NCBI GenBank assembly: GCA_947175645.1
Contig: CAMWNP010000022.1
Span: 1-51,035, forward strand
From: an uncultured Porphyromonadaceae bacterium
Lineage (GTDB): Bacteria > Bacteroidota > Bacteroidia > Bacteroidales > Muribaculaceae
Reading direction: 5' to 3'
DNA: 51,035 bases
Translations under genes and position numbers: made by a program
Shown: positions 1-51,035 of the stretch, piece after piece
Position numbering within the stretch: the first letter of the stretch is position 1
Layout: each line of letters opens with the position of its first letter
Notes under the pieces: model-generated
Database searches by the model: none
What the model saw: the letters and a program-made list of their open reading frames with translations, nothing else
What the model was told of the DNA's origin: nothing

Positions 1-57
1 CTCTTTCCAAGAGATATGCAGTAGATTTCAGTAGAAATAGTATATAGCCAATCGGAG

Positions 58-1242
58 ATGAGTGAAGGAAGCAAAAAAAAGAATTATGTTCGTTGTCTGG
101 GAAAGACACTGGGCATAACTGCGCTCGCGTTCATTCTCTCATATCTGTTCATGGCACCCTTTTCCGTTTCCACCGCGGCATTCTTTTCTACTCCGGAGAA
201 GAATGATTTCACCATCACTGACTTCTATAATATCGTTGCAGATTCACGGGCAGTCAGCCATCTGGATGATCACGTGGTAGTGATAAACATAGACAACAGC
301 GACCGTCAGGAAATTGCCGACATACTTCAAATAGTTTCGCTTTGCGGACCTAAAGCCATAGGCCTTGATGTGATGTTTGACGACCGCCGAGATGGCGATG
401 AGGTTCTCCATGATGCGTTCCGTGCATGCCCCGGTCTTGTAATGCCTCTGTCAATGCGTCCTGAGAACGACCCCATGCTGTTCCATATCAACTCCTCATC
501 CTATTTTTATCCCGACGGTGAGGCCGACACCCTGAAACTGGGTGTTGAATATGCCGCAGCCAGCATGCCCTCCAAATATGAAGGAAGCATGGTGAGGGAA
601 ATGCAGACCTTCTTTCCAACAATAAGTGGAGATACCGTAATCTCTTTCCCGGCAGCACTCGTAAGACTGGCCGATGAGGAGGCGTACAACCGTCTGCGGG
701 CCCGTGGCAACCGGCTGGAATATGTAAATTTCCACTCGCGCAGGTTTGCCATTCTTGAACCCGAGTCACTGATGGAGAATGCCGACACCATTTCCGGGAG
801 AGTTGTTCTGATAGGTGCGATACATGAATTAGGAGACCTTCATCCCACCCCGGTGAACTCGGCGATGCCCGGTGTGCTGATACACGCCCACTCCATAGCC
901 ACCGTCATGGATGGAGCCTATATGGAACGCCTGCCTCAGTGGATGAATGTGATGATAGGTTTTCTGCTCTGTTTCATAGTGGTGTTCACCCATGTCACAT
1001 TCCGCAGCGGTGCTCTGGGACTGTTGCTCCGTCTGATTCAGTTAGGTTTGCTGTGGGTGACTGTGCAAGTAGGCTACTGGTTTTTCATATACCACAATCT
1101 GATTATCGACTTCTCCTATGCCCTGGTGATGCTTGCCTTCGGACTCTTTGCCTGCGACATCTGGAACGGAGTATACACCATAATCAAGAACCTTATTGAG
1201 AAATACCGACAAAAGAACGAGAAATCAAATACAACAATATAA
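58..1242 (+). CDS. CHASE2 domain membrane sensor protein
   Basis: The 394-residue protein has one membrane segment near residues 17-37, a large extracytoplasmic region (about 45-290) and three closely spaced membrane segments near 294-315, 319-345 and 348-372. This layout, with the early VVVINID strand, the GLDVMFDD stretch and the late PGVLIHAHSIATVMDG motif before the membrane, is that of CHASE2, an extracellular sensory domain. CHASE2 usually precedes a kinase, cyclase or phosphatase; here only about 20 basic residues follow the last helix, so no output domain is attached and signalling must go through partners. It is the first visible gene of a seven-gene exported caspase cluster, and the next ATG lies 8 nt after its stop. 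The true operon start may be left of the window. The ATG has GGAG 2 nt upstream, too close for a normal ribosome site. The CHASE2 call is strong; the ligand is unknown. Confidence 0.85.
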   Translation: MSEGSKKKNYVRCLGKTLGITALAFILSYLFMAPFSVSTAAFFSTPEKNDFTITDFYNIVADSRAVSHLDDHVVVINIDNSDRQEIADILQIVSLCGPKAIGLDVMFDDRRDGDEVLHDAFRACPGLVMPLSMRPENDPMLFHINSSSYFYPDGEADTLKLGVEYAAASMPSKYEGSMVREMQTFFPTISGDTVISFPAALVRLADEEAYNRLRARGNRLEYVNFHSRRFAILEPESLMENADTISGRVVLIGAIHELGDLHPTPVNSAMPGVLIHAHSIATVMDGAYMERLPQWMNVMIGFLLCFIVVFTHVTFRSGALGLLLRLIQLGLLWVTVQVGYWFFIYHNLIIDFSYALVMLAFGLFACDIWNGVYTIIKNLIEKYRQKNEKSNTTI

Positions 1243-1250
1243 CATTGAAA

Positions 1251-2093
1251 ATGAACAGAATAATAGTTTTACTCATAGCCCTTTCGCTCACCGCCATTTC
1301 GGCACTTGCCAACTATACGCTATACAGTTTCAGCGGCAACATCACCATCAGACAGGCCGGGAAAAATGTCACACCGGAAAAAGGGATGAAGGTAGGTGCG
1401 GCTGACGAAATAGTCATTGGCCCAGGGGCTACAGTGGAAATATTCAACGCCACCACCAAGGAGATATTCAAGTCCACCGGTGAGGGTAAAACCACACCCA
1501 TGGGGATCATGCTTGATGCCCGCAAACAGTCAGGCAACACGTTCGGTGCCATCAACGACCGATGGACCATGAGCAAAAGCGGAACCCCGAACAACAACCG
1601 CCTCTACACCGAGGGACTGGTTAAACGATCAATGCACATCTATGACCCCGCCGCTGAAAACAAGGAAGTAGCACCTCACGAACTCGCCCTGCACATATAT
1701 AATATCATGAGCAATCCTTCCGGACTGGAAGCGGCCGAATATCCCACAGAGATGACGTCGGCCCACCTTGACGGAAACGGAATGAACTTCCGTGTGGCCA
1801 ACACGCTTGCATTCCCCATTTACATGAACGTGATAAAATATCAGGAAACAGGCGCCGGATCAATTGAACTCTCGGAACTGGGTCAACCCATCAGCAGTTA
1901 CGTGATTCTTCCCGGACAATCCATAACCCGCGAACAACTCACAGGTTTAAATCCGGCTGAAAGTCATATTCTCATACTCACATTCTGCCGTTTCGACATA
2001 GACAGTCTTATTGAGGAAACAAACAAACTCCTCAAAGAACCGGTCAACGAAAGCCCTGACGTAGAACTCCCGGTTTACCTCAAACGTCTTTGA
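1251..2093 (+). CDS. exported FecR-like / DUF4384-like protein
   Basis: The start is taken at ATG 1251, not the in-frame TTG at 1245, because it gives a clean signal peptide (residues 1-20, cut after ALA). Residues about 21-90 read like a FecR-type domain: a strand with SFSGNITIRQAG, then KGMKVGAADEIVIGPGATVEI. Such domains are common outside iron signalling and occur near CHASE2 proteins in other bacteria. The C-terminal half (about 175-250) has a strand-rich stretch with PIYMNVIKY and a later LPGQSIT that resembles DUF4384, a domain also seen two genes downstream next to the caspase. There is no catalytic motif. It probably acts as an envelope partner of the CHASE2 protein. The FecR resemblance is by eye and moderate; the export call is strong. 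Confidence 0.7.
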   Translation: MNRIIVLLIALSLTAISALANYTLYSFSGNITIRQAGKNVTPEKGMKVGAADEIVIGPGATVEIFNATTKEIFKSTGEGKTTPMGIMLDARKQSGNTFGAINDRWTMSKSGTPNNNRLYTEGLVKRSMHIYDPAAENKEVAPHELALHIYNIMSNPSGLEAAEYPTEMTSAHLDGNGMNFRVANTLAFPIYMNVIKYQETGAGSIELSELGQPISSYVILPGQSITREQLTGLNPAESHILILTFCRFDIDSLIEETNKLLKEPVNESPDVELPVYLKRL

Positions 2094-2129
2094 TAATTAA
2101 TTAAAATCAAATAAAATATAAAACCAATC

Positions 2130-4214
2130 ATGTTATCCTTCCATCACATCTTGCGCGGAACAGGCACCATGCTGACCATAGCGCTGTTTGCAATAGCGGC
2201 TAATGGCCAGGGGAACCAATCACGCAACGACTATGACTTCAAGTTCAAGAAGTCGCCTGAACATATCACACGCTTCCAGAACACCCTTTATGCCGGTCAG
2301 GAGAAAAAGGTCATGACAATCTCAGGAAAAGAGATAGCCGAACTCCCCCAGCCCCTCACCGGATTGGAGATCAGCCCCGCCGGAATCAACTTCCTTGCCC
2401 TCACCAACGGTAAGAAGCCCGCTGCGGTATATCTCTACAACACCCGACTTGTTGATGACCAGATCAAGAAGTTCAGCAACAAGAAGTATGGTGTACCCAG
2501 TGGCGTAGGCTACACATCCGATGCCAAATGGCTGCTTGTGGCAACTGATAAAGGTATTCTTCAGATTGACCCCAAGACCTTTGAGGTTGTAAAAACCATA
2601 CCTGCCGAATTCCAGCCTTCAACACTCCTGATGAGTACTGACGGTTATTATCTTGCCGCAACTGACGGTCACACGGTAACCGTATATAATTTCGAGGAAA
2701 GCAAACCCCGAAAAACATGGAAACTTGATGAAAACGTCACTGAAATCCGTTTCTCTCCTGACAATTCACAGTTTGCAGTGCTAACTGACGACGGACTTCT
2801 CAGCATCTACGACACCCGCAACTTCAGCCTCAAACAGGATGTGGACGAACTGGGCGAAGCGATTGACTTCGACTATAATTTCGACGGCAAATATGTTGCT
2901 GTGGCCACATCACCCTCAACCGTAGAGGTCATAAATCTTCTGCGCCCCACAGAGCGTGAGACCGTAAAGGCAGACACCACCGGAATCACACGCCTGTACT
3001 TTGTTCCTGACTCACGCATGAACACCCTGCTGGCCTACAACCAGGCAACCGGTATTCACGCGAAACGTATGCACGGTCTGGAACCTTACTACGGCAAACT
3101 GATGAACGATGAAGTTGCTTCATTGATGAACGAATGGATGAAGATGCGCCCCGGTGAAACCATGGATGAGTACAAACGCCGTGTCAATGACGAGTCCCGC
3201 GCCAATCAGCAGCGTCTGTTTGAAGATGAGATATCAACCCGATTCGCAAACAACCTCATATCAATGGCCGAAGTTACTCTGGGTAAATATGACCGTGCGA
3301 GCCAGATGCTTGAAGTGGACTTCAACAACATGCCCTCGATCTTCCTTCCCGTACCCGAGGCTGATGTGACCTCATTCAATTCTCCCGGTGAACTGGAGTT
3401 CTATGACACCCAGTACGGTCTGCTCCCCGATGACTCGTTTGAACTGATCTATGCCAAGGTACGCCACAGCGGCACCGGCAAATCCTATACCTATGACAAT
3501 CTTGCCCGTAAAACACTGAGTTTCATGGAAGGTGATGACAATGTCGTGTCAATAGCCGTAATCCAGCAACAGCAGATGGAGGAGATGAAACTTCAGGAAC
3601 TCCGCGAGCGGATCATTGCCGAGGCGAAAAAAGCAAACGTCATTTCCGATCATACCCACATCACAGTTGACTCACGTGTAGAACCCTCCTACGATGCCAA
3701 CGGTAAGAAAATCCTGAACTACATAGTATCATTCACTTATGAAGTTGAACCCGAATTCTCCGCAAAAGAAGACTTCGGACCCGGCAAATACCACATCGAT
3801 GAATCAGGTGCTGCAAGTTCAATGCTCCGCATTGTCAAGGAAGCGTTCGAGGGAGACATGGCCAAGTATGTTGCATCAGGCAAGAAACTCAATGTCAAGA
3901 TTTCCGGAACAGCCGACGCATCTCCCATCATAAGCAATATACCCTACGACGGTGTCTACGGAGACTTCGAGGATGAGGTGGTCTATAAGAACAACGCTCT
4001 CTCAACCGTATCAGTCAAGACCAAGGAACGCATTAAAGAAAATGAGCAATTAGCATTCCTGCGCGCCTTCGGAGTAAAGGATTTCCTTGACAAGAACGTT
4101 GACGGACTTAAGGATATGACAACCGACTACCGGTATCTTATCAACGTAGCCGAAGGAAAGGGTGCGGAATTCCGCCGTATCACCGCTGACTTCACCTTCG
4201 TTGACGTATTCTGA
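2130..4214 (+). CDS. exported beta-propeller (WD40/YVTN-like) protein with module shared with the caspase
   Basis: This 694-residue exported protein has a signal peptide ending near residue 26; an internal ATG at residue 14 could be the true start. Residues about 45-310 form repeated four-strand blades (for example VTEIRFSPDNSQFAVLTDDG), typical of WD40/YVTN propellers used as protein-binding platforms. Residues about 333-455 contain a module (W..., then E-T-MDEYKRRV, LGKYD, and finally SYTYD) that recurs in the next gene, the caspase, near residues 451-576. The C-terminus (about 560-694) has ISGTAD, a NNALS stretch and an RAFGVKDFL helix that vaguely recall OmpA-type peptidoglycan-binding domains; that is only an inference. 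It lies between the FecR-like gene and the caspase and is probably a scaffold for the protease. Confidence 0.75.
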   Translation: MLSFHHILRGTGTMLTIALFAIAANGQGNQSRNDYDFKFKKSPEHITRFQNTLYAGQEKKVMTISGKEIAELPQPLTGLEISPAGINFLALTNGKKPAAVYLYNTRLVDDQIKKFSNKKYGVPSGVGYTSDAKWLLVATDKGILQIDPKTFEVVKTIPAEFQPSTLLMSTDGYYLAATDGHTVTVYNFEESKPRKTWKLDENVTEIRFSPDNSQFAVLTDDGLLSIYDTRNFSLKQDVDELGEAIDFDYNFDGKYVAVATSPSTVEVINLLRPTERETVKADTTGITRLYFVPDSRMNTLLAYNQATGIHAKRMHGLEPYYGKLMNDEVASLMNEWMKMRPGETMDEYKRRVNDESRANQQRLFEDEISTRFANNLISMAEVTLGKYDRASQMLEVDFNNMPSIFLPVPEADVTSFNSPGELEFYDTQYGLLPDDSFELIYAKVRHSGTGKSYTYDNLARKTLSFMEGDDNVVSIAVIQQQQMEEMKLQELRERIIAEAKKANVISDHTHITVDSRVEPSYDANGKKILNYIVSFTYEVEPEFSAKEDFGPGKYHIDESGAASSMLRIVKEAFEGDMAKYVASGKKLNVKISGTADASPIISNIPYDGVYGDFEDEVVYKNNALSTVSVKTKERIKENEQLAFLRAFGVKDFLDKNVDGLKDMTTDYRYLINVAEGKGAEFRRITADFTFVDVF

Positions 4215-4290
4215 ATCCTTAATACCTGAAAATCAGGCTCTTACAAGCCCATAAAGACAAAATTCTCTCCCTGCCACTATCCGAGGATAT

Positions 4291-4333
4291 TCCGATGTGT
4301 GTGAGGCTTAACAAGTCTTTCGCACACATCGGA
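4291..4333. other. intercistronic hairpin
   Basis: TCCGATGTGTG (4291-4301) is the reverse complement of CACACATCGGA (4323-4333), with a loop of about 21 nt. It lies in the 218-nt gap between the propeller gene and the caspase gene. No U-tract follows, so it is not a standard intrinsic terminator. It may act in mRNA processing or stability and set the ratio of caspase to scaffold. Confidence 0.6.
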
Positions 4334-4432
4334 AAGGCCTCCGGCGGAGGAAGATGCAATCAAAACATATTCATTTTAAAACCGAACCATTTTAACTTAA
4401 GATTCATTTCTGAAGTATTCTGAACTAAACCG

Positions 4433-7087
4433 ATGAAAAGGACACATCTACTTGTTTTTTCATTTTTGTTTCTTAGTGCAGCCGTATGTTTCGCCACACG
4501 GCTCAATCCGGTTGACAAGTCTGTATCCAGGAGCGGTAATCCATCAGTTTCCGACATAGAACTTGAGTCGGATTCTGTTCTGATGGACTCCCTGTGCCTC
4601 GACTCCATCCGCCAGGCCCAACGGATCGAGAGTTTTCTCATACCGGCGGAAAACAGTTACAAACGTCTGCGTTCAATGCGCTTCGACGGGTTTGATGAAA
4701 AGGACTATTATCCCGCTCTTATAGAATGTTACGATGCAAACGTCACATTCCTCGACTCCCTTCCCGCGCATCCCCATGCTGAAGCGAGCAAAGGGGTTAT
4801 TCTTGACATCTACAAGGATTTGCTGGACGGTGCATATTACTTCTCAGAGCAGGGAAACAAAAAAGAAATGACCCGTTTGGCACGTGCCTATCTCGATGTG
4901 GAGGATATCCCCGCGATGGCCGGAGAAGAGATCCGTTACGAACAGCGTGCCCTTCCCACAATAGCCTATATCGCTGCTTCAGGAGCATATAACTCACAGC
5001 AGTTCGAAGATGCAATAAGATACTTCGACAAATATCTCGCCACCCCTGATCAGAATCAGCGGGAAAGCGTCTACACATATCTGGGACAGGCATGCCTTTA
5101 CGCCAAAGATTATGACCATGCAGTCACCTCAATGGCTGAAGGAGCCGTGCTGTATCCCACAAATTACAATCTGCTCACACTGGGTCTGCAGGCTTGCATT
5201 GACGGTGGTCACGGGGAAAACATCCCGTTCTTCCTTGACAAAGCACTGCTTTTGCGTCCCAATGATGAGCAACTGCTCAACATCCAGGGTCAGATGTACG
5301 AGGACCGTCAGGAATATCGTGCCGCACTGGATGTGTATCACCGCCTTGACGAAATAAAGCCCAATAACCTGAGCATAATCAAACACCTGGCCTTGTGTTA
5401 CTACAATCTCGGCGTGCACCACTATAACTGTGCTATCCTGAGTGAGGATGAAAAAGAGGCCAAACGTCACCGCCGGCAGTGCAACGCCTATTTCACCGAG
5501 GCATCGCAGAAACTGGAGGAAGTGCTCGCAAACGACCCTCTGTCAATAAAATATCTGAAAGCGCTGGCCGTGACCTACGGATGCTGTGACGAGAAAGAAA
5601 AATTTGAATCGGTCACCACCCGCCTGCGTGCCTTGGGTCAGCAACCCGGCAAGTCGGCCATGCCGTCAATGATAGCCTTCAAGGAGGATGACACGGCCAA
5701 CTTTACTTCCGGAGGTAATAACAACGTGGCAGTCAATCAGATACCGACATATTCAGAGTTCGGAAAAACCTTCATCACCGATGGACTGGCAAACTGGGCA
5801 ACCCGCGGCAAATTTGAAAAGATGGATGAATACACCGCGCGCGTAAGCGAGAAGAACGTGCAGGCTGAATACGTAAGGCTCTGCAAGGAAGCCGAAAAAG
5901 CATACCTTGACCAGTATGGAAGCAAACTTCGCATAAACGACCTCAAGTTAGGGGCATACGATCCTGACAACGAAACCTACATCATTCACTCAGATTACGG
6001 CGACATGACTCTGAATGTGCCTATGAAGAACAATGAGGCTGAACTGTTCGGGGCATCGTGGAACAAAATTAAACTGCGCGCGCCCAAATTCTACATCCAT
6101 GACGATAAGCCCGCAATCTCCTCTCTCACGTTCCAGACCAATGGCGGACGCTCATACACTTATGATGCGGCGGATGCTGCCACCTATGCCTACACCGATG
6201 TGATAATTGACTTCAACTCAATCATTAACAGCGGAGTGGCTGCTGCAGGCAAGACCGTTGCCGAACGTCCCGCAGCCAACGGAGGGTCAACCGTAATCAC
6301 CCGTCAGTCAGATGTTGACAAGAACATTCCGGTTGTGAAGCGTCAGAACGACAACACCATTGTCCTTATCTTTGCCAACGAGAACTATCAGAATGTGTCA
6401 AAGGTTGCCTCCGCGCTTCATGATGGCGATATCTTTGAGGAATACTGCCAGAAAACGCTGGGTATTCCGGCTCACCGCATAAAATATTTCAAGGATGCCA
6501 CTTTCGTTAACGTGCTTGAAGGACTCGCTTTCCTGAAAAACGCCGTCAAATCACAGAATGGCGATGTAAACGTCATTGTGTACTATGCCGGTCACGGAAT
6601 GCCTGACGAAGCCACCAAGGATGCGTTCCTGCTCCCTGTCGACGGCAACGCCACCATCTCAGAAACCTGCTTCTCGCTCAACCGCCTCTATGACGAACTT
6701 AACGCCATGAACGCCAACTCCACAGTTGTGTTCCTTGACGCATGTTTCAGCGGAGCGCAGCGAGGCGATGGCATGCTTGTTGGAGCGCGAGGAATAGCGA
6801 TCAAGCCCAAAGCCGCTTCTCCAAAAGGAAACATGTTTGTTCTGTCAGCAGCGTCAGGTCAGGAAACAGCCATGCCTTACACTGAAAAGAATCATGGAAT
6901 GTTCACATATTATCTGCTTAAGAAACTTCAGGAGAGCAAAGGTAATGCAACACTGAAGGAAATCAGTGATTATGTGATCAGGAATGTCAGCGAACAGTCA
7001 AATGTAATAAATAAAAAACCGCAGAACCCGCAGGTTTCACTCTCCGGCAACATGGGTGAAATGTGGAAAACACGGGGTCTACGCTAA
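4433..7087 (+). CDS. exported TPR-caspase family (C14) protease
   Basis: The 884-residue protein begins with a signal peptide (about 1-22, cut after CFA). Residues about 140-400 are TPR-like helical repeats (for example YTYLGQACLYAKDYDHAV). Residues about 451-576 carry the module shared with the upstream propeller protein (KMDEYTARV, LGAYD, GRSYTYD). Residues about 640-870 are a caspase/metacaspase p20-like domain: His721 in YYAGHG and Cys771 in DACFSG form the expected dyad, followed by SAASGQETAMPY and HGMFTYYLL, both family hallmarks. Caspase-like proteases cut after Arg, Lys or Asp; substrate preference cannot be read here. Unlike most bacterial defence caspases it is predicted to be secreted, so it should act in the periplasm or at the surface. 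The next reading frame starts 11 nt after its stop. Confidence 0.9.
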   Translation: MKRTHLLVFSFLFLSAAVCFATRLNPVDKSVSRSGNPSVSDIELESDSVLMDSLCLDSIRQAQRIESFLIPAENSYKRLRSMRFDGFDEKDYYPALIECYDANVTFLDSLPAHPHAEASKGVILDIYKDLLDGAYYFSEQGNKKEMTRLARAYLDVEDIPAMAGEEIRYEQRALPTIAYIAASGAYNSQQFEDAIRYFDKYLATPDQNQRESVYTYLGQACLYAKDYDHAVTSMAEGAVLYPTNYNLLTLGLQACIDGGHGENIPFFLDKALLLRPNDEQLLNIQGQMYEDRQEYRAALDVYHRLDEIKPNNLSIIKHLALCYYNLGVHHYNCAILSEDEKEAKRHRRQCNAYFTEASQKLEEVLANDPLSIKYLKALAVTYGCCDEKEKFESVTTRLRALGQQPGKSAMPSMIAFKEDDTANFTSGGNNNVAVNQIPTYSEFGKTFITDGLANWATRGKFEKMDEYTARVSEKNVQAEYVRLCKEAEKAYLDQYGSKLRINDLKLGAYDPDNETYIIHSDYGDMTLNVPMKNNEAELFGASWNKIKLRAPKFYIHDDKPAISSLTFQTNGGRSYTYDAADAATYAYTDVIIDFNSIINSGVAAAGKTVAERPAANGGSTVITRQSDVDKNIPVVKRQNDNTIVLIFANENYQNVSKVASALHDGDIFEEYCQKTLGIPAHRIKYFKDATFVNVLEGLAFLKNAVKSQNGDVNVIVYYAGHGMPDEATKDAFLLPVDGNATISETCFSLNRLYDELNAMNANSTVVFLDACFSGAQRGDGMLVGARGIAIKPKAASPKGNMFVLSAASGQETAMPYTEKNHGMFTYYLLKKLQESKGNATLKEISDYVIRNVSEQSNVINKKPQNPQVSLSGNMGEMWKTRGLR

Positions 7088-7098
7088 AGAACTCACCG

Positions 7099-7977
7099 AT
7101 GAACACGCTCCGCACTTACATAACATTGATTCTGCTGTTACTGCTCTCTCCGGCACCTCTGTCGGCTCAGGGTGTGGTAACGGTAAAAGGTGAAAGCACA
7201 TTCTACGGCGAGAGTTCCCACTCACTGGCCGACTGCAAACGTTTTGCCCTTGAACAGGCACGCATTGCGGCTCTTGCCAAGGAGTTCGGCACAACGGTAT
7301 CGCAGGACATTTATCAGCGTGACGTTCAGTCAGGTGCAGGTGAAAGCAACTATTTCTCCATGCTTAACCTGACGGAAGTCAACGGTGAATGGCTCTCTGA
7401 CGAGGGTGAACCGCAATACACCATAGGTCATGACTCCAATCACAATTACATTGTGACATGTGTGGTCCGCGGTAAGGCACGCAAACTGACCAATGAGGCG
7501 GTGCAGTTCGACGCTGCCGTATTGCGGAATGGCAACGAACGCAGATTTGCCGATACACGTTTCCGCAGCGGTGATGAAATGAAACTGTTCTTCCGTGCTC
7601 CACTGAGCGGATATCTGACAGTATATCTGATTGATGACCAGAGAAATGTGTACTCAATCCTCCCCTACACTAACGGCACGGACGGCATAATCCATGTGGC
7701 TCGTGACAAAGACTACGTGTTTTTTGATACCGCCAAAGGCGACCCGCAATATGGCGAGCCTGACGAACTGGTGATGACCGTTGACGGCGATGTGGAAAGG
7801 AATCAGGTTTATGTGCTGTTCTCTCCTAACAACTTCAACCGGGCGCTTGACAACAACAACGGTGCAGGTCTGCCCCGCTCTCTATCCTACGAAGATTTCA
7901 CCCGCTGGCTAAACACCGCACGTAAACGTGACCCAAAGATGGGCATGAAGGTGATGCATCTGGAAATAACAAAATAG
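7099..7977 (+). CDS. exported LPP20-like / DUF4384 domain protein
   Basis: The start is ATG 7099, which puts a signal peptide (MNTLRTYITL..., cut near LSA) at the N-terminus; an earlier in-frame ATG at 7063 would overlap the caspase gene and add non-signal residues. The first half (about 30-140) has an Ala-rich helix (RFALEQARIAALAKEFG) and a final VRGKARKL strand, like LPP20-type lipoproteins. The second half (about 145-270) matches DUF4384: RSGDEMKLFFRAPLSGYL, VYLIDDQRNVYSILPY and a later VYVLFSPNNF. DUF4384 proteins often accompany exported caspases and Ser/Thr kinases. There is no enzyme motif. It is probably an accessory of the caspase, in the same operon (11 nt after it). Confidence 0.8.
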   Translation: MNTLRTYITLILLLLLSPAPLSAQGVVTVKGESTFYGESSHSLADCKRFALEQARIAALAKEFGTTVSQDIYQRDVQSGAGESNYFSMLNLTEVNGEWLSDEGEPQYTIGHDSNHNYIVTCVVRGKARKLTNEAVQFDAAVLRNGNERRFADTRFRSGDEMKLFFRAPLSGYLTVYLIDDQRNVYSILPYTNGTDGIIHVARDKDYVFFDTAKGDPQYGEPDELVMTVDGDVERNQVYVLFSPNNFNRALDNNNGAGLPRSLSYEDFTRWLNTARKRDPKMGMKVMHLEITK

Positions 7978-8012
7978 AAACCTTTTTTATTAACCATAAC
8001 AATCACAAGAGA

Positions 8013-8648
8013 ATGAAAAAAGTAATCGCTCTGCTGCTCGCACTTTGTGTGATGCTACCGGCAGCCATCGCGGCCGACAACAACAAAGCCCTTCAGAAAG
8101 CCCGTAATAAGGAACGCAAGGAGGTGATGAAACGCTACAAGAAAGAGGGATGGAAACTCTTCGGCAGTTCACGCAGCCTTGAAGTAGTTCTGCTCTCACA
8201 CTGGGCCAAACTTGACAAAGAAGGTGAGGACACCCGTGAAGTGATGGGAGTTTCAACCCGCAGCAAATCAAAGAATGTTGGTCTGCAGATGTCAATCAAC
8301 AACGCATGTCTTACCTACGCACAGCAGGCAGGCTCACAACTCAAGGGTAGAGTAATCTCCGACCTTGCAGGTGACGGCATTGACACTGATGCTGAATTCG
8401 AGCACTTCTATGCTGCCTACGAACGTCTTGTAGAAAAGGAAATCAAGGGTGAGATGGAGCAAAGTTACTCCATAATCCGTGATAATCCTGACGGAACTTA
8501 CGAAATAGAAACTTACTTCACCGTCAGCGAAAACGCAGCAACCAAGGCTCGTCTGCGCGCACTGGAAAACGCTCTCAAGGAGAGTGAAGCCGCTCAGAAA
8601 TATGCCGACAAGGTTTCGCAGTTCGTACGCGAAGGATTCAATAACTGA
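8013..8648 (+). CDS. small exported LPP20-like protein
   Basis: This 211-residue protein has a clear signal peptide cut after AIA (residue 20). The mature part is highly charged and mostly helical: a basic segment (RNKERKEVMKRYKKEGWKLFG), an Ala-rich helix with ACLTYAQQAGSQLKGRV, then ERLVEKEIKGE and a strand with TYEIETYFTV, ending in a helix. The order helix, strand, helix resembles the LPP20-like half of the preceding protein, suggesting two related partners. There is no catalytic motif. It follows its neighbour by 35 nt in the same orientation and is followed by a long hairpin, so it may close the first transcript segment. The function is unknown. Confidence 0.75.
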   Translation: MKKVIALLLALCVMLPAAIAADNNKALQKARNKERKEVMKRYKKEGWKLFGSSRSLEVVLLSHWAKLDKEGEDTREVMGVSTRSKSKNVGLQMSINNACLTYAQQAGSQLKGRVISDLAGDGIDTDAEFEHFYAAYERLVEKEIKGEMEQSYSIIRDNPDGTYEIETYFTVSENAATKARLRALENALKESEAAQKYADKVSQFVREGFNN

Positions 8649-8672
8649 TACTTACAGTTTCCGTAGCGTATT

Positions 8673-8730
8673 GTCATAAGTGCCTCAGCGGCGTTGCATC
8701 AGGAAGCACGTCGCTCCGGCACTGCATGAC
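8673..8730. other. intercistronic long hairpin
   Basis: GTCAT, AGTGCC and AGCG (8673-8690) pair with CGCT, GGCACT and ATGAC (8712-8730), broken only by small internal loops. It lies in the 204-nt gap between the small LPP20-like gene and the transglutaminase gene. There is no following U-run, so it is more likely an mRNA processing or stability element than a strong terminator. Confidence 0.6.
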
Positions 8731-8852
8731 AAACCCTGAGAGAGTATCCAGGAATCTGTGTTTTGGCACACCCTCCCACAAATCCATTTCAAAATGCGAT
8801 ATGAGGACTGTCTCCCTCTGTTCGCTCCCAATTCATTCAATCCAATCCCCGC

Positions 8853-10382
8853 ATGTTAAAATTCTGTTCAACAGCCGTTATTCTTCTTGCTCTCAGCCTT
8901 ACGGCACAGGCTCAGAACAACGCCACAAAAAATGATTCAGGAAACGGGTCGTTCGCTGATTTCCGAAAGGGAATTCTCGAGGACTACAATAAATTCCGCA
9001 ATTCAATCCTGGAAGACTATGACCGCTTTTTGGAGGCGGCATGGGATGACTATCAGCAGATGCGCGGGGTGGACCGATACCAGACACCCAAGCCACATCA
9101 GGCGCCGGTTATACCTGTTACCGACGTTCCTGTGAAAAAGCCTGAGGTCAAGCCGCTTCCGGAACCTGAGAAAGTGAAGCCCGAGGTGAAACCTGAAGTA
9201 AAACCGGAGTTGAAACCGGTGCAAAAGACACCCGTGCCGGAGAAAAAGCCTCAACCGTCAGCAACTCCTGCTGATTTTCCCGGAAATGATGCATTTGTGT
9301 TCCCGTTCTACGGAATGGAGATGAAGATAACAGACAGGAAAGCAGACTTGTCAAGACGCCTCACCTCAACCAATGATTTTGCCGCTCAATGGAGGTCGCT
9401 GGTCAATGATAAAGCAGAAGCCATGATTCCGTCCATCAAAAAAACAGCCACGGATCACGGACTGAATGACTATCTGACTTTCCGCCTGATTCGTGCCTAC
9501 GTGAATGCCCGCTATCCACAGGCTCACCATTCAGCACGCGTTGCACTGGAACATTATCTGCTGGCAAACATGGGCTATGACGTACGTCTGGCGGTAGATG
9601 ACAGCGGTACTCCCCTGTTGCTCATACCCTTCGGTCAAGATGTTTACGGACGTCCCTATCTGATGGTAGGTCAGCGAAAATATTATGTATTCCAGCCTGA
9701 CAATGTGCAGACACGCCCCGATGCCCGGATAATGACCTGCAAACTGCCCTCGAACTCTGACCTGGGCACCCCTATGGACCTGCGTATAAACGCATTGAAT
9801 CTGCCGGAGAAACAGAAGGAATTCAACATCTCATTCGAGGATATCACCCTGACCGGCAAAATTAACGAAAATATCATGACGGTGGTCTATGAATATCCCC
9901 AGATGGATATAGCGGACTTCGCCGTATCGCAACTCTCACCCGGACTCCGAAATGATCTGGTCAGTCAGATGAAAGAGCAACTCGCCGGACTCAGCGAGCA
10001 GGAGGCGGTTGACAAACTGCTCCATTTCACTCAGAGCGCTTTCGAATATGCTACCGACCAGGATTACCACGGCTTTGAAAAGCCCTACTTCCTTGAGGAA
10101 ATTCTGTTTTATCCGAAGTGTGACTGCGAGGACCGCTCCATTTTCTACACCTATATGCTCTGGAATGTTCTCGGCGTAGAGAACCATCTGCTGGCATATC
10201 CCGGACACGAAAGCGCTTCAGTTCATCTTGACGCACCTGTCACCGGTAACAGTTATGAATGGAACGGCAAAACCTTCTACATCTCGGATCCCACCTATAT
10301 TGGTGCGAAAACCGGAATGTGCATGCCGGTATACGCCAAAGTACGCCCCGAAGTGGACTACGAGTACAAGTCAGGCAAATGA
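8853..10382 (+). CDS. exported transglutaminase-like protease with Pro/Lys-rich spacer
   Basis: A signal peptide (cut near AQA, residue 20) is followed by a repeated acidic-aromatic stretch (FRKGILEDYNKFRNSILEDY, then FLEAAWDDY). Residues about 89-150 form a TonB-like Pro/Lys/Val/Glu spacer with repeated KPEVKPE units, long enough to span part of the periplasm. The C-terminal half is a transglutaminase-like domain: Cys425 in CDCEDRS, His458 in ASVHL and Asp479 in ISDPTY form the papain-like triad. Bacterial members are mostly peptidases rather than crosslinkers. It is the last gene of the caspase cluster, so the locus has two exported cysteine hydrolases. Its 3' end overlaps by 12 bp, tail to tail, the aldo/keto reductase gene on the other strand. 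Confidence 0.85.
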   Translation: MLKFCSTAVILLALSLTAQAQNNATKNDSGNGSFADFRKGILEDYNKFRNSILEDYDRFLEAAWDDYQQMRGVDRYQTPKPHQAPVIPVTDVPVKKPEVKPLPEPEKVKPEVKPEVKPELKPVQKTPVPEKKPQPSATPADFPGNDAFVFPFYGMEMKITDRKADLSRRLTSTNDFAAQWRSLVNDKAEAMIPSIKKTATDHGLNDYLTFRLIRAYVNARYPQAHHSARVALEHYLLANMGYDVRLAVDDSGTPLLLIPFGQDVYGRPYLMVGQRKYYVFQPDNVQTRPDARIMTCKLPSNSDLGTPMDLRINALNLPEKQKEFNISFEDITLTGKINENIMTVVYEYPQMDIADFAVSQLSPGLRNDLVSQMKEQLAGLSEQEAVDKLLHFTQSAFEYATDQDYHGFEKPYFLEEILFYPKCDCEDRSIFYTYMLWNVLGVENHLLAYPGHESASVHLDAPVTGNSYEWNGKTFYISDPTYIGAKTGMCMPVYAKVRPEVDYEYKSGK

Positions 10383-11381
10383 TGACAATATGTTGTCAAT
10401 CTCCTGAAGTTCCTCCTCTGAGAAGGATAGATTTTTCAAACATCCCAGACTGTCGTTGAGTTGGTTCACCGAACTGCATCCAACGATTACTGATGTCACC
10501 TTATCGTTTCTGAGAAGCCATGACAGCGACATCTCAGCGAGCGTCTGCCCTCGCCGTCTCGCCAGTGCATCAAGTTTTTTCAATTGTGTCACCAATTCCG
10601 GAGTAATCATCTCTCTGGTAAGATTTCGCCCCCTCCAGGCACGTGAGCCCTCAGGGATACCGTTGAGATAGCGGTTGGTAAGCACCCCCTGTTGCAAAGG
10701 AGAGAATGCCGTGAACCCAACTCCGTTTCGTGCGGCCTGATCAACTATCCCCTCATCAGCCTTGGCGCGGTCAATCATGTTGTAACGCCCCTGATAAATC
10801 AGACATGGCACATCACGGGCGGCAAGATAGTCGTAGGCGAACTGCGATGCCTCGTAAGGCCACTGCGAAATTCCCGCATAGAGAGCCTTACCCTGACGGA
10901 CCACATCAACCAGGGCCTGAAGAGTTTCCTCCATAGGGGTGGCCGGATCAAAACGATGGCTGTAAAAGATGTCCACATATTCCAGGTTCATCCTCCGGAG
11001 GCTCTGATCCAGCGATGCCATCAGATACTTTCTCGAGCCCCAGTTTCCGTAAGGACCGGGCCACATGTCATGCCCCGCCTTGGTTGTGATTATCATCTCA
11101 TCGCGGTAAGGACGGAAAGAGCCCTCCATGACGCGCCCGAAAGTCTCTTCGGCCGAACCATAGGAAGGCCCGTAGTTATTGGCCAGATCAAAGCAGGTTA
11201 TTCCGTGGTCAAAGGCAAAGTGCAACATATCCCTGCTGACTGACAATGGGTTGACATCACCGAAGTTATGCCACATTCCAAGAGATATGCGTGGAAGAAG
11301 TATTCCGCTCCTGCCGCATCTTTCATATTGCATGCCGCAGTCATAACGGCCGTCGTTGGCTTTATAATGAGGATTGATCAT
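10371..11381 (-). CDS. aldo/keto reductase, YghZ (L-glyceraldehyde 3-phosphate reductase) type
   Basis: The 336-residue protein is an AKR (alpha/beta)8 barrel that uses NADPH. The family signature is unmistakable: FDLANNYGPSYGSAEE near the N-terminus with the catalytic Asp and Tyr, TTKAGHDMWPGPYGNWGSRK with the catalytic Lys, and YSHRFDPATPMEETL with the catalytic His. The KAG-x-DMWPGPYG-x-WGSRKY pattern is specific for the YghZ group, which detoxifies L-glyceraldehyde 3-phosphate and methylglyoxal-like aldehydes. Length (E. coli YghZ is about 346) agrees. It is cytoplasmic. It lies downstream of an unknown gene on the same strand with a 78-nt gap, and its stop is inside the coding end of the transglutaminase gene on the other strand. 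Confidence 0.9.
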   Translation of the reverse strand: MINPHYKANDGRYDCGMQYERCGRSGILLPRISLGMWHNFGDVNPLSVSRDMLHFAFDHGITCFDLANNYGPSYGSAEETFGRVMEGSFRPYRDEMIITTKAGHDMWPGPYGNWGSRKYLMASLDQSLRRMNLEYVDIFYSHRFDPATPMEETLQALVDVVRQGKALYAGISQWPYEASQFAYDYLAARDVPCLIYQGRYNMIDRAKADEGIVDQAARNGVGFTAFSPLQQGVLTNRYLNGIPEGSRAWRGRNLTREMITPELVTQLKKLDALARRRGQTLAEMSLSWLLRNDKVTSVIVGCSSVNQLNDSLGCLKNLSFSEEELQEIDNILSSFA

Positions 11382-11459
11382 GAAATATTTTATTTAGTTT
11401 CTGAATATTAAATCCGGTTTGACAATAATGTATTCAATCTATTTCCTACAGGTGTTTCA

Positions 11460-11996
11460 TCACACATCATCACGCCCGTCAGAATCTTTTGCAACATACT
11501 CCGCATCCGGTCGGAGTTCAAGCATCTTTTTCCAACTGCTTGCCTGAAAGGGAATGACCACACGGCATTTTCTGTCGATATATCCGTATAGAACGGACTT
11601 TTCACAGGATTCCATTCCGTAGCCATCTTCATCCATGAAGAATTGACCGTCAGGATACAGCGTCCATTCAACTATCGCAACACCGTCGCTGAATTTTCCT
11701 ACTGAAAACCTCGGATAATAAGCCGAAAGCGAATAGGCATGAAAGTTATTTTCAAGCGATTCCACTCCTTTCCAATCAATATCATCATGAGTCAGGAAAG
11801 TGAGAGTCAGGTTTCGGTTCATCATCTCATATGCCTCCTGACTGCGGTGATCGATGAGGAAACGCTCACGCCAATACTGTGAGATTACTTCCTCTACTAT
11901 CTCCATATCCTCTCCCCAGCCCTTCTTACGATTGAAAGGGCTTTCGCTATAACGAGGATTCTGCAATTCTTTATAGAGTTCTTTTGGGGTCATCAT
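11460..11996 (-). CDS. conserved-looking cytoplasmic protein of unknown function
   Basis: I do not recognise this 178-residue protein. It has no signal peptide or membrane helix. It starts with MMTPKELYKELQNPRY, followed by a basic GWGEDMEIVEEVISQYW helix. The middle is strand-rich and aromatic (FHAYSLSAYYPRFSVGKF, VAIVEWTLYPDGQFF), which would fit a small alpha/beta fold such as an NTF2-like or immunity-type protein, but that is a guess. The C-terminus is charged and may be disordered. The upstream 327-nt region holds two palindromes and a possible -7 box, so it is probably the first gene of a short transcript with the aldo/keto reductase downstream. Either of the two adjacent ATG codons could be the start. 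Confidence 0.6.
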   Translation of the reverse strand: MMTPKELYKELQNPRYSESPFNRKKGWGEDMEIVEEVISQYWRERFLIDHRSQEAYEMMNRNLTLTFLTHDDIDWKGVESLENNFHAYSLSAYYPRFSVGKFSDGVAIVEWTLYPDGQFFMDEDGYGMESCEKSVLYGYIDRKCRVVIPFQASSWKKMLELRPDAEYVAKDSDGRDDV

Positions 11997-12042
11997 CCTG
12001 ACTGTTTATTGGCTGTCCGGGGTTATAAGTTGTTGTCAATTG

Positions 12043-12136
12043 CAAAATTAGCAATTAATCCTAATAAACCGTTCCATATATCGGCAAAATATGAGATATT
12101 CCGGACATTTAATGTCCGCAGAATTTTTACCGGTAA
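12043..12136 (-). promoter_or_regulatory. possible promoter and palindromic operator region
   Basis: In the 327-nt gap 11997-12323, the minus strand has TAATTTTG (12050-12043), matching the Bacteroidetes -7 consensus TAnnTTTG, about 46 nt before the unknown gene at 11996; no clear -33 TTG is seen. Further upstream are a perfect 8-1-8 palindrome, CGGACATT-T-AATGTCCG (12102-12118), and TTACCGGTAA (12127-12136). These may bind a regulator. Apart from the MFS terminator (12240-12270), nothing else is seen in the gap. Confidence 0.35.
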
Positions 12137-12239
12137 TATTTTTTTGTCCTGAGGTGATGTTTCAGTATTTTATCTGTCTTATATATAGAAACGGTTATCT
12201 AACTGTATCCTGAAAATAGAAACAGCACATCATATTCAA

Positions 12240-12270
12240 AAGGGGCTACGCCGTGATGGTGAAGCCCCTT
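12240..12270 (-). terminator. intrinsic terminator of the MFS gene
   Basis: AAGGGGCT (12240-12247) pairs with AGCCCCTT (12263-12270). Read on the minus strand the hairpin ends in UUUU, 54 nt downstream of the MFS transporter stop, and separates it from the next minus-strand gene. Confidence 0.75.
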
Positions 12271-12323
12271 AATTGCCGGTATTCGAATTGTATAGATACT
12301 TAGACCCGGTTCCCCAATATTTG

Positions 12324-13577
12324 TTAATGCTGCTGTTCGGCAGTTGCCTTGCTACCCGTGATCCAAACGAAGGAGTTACGTTTGAGCAGTCCGATCAGGA
12401 ATACGACTCCCAGGAGTACCGCGTTCAGATAATAAGGGAAGTCCGCGGTGTGGTTGTTGAAGATGTACTGAAACAGTTCCACAATCAGGGGGACAACGGA
12501 AAGCGCTACGTAGTTACCTGCGAGAGTATATGAGAAGTATTTGGTTGACAGGGCTTTATCCGGCGCAATCTCCGTTGTTTTATTATAGATGATAGGCTGG
12601 AAGAAGCCATATCCCAAACCTATCAGCAGAACTCCTATAACATATCCGGTCATGGTGTGGAAAAATCCGAGTGTCAGCAGTCCGGCTGTCATTATCAGTA
12701 TGCACACATACAGGCCGGTACGTCTGACAATATGAATAAATGGTGCCAGAGAAAATCCGCCTATCATTGCAGTAACATAGAACATTGCGGTTGCTATTCC
12801 AACCTGCGATGTTGTCAAACCATAATGTTTCATGGTGAACGGCAGATAGTAGGTGAATACCATTGAGGTGGCCGTCAGGGCAATGTAAAGTGCGATGACT
12901 CCGGCCAAGGTCACGGCAGGGTGTGCAAACCTTTTGGCTGCAGTTGCCGAACCACTGTTATCCGTGGTCCCGGAAGGAGACTGTTCGCGCAGATGCTTCC
13001 TTATGAAAGTATTGGTCATGAAGGGAAGCAGCAGGAGCGGAATGACAGGAACCAGATAAACGGTGAATGAAGTGTGCCAACTGAAGCCGGCGGCCCAGCC
13101 TACGAAAACTGTTGCCAGAATCACTATACCGTTTGATGTTCCTGACTTATAGCCGAGCACTTTCACCTTTTCATTGCCATAGAACCACTCGGACAACTGC
13201 CCGGCCGCTATTGGAACAATCAGTCCGCAACCTATGCCGAGCATCGCGCCGAGTCCGACAAGCATTGGCATGGAATCAGCGAAAAGATAGAGAACACCGG
13301 AAAGAAGGAATATGACCAATCCCGCTGCCAGAACAGCCGTCTGATTCCTGACTGTTGTTATTCGGCCGGAAATAAGAATCATCGGTATTATGACCAGATT
13401 GGGAAGCAGAGTCAGAAGTTGTATTTCCAACTGGCTGGCATGTGGGAAGATATCTGCAAGTTTCCCGAGCATGGGCGATACAGCCAGACCGGGGAGATTA
13501 ACTGTCAGTGATACGGACAACAGTGCAATGAGTGAAATCAGCGGGAGTGATCCTCTGCCATTAGAGATGTATTTCAT
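12324..13577 (-). CDS. MFS transporter
   Basis: The 417-residue protein has about twelve hydrophobic helices spread over its whole length and a central basic loop (FIRKHLREQSPSGTTDNSG) separating two six-helix halves, as in the major facilitator superfamily. The loop between helices 2 and 3 has ISGRITTVRNQT, a variant of the MFS motif A, and helix 4 has GLGAMLGIGCGLIVP. Length and layout fit drug/proton antiporter-like members. The substrate cannot be read. It stands alone: a terminator follows it and a 301-nt gap precedes it. That gap (13578-13878) holds the RecD2 terminator and a short GC-rich inverted repeat (ACCGGC 13706-13711 with GCCGGT 13737-13742), with no gene seen. Confidence 0.85.
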   Translation of the reverse strand: MKYISNGRGSLPLISLIALLSVSLTVNLPGLAVSPMLGKLADIFPHASQLEIQLLTLLPNLVIIPMILISGRITTVRNQTAVLAAGLVIFLLSGVLYLFADSMPMLVGLGAMLGIGCGLIVPIAAGQLSEWFYGNEKVKVLGYKSGTSNGIVILATVFVGWAAGFSWHTSFTVYLVPVIPLLLLPFMTNTFIRKHLREQSPSGTTDNSGSATAAKRFAHPAVTLAGVIALYIALTATSMVFTYYLPFTMKHYGLTTSQVGIATAMFYVTAMIGGFSLAPFIHIVRRTGLYVCILIMTAGLLTLGFFHTMTGYVIGVLLIGLGYGFFQPIIYNKTTEIAPDKALSTKYFSYTLAGNYVALSVVPLIVELFQYIFNNHTADFPYYLNAVLLGVVFLIGLLKRNSFVWITGSKATAEQQH

Positions 13578-13762
13578 AGTTGAGCGATTTTTATAATATT
13601 ATAACCTGTCAGCCCGTAGAATAGTTTAAGACCTCAACCTCAGTTTTGCCGGTGAATGACTGATTGTGATGGACAAGAGAAGATTTTCCTCTTTATCCTT
13701 GCGTTACCGGCAGTCCGAAGTCTGTTCATATCCGGAGCCGGTAAAAAAAAGGTTGATATACG

Positions 13763-13788
13763 AAAAAAGGCTGTCATCCCGACAGCCT
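13763..13788 (-). terminator. intrinsic terminator of recD2
   Basis: AGGCTGTC (13768-13775) pairs with GACAGCCT (13781-13788) around a 5-nt loop. On the minus strand it ends in U6 (13768-13763), about 90 nt after the helicase stop codon. Confidence 0.85.
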
Positions 13789-13878
13789 CAATTTCGTTAT
13801 AAACCAATCATTATCACATTTCTTGCTTTGTTTCTTGCTTTCTGATATTATAACATCCGAGACGCAAAAAAGGTTCAG

Positions 13879-15816
13879 TTAACAGGAATTTTTTTTTACC
13901 ACTGACTGCAAGCGTGATCCGAAGTTGGTGTTACGGACTGCATCACGATTGTTGTCAACCGCATAGCGGATCGCTTCCTCCTCACCCACCAGCACACAAA
14001 GTTTACGTGCGCGACTGACTCCCGTGTACAGCAGGTTTCTGTATAGCATGGGGCGATGAGTCATTGTCAGGGGCATTACCATATAGTCAACCTCAGAGCC
14101 CTGGAGTTTGTGTACTGTGGTGGCGTAGCCAAGAATAAGTTCACTTAGGTCGGTCCGATCATACCGTGACCGGTTTCCACCTGCGTACTCCACCACGAGA
14201 TACTCCCCTGACGGATCGATCTCCACTATTCTGCCGGTTTCGCCGTTATATACCCCACGGTCACGTGAATTGGCGGTCTGCATCACAGGGTCACCGAGTT
14301 TGAATATGCTTCCGCCGCGACGCAATCCGGGACTGTCAGGATTCAGTCGTTCCTGCAAATCGATATTTAATTGCCGCGCACCCAGAGGACCCATCTGCTG
14401 AGGCGTGACCACCAGAATATCGGACGGACGCATACCGTCACGTTCCGGCAGTTCATCGGCAACAAGAGAGAGTATTCTTTCATGTATGCTTCTCGTTCCC
14501 TTCTCGTTGATAATGAGAAAGTCCCCCGCCCGGCATGACTCAGGAACCTCACCACCTCTGATGACCCGAGCACCTTCGGCAATTCCGCTGCCTTCTTCCT
14601 GCCGGAAATTCTCATTGAGCGAAACAACGGGAATAACTCCTGAACCTATCATCTGGCGCATCACATCACCGGCACCGATAGCAGGCAACTGATCTATATC
14701 GCCCACCATTATTATCCTTGTCCCCTCCCCTACCGCTTCAAGCAGATGATCAAAGAGCACCTGCTCCATCATGGAACCTTCATCAATGACGAGCAGATCG
14801 GTGGTCAGGGTCTTCTTATGATATCCCTCCCCCTGACGGTAGCCCAGGAGCCTGTGGATTGTCTGTGCCTCATGACCTGTAAGTGTCGACATTCTTTTAG
14901 CGGCACGTCCTGTGGGAGCAACAAGGATAAAATTCTTACCCTGAGCCGCGAAATAATCCAGCACCCCTTTCAGGACAGTGGTCTTACCTGTACCCGGACC
15001 ACCGGTAAGGAGCATCACCGGATTTTCCACGGCCATCCTGATGGCCTTGCGTTGCATGGCTGAATATTCATGCCCGAAAGAGTCATGTGTGGGTATATCA
15101 TGCAAGGTGGCAGAGTCGACTTTTGCCGAAGCGAGTTTCATCAATCTGCGTGCGGCTTCCTTCTCTGCCTTATAATAGACAGGAAGATATACACCGCCCC
15201 TGCTCCTCACGAGCCTTCCGTCCATGACAAGTGAATCTATAACTGCCACCACTTTATCAGGATTAACTCCGGTTATTTCCGATGCATATCCAACAGTCTG
15301 ATTTTCAGTAGCAAACAGATGCCCATTCTCTGCATAGTGCTTAACGGCGGTCAGGAGCGCGCCACGTAAACGGCGTACGTCATCCGCTTCAATTCCGGTT
15401 CTTCTTCCAATCTTGTCAGCGGTAAAAAACGAGAGTCGCCACACATCCTCAACCATCATGTAGGGGTCAGTCAGCAATACCTCAGCCGTATGCTTTCTGT
15501 ACTTCCCGAGTATACGGTCGATAAACATCCCGGGGATATCGCATGAATAAAGGAACAGGAGCAGGTCAAGCGGACAAGTCAGTGAGCGCAGGCTTTCTGA
15601 AGCCGCCTGCAGCCGTGACTCCCCGAGACCGGGAATCTCCCTGATTGACTCCGGTTCATCACGCAGCCGCATAACCGCATCGGTGCCATATTTTTCCACC
15701 AGACGCCGCGCATACACCTTTCCAATCCCCTCCACAGCCTCACCGGCAAGAAAGGACTCAACCCCTTCCGGAGTGATGGATTTGCTGAATATTTCTTCAT
15801 TGATGCGGTCAGACAT
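13879..15816 (-). CDS. recD2: RecD2-like SF1B DNA helicase
   Basis: The 645-residue protein is an ATP-dependent 5'-3' DNA helicase of the RecD2 type, which works without RecB and RecC. The N-terminal part (about 20-95) has helix-hairpin-helix motifs (VEGIGKVYARRLVEKYG, IPGLGESRLQAA) that bind DNA. The motor starts with Walker A GGPGTGKTT, followed by LLVIDEGSMM (Walker B), VGDIDQLPAIGAG (motif III) and the C-terminal YATTVHKLQGSEVDYMVMPL and LYTGVSRARKLCVLVG (motifs V and VI). It is shorter than typical RecD2 (about 740 residues), lacking part of the N-terminal domain, as is common in Bacteroidetes. It lies 105 nt downstream of the histidine kinase gene on the same strand; its own terminator follows. 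Confidence 0.9.
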   Translation of the reverse strand: MSDRINEEIFSKSITPEGVESFLAGEAVEGIGKVYARRLVEKYGTDAVMRLRDEPESIREIPGLGESRLQAASESLRSLTCPLDLLLFLYSCDIPGMFIDRILGKYRKHTAEVLLTDPYMMVEDVWRLSFFTADKIGRRTGIEADDVRRLRGALLTAVKHYAENGHLFATENQTVGYASEITGVNPDKVVAVIDSLVMDGRLVRSRGGVYLPVYYKAEKEAARRLMKLASAKVDSATLHDIPTHDSFGHEYSAMQRKAIRMAVENPVMLLTGGPGTGKTTVLKGVLDYFAAQGKNFILVAPTGRAAKRMSTLTGHEAQTIHRLLGYRQGEGYHKKTLTTDLLVIDEGSMMEQVLFDHLLEAVGEGTRIIMVGDIDQLPAIGAGDVMRQMIGSGVIPVVSLNENFRQEEGSGIAEGARVIRGGEVPESCRAGDFLIINEKGTRSIHERILSLVADELPERDGMRPSDILVVTPQQMGPLGARQLNIDLQERLNPDSPGLRRGGSIFKLGDPVMQTANSRDRGVYNGETGRIVEIDPSGEYLVVEYAGGNRSRYDRTDLSELILGYATTVHKLQGSEVDYMVMPLTMTHRPMLYRNLLYTGVSRARKLCVLVGEEEAIRYAVDNNRDAVRNTNFGSRLQSVVKKNSC

Positions 15817-15921
15817 AAAAGTAGAAGTTGAAAAACAGTGTTTATCTTCAGGAGGTTGTCGTAATCTCCTTCATCTCCTCCTAAAAAAACAACTCACCGC
15901 CAATATGGTTTAGACTCGGTC

Positions 15922-16914
15922 TCAATGACAATTAAGGATTATCATGGCCTTACAACCTCCACCGGCCGGTGATGACAACCGCAGGTCACCACCATGACAG
16001 CGTACGATCTGTCGGCTCAGGTAAAGCCCTACACCGGTGCCATCAGGCTTTGTGGTTAAGAAAGGCTGAAAGATAGATTCGCGTATAGAGGGGTCCAGCC
16101 CATCTCCGTTATCCTCAACCAATATACAAGGAGATCCGTCAGACACAGATACGGTCACCCTTACCATCGGACACTTTACTTGGGCCACCGCATCCAGAGC
16201 ATTCCTAATCAGGTTCACCATCACCTGGCTTATAAGGTCAGTATCTATATCAAGCACTATGGACTCAGGTGATATGAACCGGCAAACATCCTCAGGAAGT
16301 CCGCGGACGGCAAGTTCGGCATCCGTCAGTTTCTTCACCCTCAGCATAAACTCACCTGCGCCAATATTGGTCCGTGCAGGTTCAGGTATATGAGTCAGAT
16401 TATAATATGCTTTGAGGAAACGGTTTATGCCACGGCTGCGGCTTTCTATCAGTTCAATGGCTTCCGCCAGCCGTTCACCTTGCCAACGGTCGGGATGCTT
16501 GCGGATGTTGTCACAAAGCGAAATGACAGGAGTGATGCCGTTACCCATCTCATGGGTCATTACCATCAGTATCCGGTCATAGTAATGTTTTCGGGTCTCA
16601 AGGTCCATGGTTGTTTCATGAAACCTTTCAATGCAGCCGTTAAAAGTTTCAAGTATATCACGTATCTCAGGATCATCAGAATGTGTGTTGAAAGATACTG
16701 ACGTATCACCTGCATCCACGGATCGTGCAAAAGACCATACGATACGTTTGAGTTTACCCGCATGATTCCACAGCAGAACAACCCCTACTGCCAGTGCTCC
16801 GAGCGCAAGAAGAGCCTGCGGGAAAAGACCTGAGATGAAGCACCATGTTATCAGGGCTGTGACAATTATTATAAAGCCGAGCAGCAGAAAGAAAAGTAAT
16901 CTGAAATGTTTCAT
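15922..16914 (-). CDS. sensor histidine kinase
   Basis: The 330-residue protein has two adjacent membrane helices (about 5-29 and 32-50), almost no periplasmic loop, a short linker and a kinase core. The H-box is MTHEMGNGITPVISL with the phospho-acceptor His121. The N-box is NLIRNALDAV, the G1 box is EDNGDGLDPS, the F-box is IFQPFLTTK and the G2 box is GTGVGLYLSRQIV. The tiny loop means it probably senses membrane state or an intramembrane signal rather than a soluble ligand. Its ATG overlaps the stop of the response regulator by 4 bp (ATGA), so the two are translationally coupled. The adjacent divergent export operon is the likely target, as in antimicrobial-peptide or envelope-stress efflux systems. 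Confidence 0.9.
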   Translation of the reverse strand: MKHFRLLFFLLLGFIIIVTALITWCFISGLFPQALLALGALAVGVVLLWNHAGKLKRIVWSFARSVDAGDTSVSFNTHSDDPEIRDILETFNGCIERFHETTMDLETRKHYYDRILMVMTHEMGNGITPVISLCDNIRKHPDRWQGERLAEAIELIESRSRGINRFLKAYYNLTHIPEPARTNIGAGEFMLRVKKLTDAELAVRGLPEDVCRFISPESIVLDIDTDLISQVMVNLIRNALDAVAQVKCPMVRVTVSVSDGSPCILVEDNGDGLDPSIRESIFQPFLTTKPDGTGVGLYLSRQIVRCHGGDLRLSSPAGGGCKAMIILNCH

Positions 16915-17489
16915 CCCTTTTTCAAAAGATTATACAATGTCTGGCGATTGATACCCAGTCTTTCGGCGGCAGCACTCAGGTTACCCTCGCACTGAGCGAC
17001 AATCTCCTTCACATGTTTCAGTTTCACCTGCTCGAGAGTCATTGCCATGCGGTCCGATTCTTCCCTTCCGATTCTCTCCGCTTCAGTTAGCGCTGCCGAC
17101 TGACTGATGGCTATACGGTTACGGCGGATGGCTTCACGCAATTTCGATATGAGAACATCGTTATCCCATGGTTTTATGACAAAATCCTCCGCACCTTTTT
17201 TCATAGCCTCCACCGCCAGACTTACTTCACCGAAAGCGGTTATCACCACAACCGCCGGAGGGAGATCCATTTCACGTATGCGCTCAAGCCAGAACAGACC
17301 GTCAGCACCATCCAGACGGTTGGAGTTGAAATTCATGTCAAGCAGGACGCCATCGGTATCACCGTTGCGCAGCAGTGCCGGAATGAGTCGGGGGTCACCT
17401 GTTGTCACCACCTCTTCGAATTCATCCTCAAGAATCAGACGCAGAGTTGACCTGACTCCGGGATTATCATCTATAATAACTATTTTCAT
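16911..17489 (-). CDS. response regulator with receiver plus Fis-type HTH, no AAA+ domain
   Basis: The 192-residue protein has a receiver domain (about 1-120) with acidic residues Asp7/Asp8, phospho-acceptor Asp51 in VLLDMNFN, Thr in VITAFG and Lys in KPWDN. After a linker, a Fis-type helix-turn-helix closes the protein (about 155-190; AQCEGNLSAAAERLGINRQTLYNLL). NtrC-type regulators have an AAA+ sigma-54 domain between these parts; here it is missing, so the protein resembles the RegA/ActR/PrrA class and should act on ordinary promoters. It is the first gene of the two-component pair and diverges from the TolC gene. Two dyads between them are its likely binding sites. A possible -7 box, TAAATTTG, ends 4 nt before the ATG. 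Confidence 0.9.
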   Translation of the reverse strand: MKIVIIDDNPGVRSTLRLILEDEFEEVVTTGDPRLIPALLRNGDTDGVLLDMNFNSNRLDGADGLFWLERIREMDLPPAVVVITAFGEVSLAVEAMKKGAEDFVIKPWDNDVLISKLREAIRRNRIAISQSAALTEAERIGREESDRMAMTLEQVKLKHVKEIVAQCEGNLSAAAERLGINRQTLYNLLKKG

Positions 17490-17493
17490 ATTG

Positions 17494-17501
17494 CAAATTT
17501 A
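17494..17501 (-). promoter_or_regulatory. possible -7 box of the two-component operon
   Basis: The minus strand reads TAAATTTG here, matching TAnnTTTG. Only CAAT lies between it and the start ATG, so a transcript from it would begin at or next to the start codon. No good -33 TTG is seen at the normal distance, so this is weak. Confidence 0.35.
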
Positions 17502-17542
17502 CGATTTAGAGTGGTTTTTGAAAATGTTTTCCTCAGATAATC

Positions 17543-17578
17543 GTCTAATTATTAGGCAGACTGTCTATTTTTTAGACA
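17543..17578. promoter_or_regulatory. paired dyad operator between two-component and export operons
   Basis: Two dyads lie side by side: GTCTAA-TTA-TTAGGC (17543-17557, one mismatch) and the perfect TGTCTA-N5-TAGACA (17562-17578). Their centres are 20 bp apart, about two helical turns, so bound dimers would face the same side of DNA. Their place in the 162-nt divergent gap makes them candidate sites for the Fis-type response regulator. Confidence 0.6.
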
Positions 17579-17638
17579 AAAAGAAGGTGGTTTTGGATGA
17601 TTTTGACGTTTTCTCCATCATATCGTATCGGGAGTAAC

Positions 17639-17646
17639 TAACTTTG
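17639..17646 (+). promoter_or_regulatory. possible -7 box of the export operon
   Basis: TAACTTTG matches TAnnTTTG and ends 5 nt before the TolC ATG, mirroring the box next to the response regulator. No -33 TTG lies 19-21 nt upstream; a regulator-dependent promoter would explain this, but chance is possible. Confidence 0.35.
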
Positions 17647-17651
17647 CCACC

Positions 17652-18956
17652 ATGAAACTGTTTACAACCATAACAACCGCCATCCTTACTGTCCCGGCCC
17701 TGTTCGGCCAGATGACCCTCAACGACTGTCTGATCTATGCTTCGGAACATTCCCATGACATTATCATAAGCAGACTCAATGTAAGCAAGGCTGAGGCAGA
17801 CAAGCGGATTACAGTCGCGGACATGCTCCCCTACCTGAGTATGTCGTCAAGCGGCAACCTCAGTTTCGGACGTAACATCGACCCGGAAACCAACACTTAC
17901 GACAACAAGCAGACCCTCTCAACAGGATTCGGACTGAATCTGTCATTACCGCTGTTTGACGGATTAGTTCGCTTCAACAACCTGAAGGTGGCGGAGATGG
18001 CCCGTCGCCGCAGGCTGAGTGATGTGGAGATTGAACGTGACCGCATATCCTTTGATGTGATCAAGGCTTTCTACAATGTGGCATATTGCAAAGCGATGGT
18101 TGAACAGATGGAAATGCAACTCCACCGCGACAGCCTTGATCTCGCCGCAACAGTTCATGCTGAAAGACTCGGCACGAAAAGCGGTGCCGACGTTGCCCAG
18201 ATGGAGGCTCTTGTTGCCACCGACCGATTTGAACTGGCCAATCAGAACGGACTTCTGGCAAAAAGTTACTACACCCTTAAAGGGTCAATGGGGATGCCCC
18301 CTGACTCTGCTCCGGTCGATCTGATTTTTGATGCTCCTGAGTTCAATACCGATCCAACGGCAGTAAACCCACGTGTGGAGGAGGCACGTCAGGCATTGCG
18401 TCAGAGCGAGTATGAACTGCGGGCAGCCCGCGGAGCATTTTCTCCCAAAATATCATTAAACGGCGGCATATCAACCTCTTACTACCGTATGTTTGGATCC
18501 GGCGCTTACTCTGCCGGTAGTTTCAGCCGTCAGTGGCATAACAACATGGGTGAATATATAGGATTTTCAGTTAGCATACCGCTGTTCACGGGATTTGCCA
18601 CCACCAACCGGCTGAAACGCGCGAAAATCAATCTGGAAGAAAGCCGCGTGAAACTTGAGAAAACCCGCTACGAGGTGGCACGGGAAACATCCGAGGCAGA
18701 ACTTGACCTGAGGACCGCAACCATAGAACTTGAAGCCGCCGAAAAAAGGCTGGAAGCAGAGCAGGTCGCTTACGATGCAGTACACCGCAGGTATGAACTC
18801 GGAAGTGCATCCGTAATCGACCTCTACACATCAGGGGCTCAACTCGCCACGGCTAAAGCAGCCGTGGAAGGTAAACGCATACAACGTATCATCAGTGATA
18901 TAACTTTAAAATACTACAACGGCGCTAAACTAATCAACAGATGGACAGAGAAATAA
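17652..18956 (+). CDS. TolC-family outer membrane efflux protein
   Basis: The 434-residue protein has a short signal peptide (cut near FGQ, residue 19) and two repeated halves of long coiled helices with beta-strand parts, as in TolC. Examples are DCLIYASEHSHDIIISRLNV near the N-terminus and ARETSEAELDLRTATIELEA in the second half. Conserved landmarks are the LFDGLVRFNNL and LFTGFATTNRLKRA turns and the final YELGSASVIDLYTSGAQL. It forms the outer membrane channel of a tripartite exporter with the next three genes. Its last 16 bp overlap the HlyD-like gene. The divergent two-component system and the dyads at 17543-17578 suggest regulated expression. Confidence 0.92.
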   Translation: MKLFTTITTAILTVPALFGQMTLNDCLIYASEHSHDIIISRLNVSKAEADKRITVADMLPYLSMSSSGNLSFGRNIDPETNTYDNKQTLSTGFGLNLSLPLFDGLVRFNNLKVAEMARRRRLSDVEIERDRISFDVIKAFYNVAYCKAMVEQMEMQLHRDSLDLAATVHAERLGTKSGADVAQMEALVATDRFELANQNGLLAKSYYTLKGSMGMPPDSAPVDLIFDAPEFNTDPTAVNPRVEEARQALRQSEYELRAARGAFSPKISLNGGISTSYYRMFGSGAYSAGSFSRQWHNNMGEYIGFSVSIPLFTGFATTNRLKRAKINLEESRVKLEKTRYEVARETSEAELDLRTATIELEAAEKRLEAEQVAYDAVHRRYELGSASVIDLYTSGAQLATAKAAVEGKRIQRIISDITLKYYNGAKLINRWTEK

Positions 18957-20191
18957 AACAACGCAACCCCATTCTGAAAAAATACGGATGGATAGCCTCG
19001 GTGATCATTATACTGACAGGGATAGCGATTTATGCTGTGGCGGTTTCAGGGAAAACCTCCTGCACCATTGATTCCGAAGCCATCACAACGGGCGAGGTGA
19101 TCCTGGGAGAATTCAACGATAATATCAGGGTCTCAGGCAAGGTTGAGACAGGTGTAACCGTGCAGGTGTCGGCACTTGAGTCAGGGATCGTGGAAAGCCT
19201 TAATGTTGAAGAAGGTGCATTCGTTAATGCAGGTGACATCATTCTAACCCTGCATAACCCGAACCTGCGTCAGCAAATTCTTGACTCGGAATCACAACTT
19301 GCCGAAAAACAGAATATGCTGCGCGATACGGAGATAGCCATGGAAAAAGAAAGGCTCCAGATCAAACAGGATATTCTGGTGGCACGAACCGAACTGAACC
19401 GCAAAAGGCGCGTGGCCCGTCAGCAGGAGAGTCTTTACAATGAAAAACTCACTTCACGCGAGGAATATCTGGTTGCTGAGGAAGATTGCCAACTGGCTGA
19501 GGAAAACTACCGTCTACTCCTGAACAGGGAGCGTCAGGACTCGCTGTACCGGTCGGTCCAACTGGAAATGATGAGGGAAAGCCTCACGAATATGCAGGAA
19601 AATTTCAGGCTCGTTCGTCAACGTGCCGAAAACCTTAACATCCGTGCATCTCACTCCGGACAACTCGGCAGCCTTAACGCGGAACTTGGTCAGAGCATAC
19701 CCTCAGGCATGCAGGTGGGACAGATAAATATCCTTGACAACTACAAAATGACAGCCCGGATCGACGAGCACTATATTGACCGTGTAAGCCCCGGACTGAA
19801 GGCAACAGCCAACCGCAGTAACCGGAAACTGACATTGACGTTGGTAAAGGTTTATCCTGAAGTTTCTGACGGAACCTTCCGTGCTGACTTCTCATTCAAT
19901 GATTCGGTCACGGATAATCTGCGGGTGGGTCAGACCTATTCCATGGACCTCGTTCTCGGAGAACCGACGGAGGCGGTTATGGTTCCGAGGGGAACATTCT
20001 TCCAGTCAAGCGGTGGAAGAAAGGCCTATGTCCTTGATCCTGACGGAAAAAGCGCCACACTGCGCGACATAAGGATAGGGCGTCAGAATCCCCGGTATTT
20101 CGAAGTTCTCGAGGGGCTGCGTCCCGGAGAACAGATTATAACAAGTTCATATCGTAACTTCGGCGACGCCGATGTGATTGAGATAAGGTAA
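18941..20191 (+). CDS. HlyD/MacA-type periplasmic adaptor
   Basis: The 416-residue protein has one N-terminal membrane anchor (about 17-35) and then the adaptor order: a lipoyl-like half (VSGKVETGVTVQVSALESGIV and VEEGAFVNAGDIILTLHNPNL), a long coiled-coil hairpin (about 115-225, rich in Glu, Gln and Arg), the second lipoyl half (NIRASHSGQLGSL) and a beta-barrel/membrane-proximal region (to VLEGLRPGEQIITSS). It bridges the TolC-type channel and the ABC permease. It overlaps the TolC gene by 16 bp and is followed after 21 nt by the ATPase. The short, charged cytoplasmic tail before the anchor fits MacA-like adaptors in Bacteroidetes. Confidence 0.9.
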   Translation: MDREIKQRNPILKKYGWIASVIIILTGIAIYAVAVSGKTSCTIDSEAITTGEVILGEFNDNIRVSGKVETGVTVQVSALESGIVESLNVEEGAFVNAGDIILTLHNPNLRQQILDSESQLAEKQNMLRDTEIAMEKERLQIKQDILVARTELNRKRRVARQQESLYNEKLTSREEYLVAEEDCQLAEENYRLLLNRERQDSLYRSVQLEMMRESLTNMQENFRLVRQRAENLNIRASHSGQLGSLNAELGQSIPSGMQVGQINILDNYKMTARIDEHYIDRVSPGLKATANRSNRKLTLTLVKVYPEVSDGTFRADFSFNDSVTDNLRVGQTYSMDLVLGEPTEAVMVPRGTFFQSSGGRKAYVLDPDGKSATLRDIRIGRQNPRYFEVLEGLRPGEQIITSSYRNFGDADVIEIR

Positions 20192-20212
20192 TTTTGTAAA
20201 ACTAATCATATT

Positions 20213-20896
20213 ATGGAACTGCAAATAAAAAATCTCCGGAAGATATTCCGGACAGACAGCGTAGAGACAGTTGCGCTTAACGACGTATCGTTCACCGTTA
20301 CCGACGGCTCGTTCGTAGCCATCATGGGGCCATCGGGGTGTGGCAAGTCAACTCTGCTGAATATTCTCGGACTGCTCGACAACCCCACCGGCGGACAATA
20401 TCTGCTCGACGGAGAAAGAGTGGATAATCTCAAAGAATCGCAACGCACACGCTATCGCCGTGGGCGCATAGGATTCATCTTCCAGTCATTCAACCTTATA
20501 GAGGAGATGAATATCCGTGACAATATAATGCTTCCTCTTAACAACCTTTCCATCCCTTCCGAGGAAAAGAAAGAACGGGTGGAGATGGCAATGAAACGGA
20601 TGGGTATAGCCCACCGGGCCAACCATTATCCCTCTCAACTCTCAGGAGGTCAGCAACAGAGAGCGGCTATCGCACGTGCCATAGTGGCGCGTCCGGGTCT
20701 GATTCTTGCAGATGAGCCCACAGGTAACCTGGATTCGAAGAACGGACTTGAAGTGATGGAACTTCTATCGGAACTTCACCGCGAGGGGTCTACCGTCATC
20801 ATGGTGACCCACTCCCAGCGTGACGCCACATACGCCGACAGAATAATAAATCTGTTTGACGGAAGCATAGTAGAAACCCTTAACGACCGCCTCTGA
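20213..20896 (+). CDS. ABC transporter ATPase (MacB/LolD type)
   Basis: The 227-residue nucleotide-binding subunit has Walker [10 protein letters not shown] (residues 39-47), Q-loop [10 protein letters not shown], signature LSGGQQQR, Walker [13 protein letters not shown] and the switch His in MVTHSQRD. The sequence fits the MacB/LolD/FtsE class, which powers mechanotransmission by FtsX-type permeases rather than direct transport through the membrane. The permease follows after 2 nt, so the subunits are coupled. It belongs to the four-gene exporter. The substrate could be an antimicrobial peptide, a macrolide or a lipoprotein; the sequence does not say. Confidence 0.95.
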
Positions 20897-20898
20897 TC

Positions 20899-23244
20899 AT
20901 GCTGAAATTCTTTACTTCTGACTTACGGCGCAATATTATTAAGATATTGTGTCTGACAACAGGACTTTCCATAGGTCTGCTCCTGGTGGCACGCATTTAT
21001 TTCGACCAGACATACGACTCTTTTTTTGAAAATTCTGACCGCACATACCTGCTCTATGAGTCATACGAGTATGACGGAAATTACGGTCGCGTTCCAACCG
21101 TGTCCGGGGGATATGCACCCGCATTGAAACGCGATTTTCCGCAAGTGGAGAAAAGCACCCGGTTCCGAATTTTGTCCTATGATTTCATTATGGTTCTGGA
21201 GGATGACCGCAGATTGACAGCGGAAACGGCCTGCTGCGCTGACAGTAACCTGTTTGACATATTCAATGTGGGTGTGACCGGAGGCAATCCCAAGGATATT
21301 CTGGTTACAGCGGGAGAGTGTGTGATTCCCCGCTCATTAGCCGAAAAAATCGGGGGAGACGCAGTTGGCACACGGTTCACTATTCCGGAGTTGAATGATA
21401 ACTCATTGTTCACCATCGCCGGTGTTTACGATGACTTCCCACTGAATTCCACAATCCCGAGGGCTATCTATTTCAGTATGGAAAGTTTTCCTGATTACAC
21501 AAGCGGACGTGACGGGTTTATGGGTAACGACATTTATCACAATTACGTTCGTGTGGCACCCGGAACCACGGTTGACGATATCAATGATGTTCTTAACTCC
21601 ATAATGGTAAAGAATGTGGAGGAGAACATCCGTGAGCAAATTCACCTTGGAGTAAATGCCGGCAAACTGACATCACACCACTCCACAGAGGATTCCATCA
21701 GGATTATGGACAGGATGCTTCTGCTCCTCGCCACCATTCTTCTGTTCGGAGCCGGACTAAATTTTCTCATCATAACAATAGGACAGACAAGCAAGCGCAG
21801 CCGTGAGATGGCTGTCAGAAAATGCTACGGAACGTCTGATTTCCGAATCTTCGCAAGAGTCATGGGAGAGAGCATCTTCTATCTTGCCTTATCAGTGGTG
21901 CTGGCAGTACTTGTAGTGTTCTCTTTCCCCGACTTATGCAACAGACTGCTCGGCTACACTCCCGCGCAACTGTTCACCACAGGGAATGTATGGTGCGTTA
22001 TCACTGCTGTCTGCTTGACATTATTATTGCTCACGGGCGCTGTTCCCGCATGGATTTATTGCCGCACACCTGTTGCAACGGCGTTCAGAGGGAACATTAA
22101 AAGCCGCAGGGGATGGAAACTCGCTCTCTTGTCAGTACAGATGTTTGCATCAGGTGTCCTGATATGTCTGCTGGTGCTCGTTGCCAGGCAATATATGAAA
22201 ATCAGCGAAGTCGACTACGGTTTTGACTATGAAAACACTGTCATGATCAACCTGTCGGGAATCAAGCAGAGCAAGCGTGCGGAAGTGGTATCAGGACTTA
22301 AAAACATCGGTTGCGTTCAGGATTTGACTTCAGCATACAATATTGTTGGAGATGGTTGTTCAGGCAATATGGTTTGGTTAAACACCGACCCCTCGAAATT
22401 CGTTATCGTGGCTGACAACTACTGGGTTAACGGAAACTTCTTCGAACTGATGGGTATGGAGTTCATTCAGGGAGATACCTTCACCGCTGACACGGATTCA
22501 ACCACGCAGCAGGTAATTGTGGAAAAAAGTTTTATAGATGTTCTGGAAAAACTTTCAGGTGAGAGATCTGACAATATTGTTGGCAAGACCTTCTCAATTT
22601 CAGAGCATGATGGTGAATACACCATCTGCGGTGTGGTAAACGACTTGCACCGGGGGGATATATATAGTTCCGATGACCGTGCGGGAGTGTGGTTCCCGAC
22701 ACGTAAGACAGCCTCGGTGCTCTATCTGAAACTTACTGAAATCAATCCGGATAACATGGCAGCGATCCGGGAGTGTGTTGACAGTTTCATTCCTGACAGC
22801 AACATCAATGTCATTACAGTAAAAAGCGGCATAGAAGCAGGTCTGGCACCTGTCCGTGACTTCGCCACTTCCGTTTTCATCGCGGTGTTGGCCATACTGA
22901 TCATAACCCTGATAGGGCTTATAGGCTACACGGGCGATGAAATTCAGAGGCGCGCTAAGGAAATAGCCATACGTAAAGTGACGGGAACATCAGCCATGGG
23001 AATAACCGGACTTTTCGTCCGTGACATTCTTTATGTTGCCATACCGGCTCTCGGTGTGGGTATGGCTGTGGCCGTCATCGCCGGACGCCACTGGCTGTCG
23101 CAGTTCTCCGAACAGGTCACGCTTTCACCACTCTCCATGGGAGCCGGAATTATAGCGCTTCTAATTATTATAGTCACTGTAACGGTCATAAACACCCTTG
23201 GGGTTGCCTCTTCCAATCCGGTGGAGCATCTCAGGAACGAGTAA
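20899..23244 (+). CDS. ABC permease with two FtsX domains
   Basis: The 781-residue permease has two MacB-PCD/FtsX units. Unit one: a helix near residues 12-30, a large periplasmic domain to about 270, then three helices (about 275-395, with GQTSKRSREMAVRKCYGTS before the second). Unit two: a helix near 412-432, a periplasmic domain to about 655, then three helices up to the C-terminus, including ELQR-like EIQRRAKEIAIRKVTGTSA. These REMAVRK and KEIAIRK coupling motifs are typical contact points with the ATPase. Double permeases of this kind need one ATPase dimer. It is the last gene of the export operon; its end faces MsrAB, 33 nt away, with a weak inverted repeat between (23256-23279). Confidence 0.9.
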   Translation: MLKFFTSDLRRNIIKILCLTTGLSIGLLLVARIYFDQTYDSFFENSDRTYLLYESYEYDGNYGRVPTVSGGYAPALKRDFPQVEKSTRFRILSYDFIMVLEDDRRLTAETACCADSNLFDIFNVGVTGGNPKDILVTAGECVIPRSLAEKIGGDAVGTRFTIPELNDNSLFTIAGVYDDFPLNSTIPRAIYFSMESFPDYTSGRDGFMGNDIYHNYVRVAPGTTVDDINDVLNSIMVKNVEENIREQIHLGVNAGKLTSHHSTEDSIRIMDRMLLLLATILLFGAGLNFLIITIGQTSKRSREMAVRKCYGTSDFRIFARVMGESIFYLALSVVLAVLVVFSFPDLCNRLLGYTPAQLFTTGNVWCVITAVCLTLLLLTGAVPAWIYCRTPVATAFRGNIKSRRGWKLALLSVQMFASGVLICLLVLVARQYMKISEVDYGFDYENTVMINLSGIKQSKRAEVVSGLKNIGCVQDLTSAYNIVGDGCSGNMVWLNTDPSKFVIVADNYWVNGNFFELMGMEFIQGDTFTADTDSTTQQVIVEKSFIDVLEKLSGERSDNIVGKTFSISEHDGEYTICGVVNDLHRGDIYSSDDRAGVWFPTRKTASVLYLKLTEINPDNMAAIRECVDSFIPDSNINVITVKSGIEAGLAPVRDFATSVFIAVLAILIITLIGLIGYTGDEIQRRAKEIAIRKVTGTSAMGITGLFVRDILYVAIPALGVGMAVAVIAGRHWLSQFSEQVTLSPLSMGAGIIALLIIIVTVTVINTLGVASSNPVEHLRNE

Positions 23245-23277
23245 GACGGTTTCCGGACGATTTTCCTGAAAAATCCG

Positions 23278-24243
23278 TCACTTCACATACTTCACATAAT
23301 CGCCATACCCTTCGGCCTCCATCCGGTCGAGGGGTATGAATTTTAAGGAGGCGCTATTGATGCAATAGCGCAGTCCTCCCTCACTGCGTGGTCCGTCGGG
23401 AAAAACATGTCCCAGATGCGAACCGGATCGTGCTGATCTGACTTCAGTGCGTTTCATACCGTGTGAGAAATCCTCATGTTCAGAAATAACATCGGAGGAA
23501 ATCGGGCGTGTGAAGGCCGGCCAGCCACATCCTGAGTCATATTTATCAGTTGACACGAACAGTGGCTCTCCCGTGGTTATGTCAACATATATCCCCGGGG
23601 AAAACTGATGGTCGTATTCATTTGAGAACGGCCGTTCTGTGGCACCCTCCTGAGTGACCATCCACTGAAGGGGAGTAAGTTGCCGGCGAAGGGTTGCATC
23701 GTCCGGACGTACATACTTGTGTGCGGCATCAGGGCATATTTTCCCGGTGTGACGCGCCTTGTCGAAAAGCACCGGGCTTACATGGCAATATCCTCCGGGG
23801 TTCTTGTCAAGATAATCCTGAAGATATTGCTCGGCCGGATAGAAATTCACCAGTGGTCCGCGTTCAATGGCAAGACGTCCGCCCAACCGGTTGTCAAGGT
23901 CATCAAGGATATTGTCAATCACAGGTTTATCGGCCGGATCGGTATAATAAATGCCGGTTCTGTACTGCGTGCCATGGTCACCCCCCTGACGGTTTACTGA
24001 AACCGGGTCAACCGCCTGCAGATAGAGTCCGGTCAATTCAGGTAAGGTGACGCACTCCGGGTCATAATCAACCTTTACGGTTTCGGCAGCGTCTGTAAGA
24101 CCTGTGCATACCTCTTTATAAGTTGGATCAGCCACCCTGCTGTTGGCATAGCCGCTTATCGCTTCCGTAACCCCCGGAACAAGCGAGAACAGATGCTGGA
24201 TACCCCAGAAACATCCTCCCGCAAAATATATTGTCTTTATCAT
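23278..24243 (-). CDS. msrAB: bifunctional methionine sulfoxide reductase MsrA-MsrB
   Basis: The 321-residue fusion repairs oxidised methionine. MsrA occupies about 1-150: GGCFWG with catalytic Cys11 and the SGYANS and [10 protein letters not shown] motifs act on the S-sulfoxide. MsrB occupies about 165-321: [24 protein letters not shown] and [11 protein letters not shown] with catalytic Cys294 act on the R-sulfoxide. The two CxxC pairs that bind zinc in many MsrB proteins are absent. There is no signal peptide, so it should be cytoplasmic. It is convergent with the export operon and divergent from the MscS gene; no clear Bacteroidetes promoter was seen upstream of it. Confidence 0.95.
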
Positions 24244-24355
24244 AAGTACTTGTAAATTATTGATTTTTCATCTTTTCTGTATTAACATACATTGATTTGA
24301 TATTGTTGAGAACCTCATTAATATAAATGTCATACATAAATGTCACTTATTGAAC

Positions 24356-24386
24356 TTGATTTTTAAAAACTTTTATGTTAACTTTG
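24356..24386 (+). promoter_or_regulatory. Bacteroidetes-type promoter of the MscS gene
   Basis: TTG (24356-24358), a 20-nt spacer and TAACTTTG (24379-24386) match the TTG-N20-TAnnTTTG consensus. The start ATG is 28 nt downstream of the -7 box. Two direct copies of ATAAATGTCA (24323-24332 and 24336-24345), 13 bp apart, lie just upstream and might bind a regulator. Confidence 0.75.
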
Positions 24387-24414
24387 TGACACCAACAACT
24401 ATTATGCCTTACAA

Positions 24415-26232
24415 ATGAGAATATTTCGATTCCTGTTTTTCATTGTCCTGATTATCAGTCCGTTACTCAATGCGGAAGCGCAGTTGCTTGAGAAGGCCGG
24501 ACAACTCATACACACAACATTCAACGGTTCCGGGAATGATTCAGTCATTGTAGAAAATCACATTATTTCAGATTCCGCACGTCTGCAAGAGTTGGAACTT
24601 CAACTTCAGGAGATGAAACTGAACGAGATTCTGCTCCGGACCGAACTTGACAAAGCGGTTAACCTTAACAGTTCGGCGGATTCCATACGACTGGCCGAAC
24701 AGAAGTTGCGGGTTGACTCCCTGCGCGAACACACCCAGGGCGTTCCGGTGGTTGTTGACGGTGACACTCTGTTCTCGCTCTATGCCAACCGTGGAGGCTA
24801 CTCGGCTTTAGACCGCGCTACAATGGTTAGCGACAACATCCTGAAGATTGCCCACGACAGAAAGATGCGCAACGACACCATCCATGCCCTTGAAACTGAC
24901 GGTTACACCGACATAATGTACGGCGACAAAGTAATTCTCAGCCTCACGGACAATGACGCCTTATGGCAGAACACTACACGCAAGGAACTGGCGCAGGAAT
25001 ATATTCCGTTGCTTGACAGCAAAATAAGCGAATTGCGCGAAGGGCATAGCATCAAGGAAATATTAATCCGTGCCGGGCTGTTCATCCTTGTACTCGCCGT
25101 TCAGTATCTCCTGTTCAAACTGACCAACTATCTTTTCCGGAAATTGCGTGCCCATATCCTTCGCTTCCAGGAGAACAGGCTTCACCCAATATTCATACGC
25201 GATTACGAACTTCTTAACAAGGAACAGCAGGGAAAGATACTCATCTTCCTGAGCAATCTGGTACGCTACTTCATTATTTTCATTCAGTTGACATTCAGTG
25301 TGCCTATTCTGTTCGCCATCTTCCCTCAGACAGAGAAACTCGCCCTGAAAATATTCCTCTATATCCTTGAACCGATAAAGATGATATTCACCGCCGTGGT
25401 CGAATACATCCCCAATCTTTTCATAATCATCATTATATGGCTATGCATAAAGTATCTTATCAAAGGTATCAGATACATAGCCCGTGAGATTGAAAACGAG
25501 AAACTGAAGATATCCGGTTTTTATCCTGACTGGGCGCGCCCCACGTTCAACATAGTGCGCTTCCTGCTCTATGCCTTCATGATAGCGATGATATATCCTT
25601 ATCTTCCCGGCTCTGATTCCGGCGTATTTCAGGGTATATCGGTGTTCGTAGGTCTAATAATTTCCTTAGGGTCAAGTACCGTCATCGGCAATATCATCGC
25701 CGGACTGGTGATCACCTACATGCGTCCGTTCAAATTAGGTGACCGCATACGCCTTAATGACACCACCGGCAACGTGATTGAGAAAACGCCGTTCGTCACC
25801 CGTCTGCGCACCACCAAAAACGAGGTTGTTACCATCCCCAACTCATTCATCATGTCGTCACACACGGTGAACTTCAGCGAATCGGCGCGTCAGTTCGGAC
25901 TTATCATCCACACCACTGTAACCATCGGCTACGACGCACCGTGGCGTCAGGTTCATCAGTTGCTCATCAATGCCGCACGCATGACACCGGGGGTACTCGA
26001 GCATCCCAAGCCGTTCGTACTGGAGACCGAACTGCAGGACTATTACCCATGCTACCAGATAAACGCTTACATCAAGGATGCTGACAAAATCGGAGATATC
26101 ATGACTGCACTCCATCAGAACATTCAGGACATTTTCAACGAGGCGGGAGTGGAAATAATGTCGCCCCACTACTATGCGAAGCGTGACGGCAGTGAGTCGA
26201 CCATTCCGCAGGAGTATCGAAACGCTGACTGA
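24415..26232 (+). CDS. MscS-family mechanosensitive channel with exported N-terminal domain
   Basis: The 605-residue protein starts with a signal peptide (cut near AEA, residue 23), a periplasmic coiled region (about 45-105) and further polar sequence, then several membrane helices from about 218 on. The core (about 400-520) is MscS: the pore helix region with GLIISLGSSTVIGNIIAGLVI, then RPFKLGDRIRLND, which opens the beta domain, and TIPNSFIMSSHTVNFS. The C-terminal vestibule domain ends near residue 590. MscS channels release solutes at hypo-osmotic shock. The large exported N-terminus is larger than in E. coli MscS (286 residues) and resembles MscM/MscK-like proteins. It has its own promoter and is followed by a Ca2+ ATPase gene after 84 nt. 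Confidence 0.9.
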   Translation: MRIFRFLFFIVLIISPLLNAEAQLLEKAGQLIHTTFNGSGNDSVIVENHIISDSARLQELELQLQEMKLNEILLRTELDKAVNLNSSADSIRLAEQKLRVDSLREHTQGVPVVVDGDTLFSLYANRGGYSALDRATMVSDNILKIAHDRKMRNDTIHALETDGYTDIMYGDKVILSLTDNDALWQNTTRKELAQEYIPLLDSKISELREGHSIKEILIRAGLFILVLAVQYLLFKLTNYLFRKLRAHILRFQENRLHPIFIRDYELLNKEQQGKILIFLSNLVRYFIIFIQLTFSVPILFAIFPQTEKLALKIFLYILEPIKMIFTAVVEYIPNLFIIIIIWLCIKYLIKGIRYIAREIENEKLKISGFYPDWARPTFNIVRFLLYAFMIAMIYPYLPGSDSGVFQGISVFVGLIISLGSSTVIGNIIAGLVITYMRPFKLGDRIRLNDTTGNVIEKTPFVTRLRTTKNEVVTIPNSFIMSSHTVNFSESARQFGLIIHTTVTIGYDAPWRQVHQLLINAARMTPGVLEHPKPFVLETELQDYYPCYQINAYIKDADKIGDIMTALHQNIQDIFNEAGVEIMSPHYYAKRDGSESTIPQEYRNAD

Positions 26233-26316
26233 TACATTTCTCCAAAACATTCCGCAAATCTCTTTCAGGTAAAATAAAAATATTAATTTTGCAATTAAAT
26301 AAACCACAAACATACT

Positions 26317-28965
26317 ATGTCACAAACTAAACCATACAAAGGTCTGACCGACACCGAGGTGACGGACAACCGGAGAAAATTTGGAGTCAACATACTGACT
26401 CCACCTGAAAAAGAATCGCTTTTCAAACGCTTTCTTGAAAAATTCGGTGATCCGCTGATCATAATCCTGCTGATTGCCGGTGTGCTCTCCATTGGCATAT
26501 CCTGCTACGAATACTTCGGACTGAATCAGGGTGCAGGGGTATTCTTCGAGCCCATCGGCATCTTCATCGCCATTCTGTTGGCCACCGGACTTGCATTCTT
26601 CTTTGAACTGAAAGCCGACCGTGAGTTCGCTCTTCTAAATCAGGTCAATGATGACGAACCGGTGCAGGTTATCCGCAACGGAAACGCCATACAGATTCCC
26701 AAAAAGGATGTGGTTGTTGGTGACATCGTAATCCTCAACACCGGCGAGGAGGTTCCTGCCGACGGCGAACTTCTGGAAGCCGTATCGCTCAACATCGATG
26801 AGTCCACCCTTACCGGCGAACCTATCTGCCACAAAACAACCGACCCCGAACAGTTCGACAGTGAAGCCACCTTCCCCAGCAACCACGCCATGCGCGGAAC
26901 AAAAATCATGGAAGGTCACGGAGTTATGAAAGTACTCGCCGTGGGTGACCACACTGAAAACGGGAAAGTGTTTGAAGCCGCTCAGATTGATGACAGCGTC
27001 AAAACCCCCCTGAACGAGCAACTCGACGGACTTGGGAACCTGATTACCCGAATCTCCTACGGATTCGCCGCTGCCATCATCTTGGGTCGTCTGGTAATGT
27101 ACTTCATCAGCACACCCTTCGACTGGCTTCCATTTCTGGCATATTTCCTCCAGACACTCATGATTGCCGTAACACTGATTGTTGTTGCTGTGCCTGAAGG
27201 ACTCCCAATGGCGGTCACCCTCTCGCTGGCTTACTCCATGCGACGTATGCTCAAGACAAATAATCTTGTCCGCAAGATGCACGCATGCGAGACTATGGGT
27301 GCCACAACCGTGATTTGCACGGACAAAACAGGTACACTCACCGAAAACCAGATGAGGGTTTACAAAACAAACTTCTTCGGGAATCCCCCGGCAACTGTTC
27401 TCTATGAAGGTATCGCGGTTAACTCTACCGCACAACTCGACCTATCAGGCGAAAAACCTCAGGTGCTTGGAAATCCCACCGAGGGAGCGCTGCTTCTGTG
27501 GATGAAAAGTCAGGGTGTGGATTACGCACGGCTGAAGGAAGCCACCAAACGGGTGGATGAACTCCCATTCACAACAGAACGGAAATATATGGCCACCGAA
27601 GTGGAATCTGCAACAGGAAAGACCATTCTCTATGTGAAAGGCGCGCCGGAAATCATCTTCGGTATGTGCAAGAATACAGCCGGAGTGACAAAGGAGGAAA
27701 TCGACGCCCAGTTGCTCGAATACCAGAATCAGGCCATGCGTACCCTCGGCTTCGCTTATCAGATCATAGAGTCAGGCGATGCAACCATAGCAGACAATAA
27801 GGTTGTTGCACAGAACCTCACCTTCCTCGGAATCGTGGCCATCTCCGACCCCGTCCGCGCGGACGTTCCCGATGCCGTGAAAGAGGTAATCGATGCCGGA
27901 ATAAAAGTTAAGATAGTAACCGGTGACACCCCCGGAACAGCCAAGGAAATAGGTCGTCAGATAGGACTGTGGAACGATGCCACCGACACTGACCGCAACA
28001 TCATCACCGGAGTTGAGTTCGCTGAACTTTCTGATGAAGAACTCAAACAGAGAGTGGGCGACTTCAAGATCATTGCCCGCGCCCGTCCCATGGATAAGAA
28101 ACGTCTGGTTGAGGCACTGCAGGCCAACAACGAAGTAGTTGCCGTTACAGGTGACGGAACCAACGACGCACCCGCACTGAAGAGTGCTCACGTGGGACTG
28201 TCAATGGGCGATGGAACATCCGTAGCCAAGGAAGCGTCTGACATAACCATCGTTGACAACTCCTTCTCATCAATAGGACGTGCCGTGATGTGGGGACGCT
28301 CGCTCTATCAGAACATCCAGCGCTTCATCCTTTTCCAGATGACGGTGAACGTCGCAGCATGTCTCATCGTACTCGCAGGTGCATTCATGGGCACCGAGTC
28401 GCCCCTGACCGTAACCCAGATGCTTTGGGTGAACCTTATCATGGACACCTTCGCGGCGATGGCGCTCGCGTCACTTCCCCCGTCACAGTCAGTGATGAAA
28501 GAGAAACCCCGCAGCCGGGAAGCGTTCATCATCAACCGCCCCATGTGGCGTTCAATCATCGGTGTAGGAGGTTTGTTCTTCCTCTTCCTTCTGGGACTGC
28601 TCTATTACTTTGAACATACTGACCTCACTTGCCTGACCCAGATAGGCAGTGTCGCCATGGGAGCCAACACCGGACTGACGCCCTACGAACTGTCGCTCTT
28701 CTTCACCATCTTTGTTTTCCTCCAGTTCTGGAACATGTTCAACGCCCGAGCATTTGCCACAGGTCGCTCTGCATTCCATCTTGAGGGATGCAGCGGATTT
28801 GTAATGATAGCGCTGGCTATCCTCGGCGGCCAAATCCTGATAGTGACCATCGGCGGTGAATTCTTCAATGTCGTACCTCTCAGATTAATTGACTGGGCTA
28901 TCATCATCGGTGGCACATCCGTAGTCCTCTGGATAGGTGAACTGCTAAGATTGTTCAAGAAGTAA
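26317..28965 (+). CDS. Ca2+-transporting P-type ATPase (PMCA-like, type IIB)
   Basis: The 882-residue pump has the full P-type layout: actuator domain with TGEP (LTGEPICHK), phosphorylation motif DKTGTLT (near residue 336), nucleotide-binding domain with KGAPEIIF, and hinge motifs TGDTPGTAKEIG and VTGDGTNDAPALK. The M4 helix has VVAVPEGLPMAVTLSLAYSM, the PEGL calcium-site signature of IIB pumps. M5-M6 have NVAACLIVLAGAF and MLWVNLIMDTFAAMALA with the expected Asn and Asp. About ten membrane helices are visible. It expels Ca2+ (possibly Mn2+) from the cytoplasm. A -7-like box TAATTTTG lies at 26284-26291 but without a clear -33 element. A bidirectional terminator follows. Confidence 0.93.
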   Translation: MSQTKPYKGLTDTEVTDNRRKFGVNILTPPEKESLFKRFLEKFGDPLIIILLIAGVLSIGISCYEYFGLNQGAGVFFEPIGIFIAILLATGLAFFFELKADREFALLNQVNDDEPVQVIRNGNAIQIPKKDVVVGDIVILNTGEEVPADGELLEAVSLNIDESTLTGEPICHKTTDPEQFDSEATFPSNHAMRGTKIMEGHGVMKVLAVGDHTENGKVFEAAQIDDSVKTPLNEQLDGLGNLITRISYGFAAAIILGRLVMYFISTPFDWLPFLAYFLQTLMIAVTLIVVAVPEGLPMAVTLSLAYSMRRMLKTNNLVRKMHACETMGATTVICTDKTGTLTENQMRVYKTNFFGNPPATVLYEGIAVNSTAQLDLSGEKPQVLGNPTEGALLLWMKSQGVDYARLKEATKRVDELPFTTERKYMATEVESATGKTILYVKGAPEIIFGMCKNTAGVTKEEIDAQLLEYQNQAMRTLGFAYQIIESGDATIADNKVVAQNLTFLGIVAISDPVRADVPDAVKEVIDAGIKVKIVTGDTPGTAKEIGRQIGLWNDATDTDRNIITGVEFAELSDEELKQRVGDFKIIARARPMDKKRLVEALQANNEVVAVTGDGTNDAPALKSAHVGLSMGDGTSVAKEASDITIVDNSFSSIGRAVMWGRSLYQNIQRFILFQMTVNVAACLIVLAGAFMGTESPLTVTQMLWVNLIMDTFAAMALASLPPSQSVMKEKPRSREAFIINRPMWRSIIGVGGLFFLFLLGLLYYFEHTDLTCLTQIGSVAMGANTGLTPYELSLFFTIFVFLQFWNMFNARAFATGRSAFHLEGCSGFVMIALAILGGQILIVTIGGEFFNVVPLRLIDWAIIIGGTSVVLWIGELLRLFKK

Positions 28966-28986
28966 TGGTTACATAAATTCACGCAC

Positions 28987-29025
28987 AAAAAAGGGGCATA
29001 CCGATTTCCGGCGTGCCCCTTTTTA
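28987..29025. terminator. bidirectional intrinsic terminator
   Basis: GGGGCA (28993-28998) pairs with TGCCCC (29014-29019), with inner CCG/CGG pairs. It is flanked by A6 on the left and T5 on the right, so it can stop both the Ca2+ pump transcript (+) and the exported-protein operon (-). Confidence 0.88.
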
Positions 29026-29049
29026 GTTAAGGTAAAAATATGTCACTTA

Positions 29050-29706
29050 TCACATCTGGGTAAATGTCATTTCATCAACAATCAGAGTCTGTTTCCCAAA
29101 AGTATAGAATCCGATACCGGTGTAATCCAAAGGCATGTATCTAACTTTAAGAATCTCCATGTCATCAACATAGAAAGTCAGGACATCACCATCGCAACGA
29201 AGTTTCCAAACCTGGTCAAGTTTTTTCTTATTCTGCCATTTTACTCCTTGGGTAATATTTCCTACTACATGATTATCAACGTAACGTGTAAAGTTCACCA
29301 TCTCGTCGTTGAAATTGAAACAATAGAAATTACCTCCATCTTTATAATTGAAAACAAAACCGCAAACACGGTCATTTGCCAATTTGTCAATCTTGACATT
29401 GGCGATAACCTCAAAAGGCTTTCTGACATCCAAAGGAGCATAGCAATGAGTTTCGAAGAATGTATTCTCACCAACTTTAGTTGCAACACCACTGAGACCG
29501 GTAAGAATAGCCCCCATCGCTTTATTCTCACCCTTTGATTTGATTGTAAGAACACCCTTATCAATTACGGCTGAACCTTTATTACTTTCAAATGCACATT
29601 CAGTCCATCCAAGTGAATTGGCATCAAAAGTATCAACAAAACTTTGTGCGAAAGATGACAGACCAACTGTCACCATCATGCATAATGCAATAAATGTTTT
29701 TTTCAT
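29050..29706 (-). CDS. exported concanavalin-like (jelly-roll) protein
   Basis: This 218-residue protein has a signal peptide (cut near SFA, residue 20). The mature part is almost entirely beta strands with aromatic edges: FVDTFDANSLGWTE at the start, KPFEVIANVKIDKLAND in the middle, NFYCFNFNDEMVNF and a C-terminal GIGFYTFGKQTLIVDEMTF. This pattern resembles a concanavalin A-like jelly roll such as laminin-G or DUF1080 (3-keto-disaccharide hydrolase-like) domains, which bind or cut sugars. There is no sure catalytic residue. It is the last gene of an AT-rich trio; the spacer before it holds a perfect 17-bp tandem repeat, and a bidirectional terminator follows. Confidence 0.7.
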   Translation of the reverse strand: MKKTFIALCMMVTVGLSSFAQSFVDTFDANSLGWTECAFESNKGSAVIDKGVLTIKSKGENKAMGAILTGLSGVATKVGENTFFETHCYAPLDVRKPFEVIANVKIDKLANDRVCGFVFNYKDGGNFYCFNFNDEMVNFTRYVDNHVVGNITQGVKWQNKKKLDQVWKLRCDGDVLTFYVDDMEILKVRYMPLDYTGIGFYTFGKQTLIVDEMTFTQM

Positions 29707-29712
29707 AAAAAT

Positions 29713-29746
29713 TTTAATTTAGTGTATAATTTAATTTAGTGTATAA
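29713..29746. repeat. perfect 17-bp tandem repeat
   Basis: TTTAATTTAGTGTATAA occurs twice without a gap (29713-29729 and 29730-29746) between two genes of the exported trio. It is a recent duplication inside the 47-nt spacer and could be variable between strains. Confidence 0.95.
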
Positions 29747-29753
29747 TAATGAT

Positions 29754-30461
29754 TTATATGCTGCTTGATTTACCTATTCTTGTTTGAAGTTCCTCAACCA
29801 TAGGTTCTAATTCTTTTGGCAATCGATCAACCTCATCGAATTCACCATGACGCGCCTGCATTGCTCCTGCTACCTCAGATGAAATCTTAATCTGGAAAGC
29901 AACTCTATCGGGGGTTGTGACATCACGAACGGTTACCCTGTTTCTTAACTGCTTTTCAGACATATTAAAACTCTTGTATTTCCATGGAGTTTGAAGATAA
30001 CCGCCGTGAATATCTGTTGTTTCTATTTCCGGAAAATAGTTAAGCAATATCTGATGGAGCAATTTCCAAGCAGCCTCACTATTAACCTTTCCATCATCGT
30101 CTTTTGTATAATACTGTGGATCCAAAGTGATAGTGATAAATTTGTTTACAAGTCCCGATGCCGCTGATCCACGATAGAATCCATCCTGCATCAAATTGAA
30201 TGACAGTGAGTTTCGTTCATCCCCACCATAAAATTTCGAGTTGGCTGTAGTGTACTCATTACATTCCACACGAATTATTGCAACATGGTTCTTTTTCTGG
30301 GGACGGGGAAATTCACCGTAACCGTACCCTACAAGATCATTATTCACATAAATCGCGGCTTCTTTTGGCTGAACACTGATTTTAATGGTTTTTGCCTTTT
30401 TTTCGGCATAACACGAAATGGCAATCATAATTGCCACAATAACAGAAAGAAATTTTCTCAT
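29754..30461 (-). CDS. exported protein with PEGA-like N-terminal domain
   Basis: The 235-residue protein has a signal peptide (about 1-19; a Cys at 17 is not in a good lipobox). Residues about 25-75 look like a PEGA domain: KISVQPKEAAIYVNNDLVGY followed by a strand, as in surface-layer-like or cell-wall-associated proteins that present another domain. The rest is mixed: an aromatic LNYFPEIETTDIHGGY stretch and a charged helical C-terminus. I do not recognise the second domain. It is the middle gene of the trio; only 3 nt separate it from the lipoprotein gene. Its A+T content is visibly high, unlike the neighbouring Ca2+ pump gene. Confidence 0.65.
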   Translation of the reverse strand: MRKFLSVIVAIMIAISCYAEKKAKTIKISVQPKEAAIYVNNDLVGYGYGEFPRPQKKNHVAIIRVECNEYTTANSKFYGGDERNSLSFNLMQDGFYRGSAASGLVNKFITITLDPQYYTKDDDGKVNSEAAWKLLHQILLNYFPEIETTDIHGGYLQTPWKYKSFNMSEKQLRNRVTVRDVTTPDRVAFQIKISSEVAGAMQARHGEFDEVDRLPKELEPMVEELQTRIGKSSSI

Positions 30462-30464
30462 GAT

Positions 30465-30800
30465 TTAAAATGGTTTACTTGAGTATTTATAATTTTTGGG
30501 TATTTGCAGTTCTATCAGACAATTCTTACATCCGCTCACATTAACTCGACGGTGATAAACTTCCATCCCGTCTTGCCTACATGAAACTTCTATATATTCA
30601 CTCCCTTTTGGCACACGGTATTGGACTAAATCTCGACCTATATACTCATCATTTACAAAAATTTCTATCTGCCGTTCTTTACACATTAAATTAACAATTT
30701 TAGGTGAAGAACAGGAACTGAAGATTGCTGAATGAATCATCAGGACAGAAATAAACAGTAAGGACAGGAGAAAAAAACGTCCGAATTTGAAAGCCTTCAT
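30465..30800 (-). CDS. small lipoprotein with PEGA-like domain
   Basis: The start is taken at ATG 30800. An in-frame ATG at 30848 would add 16 residues before the signal peptide and would overlap the terminator of the upstream RNA. From 30800 the protein is 111 residues: a basic start, a hydrophobic core, then IFSSC, a plausible lipobox, with Cys near residue 30. The mature part has RQIEIFVNDEYIGRDLV and a YIEVSCRQDG strand, a PEGA-like pattern like the neighbour's, so both may anchor or present a surface structure. It is the first gene of the trio. The terminator of the structured RNA ends 46 nt upstream. Confidence 0.6.
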   Translation of the reverse strand: MKAFKFGRFFLLSLLFISVLMIHSAIFSSCSSPKIVNLMCKERQIEIFVNDEYIGRDLVQYRVPKGSEYIEVSCRQDGMEVYHRRVNVSGCKNCLIELQIPKNYKYSSKPF

Positions 30801-30846
30801 ATCAATTTGATATTTTGCCACTATCTCTCTGTCATGGCCAATAAAC

Positions 30847-30886
30847 AAAAAAAGCGTGAGAGCCTTACATTACTGCCCGTTCACGC
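30847..30886 (-). terminator. terminator of the structured RNA
   Basis: The CTCACGC arm (30860-30854 on the minus strand) can pair with GCGTGAG at 30944-30938 (7 bp) or with GCGTGA at 30886-30881 (6 bp). Both are followed by U7 (30853-30847). Confidence 0.75.
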
Positions 30887-31160
30887 TATCTGAGGCCTTC
30901 GCATTGCCTAATGGAGTAGAACGGACAGTGCAGAGACCTCACGCAAGATATGATATACGCCAACCGAACCGATGCACTCGCACCAATTCGTTGTGGCGAC
31001 TCCGTCATATCCACATAAGGCGTCTACTCTGTCTCATTCCTGACTCCATTCTTGAAAGTTGCGAAGTTTCAGATAGCCAAGAAAGAGCGTTAAGTATACG
31101 CTTCCTAATATGTATACATCCCGTCCACACTCCCTGTACCGGGTCTCTGCGTTCGGTATG
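30847..31160 (-). ncRNA. candidate structured RNA (stand-alone or leader), about 310 nt
   Basis: Transcription should start near 31160 from the consensus promoter at 31167-31197 and stop at the hairpin and U7 at 30847-30860. Several helices are visible on the minus strand: ATGCATAC with GTATACAT near the 5' end, AGCGT/ACGCT, TTCTTG/CAAGAA and GATATGA/TCATATC. Near the 3' end, CTGTCCGTTC (30928-30919) pairs with GAACGGGCAG (30882-30873), enclosed by GCGTGAG (30944-30938) with CTCACGC (30860-30854). GAGGTC (30940-30935) can instead pair with GGCCTC (30897-30892), excluding the closing stem, so the RNA could switch. I found no tmRNA tag or RNase P core. Because the lipoprotein gene starts 46 nt after the U7, it may be an attenuating leader. 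Confidence 0.65.
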
Positions 31161-31166
31161 CATCGA

Positions 31167-31197
31167 CAAATATACAATATTTTCCAATTTCTAACAA
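31167..31197 (-). promoter_or_regulatory. consensus promoter of the structured RNA
   Basis: On the minus strand TTG (31197-31195), a 20-nt spacer and TATATTTG (31174-31167) match the Bacteroidetes promoter exactly. The predicted start is near 31160. Confidence 0.8.
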
Positions 31198-31310
31198 CTG
31201 TAAATAATAATTTTTGCGGACTGTGTGATTACATGTTTGCCTATTGCTTCATATTTCCATCACATGGCAGAATAAAGCAATACATATTAATGAATAATCA
31301 TGAAGAAAAA

Positions 31311-31427
31311 TTATATCACACTTGGACGGTGTGTCATAATAAGCCATCTGCGTTGTTGCTTTCGGAATTCGGCTTCGGTCACATACTTAGGTATGCTCCC
31401 ATCAGCCTCATCCTCAGCGTCTTGCAT
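31311..31427 (-). CDS. candidate 38-residue small protein
   Basis: Starting at ATG 31427, a frame of 38 codons runs to TAA at 31313-31311. The translation is protein-like: an acidic start (MQDAEDEADG), then IPKYVTEAEFRKQQRRWLI and a basic tail ending THRPSVI. Just upstream in the same frame is a stop, so it cannot be much longer. It sits in the 753-nt gap 30849-31601 between the structured RNA and the acyltransferase gene. GGTGTGTC sequences flank it, so it may also be a remnant of a small mobile repeat. There is no clear promoter. It could be chance. Confidence 0.35.
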   Translation of the reverse strand: MQDAEDEADGSIPKYVTEAEFRKQQRRWLIMTHRPSVI

Positions 31428-31451
31428 CTGACCTATTCTGACAAACCTTAA

Positions 31452-31488
31452 GAGGGTGTGTCAAAATTTTTCATTTCGACACACCCTC
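31452..31488. repeat. perfect 11-bp inverted repeat, terminator-like or mobile-element end
   Basis: GAGGGTGTGTC (31452-31462) and GACACACCCTC (31478-31488) form a hairpin with a 15-nt loop. GGTGTGTC occurs again near 31329 and 31596. Such GGGTGTGTCAAAA sequences resemble ends of some insertion sequences, but no transposase is present. It may simply terminate the acyltransferase operon, about 113 nt past its stop. Confidence 0.5.
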
Positions 31489-31601
31489 ATGCCCTTTTCA
31501 TATTCATCATAATGCCGCAACAGCGAACCGCTTCCGGTTACCACACCGCGGGGTGATGAATTTATAAGACCCGGTTCAAGATTCACGGTTCACACGGTGT
31601 G

Positions 31602-32525
31602 TCAACCGATTGTCAGTGTATACTTGGAGGTCAGTTCGCAACCAATGCGATGTTTGAAAGTACAGAGTCCGCGGTTGGGAATACCTCCGGTGCTGGACGG
31701 ACCCACATCAACAATTTTTATCCCTGCCTCATGGTAATGAGCAAAAACCCTCATGGCAAACAGATTCATAGGATAGAGGGGGCGGTAATCCACCAGGTCA
31801 CCCCAATAGATTACCTGAACTATGCCGGGAGCGACATGATAGCAGATTGCGGAGGCGACAGGATGCCTCGCCTCGTCATACATCATGAAGAAGTCCATCC
31901 TGACAATAGCCTCGGTTGACATAATCTGCCCGAAAGTCATGCTCAAAGGATAGCCCTGTGATTCACGGTTTCGGCGTATTACCTCATACACCTCACGTTT
32001 CTTATGCTCTTCAATAACAAGTTGGAACTGAAAGCCGGCCGAGTTGGCACGTCGGAGTTTCTTCCTTATTTCCTTGAATGTGGGGAGATTAAAGTCAGGG
32101 GGTATTGCTGTATTATAATGATAATTGTAGTCAGCCGTCACATTTATCCACGGTGTATTGACGGCACGGATCAAAAATGAGGATAGTTCATTGGAGTAGA
32201 ACAGCGGGGGAAGCGTGATTGACAGCGTTTTATTCAGATCGGCGGCATAATTCCTCAAATCATTGAAAATCATCTCCACATCTTCATCAGACGGATGACG
32301 CACACAGTCGAAGCCACCGAACGGGGCGGAGAACGGCGAACGCAATGTTGCTTCATCTTCACCGAGAATCAAAGTCACGCGCAGTTTGCCGTCAATGAAC
32401 CATGCCAGATAATGGACACGCTCAACCTTGGAGGAGTTCAGTTCGGCGAACGCCACAGTGTTGTAGCAGTGCGCTGGGTTGACATCCAACTCTGAGTATT
32501 GTTCCGCTGTCAGTTCAGTAATCAT
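31602..32525 (-). CDS. FemAB/GNAT-type acyltransferase
   Basis: The start is ATG 32525, 8 nt after the ArgB stop; a TTG at 32537 would overlap ArgB and is less likely. The 307-residue protein has two GNAT-like halves as in FemAB enzymes: an N-terminal half with SPFSAPFGGFD, and a C-terminal half with LRRANSAGFQ, RNRESQGYPLSM, HPVASAICYHV, QVIYWGD, YPMNLFAMRVF and a final NRGLCTFKHRIG. FemAB-like proteins add amino acids to peptidoglycan, LPS or peptides. It is the last gene of the operon with ArgB. A role in acylating an envelope component or an arginine-pathway intermediate is possible; the substrate is not visible. Confidence 0.7.
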   Translation of the reverse strand: MITELTAEQYSELDVNPAHCYNTVAFAELNSSKVERVHYLAWFIDGKLRVTLILGEDEATLRSPFSAPFGGFDCVRHPSDEDVEMIFNDLRNYAADLNKTLSITLPPLFYSNELSSFLIRAVNTPWINVTADYNYHYNTAIPPDFNLPTFKEIRKKLRRANSAGFQFQLVIEEHKKREVYEVIRRNRESQGYPLSMTFGQIMSTEAIVRMDFFMMYDEARHPVASAICYHVAPGIVQVIYWGDLVDYRPLYPMNLFAMRVFAHYHEAGIKIVDVGPSSTGGIPNRGLCTFKHRIGCELTSKYTLTIG

Positions 32526-32533
32526 ATAAGGTA

Positions 32534-33313
32534 TCAACGGATATGTGTACCGGCAGAAAGATCTTCCAGTGACCCGGCTGAAGTGATGATGACCTCTTTC
32601 ACACCGGCGGTAACAGCGTCAAGGGAGTTGTCGATTTTTGGAATCATACCGCCGGATACAGTTCCGTCAGCCTTGAGGGCCGCAAATTTCTCCGCAGTGA
32701 TTTCACCTATCACCGAACCGTCATCGTCAGGGTCAGCCAGCACACCGGGCTTCTCGAAGCAATAGACAAGCGTAACGTCATAATATGGAATCATTCCACG
32801 TGCCACCTCCGAGGCTATGGTATCTGCATTGGTGTTGAGCAGATTCCCTTTGCCATCATGAATAAGCGGAGCCACAACCGGCACGAATCCGGCGCTGAGC
32901 AACTGATGGAGCGCCTTGCCGTTGACGCAGTCAACATCACCGACATGTCCGTAGTCAACCTTTTTCACCTCCCTGCGATGACCCTTTATGATACCGCCAT
33001 CAGCACCGGTCACACCGAGTGCATCGCAACCCAGAGCCTGTAGTCCGGCGACGATGTTCTTGTTCACCTCTCCGGCATAAACCATTGTGGCAATTTTCAG
33101 CATCTCTGCGGATGTTACACGGCGACCTTCCACCATGACGGTCTCCACACCAAGCCGTTCAGCCATCTGTGTGGCTGATCTGCCGCCACCGTGGACAAGA
33201 ATCTTGCAGCCTTCTATATCTGAGAACGAGCGGAGAAGTTCAGGCATGAGCCGCGCATCTTCAACCACGGCTCCTCCAACTTTTATTACAGTGAGTTTCT
33301 TCATTTCAGTCAT
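32534..33313 (-). CDS. argB: acetylglutamate kinase (ArgB)
   Basis: The 259-residue amino-acid kinase phosphorylates N-acyl-glutamate, the second step of arginine synthesis. It has the conserved KVGGAV near the N-terminus, the LVHGGG phosphate loop, GCDALGVTGADGG, the NTNADTIASEVA substrate segment and GVLADP near the end. Several Bacteroidetes use succinylated rather than acetylated intermediates, so the natural substrate may be N-succinyl-glutamate; this cannot be read here. Its start ATG overlaps the stop of the GH3/beta-lactamase gene by 4 bp (ATGA), while a second ATG three codons on is also possible. The other arg genes are not in the window. Confidence 0.93.
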   Translation of the reverse strand: MTEMKKLTVIKVGGAVVEDARLMPELLRSFSDIEGCKILVHGGGRSATQMAERLGVETVMVEGRRVTSAEMLKIATMVYAGEVNKNIVAGLQALGCDALGVTGADGGIIKGHRREVKKVDYGHVGDVDCVNGKALHQLLSAGFVPVVAPLIHDGKGNLLNTNADTIASEVARGMIPYYDVTLVYCFEKPGVLADPDDDGSVIGEITAEKFAALKADGTVSGGMIPKIDNSLDAVTAGVKEVIITSAGSLEDLSAGTHIR

Positions 33314-36258
33314 TTCTTATCCGTCATATTCTGATAAACCAGATGGAACAGTTCGGGACGGATGTTCATTTTTGAGAACGCCTTATTGTCACGCGTGGGA
33401 TTCACACGGTTATTAAGGAACACGAATATCAGGTCATTATCGGGGTCAACCCAGAACACGGTTCCGGTGAAGCCGAGGTGTCCGTAGGTAGCGGCGGTGG
33501 CTTCCTCGCAAGTGGGTGAGTTATCGGGGTTCTCGGTGTCGGGTTTGTCAAAACCGAGACCACGGCGACAAGTAGCACTCTTCGAGGTGGTGAAGAGTTT
33601 CACCGTCTCAGGAGAAAGGATACGTGCATCGCCATAAGTACCGCCGTTGAGCCACATCTGGCACAGTTTGGCAAGGTCGGTTGCCGTACCGAAAAGTCCG
33701 GCATTGCCCTGTACTCCCCCGGAGAAATTGGCAAGTTCGTCATGGACATGCCCGCAGAGGGTCTGTTTGCGCAAATATGTATCTTTTTCCGTAGAAGCAA
33801 TTTCCTTGGTGGAGAATTTCTCGAGAGGACGGTAGGTTACGCGCATCGCACCCATCGGGGCGAAGATACTGTCGTGAATCCAACGGTCATGACCTATGCC
33901 GGTTACATTCTCCTCCAACTGCATCAGAAGGCAGAAGTTCAGACAACTGTAGGCGTAACTGCGGTCCTTGCGCGGTGTGGAGTGATAAATACGGTTCATC
34001 AGAGTGTCGTAAGTCTCTTTGTTGACATACAGTCCTTTAGCGGCTTCAATGGGGAATTTCTCCGATTTTACCGGCGAGGTGATGTCACGGCGCAACTTGG
34101 CAGTGGCGTTGCCATAGGCACCCTCCTGAATCTTAATAGGGTTCGACTGTTTCCACTTGCGTGTGATCAGGTCACCGGTGTATGTGGTAGAGTCCATCAT
34201 TATGTAGAACATGTTCAGCGAGGGCTGTATGCCGGATTCATGATAGAGCAGTTGTTCTACGGTAACATCCTCTTTTTCAGTTCCTTTAAGCCCGGGGATA
34301 TAGTCTGATGCGGGTGCCTTGAGGTCAAACAGACCCAGGTCGTAGGCTTTCATGACGCCGGGAAGCGTACCGGTTGCCTTTGACACTGAGGCGAGATCAT
34401 AGAGGGTTTCATCGGTTACAGGCGCAGTACCACCCATCGACTGTTTGCCGATAGAACGGTTGTAAACCACATTACCGTTACGTGCCACCAAAAGTTGGCA
34501 TCCGGGGAAAGCACCGGTGCTGACACCTAAGTTGATGAGTGAGTCAAGTTGCGCGGTGAGTGCCGGATTTATACCTTCAGCCAGGGGAGATGAATAGCCC
34601 AGACGGTTCTTTTCGCGGTTCAATCCCTGACCTATTTCCGCTATACCCGCCAGATTGACAGGGAATTTCCCGGTTACTGAAATTCCGCCGAACAAAGCCT
34701 GTGCGGCCGCCCGCTGAAGCCAGGGGGTATTGTCGTAGACTGTCATCAGCGCACCATCGGAAGTCAGTGACGCCCCGTATTTGCTCATTTTGAACGGGTT
34801 GATAAAGAACACTTCAACCAATGAAGGGATGGACGCAAGTTGTGCCAGTTCATTGCGCGAACTCTGATGGTCGTTGAACACCGCCGCTATGACAGTGGTG
34901 TGTTTTTTTATCGCCGAAAGATTGGAAACAGAATGATAAACAGTTACCGGCGCATACTTGCGGCAGATATCGGTAAACTCTTTTCCATTGCCGCCTATGG
35001 TCACCACCGCTATGTTGTTATTCTCAAGATGCTTCATCGGAACAAGATTGTTCTTGTCGCGCAACAGTGTGACAGCAGCGTTTGACAACCGTTGGTTGAG
35101 AGCCTCGGCTTCAGGTGAATTAATTTCTCTACGGGCCTGTGCCACTGATGTAGCACGTGGCGCACCCTGCTTCAGGGCATATTTGTAGGCGAGCACACGT
35201 TTGACCTTGGCATCCACGTCGCTACTGCTTAGCATACCGTGATTTATGGCAGCCAAAACGGCAGTCATGTCACTTGAAGGTGAGGTTGACATAACAAGCA
35301 TGTCGGCGCCGGCCTTAAGGGCAGCCACGCAGTTGTTTCCTGCCGTATGGGCACCTTTCATGGCAAGGGCATCAGTAAAAATCAGACCGTCAAATCCCAT
35401 TTTCTCACGCAGCAATCCGGTGGTCACCGGTGCTGACAACGATGCGGGTGTGCCGGTGGGATCCACTGCGGGAACGCTCAGATGGGCTGTCATTACTCCC
35501 GAGCCGCCATCGGCTATGAACATCCTGAACGGAACAAGATCAGTTTTCTCAAGCATCTCCATTGTGTGGCCCACAACCGGGAGTGCCTTGTGTGAGTCAA
35601 CCGACGTATCGCCGTGACCCGGGAAATGCTTGCCCACAGCCATTACGCCGCCTGATTCCAGACCGCGTGAATAGGCCGCTCCGAGTTCCGCCACACGCTG
35701 AGGATTTTCACCGAATGAACGGTAGCCTATAACGGGATTCTTCGGGTTGGTATTGACATCAAGCACGGGAGCGAAATTCACCGTTACGCCCAGTACCCGG
35801 CACTCACGTGCCATCTCTTTGCCGTACTCAAACAGGAGTTCGGTGTCCTCAACGGCTCCGAGCGCCATATTGGATGGAAACTTGGGTGTTTCGCTAATAC
35901 GCATGGAAAGCCCCCATTCACCGTCAAACGTGATCATGGGGAACACGTCAGAAAGTTCGTCAGCCAGATTGATCATCTTGAAATATTGCTCCAGCGAACC
36001 CTCGCTCATCAGTATTCCTCCTGCATGCCGACGTCCTACAAGTGCCTTCATTGCAGCAACAGACTGCTCCCCGGCATTGGGATTGAGTGCCGGAACGAAC
36101 AACTGCGCCACCCGTTCCCGGGGTGTCAGGGTATTGAAAACTGAGTCGGCCCATGCTTTCGCGGCGGGTGACTGTGCTTTTTCGGAAAGAGGTGTGGCGG
36201 CGTATCCCATGGTCATGGAAGCAGCCGTTGCAAGAATTGTGATAAATATTTTTTTCAT
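33310..36258 (-). CDS. GH3 beta-N-acetylglucosaminidase fused to serine beta-lactamase-like hydrolase
   Basis: The 982-residue exported protein (signal peptide about 1-20) has a GH3 domain (about 30-370) of the NagZ type, with KHFPGHGDTSVDSH and the nucleophile Asp in GLIFTDALAMKGA. A GH3 C-terminal-like linker follows (about 400-560). A serine hydrolase domain (about 590-980) has the nucleophile Ser in ASVSKATG (SxxK), a Tyr in YSCLNF and the HLGFTGT box. The fusion is known in Bacteroidetes and probably trims peptidoglycan outside the cytoplasm, first the GlcNAc, then a peptide or ester bond. It overlaps argB by 4 bp and follows the 5'-nucleotidase by 16 nt. Confidence 0.92.
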   Translation of the reverse strand: MKKIFITILATAASMTMGYAATPLSEKAQSPAAKAWADSVFNTLTPRERVAQLFVPALNPNAGEQSVAAMKALVGRRHAGGILMSEGSLEQYFKMINLADELSDVFPMITFDGEWGLSMRISETPKFPSNMALGAVEDTELLFEYGKEMARECRVLGVTVNFAPVLDVNTNPKNPVIGYRSFGENPQRVAELGAAYSRGLESGGVMAVGKHFPGHGDTSVDSHKALPVVGHTMEMLEKTDLVPFRMFIADGGSGVMTAHLSVPAVDPTGTPASLSAPVTTGLLREKMGFDGLIFTDALAMKGAHTAGNNCVAALKAGADMLVMSTSPSSDMTAVLAAINHGMLSSSDVDAKVKRVLAYKYALKQGAPRATSVAQARREINSPEAEALNQRLSNAAVTLLRDKNNLVPMKHLENNNIAVVTIGGNGKEFTDICRKYAPVTVYHSVSNLSAIKKHTTVIAAVFNDHQSSRNELAQLASIPSLVEVFFINPFKMSKYGASLTSDGALMTVYDNTPWLQRAAAQALFGGISVTGKFPVNLAGIAEIGQGLNREKNRLGYSSPLAEGINPALTAQLDSLINLGVSTGAFPGCQLLVARNGNVVYNRSIGKQSMGGTAPVTDETLYDLASVSKATGTLPGVMKAYDLGLFDLKAPASDYIPGLKGTEKEDVTVEQLLYHESGIQPSLNMFYIMMDSTTYTGDLITRKWKQSNPIKIQEGAYGNATAKLRRDITSPVKSEKFPIEAAKGLYVNKETYDTLMNRIYHSTPRKDRSYAYSCLNFCLLMQLEENVTGIGHDRWIHDSIFAPMGAMRVTYRPLEKFSTKEIASTEKDTYLRKQTLCGHVHDELANFSGGVQGNAGLFGTATDLAKLCQMWLNGGTYGDARILSPETVKLFTTSKSATCRRGLGFDKPDTENPDNSPTCEEATAATYGHLGFTGTVFWVDPDNDLIFVFLNNRVNPTRDNKAFSKMNIRPELFHLVYQNMTDKK

Positions 36259-36274
36259 GGAAAATGATGTTGTC

Positions 36275-37777
36275 TTAGAAATGCATGCGCCGGGTGGTGT
36301 CAGGATTGATTTTTTTCTTCTTGTACTCGGTCCGGAGATATTTGAGCAGATCCTGATTGATCACATTATCGCTTGCTCCGATTTTCTTACCCCGGGTGAG
36401 AGGTTCCATAAAGTCACCGCCGTTAGCCAGATAGTCGATGGTAGCCACGGTGTAAACACGGTCAGGATCAAGCGGTTCACCGTTCAGAAGTACCTCCTTG
36501 CAGTTCCGGGTAGCCTTATCCATTGTTATGTTCAGTTCCGAACTTACGGAATCGCCACCGCGTATGTAGGCCATTACATTGAAAGCGTCCAGCAGATCCG
36601 AGCCTTTCACCTCAAGAACCTCTATAAGGTTATTGAAAGGCTGCATGTCAATGACCATACCCTCGGTGATGTCACCTTTGGGAAGTGACCGTCGGACTGA
36701 CCCTTTGTTCATTATGGCCATATCCACTTTTCTTCCGATGATTTCTGATCCACGGGTTGCCACGAAATCAGCAAGGAAGTTGTTCAGAGCCGGCTCACTG
36801 TTCTCCAGAGCCACAGCGCTGCGTGCAACACGCACGTTCATCAATGAGTCAACTCCGGCACGGTATCCGTCAATTATCTTTTTCAGTTCCGGATCATGAT
36901 TCTTGTCAAGCCGGCTGTCAATTTCAATAACATTGAATACCGGAATCATGGAATCCAGATCAATGGTGATCTCACCTATCCGCATCCCCTGTTTGCCGGC
37001 CTGGGTGACAAGCACATCCTTTCCCACTTTGTTCTTCAATACAGTCTTATCCTTATCGGAAGGTTCAAGGAACGTGTGGGAATGACCGCCTATGATTATG
37101 TCGATATCCTCGCTTTCACGGGCAAGGTCAATATCCTTGGGTGCCGGATTACCGGAGTATCCAATGTGAGTGAGAGCAATCACCATGTCAACCTTTTCAT
37201 TATGCTTCAGGTGCCATGCTGTTGCATTGGCGGCTTTTATTGCATCCAGATACTCCACTCCATTATAATTTCCTGCCGCGATCATACCCTCCGGCTGAAG
37301 GTTTATGCCCATAAACCCGATTTTTTTACCATCGTATTCTTTTATTATGTATGGCTTGAAAATGCCGTTGAGCGGACCGTCGGAAAGATCGTAGTTGGTA
37401 GTGAGCCACGTAAGTTTGCTGTCGCGGAGCAGGTCTCCCAGGTGTTCGGCACCGTTGTCAAAGTCATGATTTCCTAATATGGCGAGGTCATAACCCATCT
37501 CCTCCAGAAGACGGTATTCCACTTCTCCTTTATACAGATAGAAGAACAACGTGCCTTGAACAGCATCACCGGCATCCACAAGAAGGAAATTCTCGTTGGC
37601 CCCCCTAACACTGTCTATCACAGCCTTGCGTCGTAAAACGCCTCCCATATTCTTGTCATTAGGGTCAATCTGTGAGTGAGTGTCGTTGGTGTGAAGTATA
37701 ACTAATTTTTCCGCCCCGGCAGAAAAATATCCTATCGCTACTGCTGCAAGTACGGCAATCGGAGTCAATATTCTCAT
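36275..37777 (-). CDS. exported 5'-nucleotidase / UDP-sugar hydrolase
   Basis: The 500-residue protein has a signal peptide (cut near AGA, about residue 22) and a two-domain UshA-like fold. The N-terminal metallophosphatase domain has HTNDTHSQ, LLVDAGDAVQG, LGNHDFDNG, LTHIGYSG and GGHSH, which bind two metal ions. The C-terminal specificity domain has NKGSVRRSLPKGDIT and NGGDFM, which bind the base. It dephosphorylates nucleotides or splits UDP-sugars in the periplasm. In many Bacteroidetes the two halves are separate genes; here they are joined. It is the first gene of the operon with the GH3 fusion, ArgB and the acyltransferase. Confidence 0.92.
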   Translation of the reverse strand: MRILTPIAVLAAVAIGYFSAGAEKLVILHTNDTHSQIDPNDKNMGGVLRRKAVIDSVRGANENFLLVDAGDAVQGTLFFYLYKGEVEYRLLEEMGYDLAILGNHDFDNGAEHLGDLLRDSKLTWLTTNYDLSDGPLNGIFKPYIIKEYDGKKIGFMGINLQPEGMIAAGNYNGVEYLDAIKAANATAWHLKHNEKVDMVIALTHIGYSGNPAPKDIDLARESEDIDIIIGGHSHTFLEPSDKDKTVLKNKVGKDVLVTQAGKQGMRIGEITIDLDSMIPVFNVIEIDSRLDKNHDPELKKIIDGYRAGVDSLMNVRVARSAVALENSEPALNNFLADFVATRGSEIIGRKVDMAIMNKGSVRRSLPKGDITEGMVIDMQPFNNLIEVLEVKGSDLLDAFNVMAYIRGGDSVSSELNITMDKATRNCKEVLLNGEPLDPDRVYTVATIDYLANGGDFMEPLTRGKKIGASDNVINQDLLKYLRTEYKKKKINPDTTRRMHF

Positions 37778-37808
37778 CTTTATTCAGTGGTTTCAGGGTT
37801 AGTTTCCA

Positions 37809-37816
37809 CAAATTTA
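37809..37816 (-). promoter_or_regulatory. possible -7 box of the nucleotidase operon
   Basis: The minus strand reads TAAATTTG, matching TAnnTTTG, about 31 nt before the start ATG at 37777. No -33 TTG is at the normal distance. Confidence 0.4.
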
Positions 37817-37857
37817 CTCAGTTTTTTTCACACTCCATGTTTTTTTCACCATTTTTT

Positions 37858-37888
37858 TTGGAATTTAAATAAAATTGCCATACCTTTG
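37858..37888 (+). promoter_or_regulatory. Bacteroidetes-type promoter of the ABC/GntR operon
   Basis: TTG (37858-37860), a 20-nt spacer and TACCTTTG (37881-37888) match the consensus. The predicted start is near 37895, which lies inside the possible operator at 37891-37912. Confidence 0.85.
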
Positions 37889-37890
37889 CA

Positions 37891-37912
37891 GTGTACTATT
37901 AAACTATTACAC
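37891..37912 (+). promoter_or_regulatory. possible GntR operator
   Basis: GTGTA (37891-37895) and TACAC (37908-37912) are inverted, 12 nt apart, and overlap the predicted transcription start. The sequence between and after them repeats ACTATTA three times. It is a likely site for the YtrA-type GntR protein made by this operon. Confidence 0.5.
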
Positions 37913-37929
37913 TATTACAATCATACAGT

Positions 37930-38796
37930 ATGTTAGAATGTAAGAATCTCACATTTGCCTACCGGAAATCGCTACCGGTGCTCAATCATTTCAATTTGGA
38001 AATAAGCAACGGCGGAATATATGGAATACTTGGCAAAAACGGAGCCGGAAAATCCACACTTCTCTCACTGATGTGCGGACTCCTTACCCCCACGGAAGGA
38101 GAAGTGCTGTTGGACGGCATCAATGTCCGCCGACGCCTCCCATCAACACTGAGCAGCACCTTCCTGGTGCCGGAGGAATTTGAACTTCCCAACATCTCAA
38201 TGGAAGAATACTGCCGTATCAACGCCCCCTTCTATCCCAACTTCGACCTGGAGGACCTGAAGCGCAACCTCGAGATGTTTGAACTGACATTCAACATTAA
38301 CCTGGGTCATCTCTCCATGGGACAGAAAAAGAAGGCATTCATGAGTTTCGCCCTCGCATGCAACACCGGCGTACTTATCATGGATGAACCTACCAACGGA
38401 CTGGATATAACCAGCAAAGTGCAGTTCCGGCGTTTCCTTGCCTCACACATGACGGATGACCGCATAATAATCATATCCACCCATCAGGTGCATGACGTGG
38501 AACTGCTTCTTGACCATATCATCATCGTTGACAACCGTTCGCTGCTGCTGAGCCAGCCCACACAGGAAATCACCCGCCGCCTGCGCTTCTTCAACACCCT
38601 GACCGCACCTGACACAGAGGATTCATCACTGCTGTTCGCTCAGCGTGGCGTCGGCGGCTTCGCCAACGTAGCGCTACGCCCCGACGATGGTTCAGATGAA
38701 GAAACTGACATCAACCTGGAATCGCTCTATGAACTCTGTTGCCGCAACCCCATGCTCATCACACGTATTTTCACAACTGAAGCAAAACAATCATGA
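37930..38796 (+). CDS. ABC transporter ATPase (YtrB type)
   Basis: The 288-residue ATPase has Walker A GKNGAGKST, a Q-loop region near VPEEFELP, a changed signature (LSMGQKKK instead of LSGGQ), Walker B VLIMDEPTNGLD and the switch His in IISTHQVHD. This class (EcsA/YtrB) pairs with small permeases and is often linked to cell-wall stress or antibiotic resistance. Its stop overlaps the permease start by 4 bp. It is the first gene of a four-gene operon that includes its own GntR regulator. The last 60 residues are less conserved and may contact the permease. Confidence 0.9.
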   Translation: MLECKNLTFAYRKSLPVLNHFNLEISNGGIYGILGKNGAGKSTLLSLMCGLLTPTEGEVLLDGINVRRRLPSTLSSTFLVPEEFELPNISMEEYCRINAPFYPNFDLEDLKRNLEMFELTFNINLGHLSMGQKKKAFMSFALACNTGVLIMDEPTNGLDITSKVQFRRFLASHMTDDRIIIISTHQVHDVELLLDHIIIVDNRSLLLSQPTQEITRRLRFFNTLTAPDTEDSSLLFAQRGVGGFANVALRPDDGSDEETDINLESLYELCCRNPMLITRIFTTEAKQS

Positions 38797-39584
38797 AAAA
38801 TATAACCATATCTGACAATTTCTCAATGAACCGCTTCCTGATGCTTGCAAAGCGTGAGATTATCTCAAACAAACGTCTGTTCATCATGGAGTTGGCGGTT
38901 ATTACCGGACTAACACTCTTAGCAGAGGCATTCATTGCCTGGGCTGCCGGACCGAACTATAACGAACTACATCCATCAAATGGAATAATTTACTTCACCG
39001 ACCGGACGTCAGCCACCATCATTGCCCTTGTAGGATTTGTGGGATTCTCCATCCTTATCAATGTTGCAGCCTCAATGGTGTGCAGCGGACTGTCCAACAA
39101 GAAAGGCAGAATAAATAATTTCATGGCCGTTGGCACTCCCGCCGAAAAATATCTGGTCAACTTCCTCATCTACGATGTTTTCTTCATCATCTTCTTCTTT
39201 GCCCAATGGCTTGCAATAGACTATCTGCGTGTGCTTTACGTCAACCTTCGTTATCCTGTCGACGGCGTCAGCGTGTTGTCACTGCTGAACGACCTCGACT
39301 GGCGAATCATCGTAGCGGCAATAGCCTCACTGGCATTCTTCCAGGCCTTTTACACCCTGGTCAGCGCCTTCTCCCCCAAATGGGCGTTCCTGAAAGCATT
39401 CGGATTGAGTTACGTCATCAACTTCCTCTCCGTTCCCTACTGCATGATTTTCTCCTTCCTCTATATCGACGTACAGCCCTCACCAACCTACGCTGTCATC
39501 ATCGGCGCCGGTATGGCCTTCTGCTTCGCCATAGCCATGCATCTGCTCGCCTACTACCGTTACACTGAAACCGATATAATATGA
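38793..39584 (+). CDS. ABC-2-like permease subunit
   Basis: The 263-residue protein has six hydrophobic helices: about 30-52, 72-98, 128-145, 170-195, 200-222 and 228-252. The two loops between them are short and polar. The sequence SMVCSGLSNKKGRINNFMAVGTPAEK between helices 2 and 3 is a typical coupling stretch of ABC-2-type permeases. It forms the membrane half of the transporter with the ATPase before it. Its start overlaps the ATPase stop by 4 bp and its stop overlaps the GntR gene by 4 bp. The substrate is unknown. Confidence 0.82.
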   Translation: MKNITISDNFSMNRFLMLAKREIISNKRLFIMELAVITGLTLLAEAFIAWAAGPNYNELHPSNGIIYFTDRTSATIIALVGFVGFSILINVAASMVCSGLSNKKGRINNFMAVGTPAEKYLVNFLIYDVFFIIFFFAQWLAIDYLRVLYVNLRYPVDGVSVLSLLNDLDWRIIVAAIASLAFFQAFYTLVSAFSPKWAFLKAFGLSYVINFLSVPYCMIFSFLYIDVQPSPTYAVIIGAGMAFCFAIAMHLLAYYRYTETDII

Positions 39585-39940
39585 ATTTCTCAAACAATAA
39601 AGCCATATATCTTCAGATTGCCGACTCCATCACTGACGAGATTCTTTCAGGTCACCTTACCCCCAACAACCGGATCCCGTCAATCCGCGACCTGAGTGCG
39701 CAGTTTCAGGTAAATGTGAACACCATCACACGCTCGCTGGAATATCTTCAGCAGCATGATGTCATCTATAACCAGCGCGGCATTGGGTTCTTCGTTTCTG
39801 AAAACGCCCCGGAATCAATTTTGGAGGCACGCAGGCGCAATTTCCTCCAGGCAGTTTTGCCTGAAGTATGTCATCAGATGCATCTGCTCGATATCCCTGT
39901 CAATGAGTTCATTAACATCTACAACAATCAAAGGTCATGA
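39581..39940 (+). CDS. GntR-family regulator, YtrA subfamily
   Basis: The 119-residue protein consists almost only of a winged helix-turn-helix: AIYLQIADSITDEILSG, then IPSIRDLSAQFQVNVNTITR and YNQRGIGFFV, the classical GntR pattern. The short C-terminus (about 80-119) is the dimerisation tail of the YtrA subfamily, which has no effector domain. YtrA proteins repress their own ABC operons and are released under cell-wall stress. In most ytr operons the regulator is the first gene; here it is third, after the transporter genes. It overlaps both neighbours by 4 bp. A matching operator may be at 37891-37912. Confidence 0.92.
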   Translation: MNFSNNKAIYLQIADSITDEILSGHLTPNNRIPSIRDLSAQFQVNVNTITRSLEYLQQHDVIYNQRGIGFFVSENAPESILEARRRNFLQAVLPEVCHQMHLLDIPVNEFINIYNNQRS

Positions 39941-40734
39941 AACAATCCACCAAATATCTACTATTCCTCATAGGCGCATTTTTCCTTGCCGCCATCCTCT
40001 ATCCGATCATCCTGCACTATGTTCCTCAGGAGAAGTGGTACAACCAAAAGTGGGACAATAATGATGTTGTTGAAGAAATCGCTGCCGACTACAACGAGCG
40101 CGAGGTGCCGATTGTGGACATGCCTGTTGCGGTGATAAATCTCTCGGAATCGCTCAAAGTATCTTCTGTCATCATCGAAGGGGTGGAATCGCCTAAGGAT
40201 CAGACTATTGAAATCGGTATGGCAGCCAGTGACAGGTATCTCAACGCCATCAGTATTGATGCCGATCCGGAAACCTCAACACTGAAAATCGTGGACAACA
40301 ACAATGCTTGTGAGTCCATTGACTCGCTCGTGATAAGGATTGCGGTTCCGGCAAACGGCAGACTTGACGTATTGACCGATATGTGCCACTCCGTATCGTT
40401 CAGCAACATCAATGCCGAAGCCATTGAACTAACCTCAAAATGCACCACTACAGCCGATTGCGTTGACCTCAACATAAACTCATGCAACATCAACGCCTTT
40501 ACATTCATTGCATCAAGCAAAGGAAAATACGGCAACAAATTCTACCTCAACTGTATGAATTCAATGATTGAATCTCTTTCGATATCAACGGTCAGAGACT
40601 TCAATCTCAATGCCAACGGCAATGTCAGAAATCTGGCTATCAACGCTGAGGCAGTCCTTGAAATATCAATAACCGGATATGACAGCGACATCGCCCTCAA
40701 CAAAAACAACCACAAAGTATTCATCGATCGCTAA
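39937..40734 (+). CDS. membrane-anchored beta-helix-like (DUF2807-like) protein
   Basis: The 265-residue protein has one N-terminal membrane helix (about 7-26) and a large outer part. From about residue 100 it has regular short strands, such as SLVIRIAVPANGRLDVLTDM, AIELTSKCTTTADCVDLNIN and VRNLAINAEAVLEISITGYD, typical of the head domain of putative auto-transporter adhesins (DUF2807). This domain often follows ABC or PspC-like genes in Bacteroidetes. Function is unknown; it may sense or bind the cell wall. It overlaps the GntR gene by 4 bp and ends the operon, unless the small frame at 40758 is real. Confidence 0.75.
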   Translation: MKQSTKYLLFLIGAFFLAAILYPIILHYVPQEKWYNQKWDNNDVVEEIAADYNEREVPIVDMPVAVINLSESLKVSSVIIEGVESPKDQTIEIGMAASDRYLNAISIDADPETSTLKIVDNNNACESIDSLVIRIAVPANGRLDVLTDMCHSVSFSNINAEAIELTSKCTTTADCVDLNINSCNINAFTFIASSKGKYGNKFYLNCMNSMIESLSISTVRDFNLNANGNVRNLAINAEAVLEISITGYDSDIALNKNNHKVFIDR

Positions 40735-40757
40735 CCGCCTCTAAATCACACCAACCA

Positions 40758-40826
40758 ATGTTTATTTTCAGTATAGCAATATTATTGACCATCTACGTCA
40801 CAATATCAAAAATCAGATTATTCTGA
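40758..40826 (+). CDS. candidate 22-residue membrane peptide
   Basis: An ATG 24 nt after the stop of the DUF2807-like gene opens 22 codons ending at TGA 40824-40826. The product would start MFIFSIAILLTIYV and end with the basic ISKIRLF: one hydrophobic helix with a positive tail, as in small regulators of membrane transporters. It lies at the end of the ABC operon, before a hairpin. The frame is short, so chance cannot be excluded. Confidence 0.4.
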   Translation: MFIFSIAILLTIYVTISKIRLF

Positions 40827-40835
40827 ATTAGAAGT

Positions 40836-40868
40836 GCAGGCTGAGACGAAATTTTCGGTTCAGCCTGC
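40836..40868. terminator. hairpin closing the ABC operon
   Basis: GCAGGCTGA (40836-40844) pairs with TCAGCCTGC (40860-40868) around a 15-nt loop. A short U-rich stretch (GCTTTC) follows on the + strand. It probably ends the ABC/GntR transcript before the trmB promoter. Confidence 0.6.
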
Positions 40869-40893
40869 GCTTTCATTGATTCAGCCACACTTC

Positions 40894-40924
40894 TTGCATA
40901 TCTCCATTTTTTTAGGTATTTTTG
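40894..40924 (+). promoter_or_regulatory. Bacteroidetes-type promoter of the trmB-ribF operon
   Basis: TTG (40894-40896), a 20-nt spacer and TATTTTTG (40917-40924) match the consensus. The trmB start is 19 nt after the -7 box, so the leader is short. Confidence 0.8.
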
Positions 40925-40943
40925 CAGCAATAATGAATATTGT

Positions 40944-41690
40944 ATGGGAAAGAACAAACTGAAAAAATTCCGGGAAATGGAGCATCTTGACAGGGTTTTC
41001 CAGTTTCCTTTCGGCACTCTGCAAGGGAAAGATTGCCCGCTGAAGGGAAAATGGAATCTCGAAGTGTTCGGAAACGACAATCCCATTGTTCTGGAACTCG
41101 GCTGCGGAAAAGGGGAGTACACCGTGGGTATGGCACGCCATTTCCGCGATAAAAATTTCATCGGGATAGACGTGAAGGGGGCTCGTATGTGGTCCGGAGC
41201 ACGCATAGCAAACGATGAAAATATCACCAACGCGGCTTTCCTCCGGACAAATATTGAACTTCTTCCTCTGTTCTTCGCTCCGGGTGAAATCAGCGAGATA
41301 TGGATAACGTTCCCGGATCCACAGATGAAGAAAGTGAGGAAACGTCTGACATCCACACGTTTCATGGAACTTTACCGTCAGATAATGATTCCCGGTGGAC
41401 TTGTTCATCTGAAAACCGACAGTCCGTTTCTCTACACCTACACCGACGCCATGACCTCGAACAACGGTCTTGTTCCCGTCAAAAACTATTCCGACCTGTA
41501 CAGCAGCGAGGATGCGGACTCCCCCATCCTTCGCATCCGAACGCACTATGAGCAGCAATGGCTTGACAGAGGTCTGACAATCAAGTACATAGCCTTCCCG
41601 CTTGACCACACCTCCAATCTTACAGAACCTGACATCGACATTCCTTTCGACACTTACCGCAGTTACTCCCGCGGTGAACTTCAGTTATAA
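40944..41690 (+). CDS. trmB: tRNA (guanine-N7)-methyltransferase
   Basis: The 248-residue SAM-dependent enzyme methylates G46 of many tRNAs. It has the SAM loop LELGCGKGEYTV, GIDVKGARMWSGA, NIELLPLFF and the family-specific WITFPDPQMKKVRKRLTSTRF, in which the Asp and the Arg/Lys cluster bind the tRNA. Length agrees with TrmB. It is the first gene of a six-gene operon and has its own promoter; 2 nt separate it from the next gene. The basic N-terminus (MGKNKLKKFREME) is typical of the family in Bacteroidetes. Confidence 0.95.
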   Translation: MGKNKLKKFREMEHLDRVFQFPFGTLQGKDCPLKGKWNLEVFGNDNPIVLELGCGKGEYTVGMARHFRDKNFIGIDVKGARMWSGARIANDENITNAAFLRTNIELLPLFFAPGEISEIWITFPDPQMKKVRKRLTSTRFMELYRQIMIPGGLVHLKTDSPFLYTYTDAMTSNNGLVPVKNYSDLYSSEDADSPILRIRTHYEQQWLDRGLTIKYIAFPLDHTSNLTEPDIDIPFDTYRSYSRGELQL

Positions 41691-41692
41691 TC

Positions 41693-42802
41693 ATGGAACA
41701 ACAGTTATATCCCAAACTCATACTTGACGCACTTTCAACAGTGCGTTATCCCGGCACCGGAAAAAACATCGTTGAAGCAGGGATGGTGGAGGACGACATA
41801 CGCATCGATGGGCGCAAACTATCATTTTCCCTCATCTTTGACCGTCCCACCGACCCATTCATAAAATCAATAGTAAAGGCTGCCGAGGCCGCAATCCTGA
41901 CACATGTGGCTCCGGATGTGGAAATCAAAGGCAACATAGCGGTTAAGACCCGACAGGCACCCGCACCCAAACCTGAAACACCGCTCAAAGGTGTAAAGAA
42001 CATAATCGCCGTTTCTTCAGGCAAAGGTGGAGTAGGCAAAAGCACCGTCGCATCAAATCTTGCGGTGGCACTGGTTCGGGAAGGGTACACTGTAGGACTG
42101 CTTGACGCTGACATCTTCGGTCCGTCAGTACCCAAAATGTTCGGTGTGGAAGATGAACAACTCTACATACATGACGTCGACGGGATACAGAAAATCATAC
42201 CCGTAGAACGCTACGGCGTGAAGATGCTCTCCATAGGATTCATGGTCGACCGCAACTCAGGAGTTGTATGGCGCGGAGGGATGGCATCACGTGCCCTGAC
42301 CCAACTTATAACTGAGGGTGACTGGGGCGAACTCGATTACCTCCTTATCGACATGCCTCCCGGAACCTCCGACATACACCTTACCATTGTCCAGACCATA
42401 GCGCTCACCGGTGCTGTGGTTGTATCCACCCCTCAGCAGGTGGCTCTGGCCGATGCACGCCGTGGCATTGCAATGTTCCGCGACAAACATGTAAACGTGC
42501 CAATCCTCGGAATAATCGAGAATATGGCATGGTTTACCCCCGAAAAGCATCCGGAGGAAAAATACTACATCTTCGGCAAAGAGGGTGCCATGGAACTGGC
42601 CCGTGAACTTGACGTGAGGGTGTTAGGTCAGATTCCCGTGGTGCTTGACATCTGTCAGGGGGGAGACTGCGGGCAACCCATCGCCACAACCGATTTAATC
42701 ACTGCACACGCCTTCGCACACACCGCACACAATCTTGTAGAGGCGGTTGAAGAACGCAACAATACCCTTCCCCCAACCACCGTAGTAAAAATGCAGAAAT
42801 GA
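41693..42802 (+). CDS. mrp: Mrp/ApbC-type iron-sulfur carrier ATPase
   Basis: The 369-residue protein has an N-terminal MIP18/DUF59 domain (about 5-85) and a P-loop NTPase domain from about 100. The deviant Walker A is SSGKGGVGKSTVASNLA, and LLIDMPPGTSDIHLTI and VVSTPQQVALADARRGI are family signatures. Mrp proteins carry Fe-S clusters to target enzymes. The CxxC pair that holds the cluster in E. coli and others is not seen after ENMAWFTP; this region reads EKHPEEKYYIFGKEG, a form common in Bacteroidetes. Two cysteines near DICQGGDCG are possible replacements. Its stop overlaps the aroQ start by 4 bp. Confidence 0.92.
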   Translation: MEQQLYPKLILDALSTVRYPGTGKNIVEAGMVEDDIRIDGRKLSFSLIFDRPTDPFIKSIVKAAEAAILTHVAPDVEIKGNIAVKTRQAPAPKPETPLKGVKNIIAVSSGKGGVGKSTVASNLAVALVREGYTVGLLDADIFGPSVPKMFGVEDEQLYIHDVDGIQKIIPVERYGVKMLSIGFMVDRNSGVVWRGGMASRALTQLITEGDWGELDYLLIDMPPGTSDIHLTIVQTIALTGAVVVSTPQQVALADARRGIAMFRDKHVNVPILGIIENMAWFTPEKHPEEKYYIFGKEGAMELARELDVRVLGQIPVVLDICQGGDCGQPIATTDLITAHAFAHTAHNLVEAVEERNNTLPPTTVVKMQK

Positions 42803-43221
42803 AAATAGCCATCATAAACGGTCCGAACCTGAACCTGCTTGGTCGACGCGAGCCTGAAAAATACGGTACGCTCTCGATGACAGATATCCTTGACACGCTC
42901 AAACGCGACAATCCGGGAGTGGAAATCTCCTATTACCAGAGCAACCACGAAGGGGAAATCATCGACACACTCCACCGTCTGGGCTACGATGAGCCTGTCG
43001 ACGGAATAGTACTGAACGCAGGAGCCTACACGCACACCTCGCTGGCCATCGCCGATGCCATCGCCGCAATTCCGGTGCCGGTAGTCGAGGTACATCTCAC
43101 AAACATATTCGCCCGCGAAACCATTCGCCACACCTCGCTCATCGCACCCGTATGCCACGGCTCCATATCAGGGTTCGGAGCGAAGGTCTATCAACTTGCA
43201 GTCAGCGCACTCTCATTATGA
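42799..43221 (+). CDS. aroQ: type II 3-dehydroquinate dehydratase
   Basis: The 140-residue enzyme catalyses the third step of the shikimate pathway, 3-dehydroquinate to 3-dehydroshikimate. It has INGPNLNLLGRREPEKYGT with the catalytic Tyr, YYQSNHEGEIID, LNAGAYTHTS and EVHLTNIFARE with the catalytic His. Length fits the type II (dodecameric) enzyme. It overlaps mrp and the O-methyltransferase gene by 4 bp each (ATGA), so translation is coupled. The other shikimate genes are outside the window. Confidence 0.95.
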   Translation: MKIAIINGPNLNLLGRREPEKYGTLSMTDILDTLKRDNPGVEISYYQSNHEGEIIDTLHRLGYDEPVDGIVLNAGAYTHTSLAIADAIAAIPVPVVEVHLTNIFARETIRHTSLIAPVCHGSISGFGAKVYQLAVSALSL

Positions 43222-43850
43222 CCGAAGAACAGGAAGAATATATCCTTGACCACATATCACCGGAGCCCGACCACCTGCGCCGACTCAACCGCGATACTCA
43301 CATCCACTGCCTGTACTCACGAATGTGCTCCGGTCATCTCCAGGGCAACATCATGGCAATGTTAGTGGGTATGATCAAGCCCCGCAGAATCCTGGAACTG
43401 GGCACTTTCACCGGCTATTCAGCACTGGCCATGGCAGGTGCCATGCCTCCTGATGCGGAACTCCACACCGTTGAGATCGACGACCAGTTGCAGGACTTCA
43501 TCAGAGAACGCTTCGACTCACGCCCTGAAGGTTCAAGGATGCATCTCCACATCGGTGACGCGCTGCAGATTGTACCCACCCTTCCGGCTCCGTTTGACCT
43601 CATTTTCATAGATGCCGACAAACGAAAATATCCCGAATACTACCGCATGGTGTTGCCAATGCTCCGCCCCGGGGGCTACATATTCGCCGACAACACCCTC
43701 TGGGACTGGAAAATCCTCGACACCGAAAAGAACCATGACGCCCAGACTCTGGCAATAGCGGAGTTCAATGACATGGTTGCCAATGATCCCGCCGTCACCA
43801 CGGTCATCCTTCCGCTGCGCGACGGCCTAACCATTATTCAGAAGAAATGA
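43218..43850 (+). CDS. class I SAM-dependent O-methyltransferase
   Basis: The start is ATG 43218, which overlaps the aroQ stop (ATGA); an upstream frame start at 43152 lies inside aroQ and adds 22 residues unlike the family. The 210-residue protein has the SAM loop LELGTFTGYSALAMA, VEIDDQLQDF, the GDALQIV strand, FIDADKRKYPEYYRM with the metal-binding Asp, and FADNTLWDW with another ligand. It resembles catechol/caffeoyl-CoA-type O-methyltransferases (TrmR/YrrM). YrrM-like enzymes modify wobble uridine of tRNA, which would fit an operon with trmB, but catechol-like substrates are also possible. Confidence 0.9.
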   Translation: MTEEQEEYILDHISPEPDHLRRLNRDTHIHCLYSRMCSGHLQGNIMAMLVGMIKPRRILELGTFTGYSALAMAGAMPPDAELHTVEIDDQLQDFIRERFDSRPEGSRMHLHIGDALQIVPTLPAPFDLIFIDADKRKYPEYYRMVLPMLRPGGYIFADNTLWDWKILDTEKNHDAQTLAIAEFNDMVANDPAVTTVILPLRDGLTIIQKK

Positions 43851-44458
43851 TAAAAAACCTGCTATTCGACCTCGGCGGTGTCATAATGGACATCCGTCGT
43901 GAAAATGCGGTAGACGCACTAAAACAAATAGGTCTTGCCGAGGCTGATGAACTTCTCGGTCTGTACGAACAGAAAGGCCCGTTCATGCTCCTTGAAGAGG
44001 GCAAAATAACACCCGTAGATTTCCGAAACGAAATCCGTTCACGTATACCGCATGAAGTCAGTGATTCTGAAATCGACAATGCCTTCCTCTGTTTCCTGAC
44101 AGGCATCCCCGTCAGCCGTCTCCGGCAACTTGAAGAACTCTCCGCAAGCGGTCTCAACCTATACCTCCTCTCAAACACCAACCCTATAATGTGGAACACC
44201 AGAATTCGTGAGGAATTTCAAAAGGATGGAAAGGATATCAACCACTATTTCAAGGGGTTGATAACTTCCTTTGAGGCAAAGATGATGAAGCCTGATCCGG
44301 AAATTTTCCGTTATGCCGCTGAAACTCTCGGAATCAAGCCGGAGGAAACACTGTTCATTGATGACTCGCAGAAGAACCTTGATGCAGCCGCATCTGTAGG
44401 CTACCACACCGCTCTGGTTCCCCCCGGCACTGAATTCATTGACAAAATCACACTCTGA
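43847..44458 (+). CDS. HAD-family phosphatase (haloacid dehalogenase type IA)
   Basis: The 203-residue protein begins with the nucleophile motif LLFDLGGVIMD (first Asp attacks the phosphate). Motif II is LYLLSNTNP, motif III is the Lys in FEAKMMKPDPEIF and motif IV is FIDDSQKNLDAA. A helical cap lies between residues about 18 and 85. It resembles YihX-like sugar-phosphate or FMN phosphatases. Its place next to ribF makes a flavin-related phosphatase possible, for example the step from ArPP to ArP in riboflavin synthesis, but this is an inference. It overlaps its upstream neighbour by 4 bp and ribF by 1 bp. Confidence 0.9.
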   Translation: MIKNLLFDLGGVIMDIRRENAVDALKQIGLAEADELLGLYEQKGPFMLLEEGKITPVDFRNEIRSRIPHEVSDSEIDNAFLCFLTGIPVSRLRQLEELSASGLNLYLLSNTNPIMWNTRIREEFQKDGKDINHYFKGLITSFEAKMMKPDPEIFRYAAETLGIKPEETLFIDDSQKNLDAAASVGYHTALVPPGTEFIDKITL

Positions 44459-45363
44459 TGTCATCACTTATAGCAACAATAGGTTCATTTGACGGAGTAC
44501 ATCTCGGGCACAGGCATATTCTGAACGAACTTGTGCTTGCTGCCCGTGAGCGTGACCTCATCCCTGCCGTGGTCACATTCTCAAACCATCCCCTTGAGGT
44601 TATCGCTCCTGAAAAAGCACCGGCTCTGCTATCATCACCGGAGGAGAAACGTAACCTCCTGATGGCAGCAGGTCCAAATGTTGTAATCATGTCACCGTTT
44701 ACGCCTGAAGTCCGTGCTCAGTCAGCATCCAGGTTCCTTGAAAACCTCCGTGACCGATACGATGTGACAACCCTGCTGCTCGGCTTCAACAATAAATTCG
44801 GCAACGATCCCGGACTATCATTTGCTGACTATCAGCAGATTGCCTCAGAATTGGGAATGGAGATAATCCGGTCGACTGAAGCGAGTGTCAACGAACAGCC
44901 GGTATCATCCACCATCATCCGGAAACTCCTCACCGAAAACGCTCTTGAAGAGGCCAACACCATGCTCGGACGCCCCTACTCCATCACAGGAAAAGTGGTT
45001 CACGGACGTCAGATTGGCAGGACACTCGGCTTTCCCACCGCCAACATCCTACCCGACTTTCCACGCAAATTAATTCCCGGCAAGGGTGTTTATGCCTGTA
45101 ACGCCACGCTATCCAACGGAAAAAGTTACCCCGCTATGGTCAACATTGGAGAACGCCCCACGTTGAACGATGATTCCACAACCGTTACTATTGAAGCACA
45201 CATCATCGGCATCAACAGGAAACTTTACGGAGAAACCGTAACCCTCCAATTCCTACACTTCCTTCGGAACGAAAAAAAGTTCCACTCACTTGACCAACTG
45301 CGCGACCAACTGCAGATTGACAAAATCCAAGCCATTAATATTCTGGAGTTCAGCAATTTATAA
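44458..45363 (+). CDS. ribF: bifunctional riboflavin kinase / FAD synthetase
   Basis: The 301-residue enzyme turns riboflavin into FMN and then FAD. The N-terminal FAD-synthetase part (about 1-165) has IGSFDGVHLGHRHIL and the late SSTIIRKLL, typical nucleotidyltransferase motifs. The C-terminal kinase part (about 175-300) has GKVVHGRQIGRTLGFPTAN with the Thr and Asn of the metal/ATP site, YPAMVNIGERPTL and TIEAHIIG. Its ATG shares one base with the stop of the HAD gene (TGATG). It is the last gene of the six-gene operon; no clear terminator follows before the tRNA promoter. Confidence 0.95.
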   Translation: MSSLIATIGSFDGVHLGHRHILNELVLAARERDLIPAVVTFSNHPLEVIAPEKAPALLSSPEEKRNLLMAAGPNVVIMSPFTPEVRAQSASRFLENLRDRYDVTTLLLGFNNKFGNDPGLSFADYQQIASELGMEIIRSTEASVNEQPVSSTIIRKLLTENALEEANTMLGRPYSITGKVVHGRQIGRTLGFPTANILPDFPRKLIPGKGVYACNATLSNGKSYPAMVNIGERPTLNDDSTTVTIEAHIIGINRKLYGETVTLQFLHFLRNEKKFHSLDQLRDQLQIDKIQAINILEFSNL

Positions 45364-45415
45364 AAACATGGCGGGAATTGCATTAAAAAATTCTTAAAAA
45401 AAGTATTGCAAAAAC

Positions 45416-45446
45416 TTGCACACTAAAAAAAAACATCGTACCTTTG
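45416..45446 (+). promoter_or_regulatory. promoter of tRNA-Gln
   Basis: TTG (45416-45418), a 20-nt spacer and TACCTTTG (45439-45446) match the Bacteroidetes consensus. The tRNA begins 17 nt after the -7 box. Confidence 0.85.
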
Positions 45447-45463
45447 CAGACGTAAATCAACAT

Positions 45464-45534
45464 TGCCTTGTGGTGTAATGGTAGCACGTCGGATTCTGGT
45501 TCCGCCTGCGGGGGTTCGAATCCCTCCAAGGCAA
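45464..45534 (+). tRNA. tRNA-Gln (anticodon CTG)
   Basis: The acceptor arms TGCCTTG (45464-45470) and CAAGGCA (45527-45533) pair fully; the discriminator is A. The D arm has GTAATGGTA, the anticodon loop is TTCTGGT with CTG, and the T arm has GGTTCGAATCC. The U1-A72 pair is typical of tRNA-Gln. The anticodon stem has one mismatch at 27-43. CCA is not encoded. Confidence 0.93.
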
Positions 45535-45537
45535 CTG

Positions 45538-45567
45538 AAAAAAGTCAGGAAATTCCTGACTTTTTTT
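45538..45567. terminator. bidirectional terminator shared by tRNA-Gln and the DUF262 gene
   Basis: GTCAGGAA (45544-45551) and TTCCTGAC (45553-45560) form a perfect hairpin between A6 and T7. The stop codon of the DUF262 gene (45547-45545, minus strand) lies inside the stem, so the last codons of that gene are part of the tRNA terminator. Confidence 0.9.
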
Positions 45568-48097
45568 CTTTTTCCTCATATTTACGCCGTTTTTCCACCA
45601 AATTTTCCATTTCCGTCATGATGGTTTTCGGTTCCATATTTTTAGCGCTGAAGCATAAAACCGCTTCTTTCTCGGTACCCGGACCTTGAATTACGGCATA
45701 ATTCATTGATTCATCACCTATGAGGCTCACTTCATCCCTCTCGTTCCACTCAAACAGGTGCTCTTGCCAGCGAAATTTGATTTTCACACCGAAAAGAAGG
45801 TCTGTTTCAGGCACAATATGTTCACTGAACACCTCTATCTCCTCCTGTGCCATGAAAGAATCCCGCTTTTCAGCATCCAGGAACACTCCGGGAGAACTCG
45901 GGTAAATAAGATAATGTCCGTAATAATTTCTTATCCATGCCCTATCCATCCGCTTCATGACAAAATCAAGCAGCATTGTCTGACTCAACAGATACAATCC
46001 ATGTTTCCACCAAACTTCCGGTTCAGGTTTATGCACCTGCTCCGGTTCCATCTTCATAAGGAATCTATGCACAGGTCCTGCGAGATTGGGATTCAACAGA
46101 TAATACGACCAGGACACCGGGCGGTTATTGAACGTGCGGTGTCCCTCGAGAGTAAGATATTCCGCCCACGAATCCTGGTTGAATTGTCTGAAGAAACTCT
46201 TCATCAGTCCGGATATGCCCATTGCTTCGGTCACTTCATTGCGAAGACAACTATCACGGGAGGAAACAGGACAAACCTCACTGAAGTACTCCTCAATCGT
46301 ACTCAGTTTAGTGTCAAAGTCACTCCAGTCCGGATTTCCATCAGCATCATAGATCAGACAACGGACTGAGCCTCTGAAAAATCCACGGCGCTCTGCCGCA
46401 GTCAGCACCTCCTCCCAGGTTTGTCCGGATGAGTGTATCCTTAATGAATCCCCTTCATCATCAAGAATTATCCTGACTTTGTCAATCTCTTCTGCCGCCC
46501 GCAGACCAACCGCACCATCGCCCACAGGTCCGGTCTCAACTATTGACTGATAGATATTGTGACTTTTCAGTTTGTCGAGATACTCCATGGCGTTTCTGGT
46601 GGCATCGATGCTACGTATCACATAATTGCCATCATGGTCAACACCAAAAATCAGGTTATGCACAATTCTCATCCATCGCCTGAACGATACTTCCTCATAC
46701 TCTCCTTCGCACAGATACTTACATACGGCGAAGAAAACAATCCGCTGCAACTGCGTGATAGTGGTTATCGGGACCGCAGAATCATCCTTAGTATATTGGG
46801 GCAGGAAATCAAACTGTTTCTCCCACGGCGGTGTGATCATTCCTTCCATATCACCTACCCATCCGTCAAGAACTTTCTGCAGTTTATGGAACACCTCAAT
46901 GGGTATGACCTTCTTTTCCCGGTCCTCTTCCCTGACGGGATAAAACTTGTACATTTCCAGGCCTAAATAGTGAGGTACAGGGTTCTCCTTATTATCTTCC
47001 CTCTCGTTGAGATATACGTAGGTGGAATTTTCACGCTCCTTTCCATCGCGCGTATCAACTATATAAGCACCGTTAACCTTGGCAAGAATCAGAGAATCAC
47101 TGAAGATGCGATTTATGAACGCATAGTAAATCTCATCAATGTTACACTCCGTGAGGGTCTCCTGATTATCGCGTTTGCATTTCACCTCCTTCCTTAGTTT
47201 CCAGAAAATGTCCGACCAGTCAGTATCCATCCTGATAGGGATACCGGCAATAGGATCCAGCAGAGCCTTCCATTCCCCGGAATCGGTGCTGTCTCTTGAG
47301 GCACGTTCCCGGATATATCCTATCAGATCTGCCTTGAAATTCTCAAAAAAAGTCAGTTCCTTACCGCGTGCGTTCATCTTGACATAAAGGTCGTCCGTCA
47401 ATCCGAACTTCTCAAGTGGCAGATGATAGAACTCAATCGGAGGATTATCTGATATCAGACTCTCCCAGTACTCTACAAAACGACTATTATCTTCCACATC
47501 GGCAAACAGTTTCTCGATGCCATCCTTCAACCTGTTTTTACGCCGGATTTCAGGCAGTTTCCTACGGTTGACATTTTCCTCGTTCTTATGGTATCCCCTC
47601 AACATACGGAGTGCGGAATTTACTGTCGGGTCCTGCTCCCATCGGGTAAAAAACCATCTTTGCCGGTGTATAAAATCCGTCACCGGCTCTGAAGCATCAT
47701 ACTTGGCAAAATTATCAGATTCACATAACCTGCGGAAAAAGTCACGCGAGGATATACGGGTTTCGTAACTGAAACGGCTGAGAACTTCCGCCGCTTCATT
47801 AAGACGTCCGGCCCGGAGTGCCACATACCAATGGAGCAGCCATAGGGTTGTAAGCCGCTGCTGACCGTCAAGCGGATAGATCCGTCCGTTTTCAAGCGTA
47901 CCGTAAACAAAGTCAAGCAACAGTGACTTGCTATCGTAGGGGTTCTCCCTGTTAAGAGCCTTCATCAGAGAACCGAGGAAAGTTTTCCTGAGATATTCCT
48001 TTCCATCTCGTCCCTGGGCATAGTCACGCTGGATTATTGGTATCTCAATCCTGTTATTACGCAGAAAGTTATAGAATGATTTGGCTGACGTTGACAT
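45545..48097 (-). CDS. DUF262 protein without nuclease domain
   Basis: The 850-residue protein begins with a DUF262 (ParB/GmrS-like) NTPase domain: IPIIQRDYAQGR near residue 18, YPLDGQQRLTTLWLLHWY near 72 (the DGQQR motif) and DLYVKMNARGKELTFFENFKADLIG near 245. The long rest (about 300-850) has no recognised domain and no HNH motif. DUF262 proteins include GmrS, the regulatory/NTPase part of type IV restriction enzymes that cut modified phage DNA. It follows the DUF262-HNH gene by 1 nt, so the two are probably subunits. The final codons lie in the tRNA-Gln terminator. Confidence 0.82.
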   Translation of the reverse strand: MSTSAKSFYNFLRNNRIEIPIIQRDYAQGRDGKEYLRKTFLGSLMKALNRENPYDSKSLLLDFVYGTLENGRIYPLDGQQRLTTLWLLHWYVALRAGRLNEAAEVLSRFSYETRISSRDFFRRLCESDNFAKYDASEPVTDFIHRQRWFFTRWEQDPTVNSALRMLRGYHKNEENVNRRKLPEIRRKNRLKDGIEKLFADVEDNSRFVEYWESLISDNPPIEFYHLPLEKFGLTDDLYVKMNARGKELTFFENFKADLIGYIRERASRDSTDSGEWKALLDPIAGIPIRMDTDWSDIFWKLRKEVKCKRDNQETLTECNIDEIYYAFINRIFSDSLILAKVNGAYIVDTRDGKERENSTYVYLNEREDNKENPVPHYLGLEMYKFYPVREEDREKKVIPIEVFHKLQKVLDGWVGDMEGMITPPWEKQFDFLPQYTKDDSAVPITTITQLQRIVFFAVCKYLCEGEYEEVSFRRWMRIVHNLIFGVDHDGNYVIRSIDATRNAMEYLDKLKSHNIYQSIVETGPVGDGAVGLRAAEEIDKVRIILDDEGDSLRIHSSGQTWEEVLTAAERRGFFRGSVRCLIYDADGNPDWSDFDTKLSTIEEYFSEVCPVSSRDSCLRNEVTEAMGISGLMKSFFRQFNQDSWAEYLTLEGHRTFNNRPVSWSYYLLNPNLAGPVHRFLMKMEPEQVHKPEPEVWWKHGLYLLSQTMLLDFVMKRMDRAWIRNYYGHYLIYPSSPGVFLDAEKRDSFMAQEEIEVFSEHIVPETDLLFGVKIKFRWQEHLFEWNERDEVSLIGDESMNYAVIQGPGTEKEAVLCFSAKNMEPKTIMTEMENLVEKRRKYEEKEKKSGIS

Positions 48098-48098
48098 A

Positions 48099-50036
48099 TT
48101 ATTGATTCGGTTGTGCTGACGAATCAGCGTTTTTCTCCTCCAATTGGGCTATACAACGGCGGATATCATCAAGATAACCCGGGGCATCCATCTCTTTAGT
48201 CCAGTAATTGGGACGGTCAGATACAGGGGAATAATATTTGAGGAATACTTGCTTCGTGCAGACCGGAACAAAGCATGACTCTGCCTTCTCCATCCTTACT
48301 TCCCCTAACTTGCTGTCCTCAATTTCAGGCAGATAGATTTTTTCTCCCCGTTCCTTCCCTATGATGATGCGACGCTTGGCAGAAAAGATGGCATTTCCGT
48401 ACCCACGGTTAGTTGTGGAGTCAAGCAAGGCATAGTTCCAGATGCGGTTCTTTTCTTCAGGTGTCCAATCATCATTCTCCGCGTAACGGCTTCTTATCAT
48501 GTTGAAAATATCTCCTTTTCTCTCCTCGGAGCAAACAAAAAATTCATGAATCTGTTGCTGCGTGGGCTTGTCCACACTAAGGTATATGTTCATAAGCCAC
48601 TCCCCCTGTGTGCTCAAATCAGTCTCGGGATTTGTCGTGTTGGAATTGATATGCTCCACATCCCACTTCTCACGACGATAAAGATGGAACGGGAAACGGT
48701 AAAACACCGGCTGCTGATCATCCTTTTTTACGGTACTTTGATTTATTGCTGTCTGCACATTATGAAACAGCAGAATAGGTTTACAAAGACCTTTGTCATT
48801 GCCATCCGTACGGAACTGATGTTCAAGGCCGGGACACCCGCCTAATACTTTCCCGACATCAATTTTCAATTGTCTCTTGAATTCATGCTTATCCTGTGCC
48901 TGACTCCATTTGTTGACAAGTGAATTGAGGTTTGCCTTTCCACACTCTGTAAGATAGCCAATGTAGTGATACGTTTCCGTATCCTCAAACCAGTCCGTGA
49001 AAGTCTGATAATAATCTTTCACGACGTCCCAACAGTCACCTATGTTTCCCTTACCTTCAGTGAAGTAGCAGTAGAAATAGCGGAATGTCCGGTAGCGGTC
49101 ATGCCCTATCCCTTCCAATTTTTTATCACTGAGGTTGAGTTTATTTTCCTCAACTATCAGATTGAAAATAAGATCAATACGTGTGTCAGACAGTTCATTT
49201 CCGGCGTTCAGGAAAGCACTGAACTCGCTGTTACGCAGTGTTCGCTCAATATCATCCCATTCCGAGGCTATCTCCTGCTGCCGTAACCGGATATGGTCAT
49301 TAACGGTTTTCCCCTTGAAATTTTTCCGGTTCAGAATCATAGCCTTTATAAGTTCGGAATTTGTAAGCGAAATGCGTCCTATGTTCAGTCGGGTGAATAT
49401 TTCTATCGGCTTCTCGTCGGCAGCCTCGTACCATATAAAACGTATGTTGCACCCCCTGTCGCGGTTCATGCTCCCGGGATGGTTCTCATCATCTTCTTCC
49501 TCAGGATCATAGTCAAGGATTGCGGATATCAGACGACGACGGCGTGTCCCGTCAAGGGTCTTGAACCAGTCACGAATGAATTTCCGGGCACCTGTGATGT
49601 AGAAAGTATCGATGTTATCAGTGCACACCTTTCCTGTTTCATCGAAATCATCAAGTATCCTGTCAATATCCGTGGCACGGCAATATTTCAACCTGAAATT
49701 TCCCTTAGGCTCGTATTTGAAGTCATCGGCCATTTCACGGAGAATCATGTATAGGGTGGTGAGACGTTGCTGTCCGTCGATAACCTCCATCCATTTCTCA
49801 TCGCATGTCAGTCCCGGGGTCTTTAGTTTATCCTCTTGAGTCATTTCACGTACAGCAAGGGGCTGAAGGCAATAAAACTCGTAGTCCGCACGCTTTTTAC
49901 ATGCGAACTCCGTGAGATCTTCAAGCAGTTCCCTGACCTGCTGCTCTGACCACCGGTAACCACGCTGATAGTCAGGAATGAAAAAATTATAGTCGAGAAT
50001 CTGCTTTATGCATTTGAGTTCGAGGGTTGCTGACAT
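48099..50036 (-). CDS. DUF262-DUF1524 (HNH) GmrSD-like nuclease
   Basis: The start is ATG 50036 (MSATLELKCIKQIL, the usual beginning of this family). An upstream ATG at 50072 would overlap the hydrolase gene. Residues about 1-330 are DUF262: FIPDYQRGYRWSEQQ, EVIDGQQRLTTLYMILRE and PIEIFTRLNIGRISLTNSELIKA. The C-terminal part (about 470-600) is a DUF1524 HNH nuclease: KWDVEHINSN with the catalytic His, and WNYALLDSTTNRGYGNAIFSAKRR with the Asn and Lys. This joined form corresponds to GmrSD, which cuts glucosylated or otherwise modified phage DNA. It lies 4 nt after the alpha/beta hydrolase gene and 1 nt before the second DUF262 gene. Confidence 0.88.
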   Translation of the reverse strand: MSATLELKCIKQILDYNFFIPDYQRGYRWSEQQVRELLEDLTEFACKKRADYEFYCLQPLAVREMTQEDKLKTPGLTCDEKWMEVIDGQQRLTTLYMILREMADDFKYEPKGNFRLKYCRATDIDRILDDFDETGKVCTDNIDTFYITGARKFIRDWFKTLDGTRRRRLISAILDYDPEEEDDENHPGSMNRDRGCNIRFIWYEAADEKPIEIFTRLNIGRISLTNSELIKAMILNRKNFKGKTVNDHIRLRQQEIASEWDDIERTLRNSEFSAFLNAGNELSDTRIDLIFNLIVEENKLNLSDKKLEGIGHDRYRTFRYFYCYFTEGKGNIGDCWDVVKDYYQTFTDWFEDTETYHYIGYLTECGKANLNSLVNKWSQAQDKHEFKRQLKIDVGKVLGGCPGLEHQFRTDGNDKGLCKPILLFHNVQTAINQSTVKKDDQQPVFYRFPFHLYRREKWDVEHINSNTTNPETDLSTQGEWLMNIYLSVDKPTQQQIHEFFVCSEERKGDIFNMIRSRYAENDDWTPEEKNRIWNYALLDSTTNRGYGNAIFSAKRRIIIGKERGEKIYLPEIEDSKLGEVRMEKAESCFVPVCTKQVFLKYYSPVSDRPNYWTKEMDAPGYLDDIRRCIAQLEEKNADSSAQPNQ

Positions 50037-50040
50037 AGGA

Positions 50041-50766
50041 TTACTTGTTAATAACGGAACACAAAAAGTCACCGAACGCCCGCTCCAGGGCGTTGCGTTC
50101 CCGCGTGGGGAAATAATAGTGAGTTGACTCAGGAAGAACCTCGACCTTTATGGCAGGTTGTACTTTGAATTTCGCTGCTGATGCCGTTGAAACCATCTCG
50201 TCACGTCCGCAAAGATATACACTGACCGGGCAGTTCAATGTCACAGTTCCAAGAAGTCTGTTCACACGGCGTATCTCCGTCAGGAGTTCTATATAGCGGG
50301 CCGGCCATCCGTAGAAATGCAGAGGATTATAGTCGATTTTCAGTCCGTATGCTTCCTTTGCCGCCATAATCACCGGATCTGATTCTGACAGACCTAAAGT
50401 GACCTTTAGCGGATTTAGAATAGCACTCCACGTGAGGTGAAGTTTAAGCGGAGGACAGAGCAGAAACATCCCGTCGACACCGCTCCTGACCGCCTCCCCA
50501 ATGGCAAGCAGACAACCCATTGAATGACCTGCGACAATAACCCGGCGGCATTTCTTTTTCATTGAATCCACCGCACGTTTAACCTGCTCCTTCCATTTGT
50601 CCATGGAACTGCGTGAGAATCCCGACGCATCTCCTCCATGCCCGTCGAGTACAAGCAACTCAACAGGCACATTCTCATCCACGGCAGGAAGCAGGGTATT
50701 GAAAATACTTGTACTTCCGCAAATCCCGTGAATCATTACAATTCCATATTCATGTTCAGACATCAT
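50041..50766 (-). CDS. alpha/beta hydrolase (monoacylglycerol-lipase/esterase type)
   Basis: The 241-residue protein has an alpha/beta hydrolase fold: VMIHGICGSTSIF with the oxyanion loop, VLDGHGGDASGFS, VAGHSMGCLLAIGEA with the nucleophile Ser in GHSMG, CGRDEMVST with the catalytic Asp and LPESTHYYFPTRERN with the catalytic His. It resembles monoacylglycerol lipase/carboxylesterase (YvaK/Est) enzymes. There is no signal peptide, so it is cytoplasmic. It is the first gene of the cassette with the two DUF262 genes; the spacing of 4 nt suggests co-expression. It could be a lipase effector of the module or a chance neighbour. Confidence 0.85.
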   Translation of the reverse strand: MMSEHEYGIVMIHGICGSTSIFNTLLPAVDENVPVELLVLDGHGGDASGFSRSSMDKWKEQVKRAVDSMKKKCRRVIVAGHSMGCLLAIGEAVRSGVDGMFLLCPPLKLHLTWSAILNPLKVTLGLSESDPVIMAAKEAYGLKIDYNPLHFYGWPARYIELLTEIRRVNRLLGTVTLNCPVSVYLCGRDEMVSTASAAKFKVQPAIKVEVLPESTHYYFPTRERNALERAFGDFLCSVINK

Positions 50767-50812
50767 CTTGAATTCTTAAGGTTTCAAAGCCGGGTGTAAA
50801 AAAACAGGAAAA

Positions 50813-50846
50813 GCCGCAAGCATTTGAAAATCAAACTGCTTACGGC
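50813..50846 (-). terminator. terminator after tRNA-Leu
   Basis: On the minus strand GCCGTAAGCA pairs with TGCTTGCGGC (one G-U pair) around a 14-nt loop, followed by UUUU. It ends the tRNA transcript before the hydrolase gene. Confidence 0.7.
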
Positions 50847-50854
50847 TTTTTTTG

Positions 50855-50938
50855 TGTCCGAAATGAGACTCGAACTCACACGACCTAATGGTCACTACCC
50901 CCTCAAAGTAGCGCGTCTACCAATTCCGCCATCCGGAC
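50855..50938 (-). tRNA. tRNA-Leu (anticodon GAG)
   Basis: On the minus strand GTCCGGA pairs with TTCGGAC as acceptor. The D arm has GGAATTGGTAGAC, the anticodon loop is TTGAGGG with GAG, a long class II variable arm (GTGACCATTAGGTCGT) follows, then the T arm with GTTCGAGTC. The 84-nt length and long variable arm fit tRNA-Leu. CCA is not encoded. Confidence 0.93.
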
Positions 50939-50981
50939 AAAAAGTCATAGAGTGATTGTGAAATGACTGGTTTTATATGAG

Positions 50982-51035
50982 AGCGAAAAACGGGACTCGA
51001 ACCCGCGACCCCAACCTTGGCAAGGTTGTGCTCTA
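50982..51035 (-). tRNA. tRNA-Gly (anticodon GCC), cut by the window end
   Basis: The minus strand has the anticodon arm CAACCTTGCCAAGGTTG with GCC, the T arm GCGGGTTCGAGTCCCG and the 3' acceptor TTTTCGC with discriminator T. The 5' part lies beyond 51035. It is upstream of tRNA-Leu on the same strand, so the two form a tRNA operon. Confidence 0.92.

Follow-up and report, generated by a model that had tools for sequence, protein, structure and literature searches.

The window analysed here, a whole contig of 51,035 nucleotides from a gut Bacteroidales genome, carries at positions 58-10382 seven open frames, all of them on the + strand, that may encode a caspase complex located in the cell envelope, tethered to the wall and governed by an optional membrane sensor. 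We give this reading a probability of about one half. The arguments in its favour come from sequence, namely gene order, co-conservation, catalytic residues, a module shared by two of the proteins, heuristic export signals and gene fusions, and are presented below together with the alternatives on which they bear.

The seven genes and their products

A seven-gene set with CHASE2, a propeller and a TPR-caspase, as described in the earlier note, is real, according to the open frames, profiles and fold. The genes run in one direction as claimed, and the intergenic gaps are, in gene order, 8, 36, 218, 11, 35, and 204 bp, so the "short gaps" attributed to the locus hold for four of the six but not for those of 218 and 204 bp. 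The starts of the second and fifth proteins were refined to ATG 1251 and ATG 7099 (TTG 1245 and GTG 7063, respectively, in the ORF list). Because the contig begins 57 bp before the start of the CHASE2 gene, the upstream side of this gene is not visible in the window. Promoter and terminator scans of positions 1-11500 stayed at shuffle level, no exact match to the Bacteroidetes-type promoter pattern was found within 58-10382, and the Rfam and tRNA scans returned only tRNAs, far from the locus.

The first gene (58..1242, +) encodes a CHASE2 membrane protein of 394 aa, secure by profile (PF05226, 1.2e-20, 74.6 bits against a cut-off of 26.3) and corresponding to the one CHASE2 match found in the source genome. 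A hydropathy scan placed four hydrophobic segments at residues 13-31, 297-315, 318-336, and 348-366, with 28 residues beyond the last of them, and the Pfam scan of the 394 aa detected no cytoplasmic kinase, cyclase or GGDEF domain and no further family, in agreement with the lack of an output domain reported previously. A sequence-profile search of the PDB with this protein returned nothing. Next to it is encoded a secreted partner (1251..2093, +), with a small N-terminal beta domain and a C-terminal MSP/PapD-like domain in its model. The FecR-like name formerly given to this partner fails profile tests, and its FecR membership was rejected: PF04773 matched 0 of 27 relatives at E<=0.05 (Pfam scan) and nothing across the whole source genome at E<=10, and profile comparison with FecR (hhalign) gave 3.6%, a value obtained with a comparison set of four sequences; a distant FecR link may exist.

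The third gene (2130..4214, +) encodes a putative scaffold composed of a beta-propeller (residues 32-316), a module shared with the caspase protein (318-475) and, probably, an OmpA-like domain at the C-terminus (about 508-694). The propeller fold is secure by structure search; with the full protein as query, propellers were among the best 50 matches listed of each of Foldseek and VIA, and OmpA was not among them. Regarding the C-terminus, PF00691 (OmpA-like) matched 8 of 15 propeller orthologs at E<=1, with 0.0026 as the best value and without a hit for the window's own protein, and residues D596, N638, L641, R645 and A646 are kept in 19 of 19 sequences, D596 and R645 being presumably the Asp and Arg expected of an OmpA-like peptidoglycan-binding domain. 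In addition, the strand-helix order in the predicted model is compatible with such a domain, and PDB searches with this region returned nothing, either by sequence profile or by single sequence. The newly found domain at the end of the propeller protein is thus probably, but not securely, OmpA-like.

The fourth gene (4433..7087, +) encodes a protein of 884 aa in which TPR, the shared module and Peptidase C14 (caspase) follow one another, the caspase domain being secure (PF00656, 4.1e-20, 72.9 bits against a cut-off of 21.4). The His-Cys dyad (H721/C771) was present in 18 of 18 caspase sequences, which bears out the TPR-caspase with intact dyad, for which proteolytic activity is predicted. Its identity as an EACC1-associated caspase was rejected (NF047832, 66.2 bits against a cut-off of 140). 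As judged by profile comparison, a newly found module of 155 residues is common to the propeller and caspase proteins (hhalign 98.8%, with 0.1 and 0.0 in the controls).

The remaining genes encode three proteins with predicted export. The DUF4384 protein (7099..7977, +) scored 22.7 bits with PF14326, below the cut-off of 27, and its orthologs matched in 15 of 15 cases at E<=0.1 (best 2.1e-7). The 211-aa protein (8013..8648, +) has 12 core orthologs 56-82% identical to that of the window and two outside the core set with 20 and 25% identity; its former name, LPP20-like, and the membership that it implied were discarded, with an LPP20 match in 0 of 15 orthologs at E<=0.1. Finally, the putative transglutaminase-like (TGL) protein (8853..10382, +) shows a Pro-rich linker after a repeated N-terminal motif. 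Its assignment rests on the C-H-D triad (C425/H452/D479), invariant in 17 of 17 TGL sequences, and on one weak PF01841 match (0.0031) among the same 17; the protein had no match to PDB sequences at E<=1.

The six proteins other than CHASE2 all passed a signal-peptide test, a heuristic and not SignalP, and the signal peptides proposed for all but CHASE2 held on that basis. In the named loci (L132-L201), 88-98% of the labelled frames per gene passed the same heuristic, versus 142 of 445 unlabelled frames. Such N-termini on all six proteins would also fit their release to act on other cells or on the host, the operon then being a secreted hydrolase set, but the probable OmpA-like wall tether and the membrane sensor favour retention, and we regard release as very unlikely.

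Conservation of the unit and of its two modules

Among 20 relatives whose loci can be read on both flanks, homology held at each of the seven positions in 189-190 of 190 locus pairs (99.5-100%), and for the next gene outside the unit in 2 of 190 on each side (about 1%), the gene before CHASE2 not being conserved; these pairs, as well as the CHASE2 places considered below, are related by descent and hence not independent. The earlier note had made its common system depend on conserved gene order in related genomes, and the order is indeed conserved. The seven genes form a conserved unit, although one that splits into a core and an optional pair made up of CHASE2 and its partner, the sensor not being obligatory.

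The named loci, found via the propeller protein and uninformative on operons that lack it, define these modules. Among the 69 loci with room, 67 had the caspase gene directly downstream of the propeller gene, the other two (L139 and L175) presenting a truncated frame at the contig end instead, and the genes for the DUF4384, 211-aa and TGL proteins were all near in 45 of 52 propeller loci. All 70 of 70 loci had CHASE2 and its partner either both present or both absent next to the propeller gene. The pair was found in 34 of 62 propeller-caspase loci and was absent from 28 of 62, and a CHASE2 anywhere in the genome was detected in only 6 of the 28 genomes with a pair-less locus; therefore, the core must work without CHASE2. 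The five core genes without the pair were found in Odoribacter lunatus and Phocaeicola plebeius (strain DSM 17135, no CHASE2), the propeller and caspase alone were retained in Bacteroides nordii and B. salyersiae, and the seven-gene operon is present in Barnesiella sp. WM24, whose record is not marked as MAG. The propeller and caspase core, mostly accompanied by the DUF4384, 211-aa and TGL genes, is wider than the CHASE2/partner pair and probably older. The tree is consistent with the pair having been gained once, at a later point, and then lost about five times; the clade concerned has held it in first position across long divergence.

This distribution would also fit a core acting as a housekeeping machine for envelope maturation or turnover, as in the processing of surface proteins, to which CHASE2 and its partner were added later for regulation, the pair then not accounting for the existence of the system. 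The 28 pair-less loci, the four species with the core or its first two genes alone and the single later gain all agree with it, whereas the pair kept first in its clade and the presence of CHASE2 beside other caspase and CHAT genes argue against it, and we consider it rather doubtful. Similarly, the repeated losses of the pair and its scattered occurrence (43 of 248 family genomes with CHASE2, and none of the eight other same-genus genomes listed) agree with defence or cell death acting on the envelope, in which an attack by phage, bacteriocin or contact weapon would trigger the exported caspase to damage the envelope of its own cell; the caspase family serves in known defence and death systems. 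However, the seven proteins had no match to PADLOC models except for one propeller-protein hit, weak at 14 bits, and the Pfam scan detected no toxin or pore family among them. Moreover, the idea of a defence island was rejected, with 1 of 38 flanking proteins (38 of 40 from 20 loci, two cut by the locus end) matching a PADLOC family at E<=1e-10. We thus hold a defence role to be unlikely.

CHASE2 beyond this operon and a proposed mechanism

Elsewhere in the order, other caspase genes or CHAT genes were often the neighbours of CHASE2, in gene orders that varied. In the order and family samples together, C14 was detected within 8 kb of 30 of 61 CHASE2 places (about 0.95 expected), a CHAT domain within 8 kb of 10 of 61 (about 0.34 expected), and one or the other at 38 of 61; at least nine of the 23 places with neither were less than 4 kb from a contig end. 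The proximity of an output-less CHASE2 to caspase genes, previously noticed in the window, is seen across the order. The PF00656 genome counts are lower bounds, because the genome search missed a caspase (L094) that hmmscan detects. Outside the order the association is weaker, with a caspase within 8 kb of 3 of 17 CHASE2 places in the short-frame class and of 5 of 57 in the long-frame class (about 0.2 expected each), classes set by frame length and not by domain scan. The G-numbered loci overlap the named ones (e.g., G328:C11 and L133, whose contigs are equally long), and the two sets were not pooled.

The enzymes beside CHASE2 and its partner included C14 caspases, CHAT proteins and transglutaminase-like proteins, as well as an aspartyl protease and a beta-lactamase-fold enzyme, each seen at one to two loci; the neighbours scanned for domains belonged to two hand-picked sets of ten each, and CHASE2 pairs also adjoin other proteins. 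In a wider set the partner was not found at 4 of 60 CHASE2 loci, one of which (L019) is at a contig end. Caspase frames near CHASE2 outside this operon failed the signal-peptide heuristic in 5 of 15 cases, with uncertain starts in at least three, and so did 1 of 4 CHAT proteins. Two single-case fusions, CHASE2-caspase at L094 and CHASE2-partner at L103, both carried, behind the fourth hydrophobic segment, a stretch resembling a signal peptide, compared to 3 of 39 control proteins. Tentatively, the output-less CHASE2 and its secreted partner could be a general signalling unit wholly outside the cytoplasm, into which different lineages plug different exported enzymes, in a manner comparable to the exchange of outputs by two-component systems; the operon of the window would then be a periplasmic caspase cascade and the most elaborate version of this unit.

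For the wall-tethered caspase complex, the following mechanism can be proposed. The propeller scaffold would be fixed to peptidoglycan via its OmpA-like C-terminus and would probably dock the TPR-caspase through the common 155-residue module. The caspase lacks this module in eight distant loci; therefore, docking via the module cannot be general. An envelope condition would be sensed by the periplasmic parts of CHASE2, located in the inner membrane, and of its secreted partner. Because a cytoplasmic output domain is missing from CHASE2, the signal would be relayed on the periplasmic side, presumably towards the caspase, in such a way that CHASE2 may activate proteolysis, and the caspase would then cleave envelope proteins. 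The DUF4384 and 211-aa proteins may be structural or regulatory parts, and the TGL protein a second cysteine enzyme that might serve as executor or lie downstream as a target.

Relation to known systems

EACC1-associated caspases (NCBIfam NF047832) act in the cytoplasm with NTPase switches. The protein described here shares a bacterial caspase domain with them, but it is below the NF047832 cut-off, and the Pfam scan found no NTPase among the seven proteins. Gingipain and C11/fragipain are exported clan CD cysteine peptidases of Bacteroidales, of the same clan as C14 and of different families, and we know of no CHASE2, propeller or TGL partner for them. A conserved operon tying an output-less CHASE2 to an exported caspase, a scaffold and a second cysteine enzyme makes the signal of CHASE2 and the role of bacterial caspases outside the cytoplasm directly testable, in Barnesiella sp. 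WM24 and, for the core, in P. plebeius DSM 17135. If the proposed reading is true, it would represent a bacterial protease pathway that operates in the envelope and not in the cell interior, with caspase-based proteolytic signalling that lacks the NTPase switches found in known cytoplasmic systems.

The open-access literature, to which our search was confined, yielded no description of this operon. The claim that an exported caspase is new in itself was too strong, since such proteins have been predicted before: one 2012 paper mentions a secreted caspase-YARHG protein (PMC3355149), and a metacaspase survey of the same year describes helices at the N-terminus as potential signal peptides (PMC3501461). 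The novelty is the assembly, not the exported caspase alone.

In the accessible text on EACC1-related conflict systems, CHASE2 is named as one variable C-terminal domain of a second component (PMC8195603). In the BiofilmReg operon of Burkholderiales, as far as the consulted sections describe it, a LysM-FecR protein adjoins a CHASE2 histidine kinase (PMC5192318). As here, a secreted partner is encoded beside a CHASE2 receptor; in contrast, the BiofilmReg CHASE2 is combined with PAS and kinase domains as well as a response regulator, whereas the present one has no cytoplasmic output and its partner has no PF04773 match. Finally, a cyanobacterial metacaspase-CHASE2 protein from Trichodesmium erythraeum also ties a CHASE2 with one plus three transmembrane helices to a caspase domain, and the available portions of the corresponding papers describe no such operon for it (PMC3501461, PMC2853523). 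In that protein, according to the same portions, one chain contains both, the caspase being at the N-terminus and assigned to the cytoplasm, whereas here the caspase is a separate exported protein accompanied by a scaffold and a second cysteine enzyme.

The seven-gene unit and its borders

The window comprises an entire contig from a draft genome of 3.17 Mb. Seven frames on its + strand occupy positions 58–10382, with the contig starting 57 bases upstream of the CHASE2 start; the next gene, for an aldo/keto reductase, lies on the opposite strand. The Pfam scan securely identified CHASE2 (74.6 bits) and a caspase domain scoring 72.9 bits in a protein that also matched TPR families, and it detected the beta-propeller in the scaffold protein. 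DUF4384 scored below the cut-off, and nothing above it was found for proteins 2, 6, and 7, these being the secreted partner of CHASE2, the 211-aa LPP20-like protein, and the transglutaminase-like protein (TGL). In CHASE2 (58–1242), the only match to this domain found in the genome, residues R83, D104, G253, D260, G272, and A277 did not vary across the 28 sequences aligned and are candidates for a ligand or metal site. The TGL N-terminus (8853–9080, and orthologs) repeats an FxxFRxxxLxxYxxF-like motif ahead of a Pro-rich linker, a possible pro-region.

Of the 295 genomes in the order sample, 13 carried CHASE2, as did 43 of the 248 in the family sample, with a recurring set of neighbours around it. 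Scanning the named genomes for the propeller family yielded 70 loci, including those of Barnesiella sp. WM24, Odoribacter lunatus, Bacteroides nordii, B. salyersiae, and Phocaeicola plebeius, and the order CHASE2-partner-propeller-caspase-DUF4384-LPP20-like-TGL was uninterrupted in 25 of them. Among the 20 of these 25 with both flanks (190 locus pairs), every inner position was homologous in 189 or 190 pairs, whereas the genes at −1 and +1 were homologous in 2 pairs each; therefore, the borders are those drawn in the earlier note, whose proposal of a seven-gene unit is supported by a gene order kept in relatives while the outer neighbours are not.

Elsewhere in the window, two consecutive large proteins encoded on the − strand (45545–50072), between tRNA-Gln (45464) and tRNA-Leu (50854), carry what we take to be DUF262/GmrS-like motifs, and are possibly a defence pair. 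From its motifs, the − strand frame at 23278–24243 is presumably a fused methionine sulfoxide reductase A-B.

A core and an optional CHASE2-partner pair

The locus consists of two modules, the core and the CHASE2-partner pair. Where the contig ran on for 1.5 kb or more past the propeller gene (69 loci), the next gene encoded a caspase in 67, and in the exceptions, L139 and L175, a frame cut off by the contig end came next. Of the 52 loci long enough to show DUF4384, the 211-aa protein, and TGL, 45 had all three nearby, and seven lacked one or more (L154, L179, L186, L192, L195 of B. nordii, L197, and L201 of B. salyersiae). Both pair members were present in 34 of the 62 loci with upstream room (35/70 overall), and in none of the 70 did CHASE2 or the partner alone adjoin the propeller gene. 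On a quick tree of the 70 propeller proteins (63 with known pair state, root not known), the pair required at least six changes, versus a shuffled mean of 20.6, and the starred branches alone forced at least four. All pair-bearing rows fell within one 51-row clade, and one gain plus five losses would fit this distribution. A CHASE2 match was found elsewhere in 6 of the 28 genomes whose core is without the pair. Because the core can clearly exist without the pair, the main rival to the simplest reading of the operon, namely that it encodes a periplasmic protease complex, is a housekeeping role of the core to which the pair was added as a regulator.

Near a contig end, locus L093 (G304:C12) showed a CHASE2 frame with an internal TGA adjoining the partner, and another contig of apparently the same genome carries a core without the pair (L183), perhaps a pair in the course of loss. 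Two propeller-caspase pairs stand in succession in L192, from a Bacteroidales MAG. Genome G328, which we take to be Barnesiella sp. WM24, carries all seven genes and, in addition, a second CHASE2-partner pair (L109) immediately preceded by a TGL gene.

Predicted export

All six window proteins other than CHASE2 were positive in our home-made signal-peptide test, in agreement with the signal peptides read earlier from the sequence. Among labelled complete frames of the named loci, the test was passed by 33/35 partner, 69/72 propeller, 57/60 DUF4384, 57/58 LPP20-like, and 53/54 TGL proteins, and by 53/60 caspases plus 7/8 caspases without the module shared with the propeller protein, against 142/445 unlabelled background frames and 11/35 CHASE2 proteins. 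Other caspase frames in CHASE2 loci (10/15), CHAT proteins (3/4), both beta-lactamase-fold neighbours, and the aspartyl protease passed too.

Association of CHASE2 with proteases, and known systems

Within 8 kb of the 61 CHASE2 places (55 genomes; 12 places from the order sample and 49 from the family sample, window included), a C14 caspase was found at 30, CHAT at 10, and either at 38, with about 0.95 and 0.34 expected from gene numbers for C14 and CHAT, respectively; as the places are related to each other, no probability is attached. The arrangements comprised caspase-CHASE2-partner (L018, L020, L021), CHASE2-caspase-partner (L017, L024, L115), CHASE2-partner-caspase (L016), caspase-partner-CHASE2 (L027), LPP20-TGL-CHASE2-partner-DUF4384-x-caspase (L116), CHASE2-caspase with no partner found (L129), and CHASE2-partner-CHAT (L101, L103, L126, L131), and the neighbour was a beta-lactamase fold in L097 and L105 and a TPR-containing aspartyl protease in L102. 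Four of 60 CHASE2 loci yielded no partner (L019, at a contig end, L026, L121, and L129). In L105, an 1852-aa alpha-2-macroglobulin-family protein (1531–10103) directly precedes CHASE2-partner, and the beta-lactamase-fold protein directly follows. In the phylum sample (44 of 78 genomes with a match examined, including each of the 14 others in which a short frame occurs), a caspase lay within 8 kb of 3/17 short-frame (392–498 aa) and 5/57 long-frame CHASE2 places, with about 0.2 expected in each set; the link thus extends beyond the order, but much more weakly, and is not restricted to output-less CHASE2. The genome under study has a second caspase gene (L001, contig C8, 17068–17742; 448 aa, Sel1-like repeats by eye) with a signal-peptide-like start, on a different contig from CHASE2, and one CHAT-domain gene (contig C36, 4946–5929; 4.4e-51), also away from it.

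Two fusions were detected, joining CHASE2 to a caspase domain in a 1307-aa frame (L094) and to the partner in a 633-aa frame (L103). Both show a charged, signal-peptide-like segment past the fourth hydrophobic segment, a feature of 3/39 control proteins, and this position would place the fused part outside the cytoplasm. The L103 fusion may reflect a lost stop codon, because a possible partner start codon lies in the same frame.

In the proposed protease complex, the scaffold would hold to peptidoglycan, the TPR-caspase would dock on it via the module common to both, and the CHASE2 pair would act on the exported parts, the CHASE2 chain itself having no predicted cytoplasmic output domain. Evidence for the proposed CHASE2-protease link comes from the conserved co-occurrence of the genes, from their having been re-assembled repeatedly with varied caspases and CHAT proteins, and from the two fusions; the signal could putatively run from sensor to protease or the reverse. 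We regard this mechanism as a well-founded hypothesis, not a result.

This two-module system, with its predicted exported caspase, is genuine and conserved and, as far as literature searches reach, undescribed, with no description of this seven-gene operon found in the open-access literature searched. Passages of published work describe a Trichodesmium CHASE2-metacaspase protein with its caspase placed in the cytoplasm (PMC3501461, PMC2853523), a FecR-type secreted protein adjoining a CHASE2 histidine kinase (PMC5192318), a caspase-related conflict system with CHASE2 among several variable domains (PMC8195603), and a secreted caspase-YARHG protein (PMC3355149). The component domains are already known, and what is new is their assembly.
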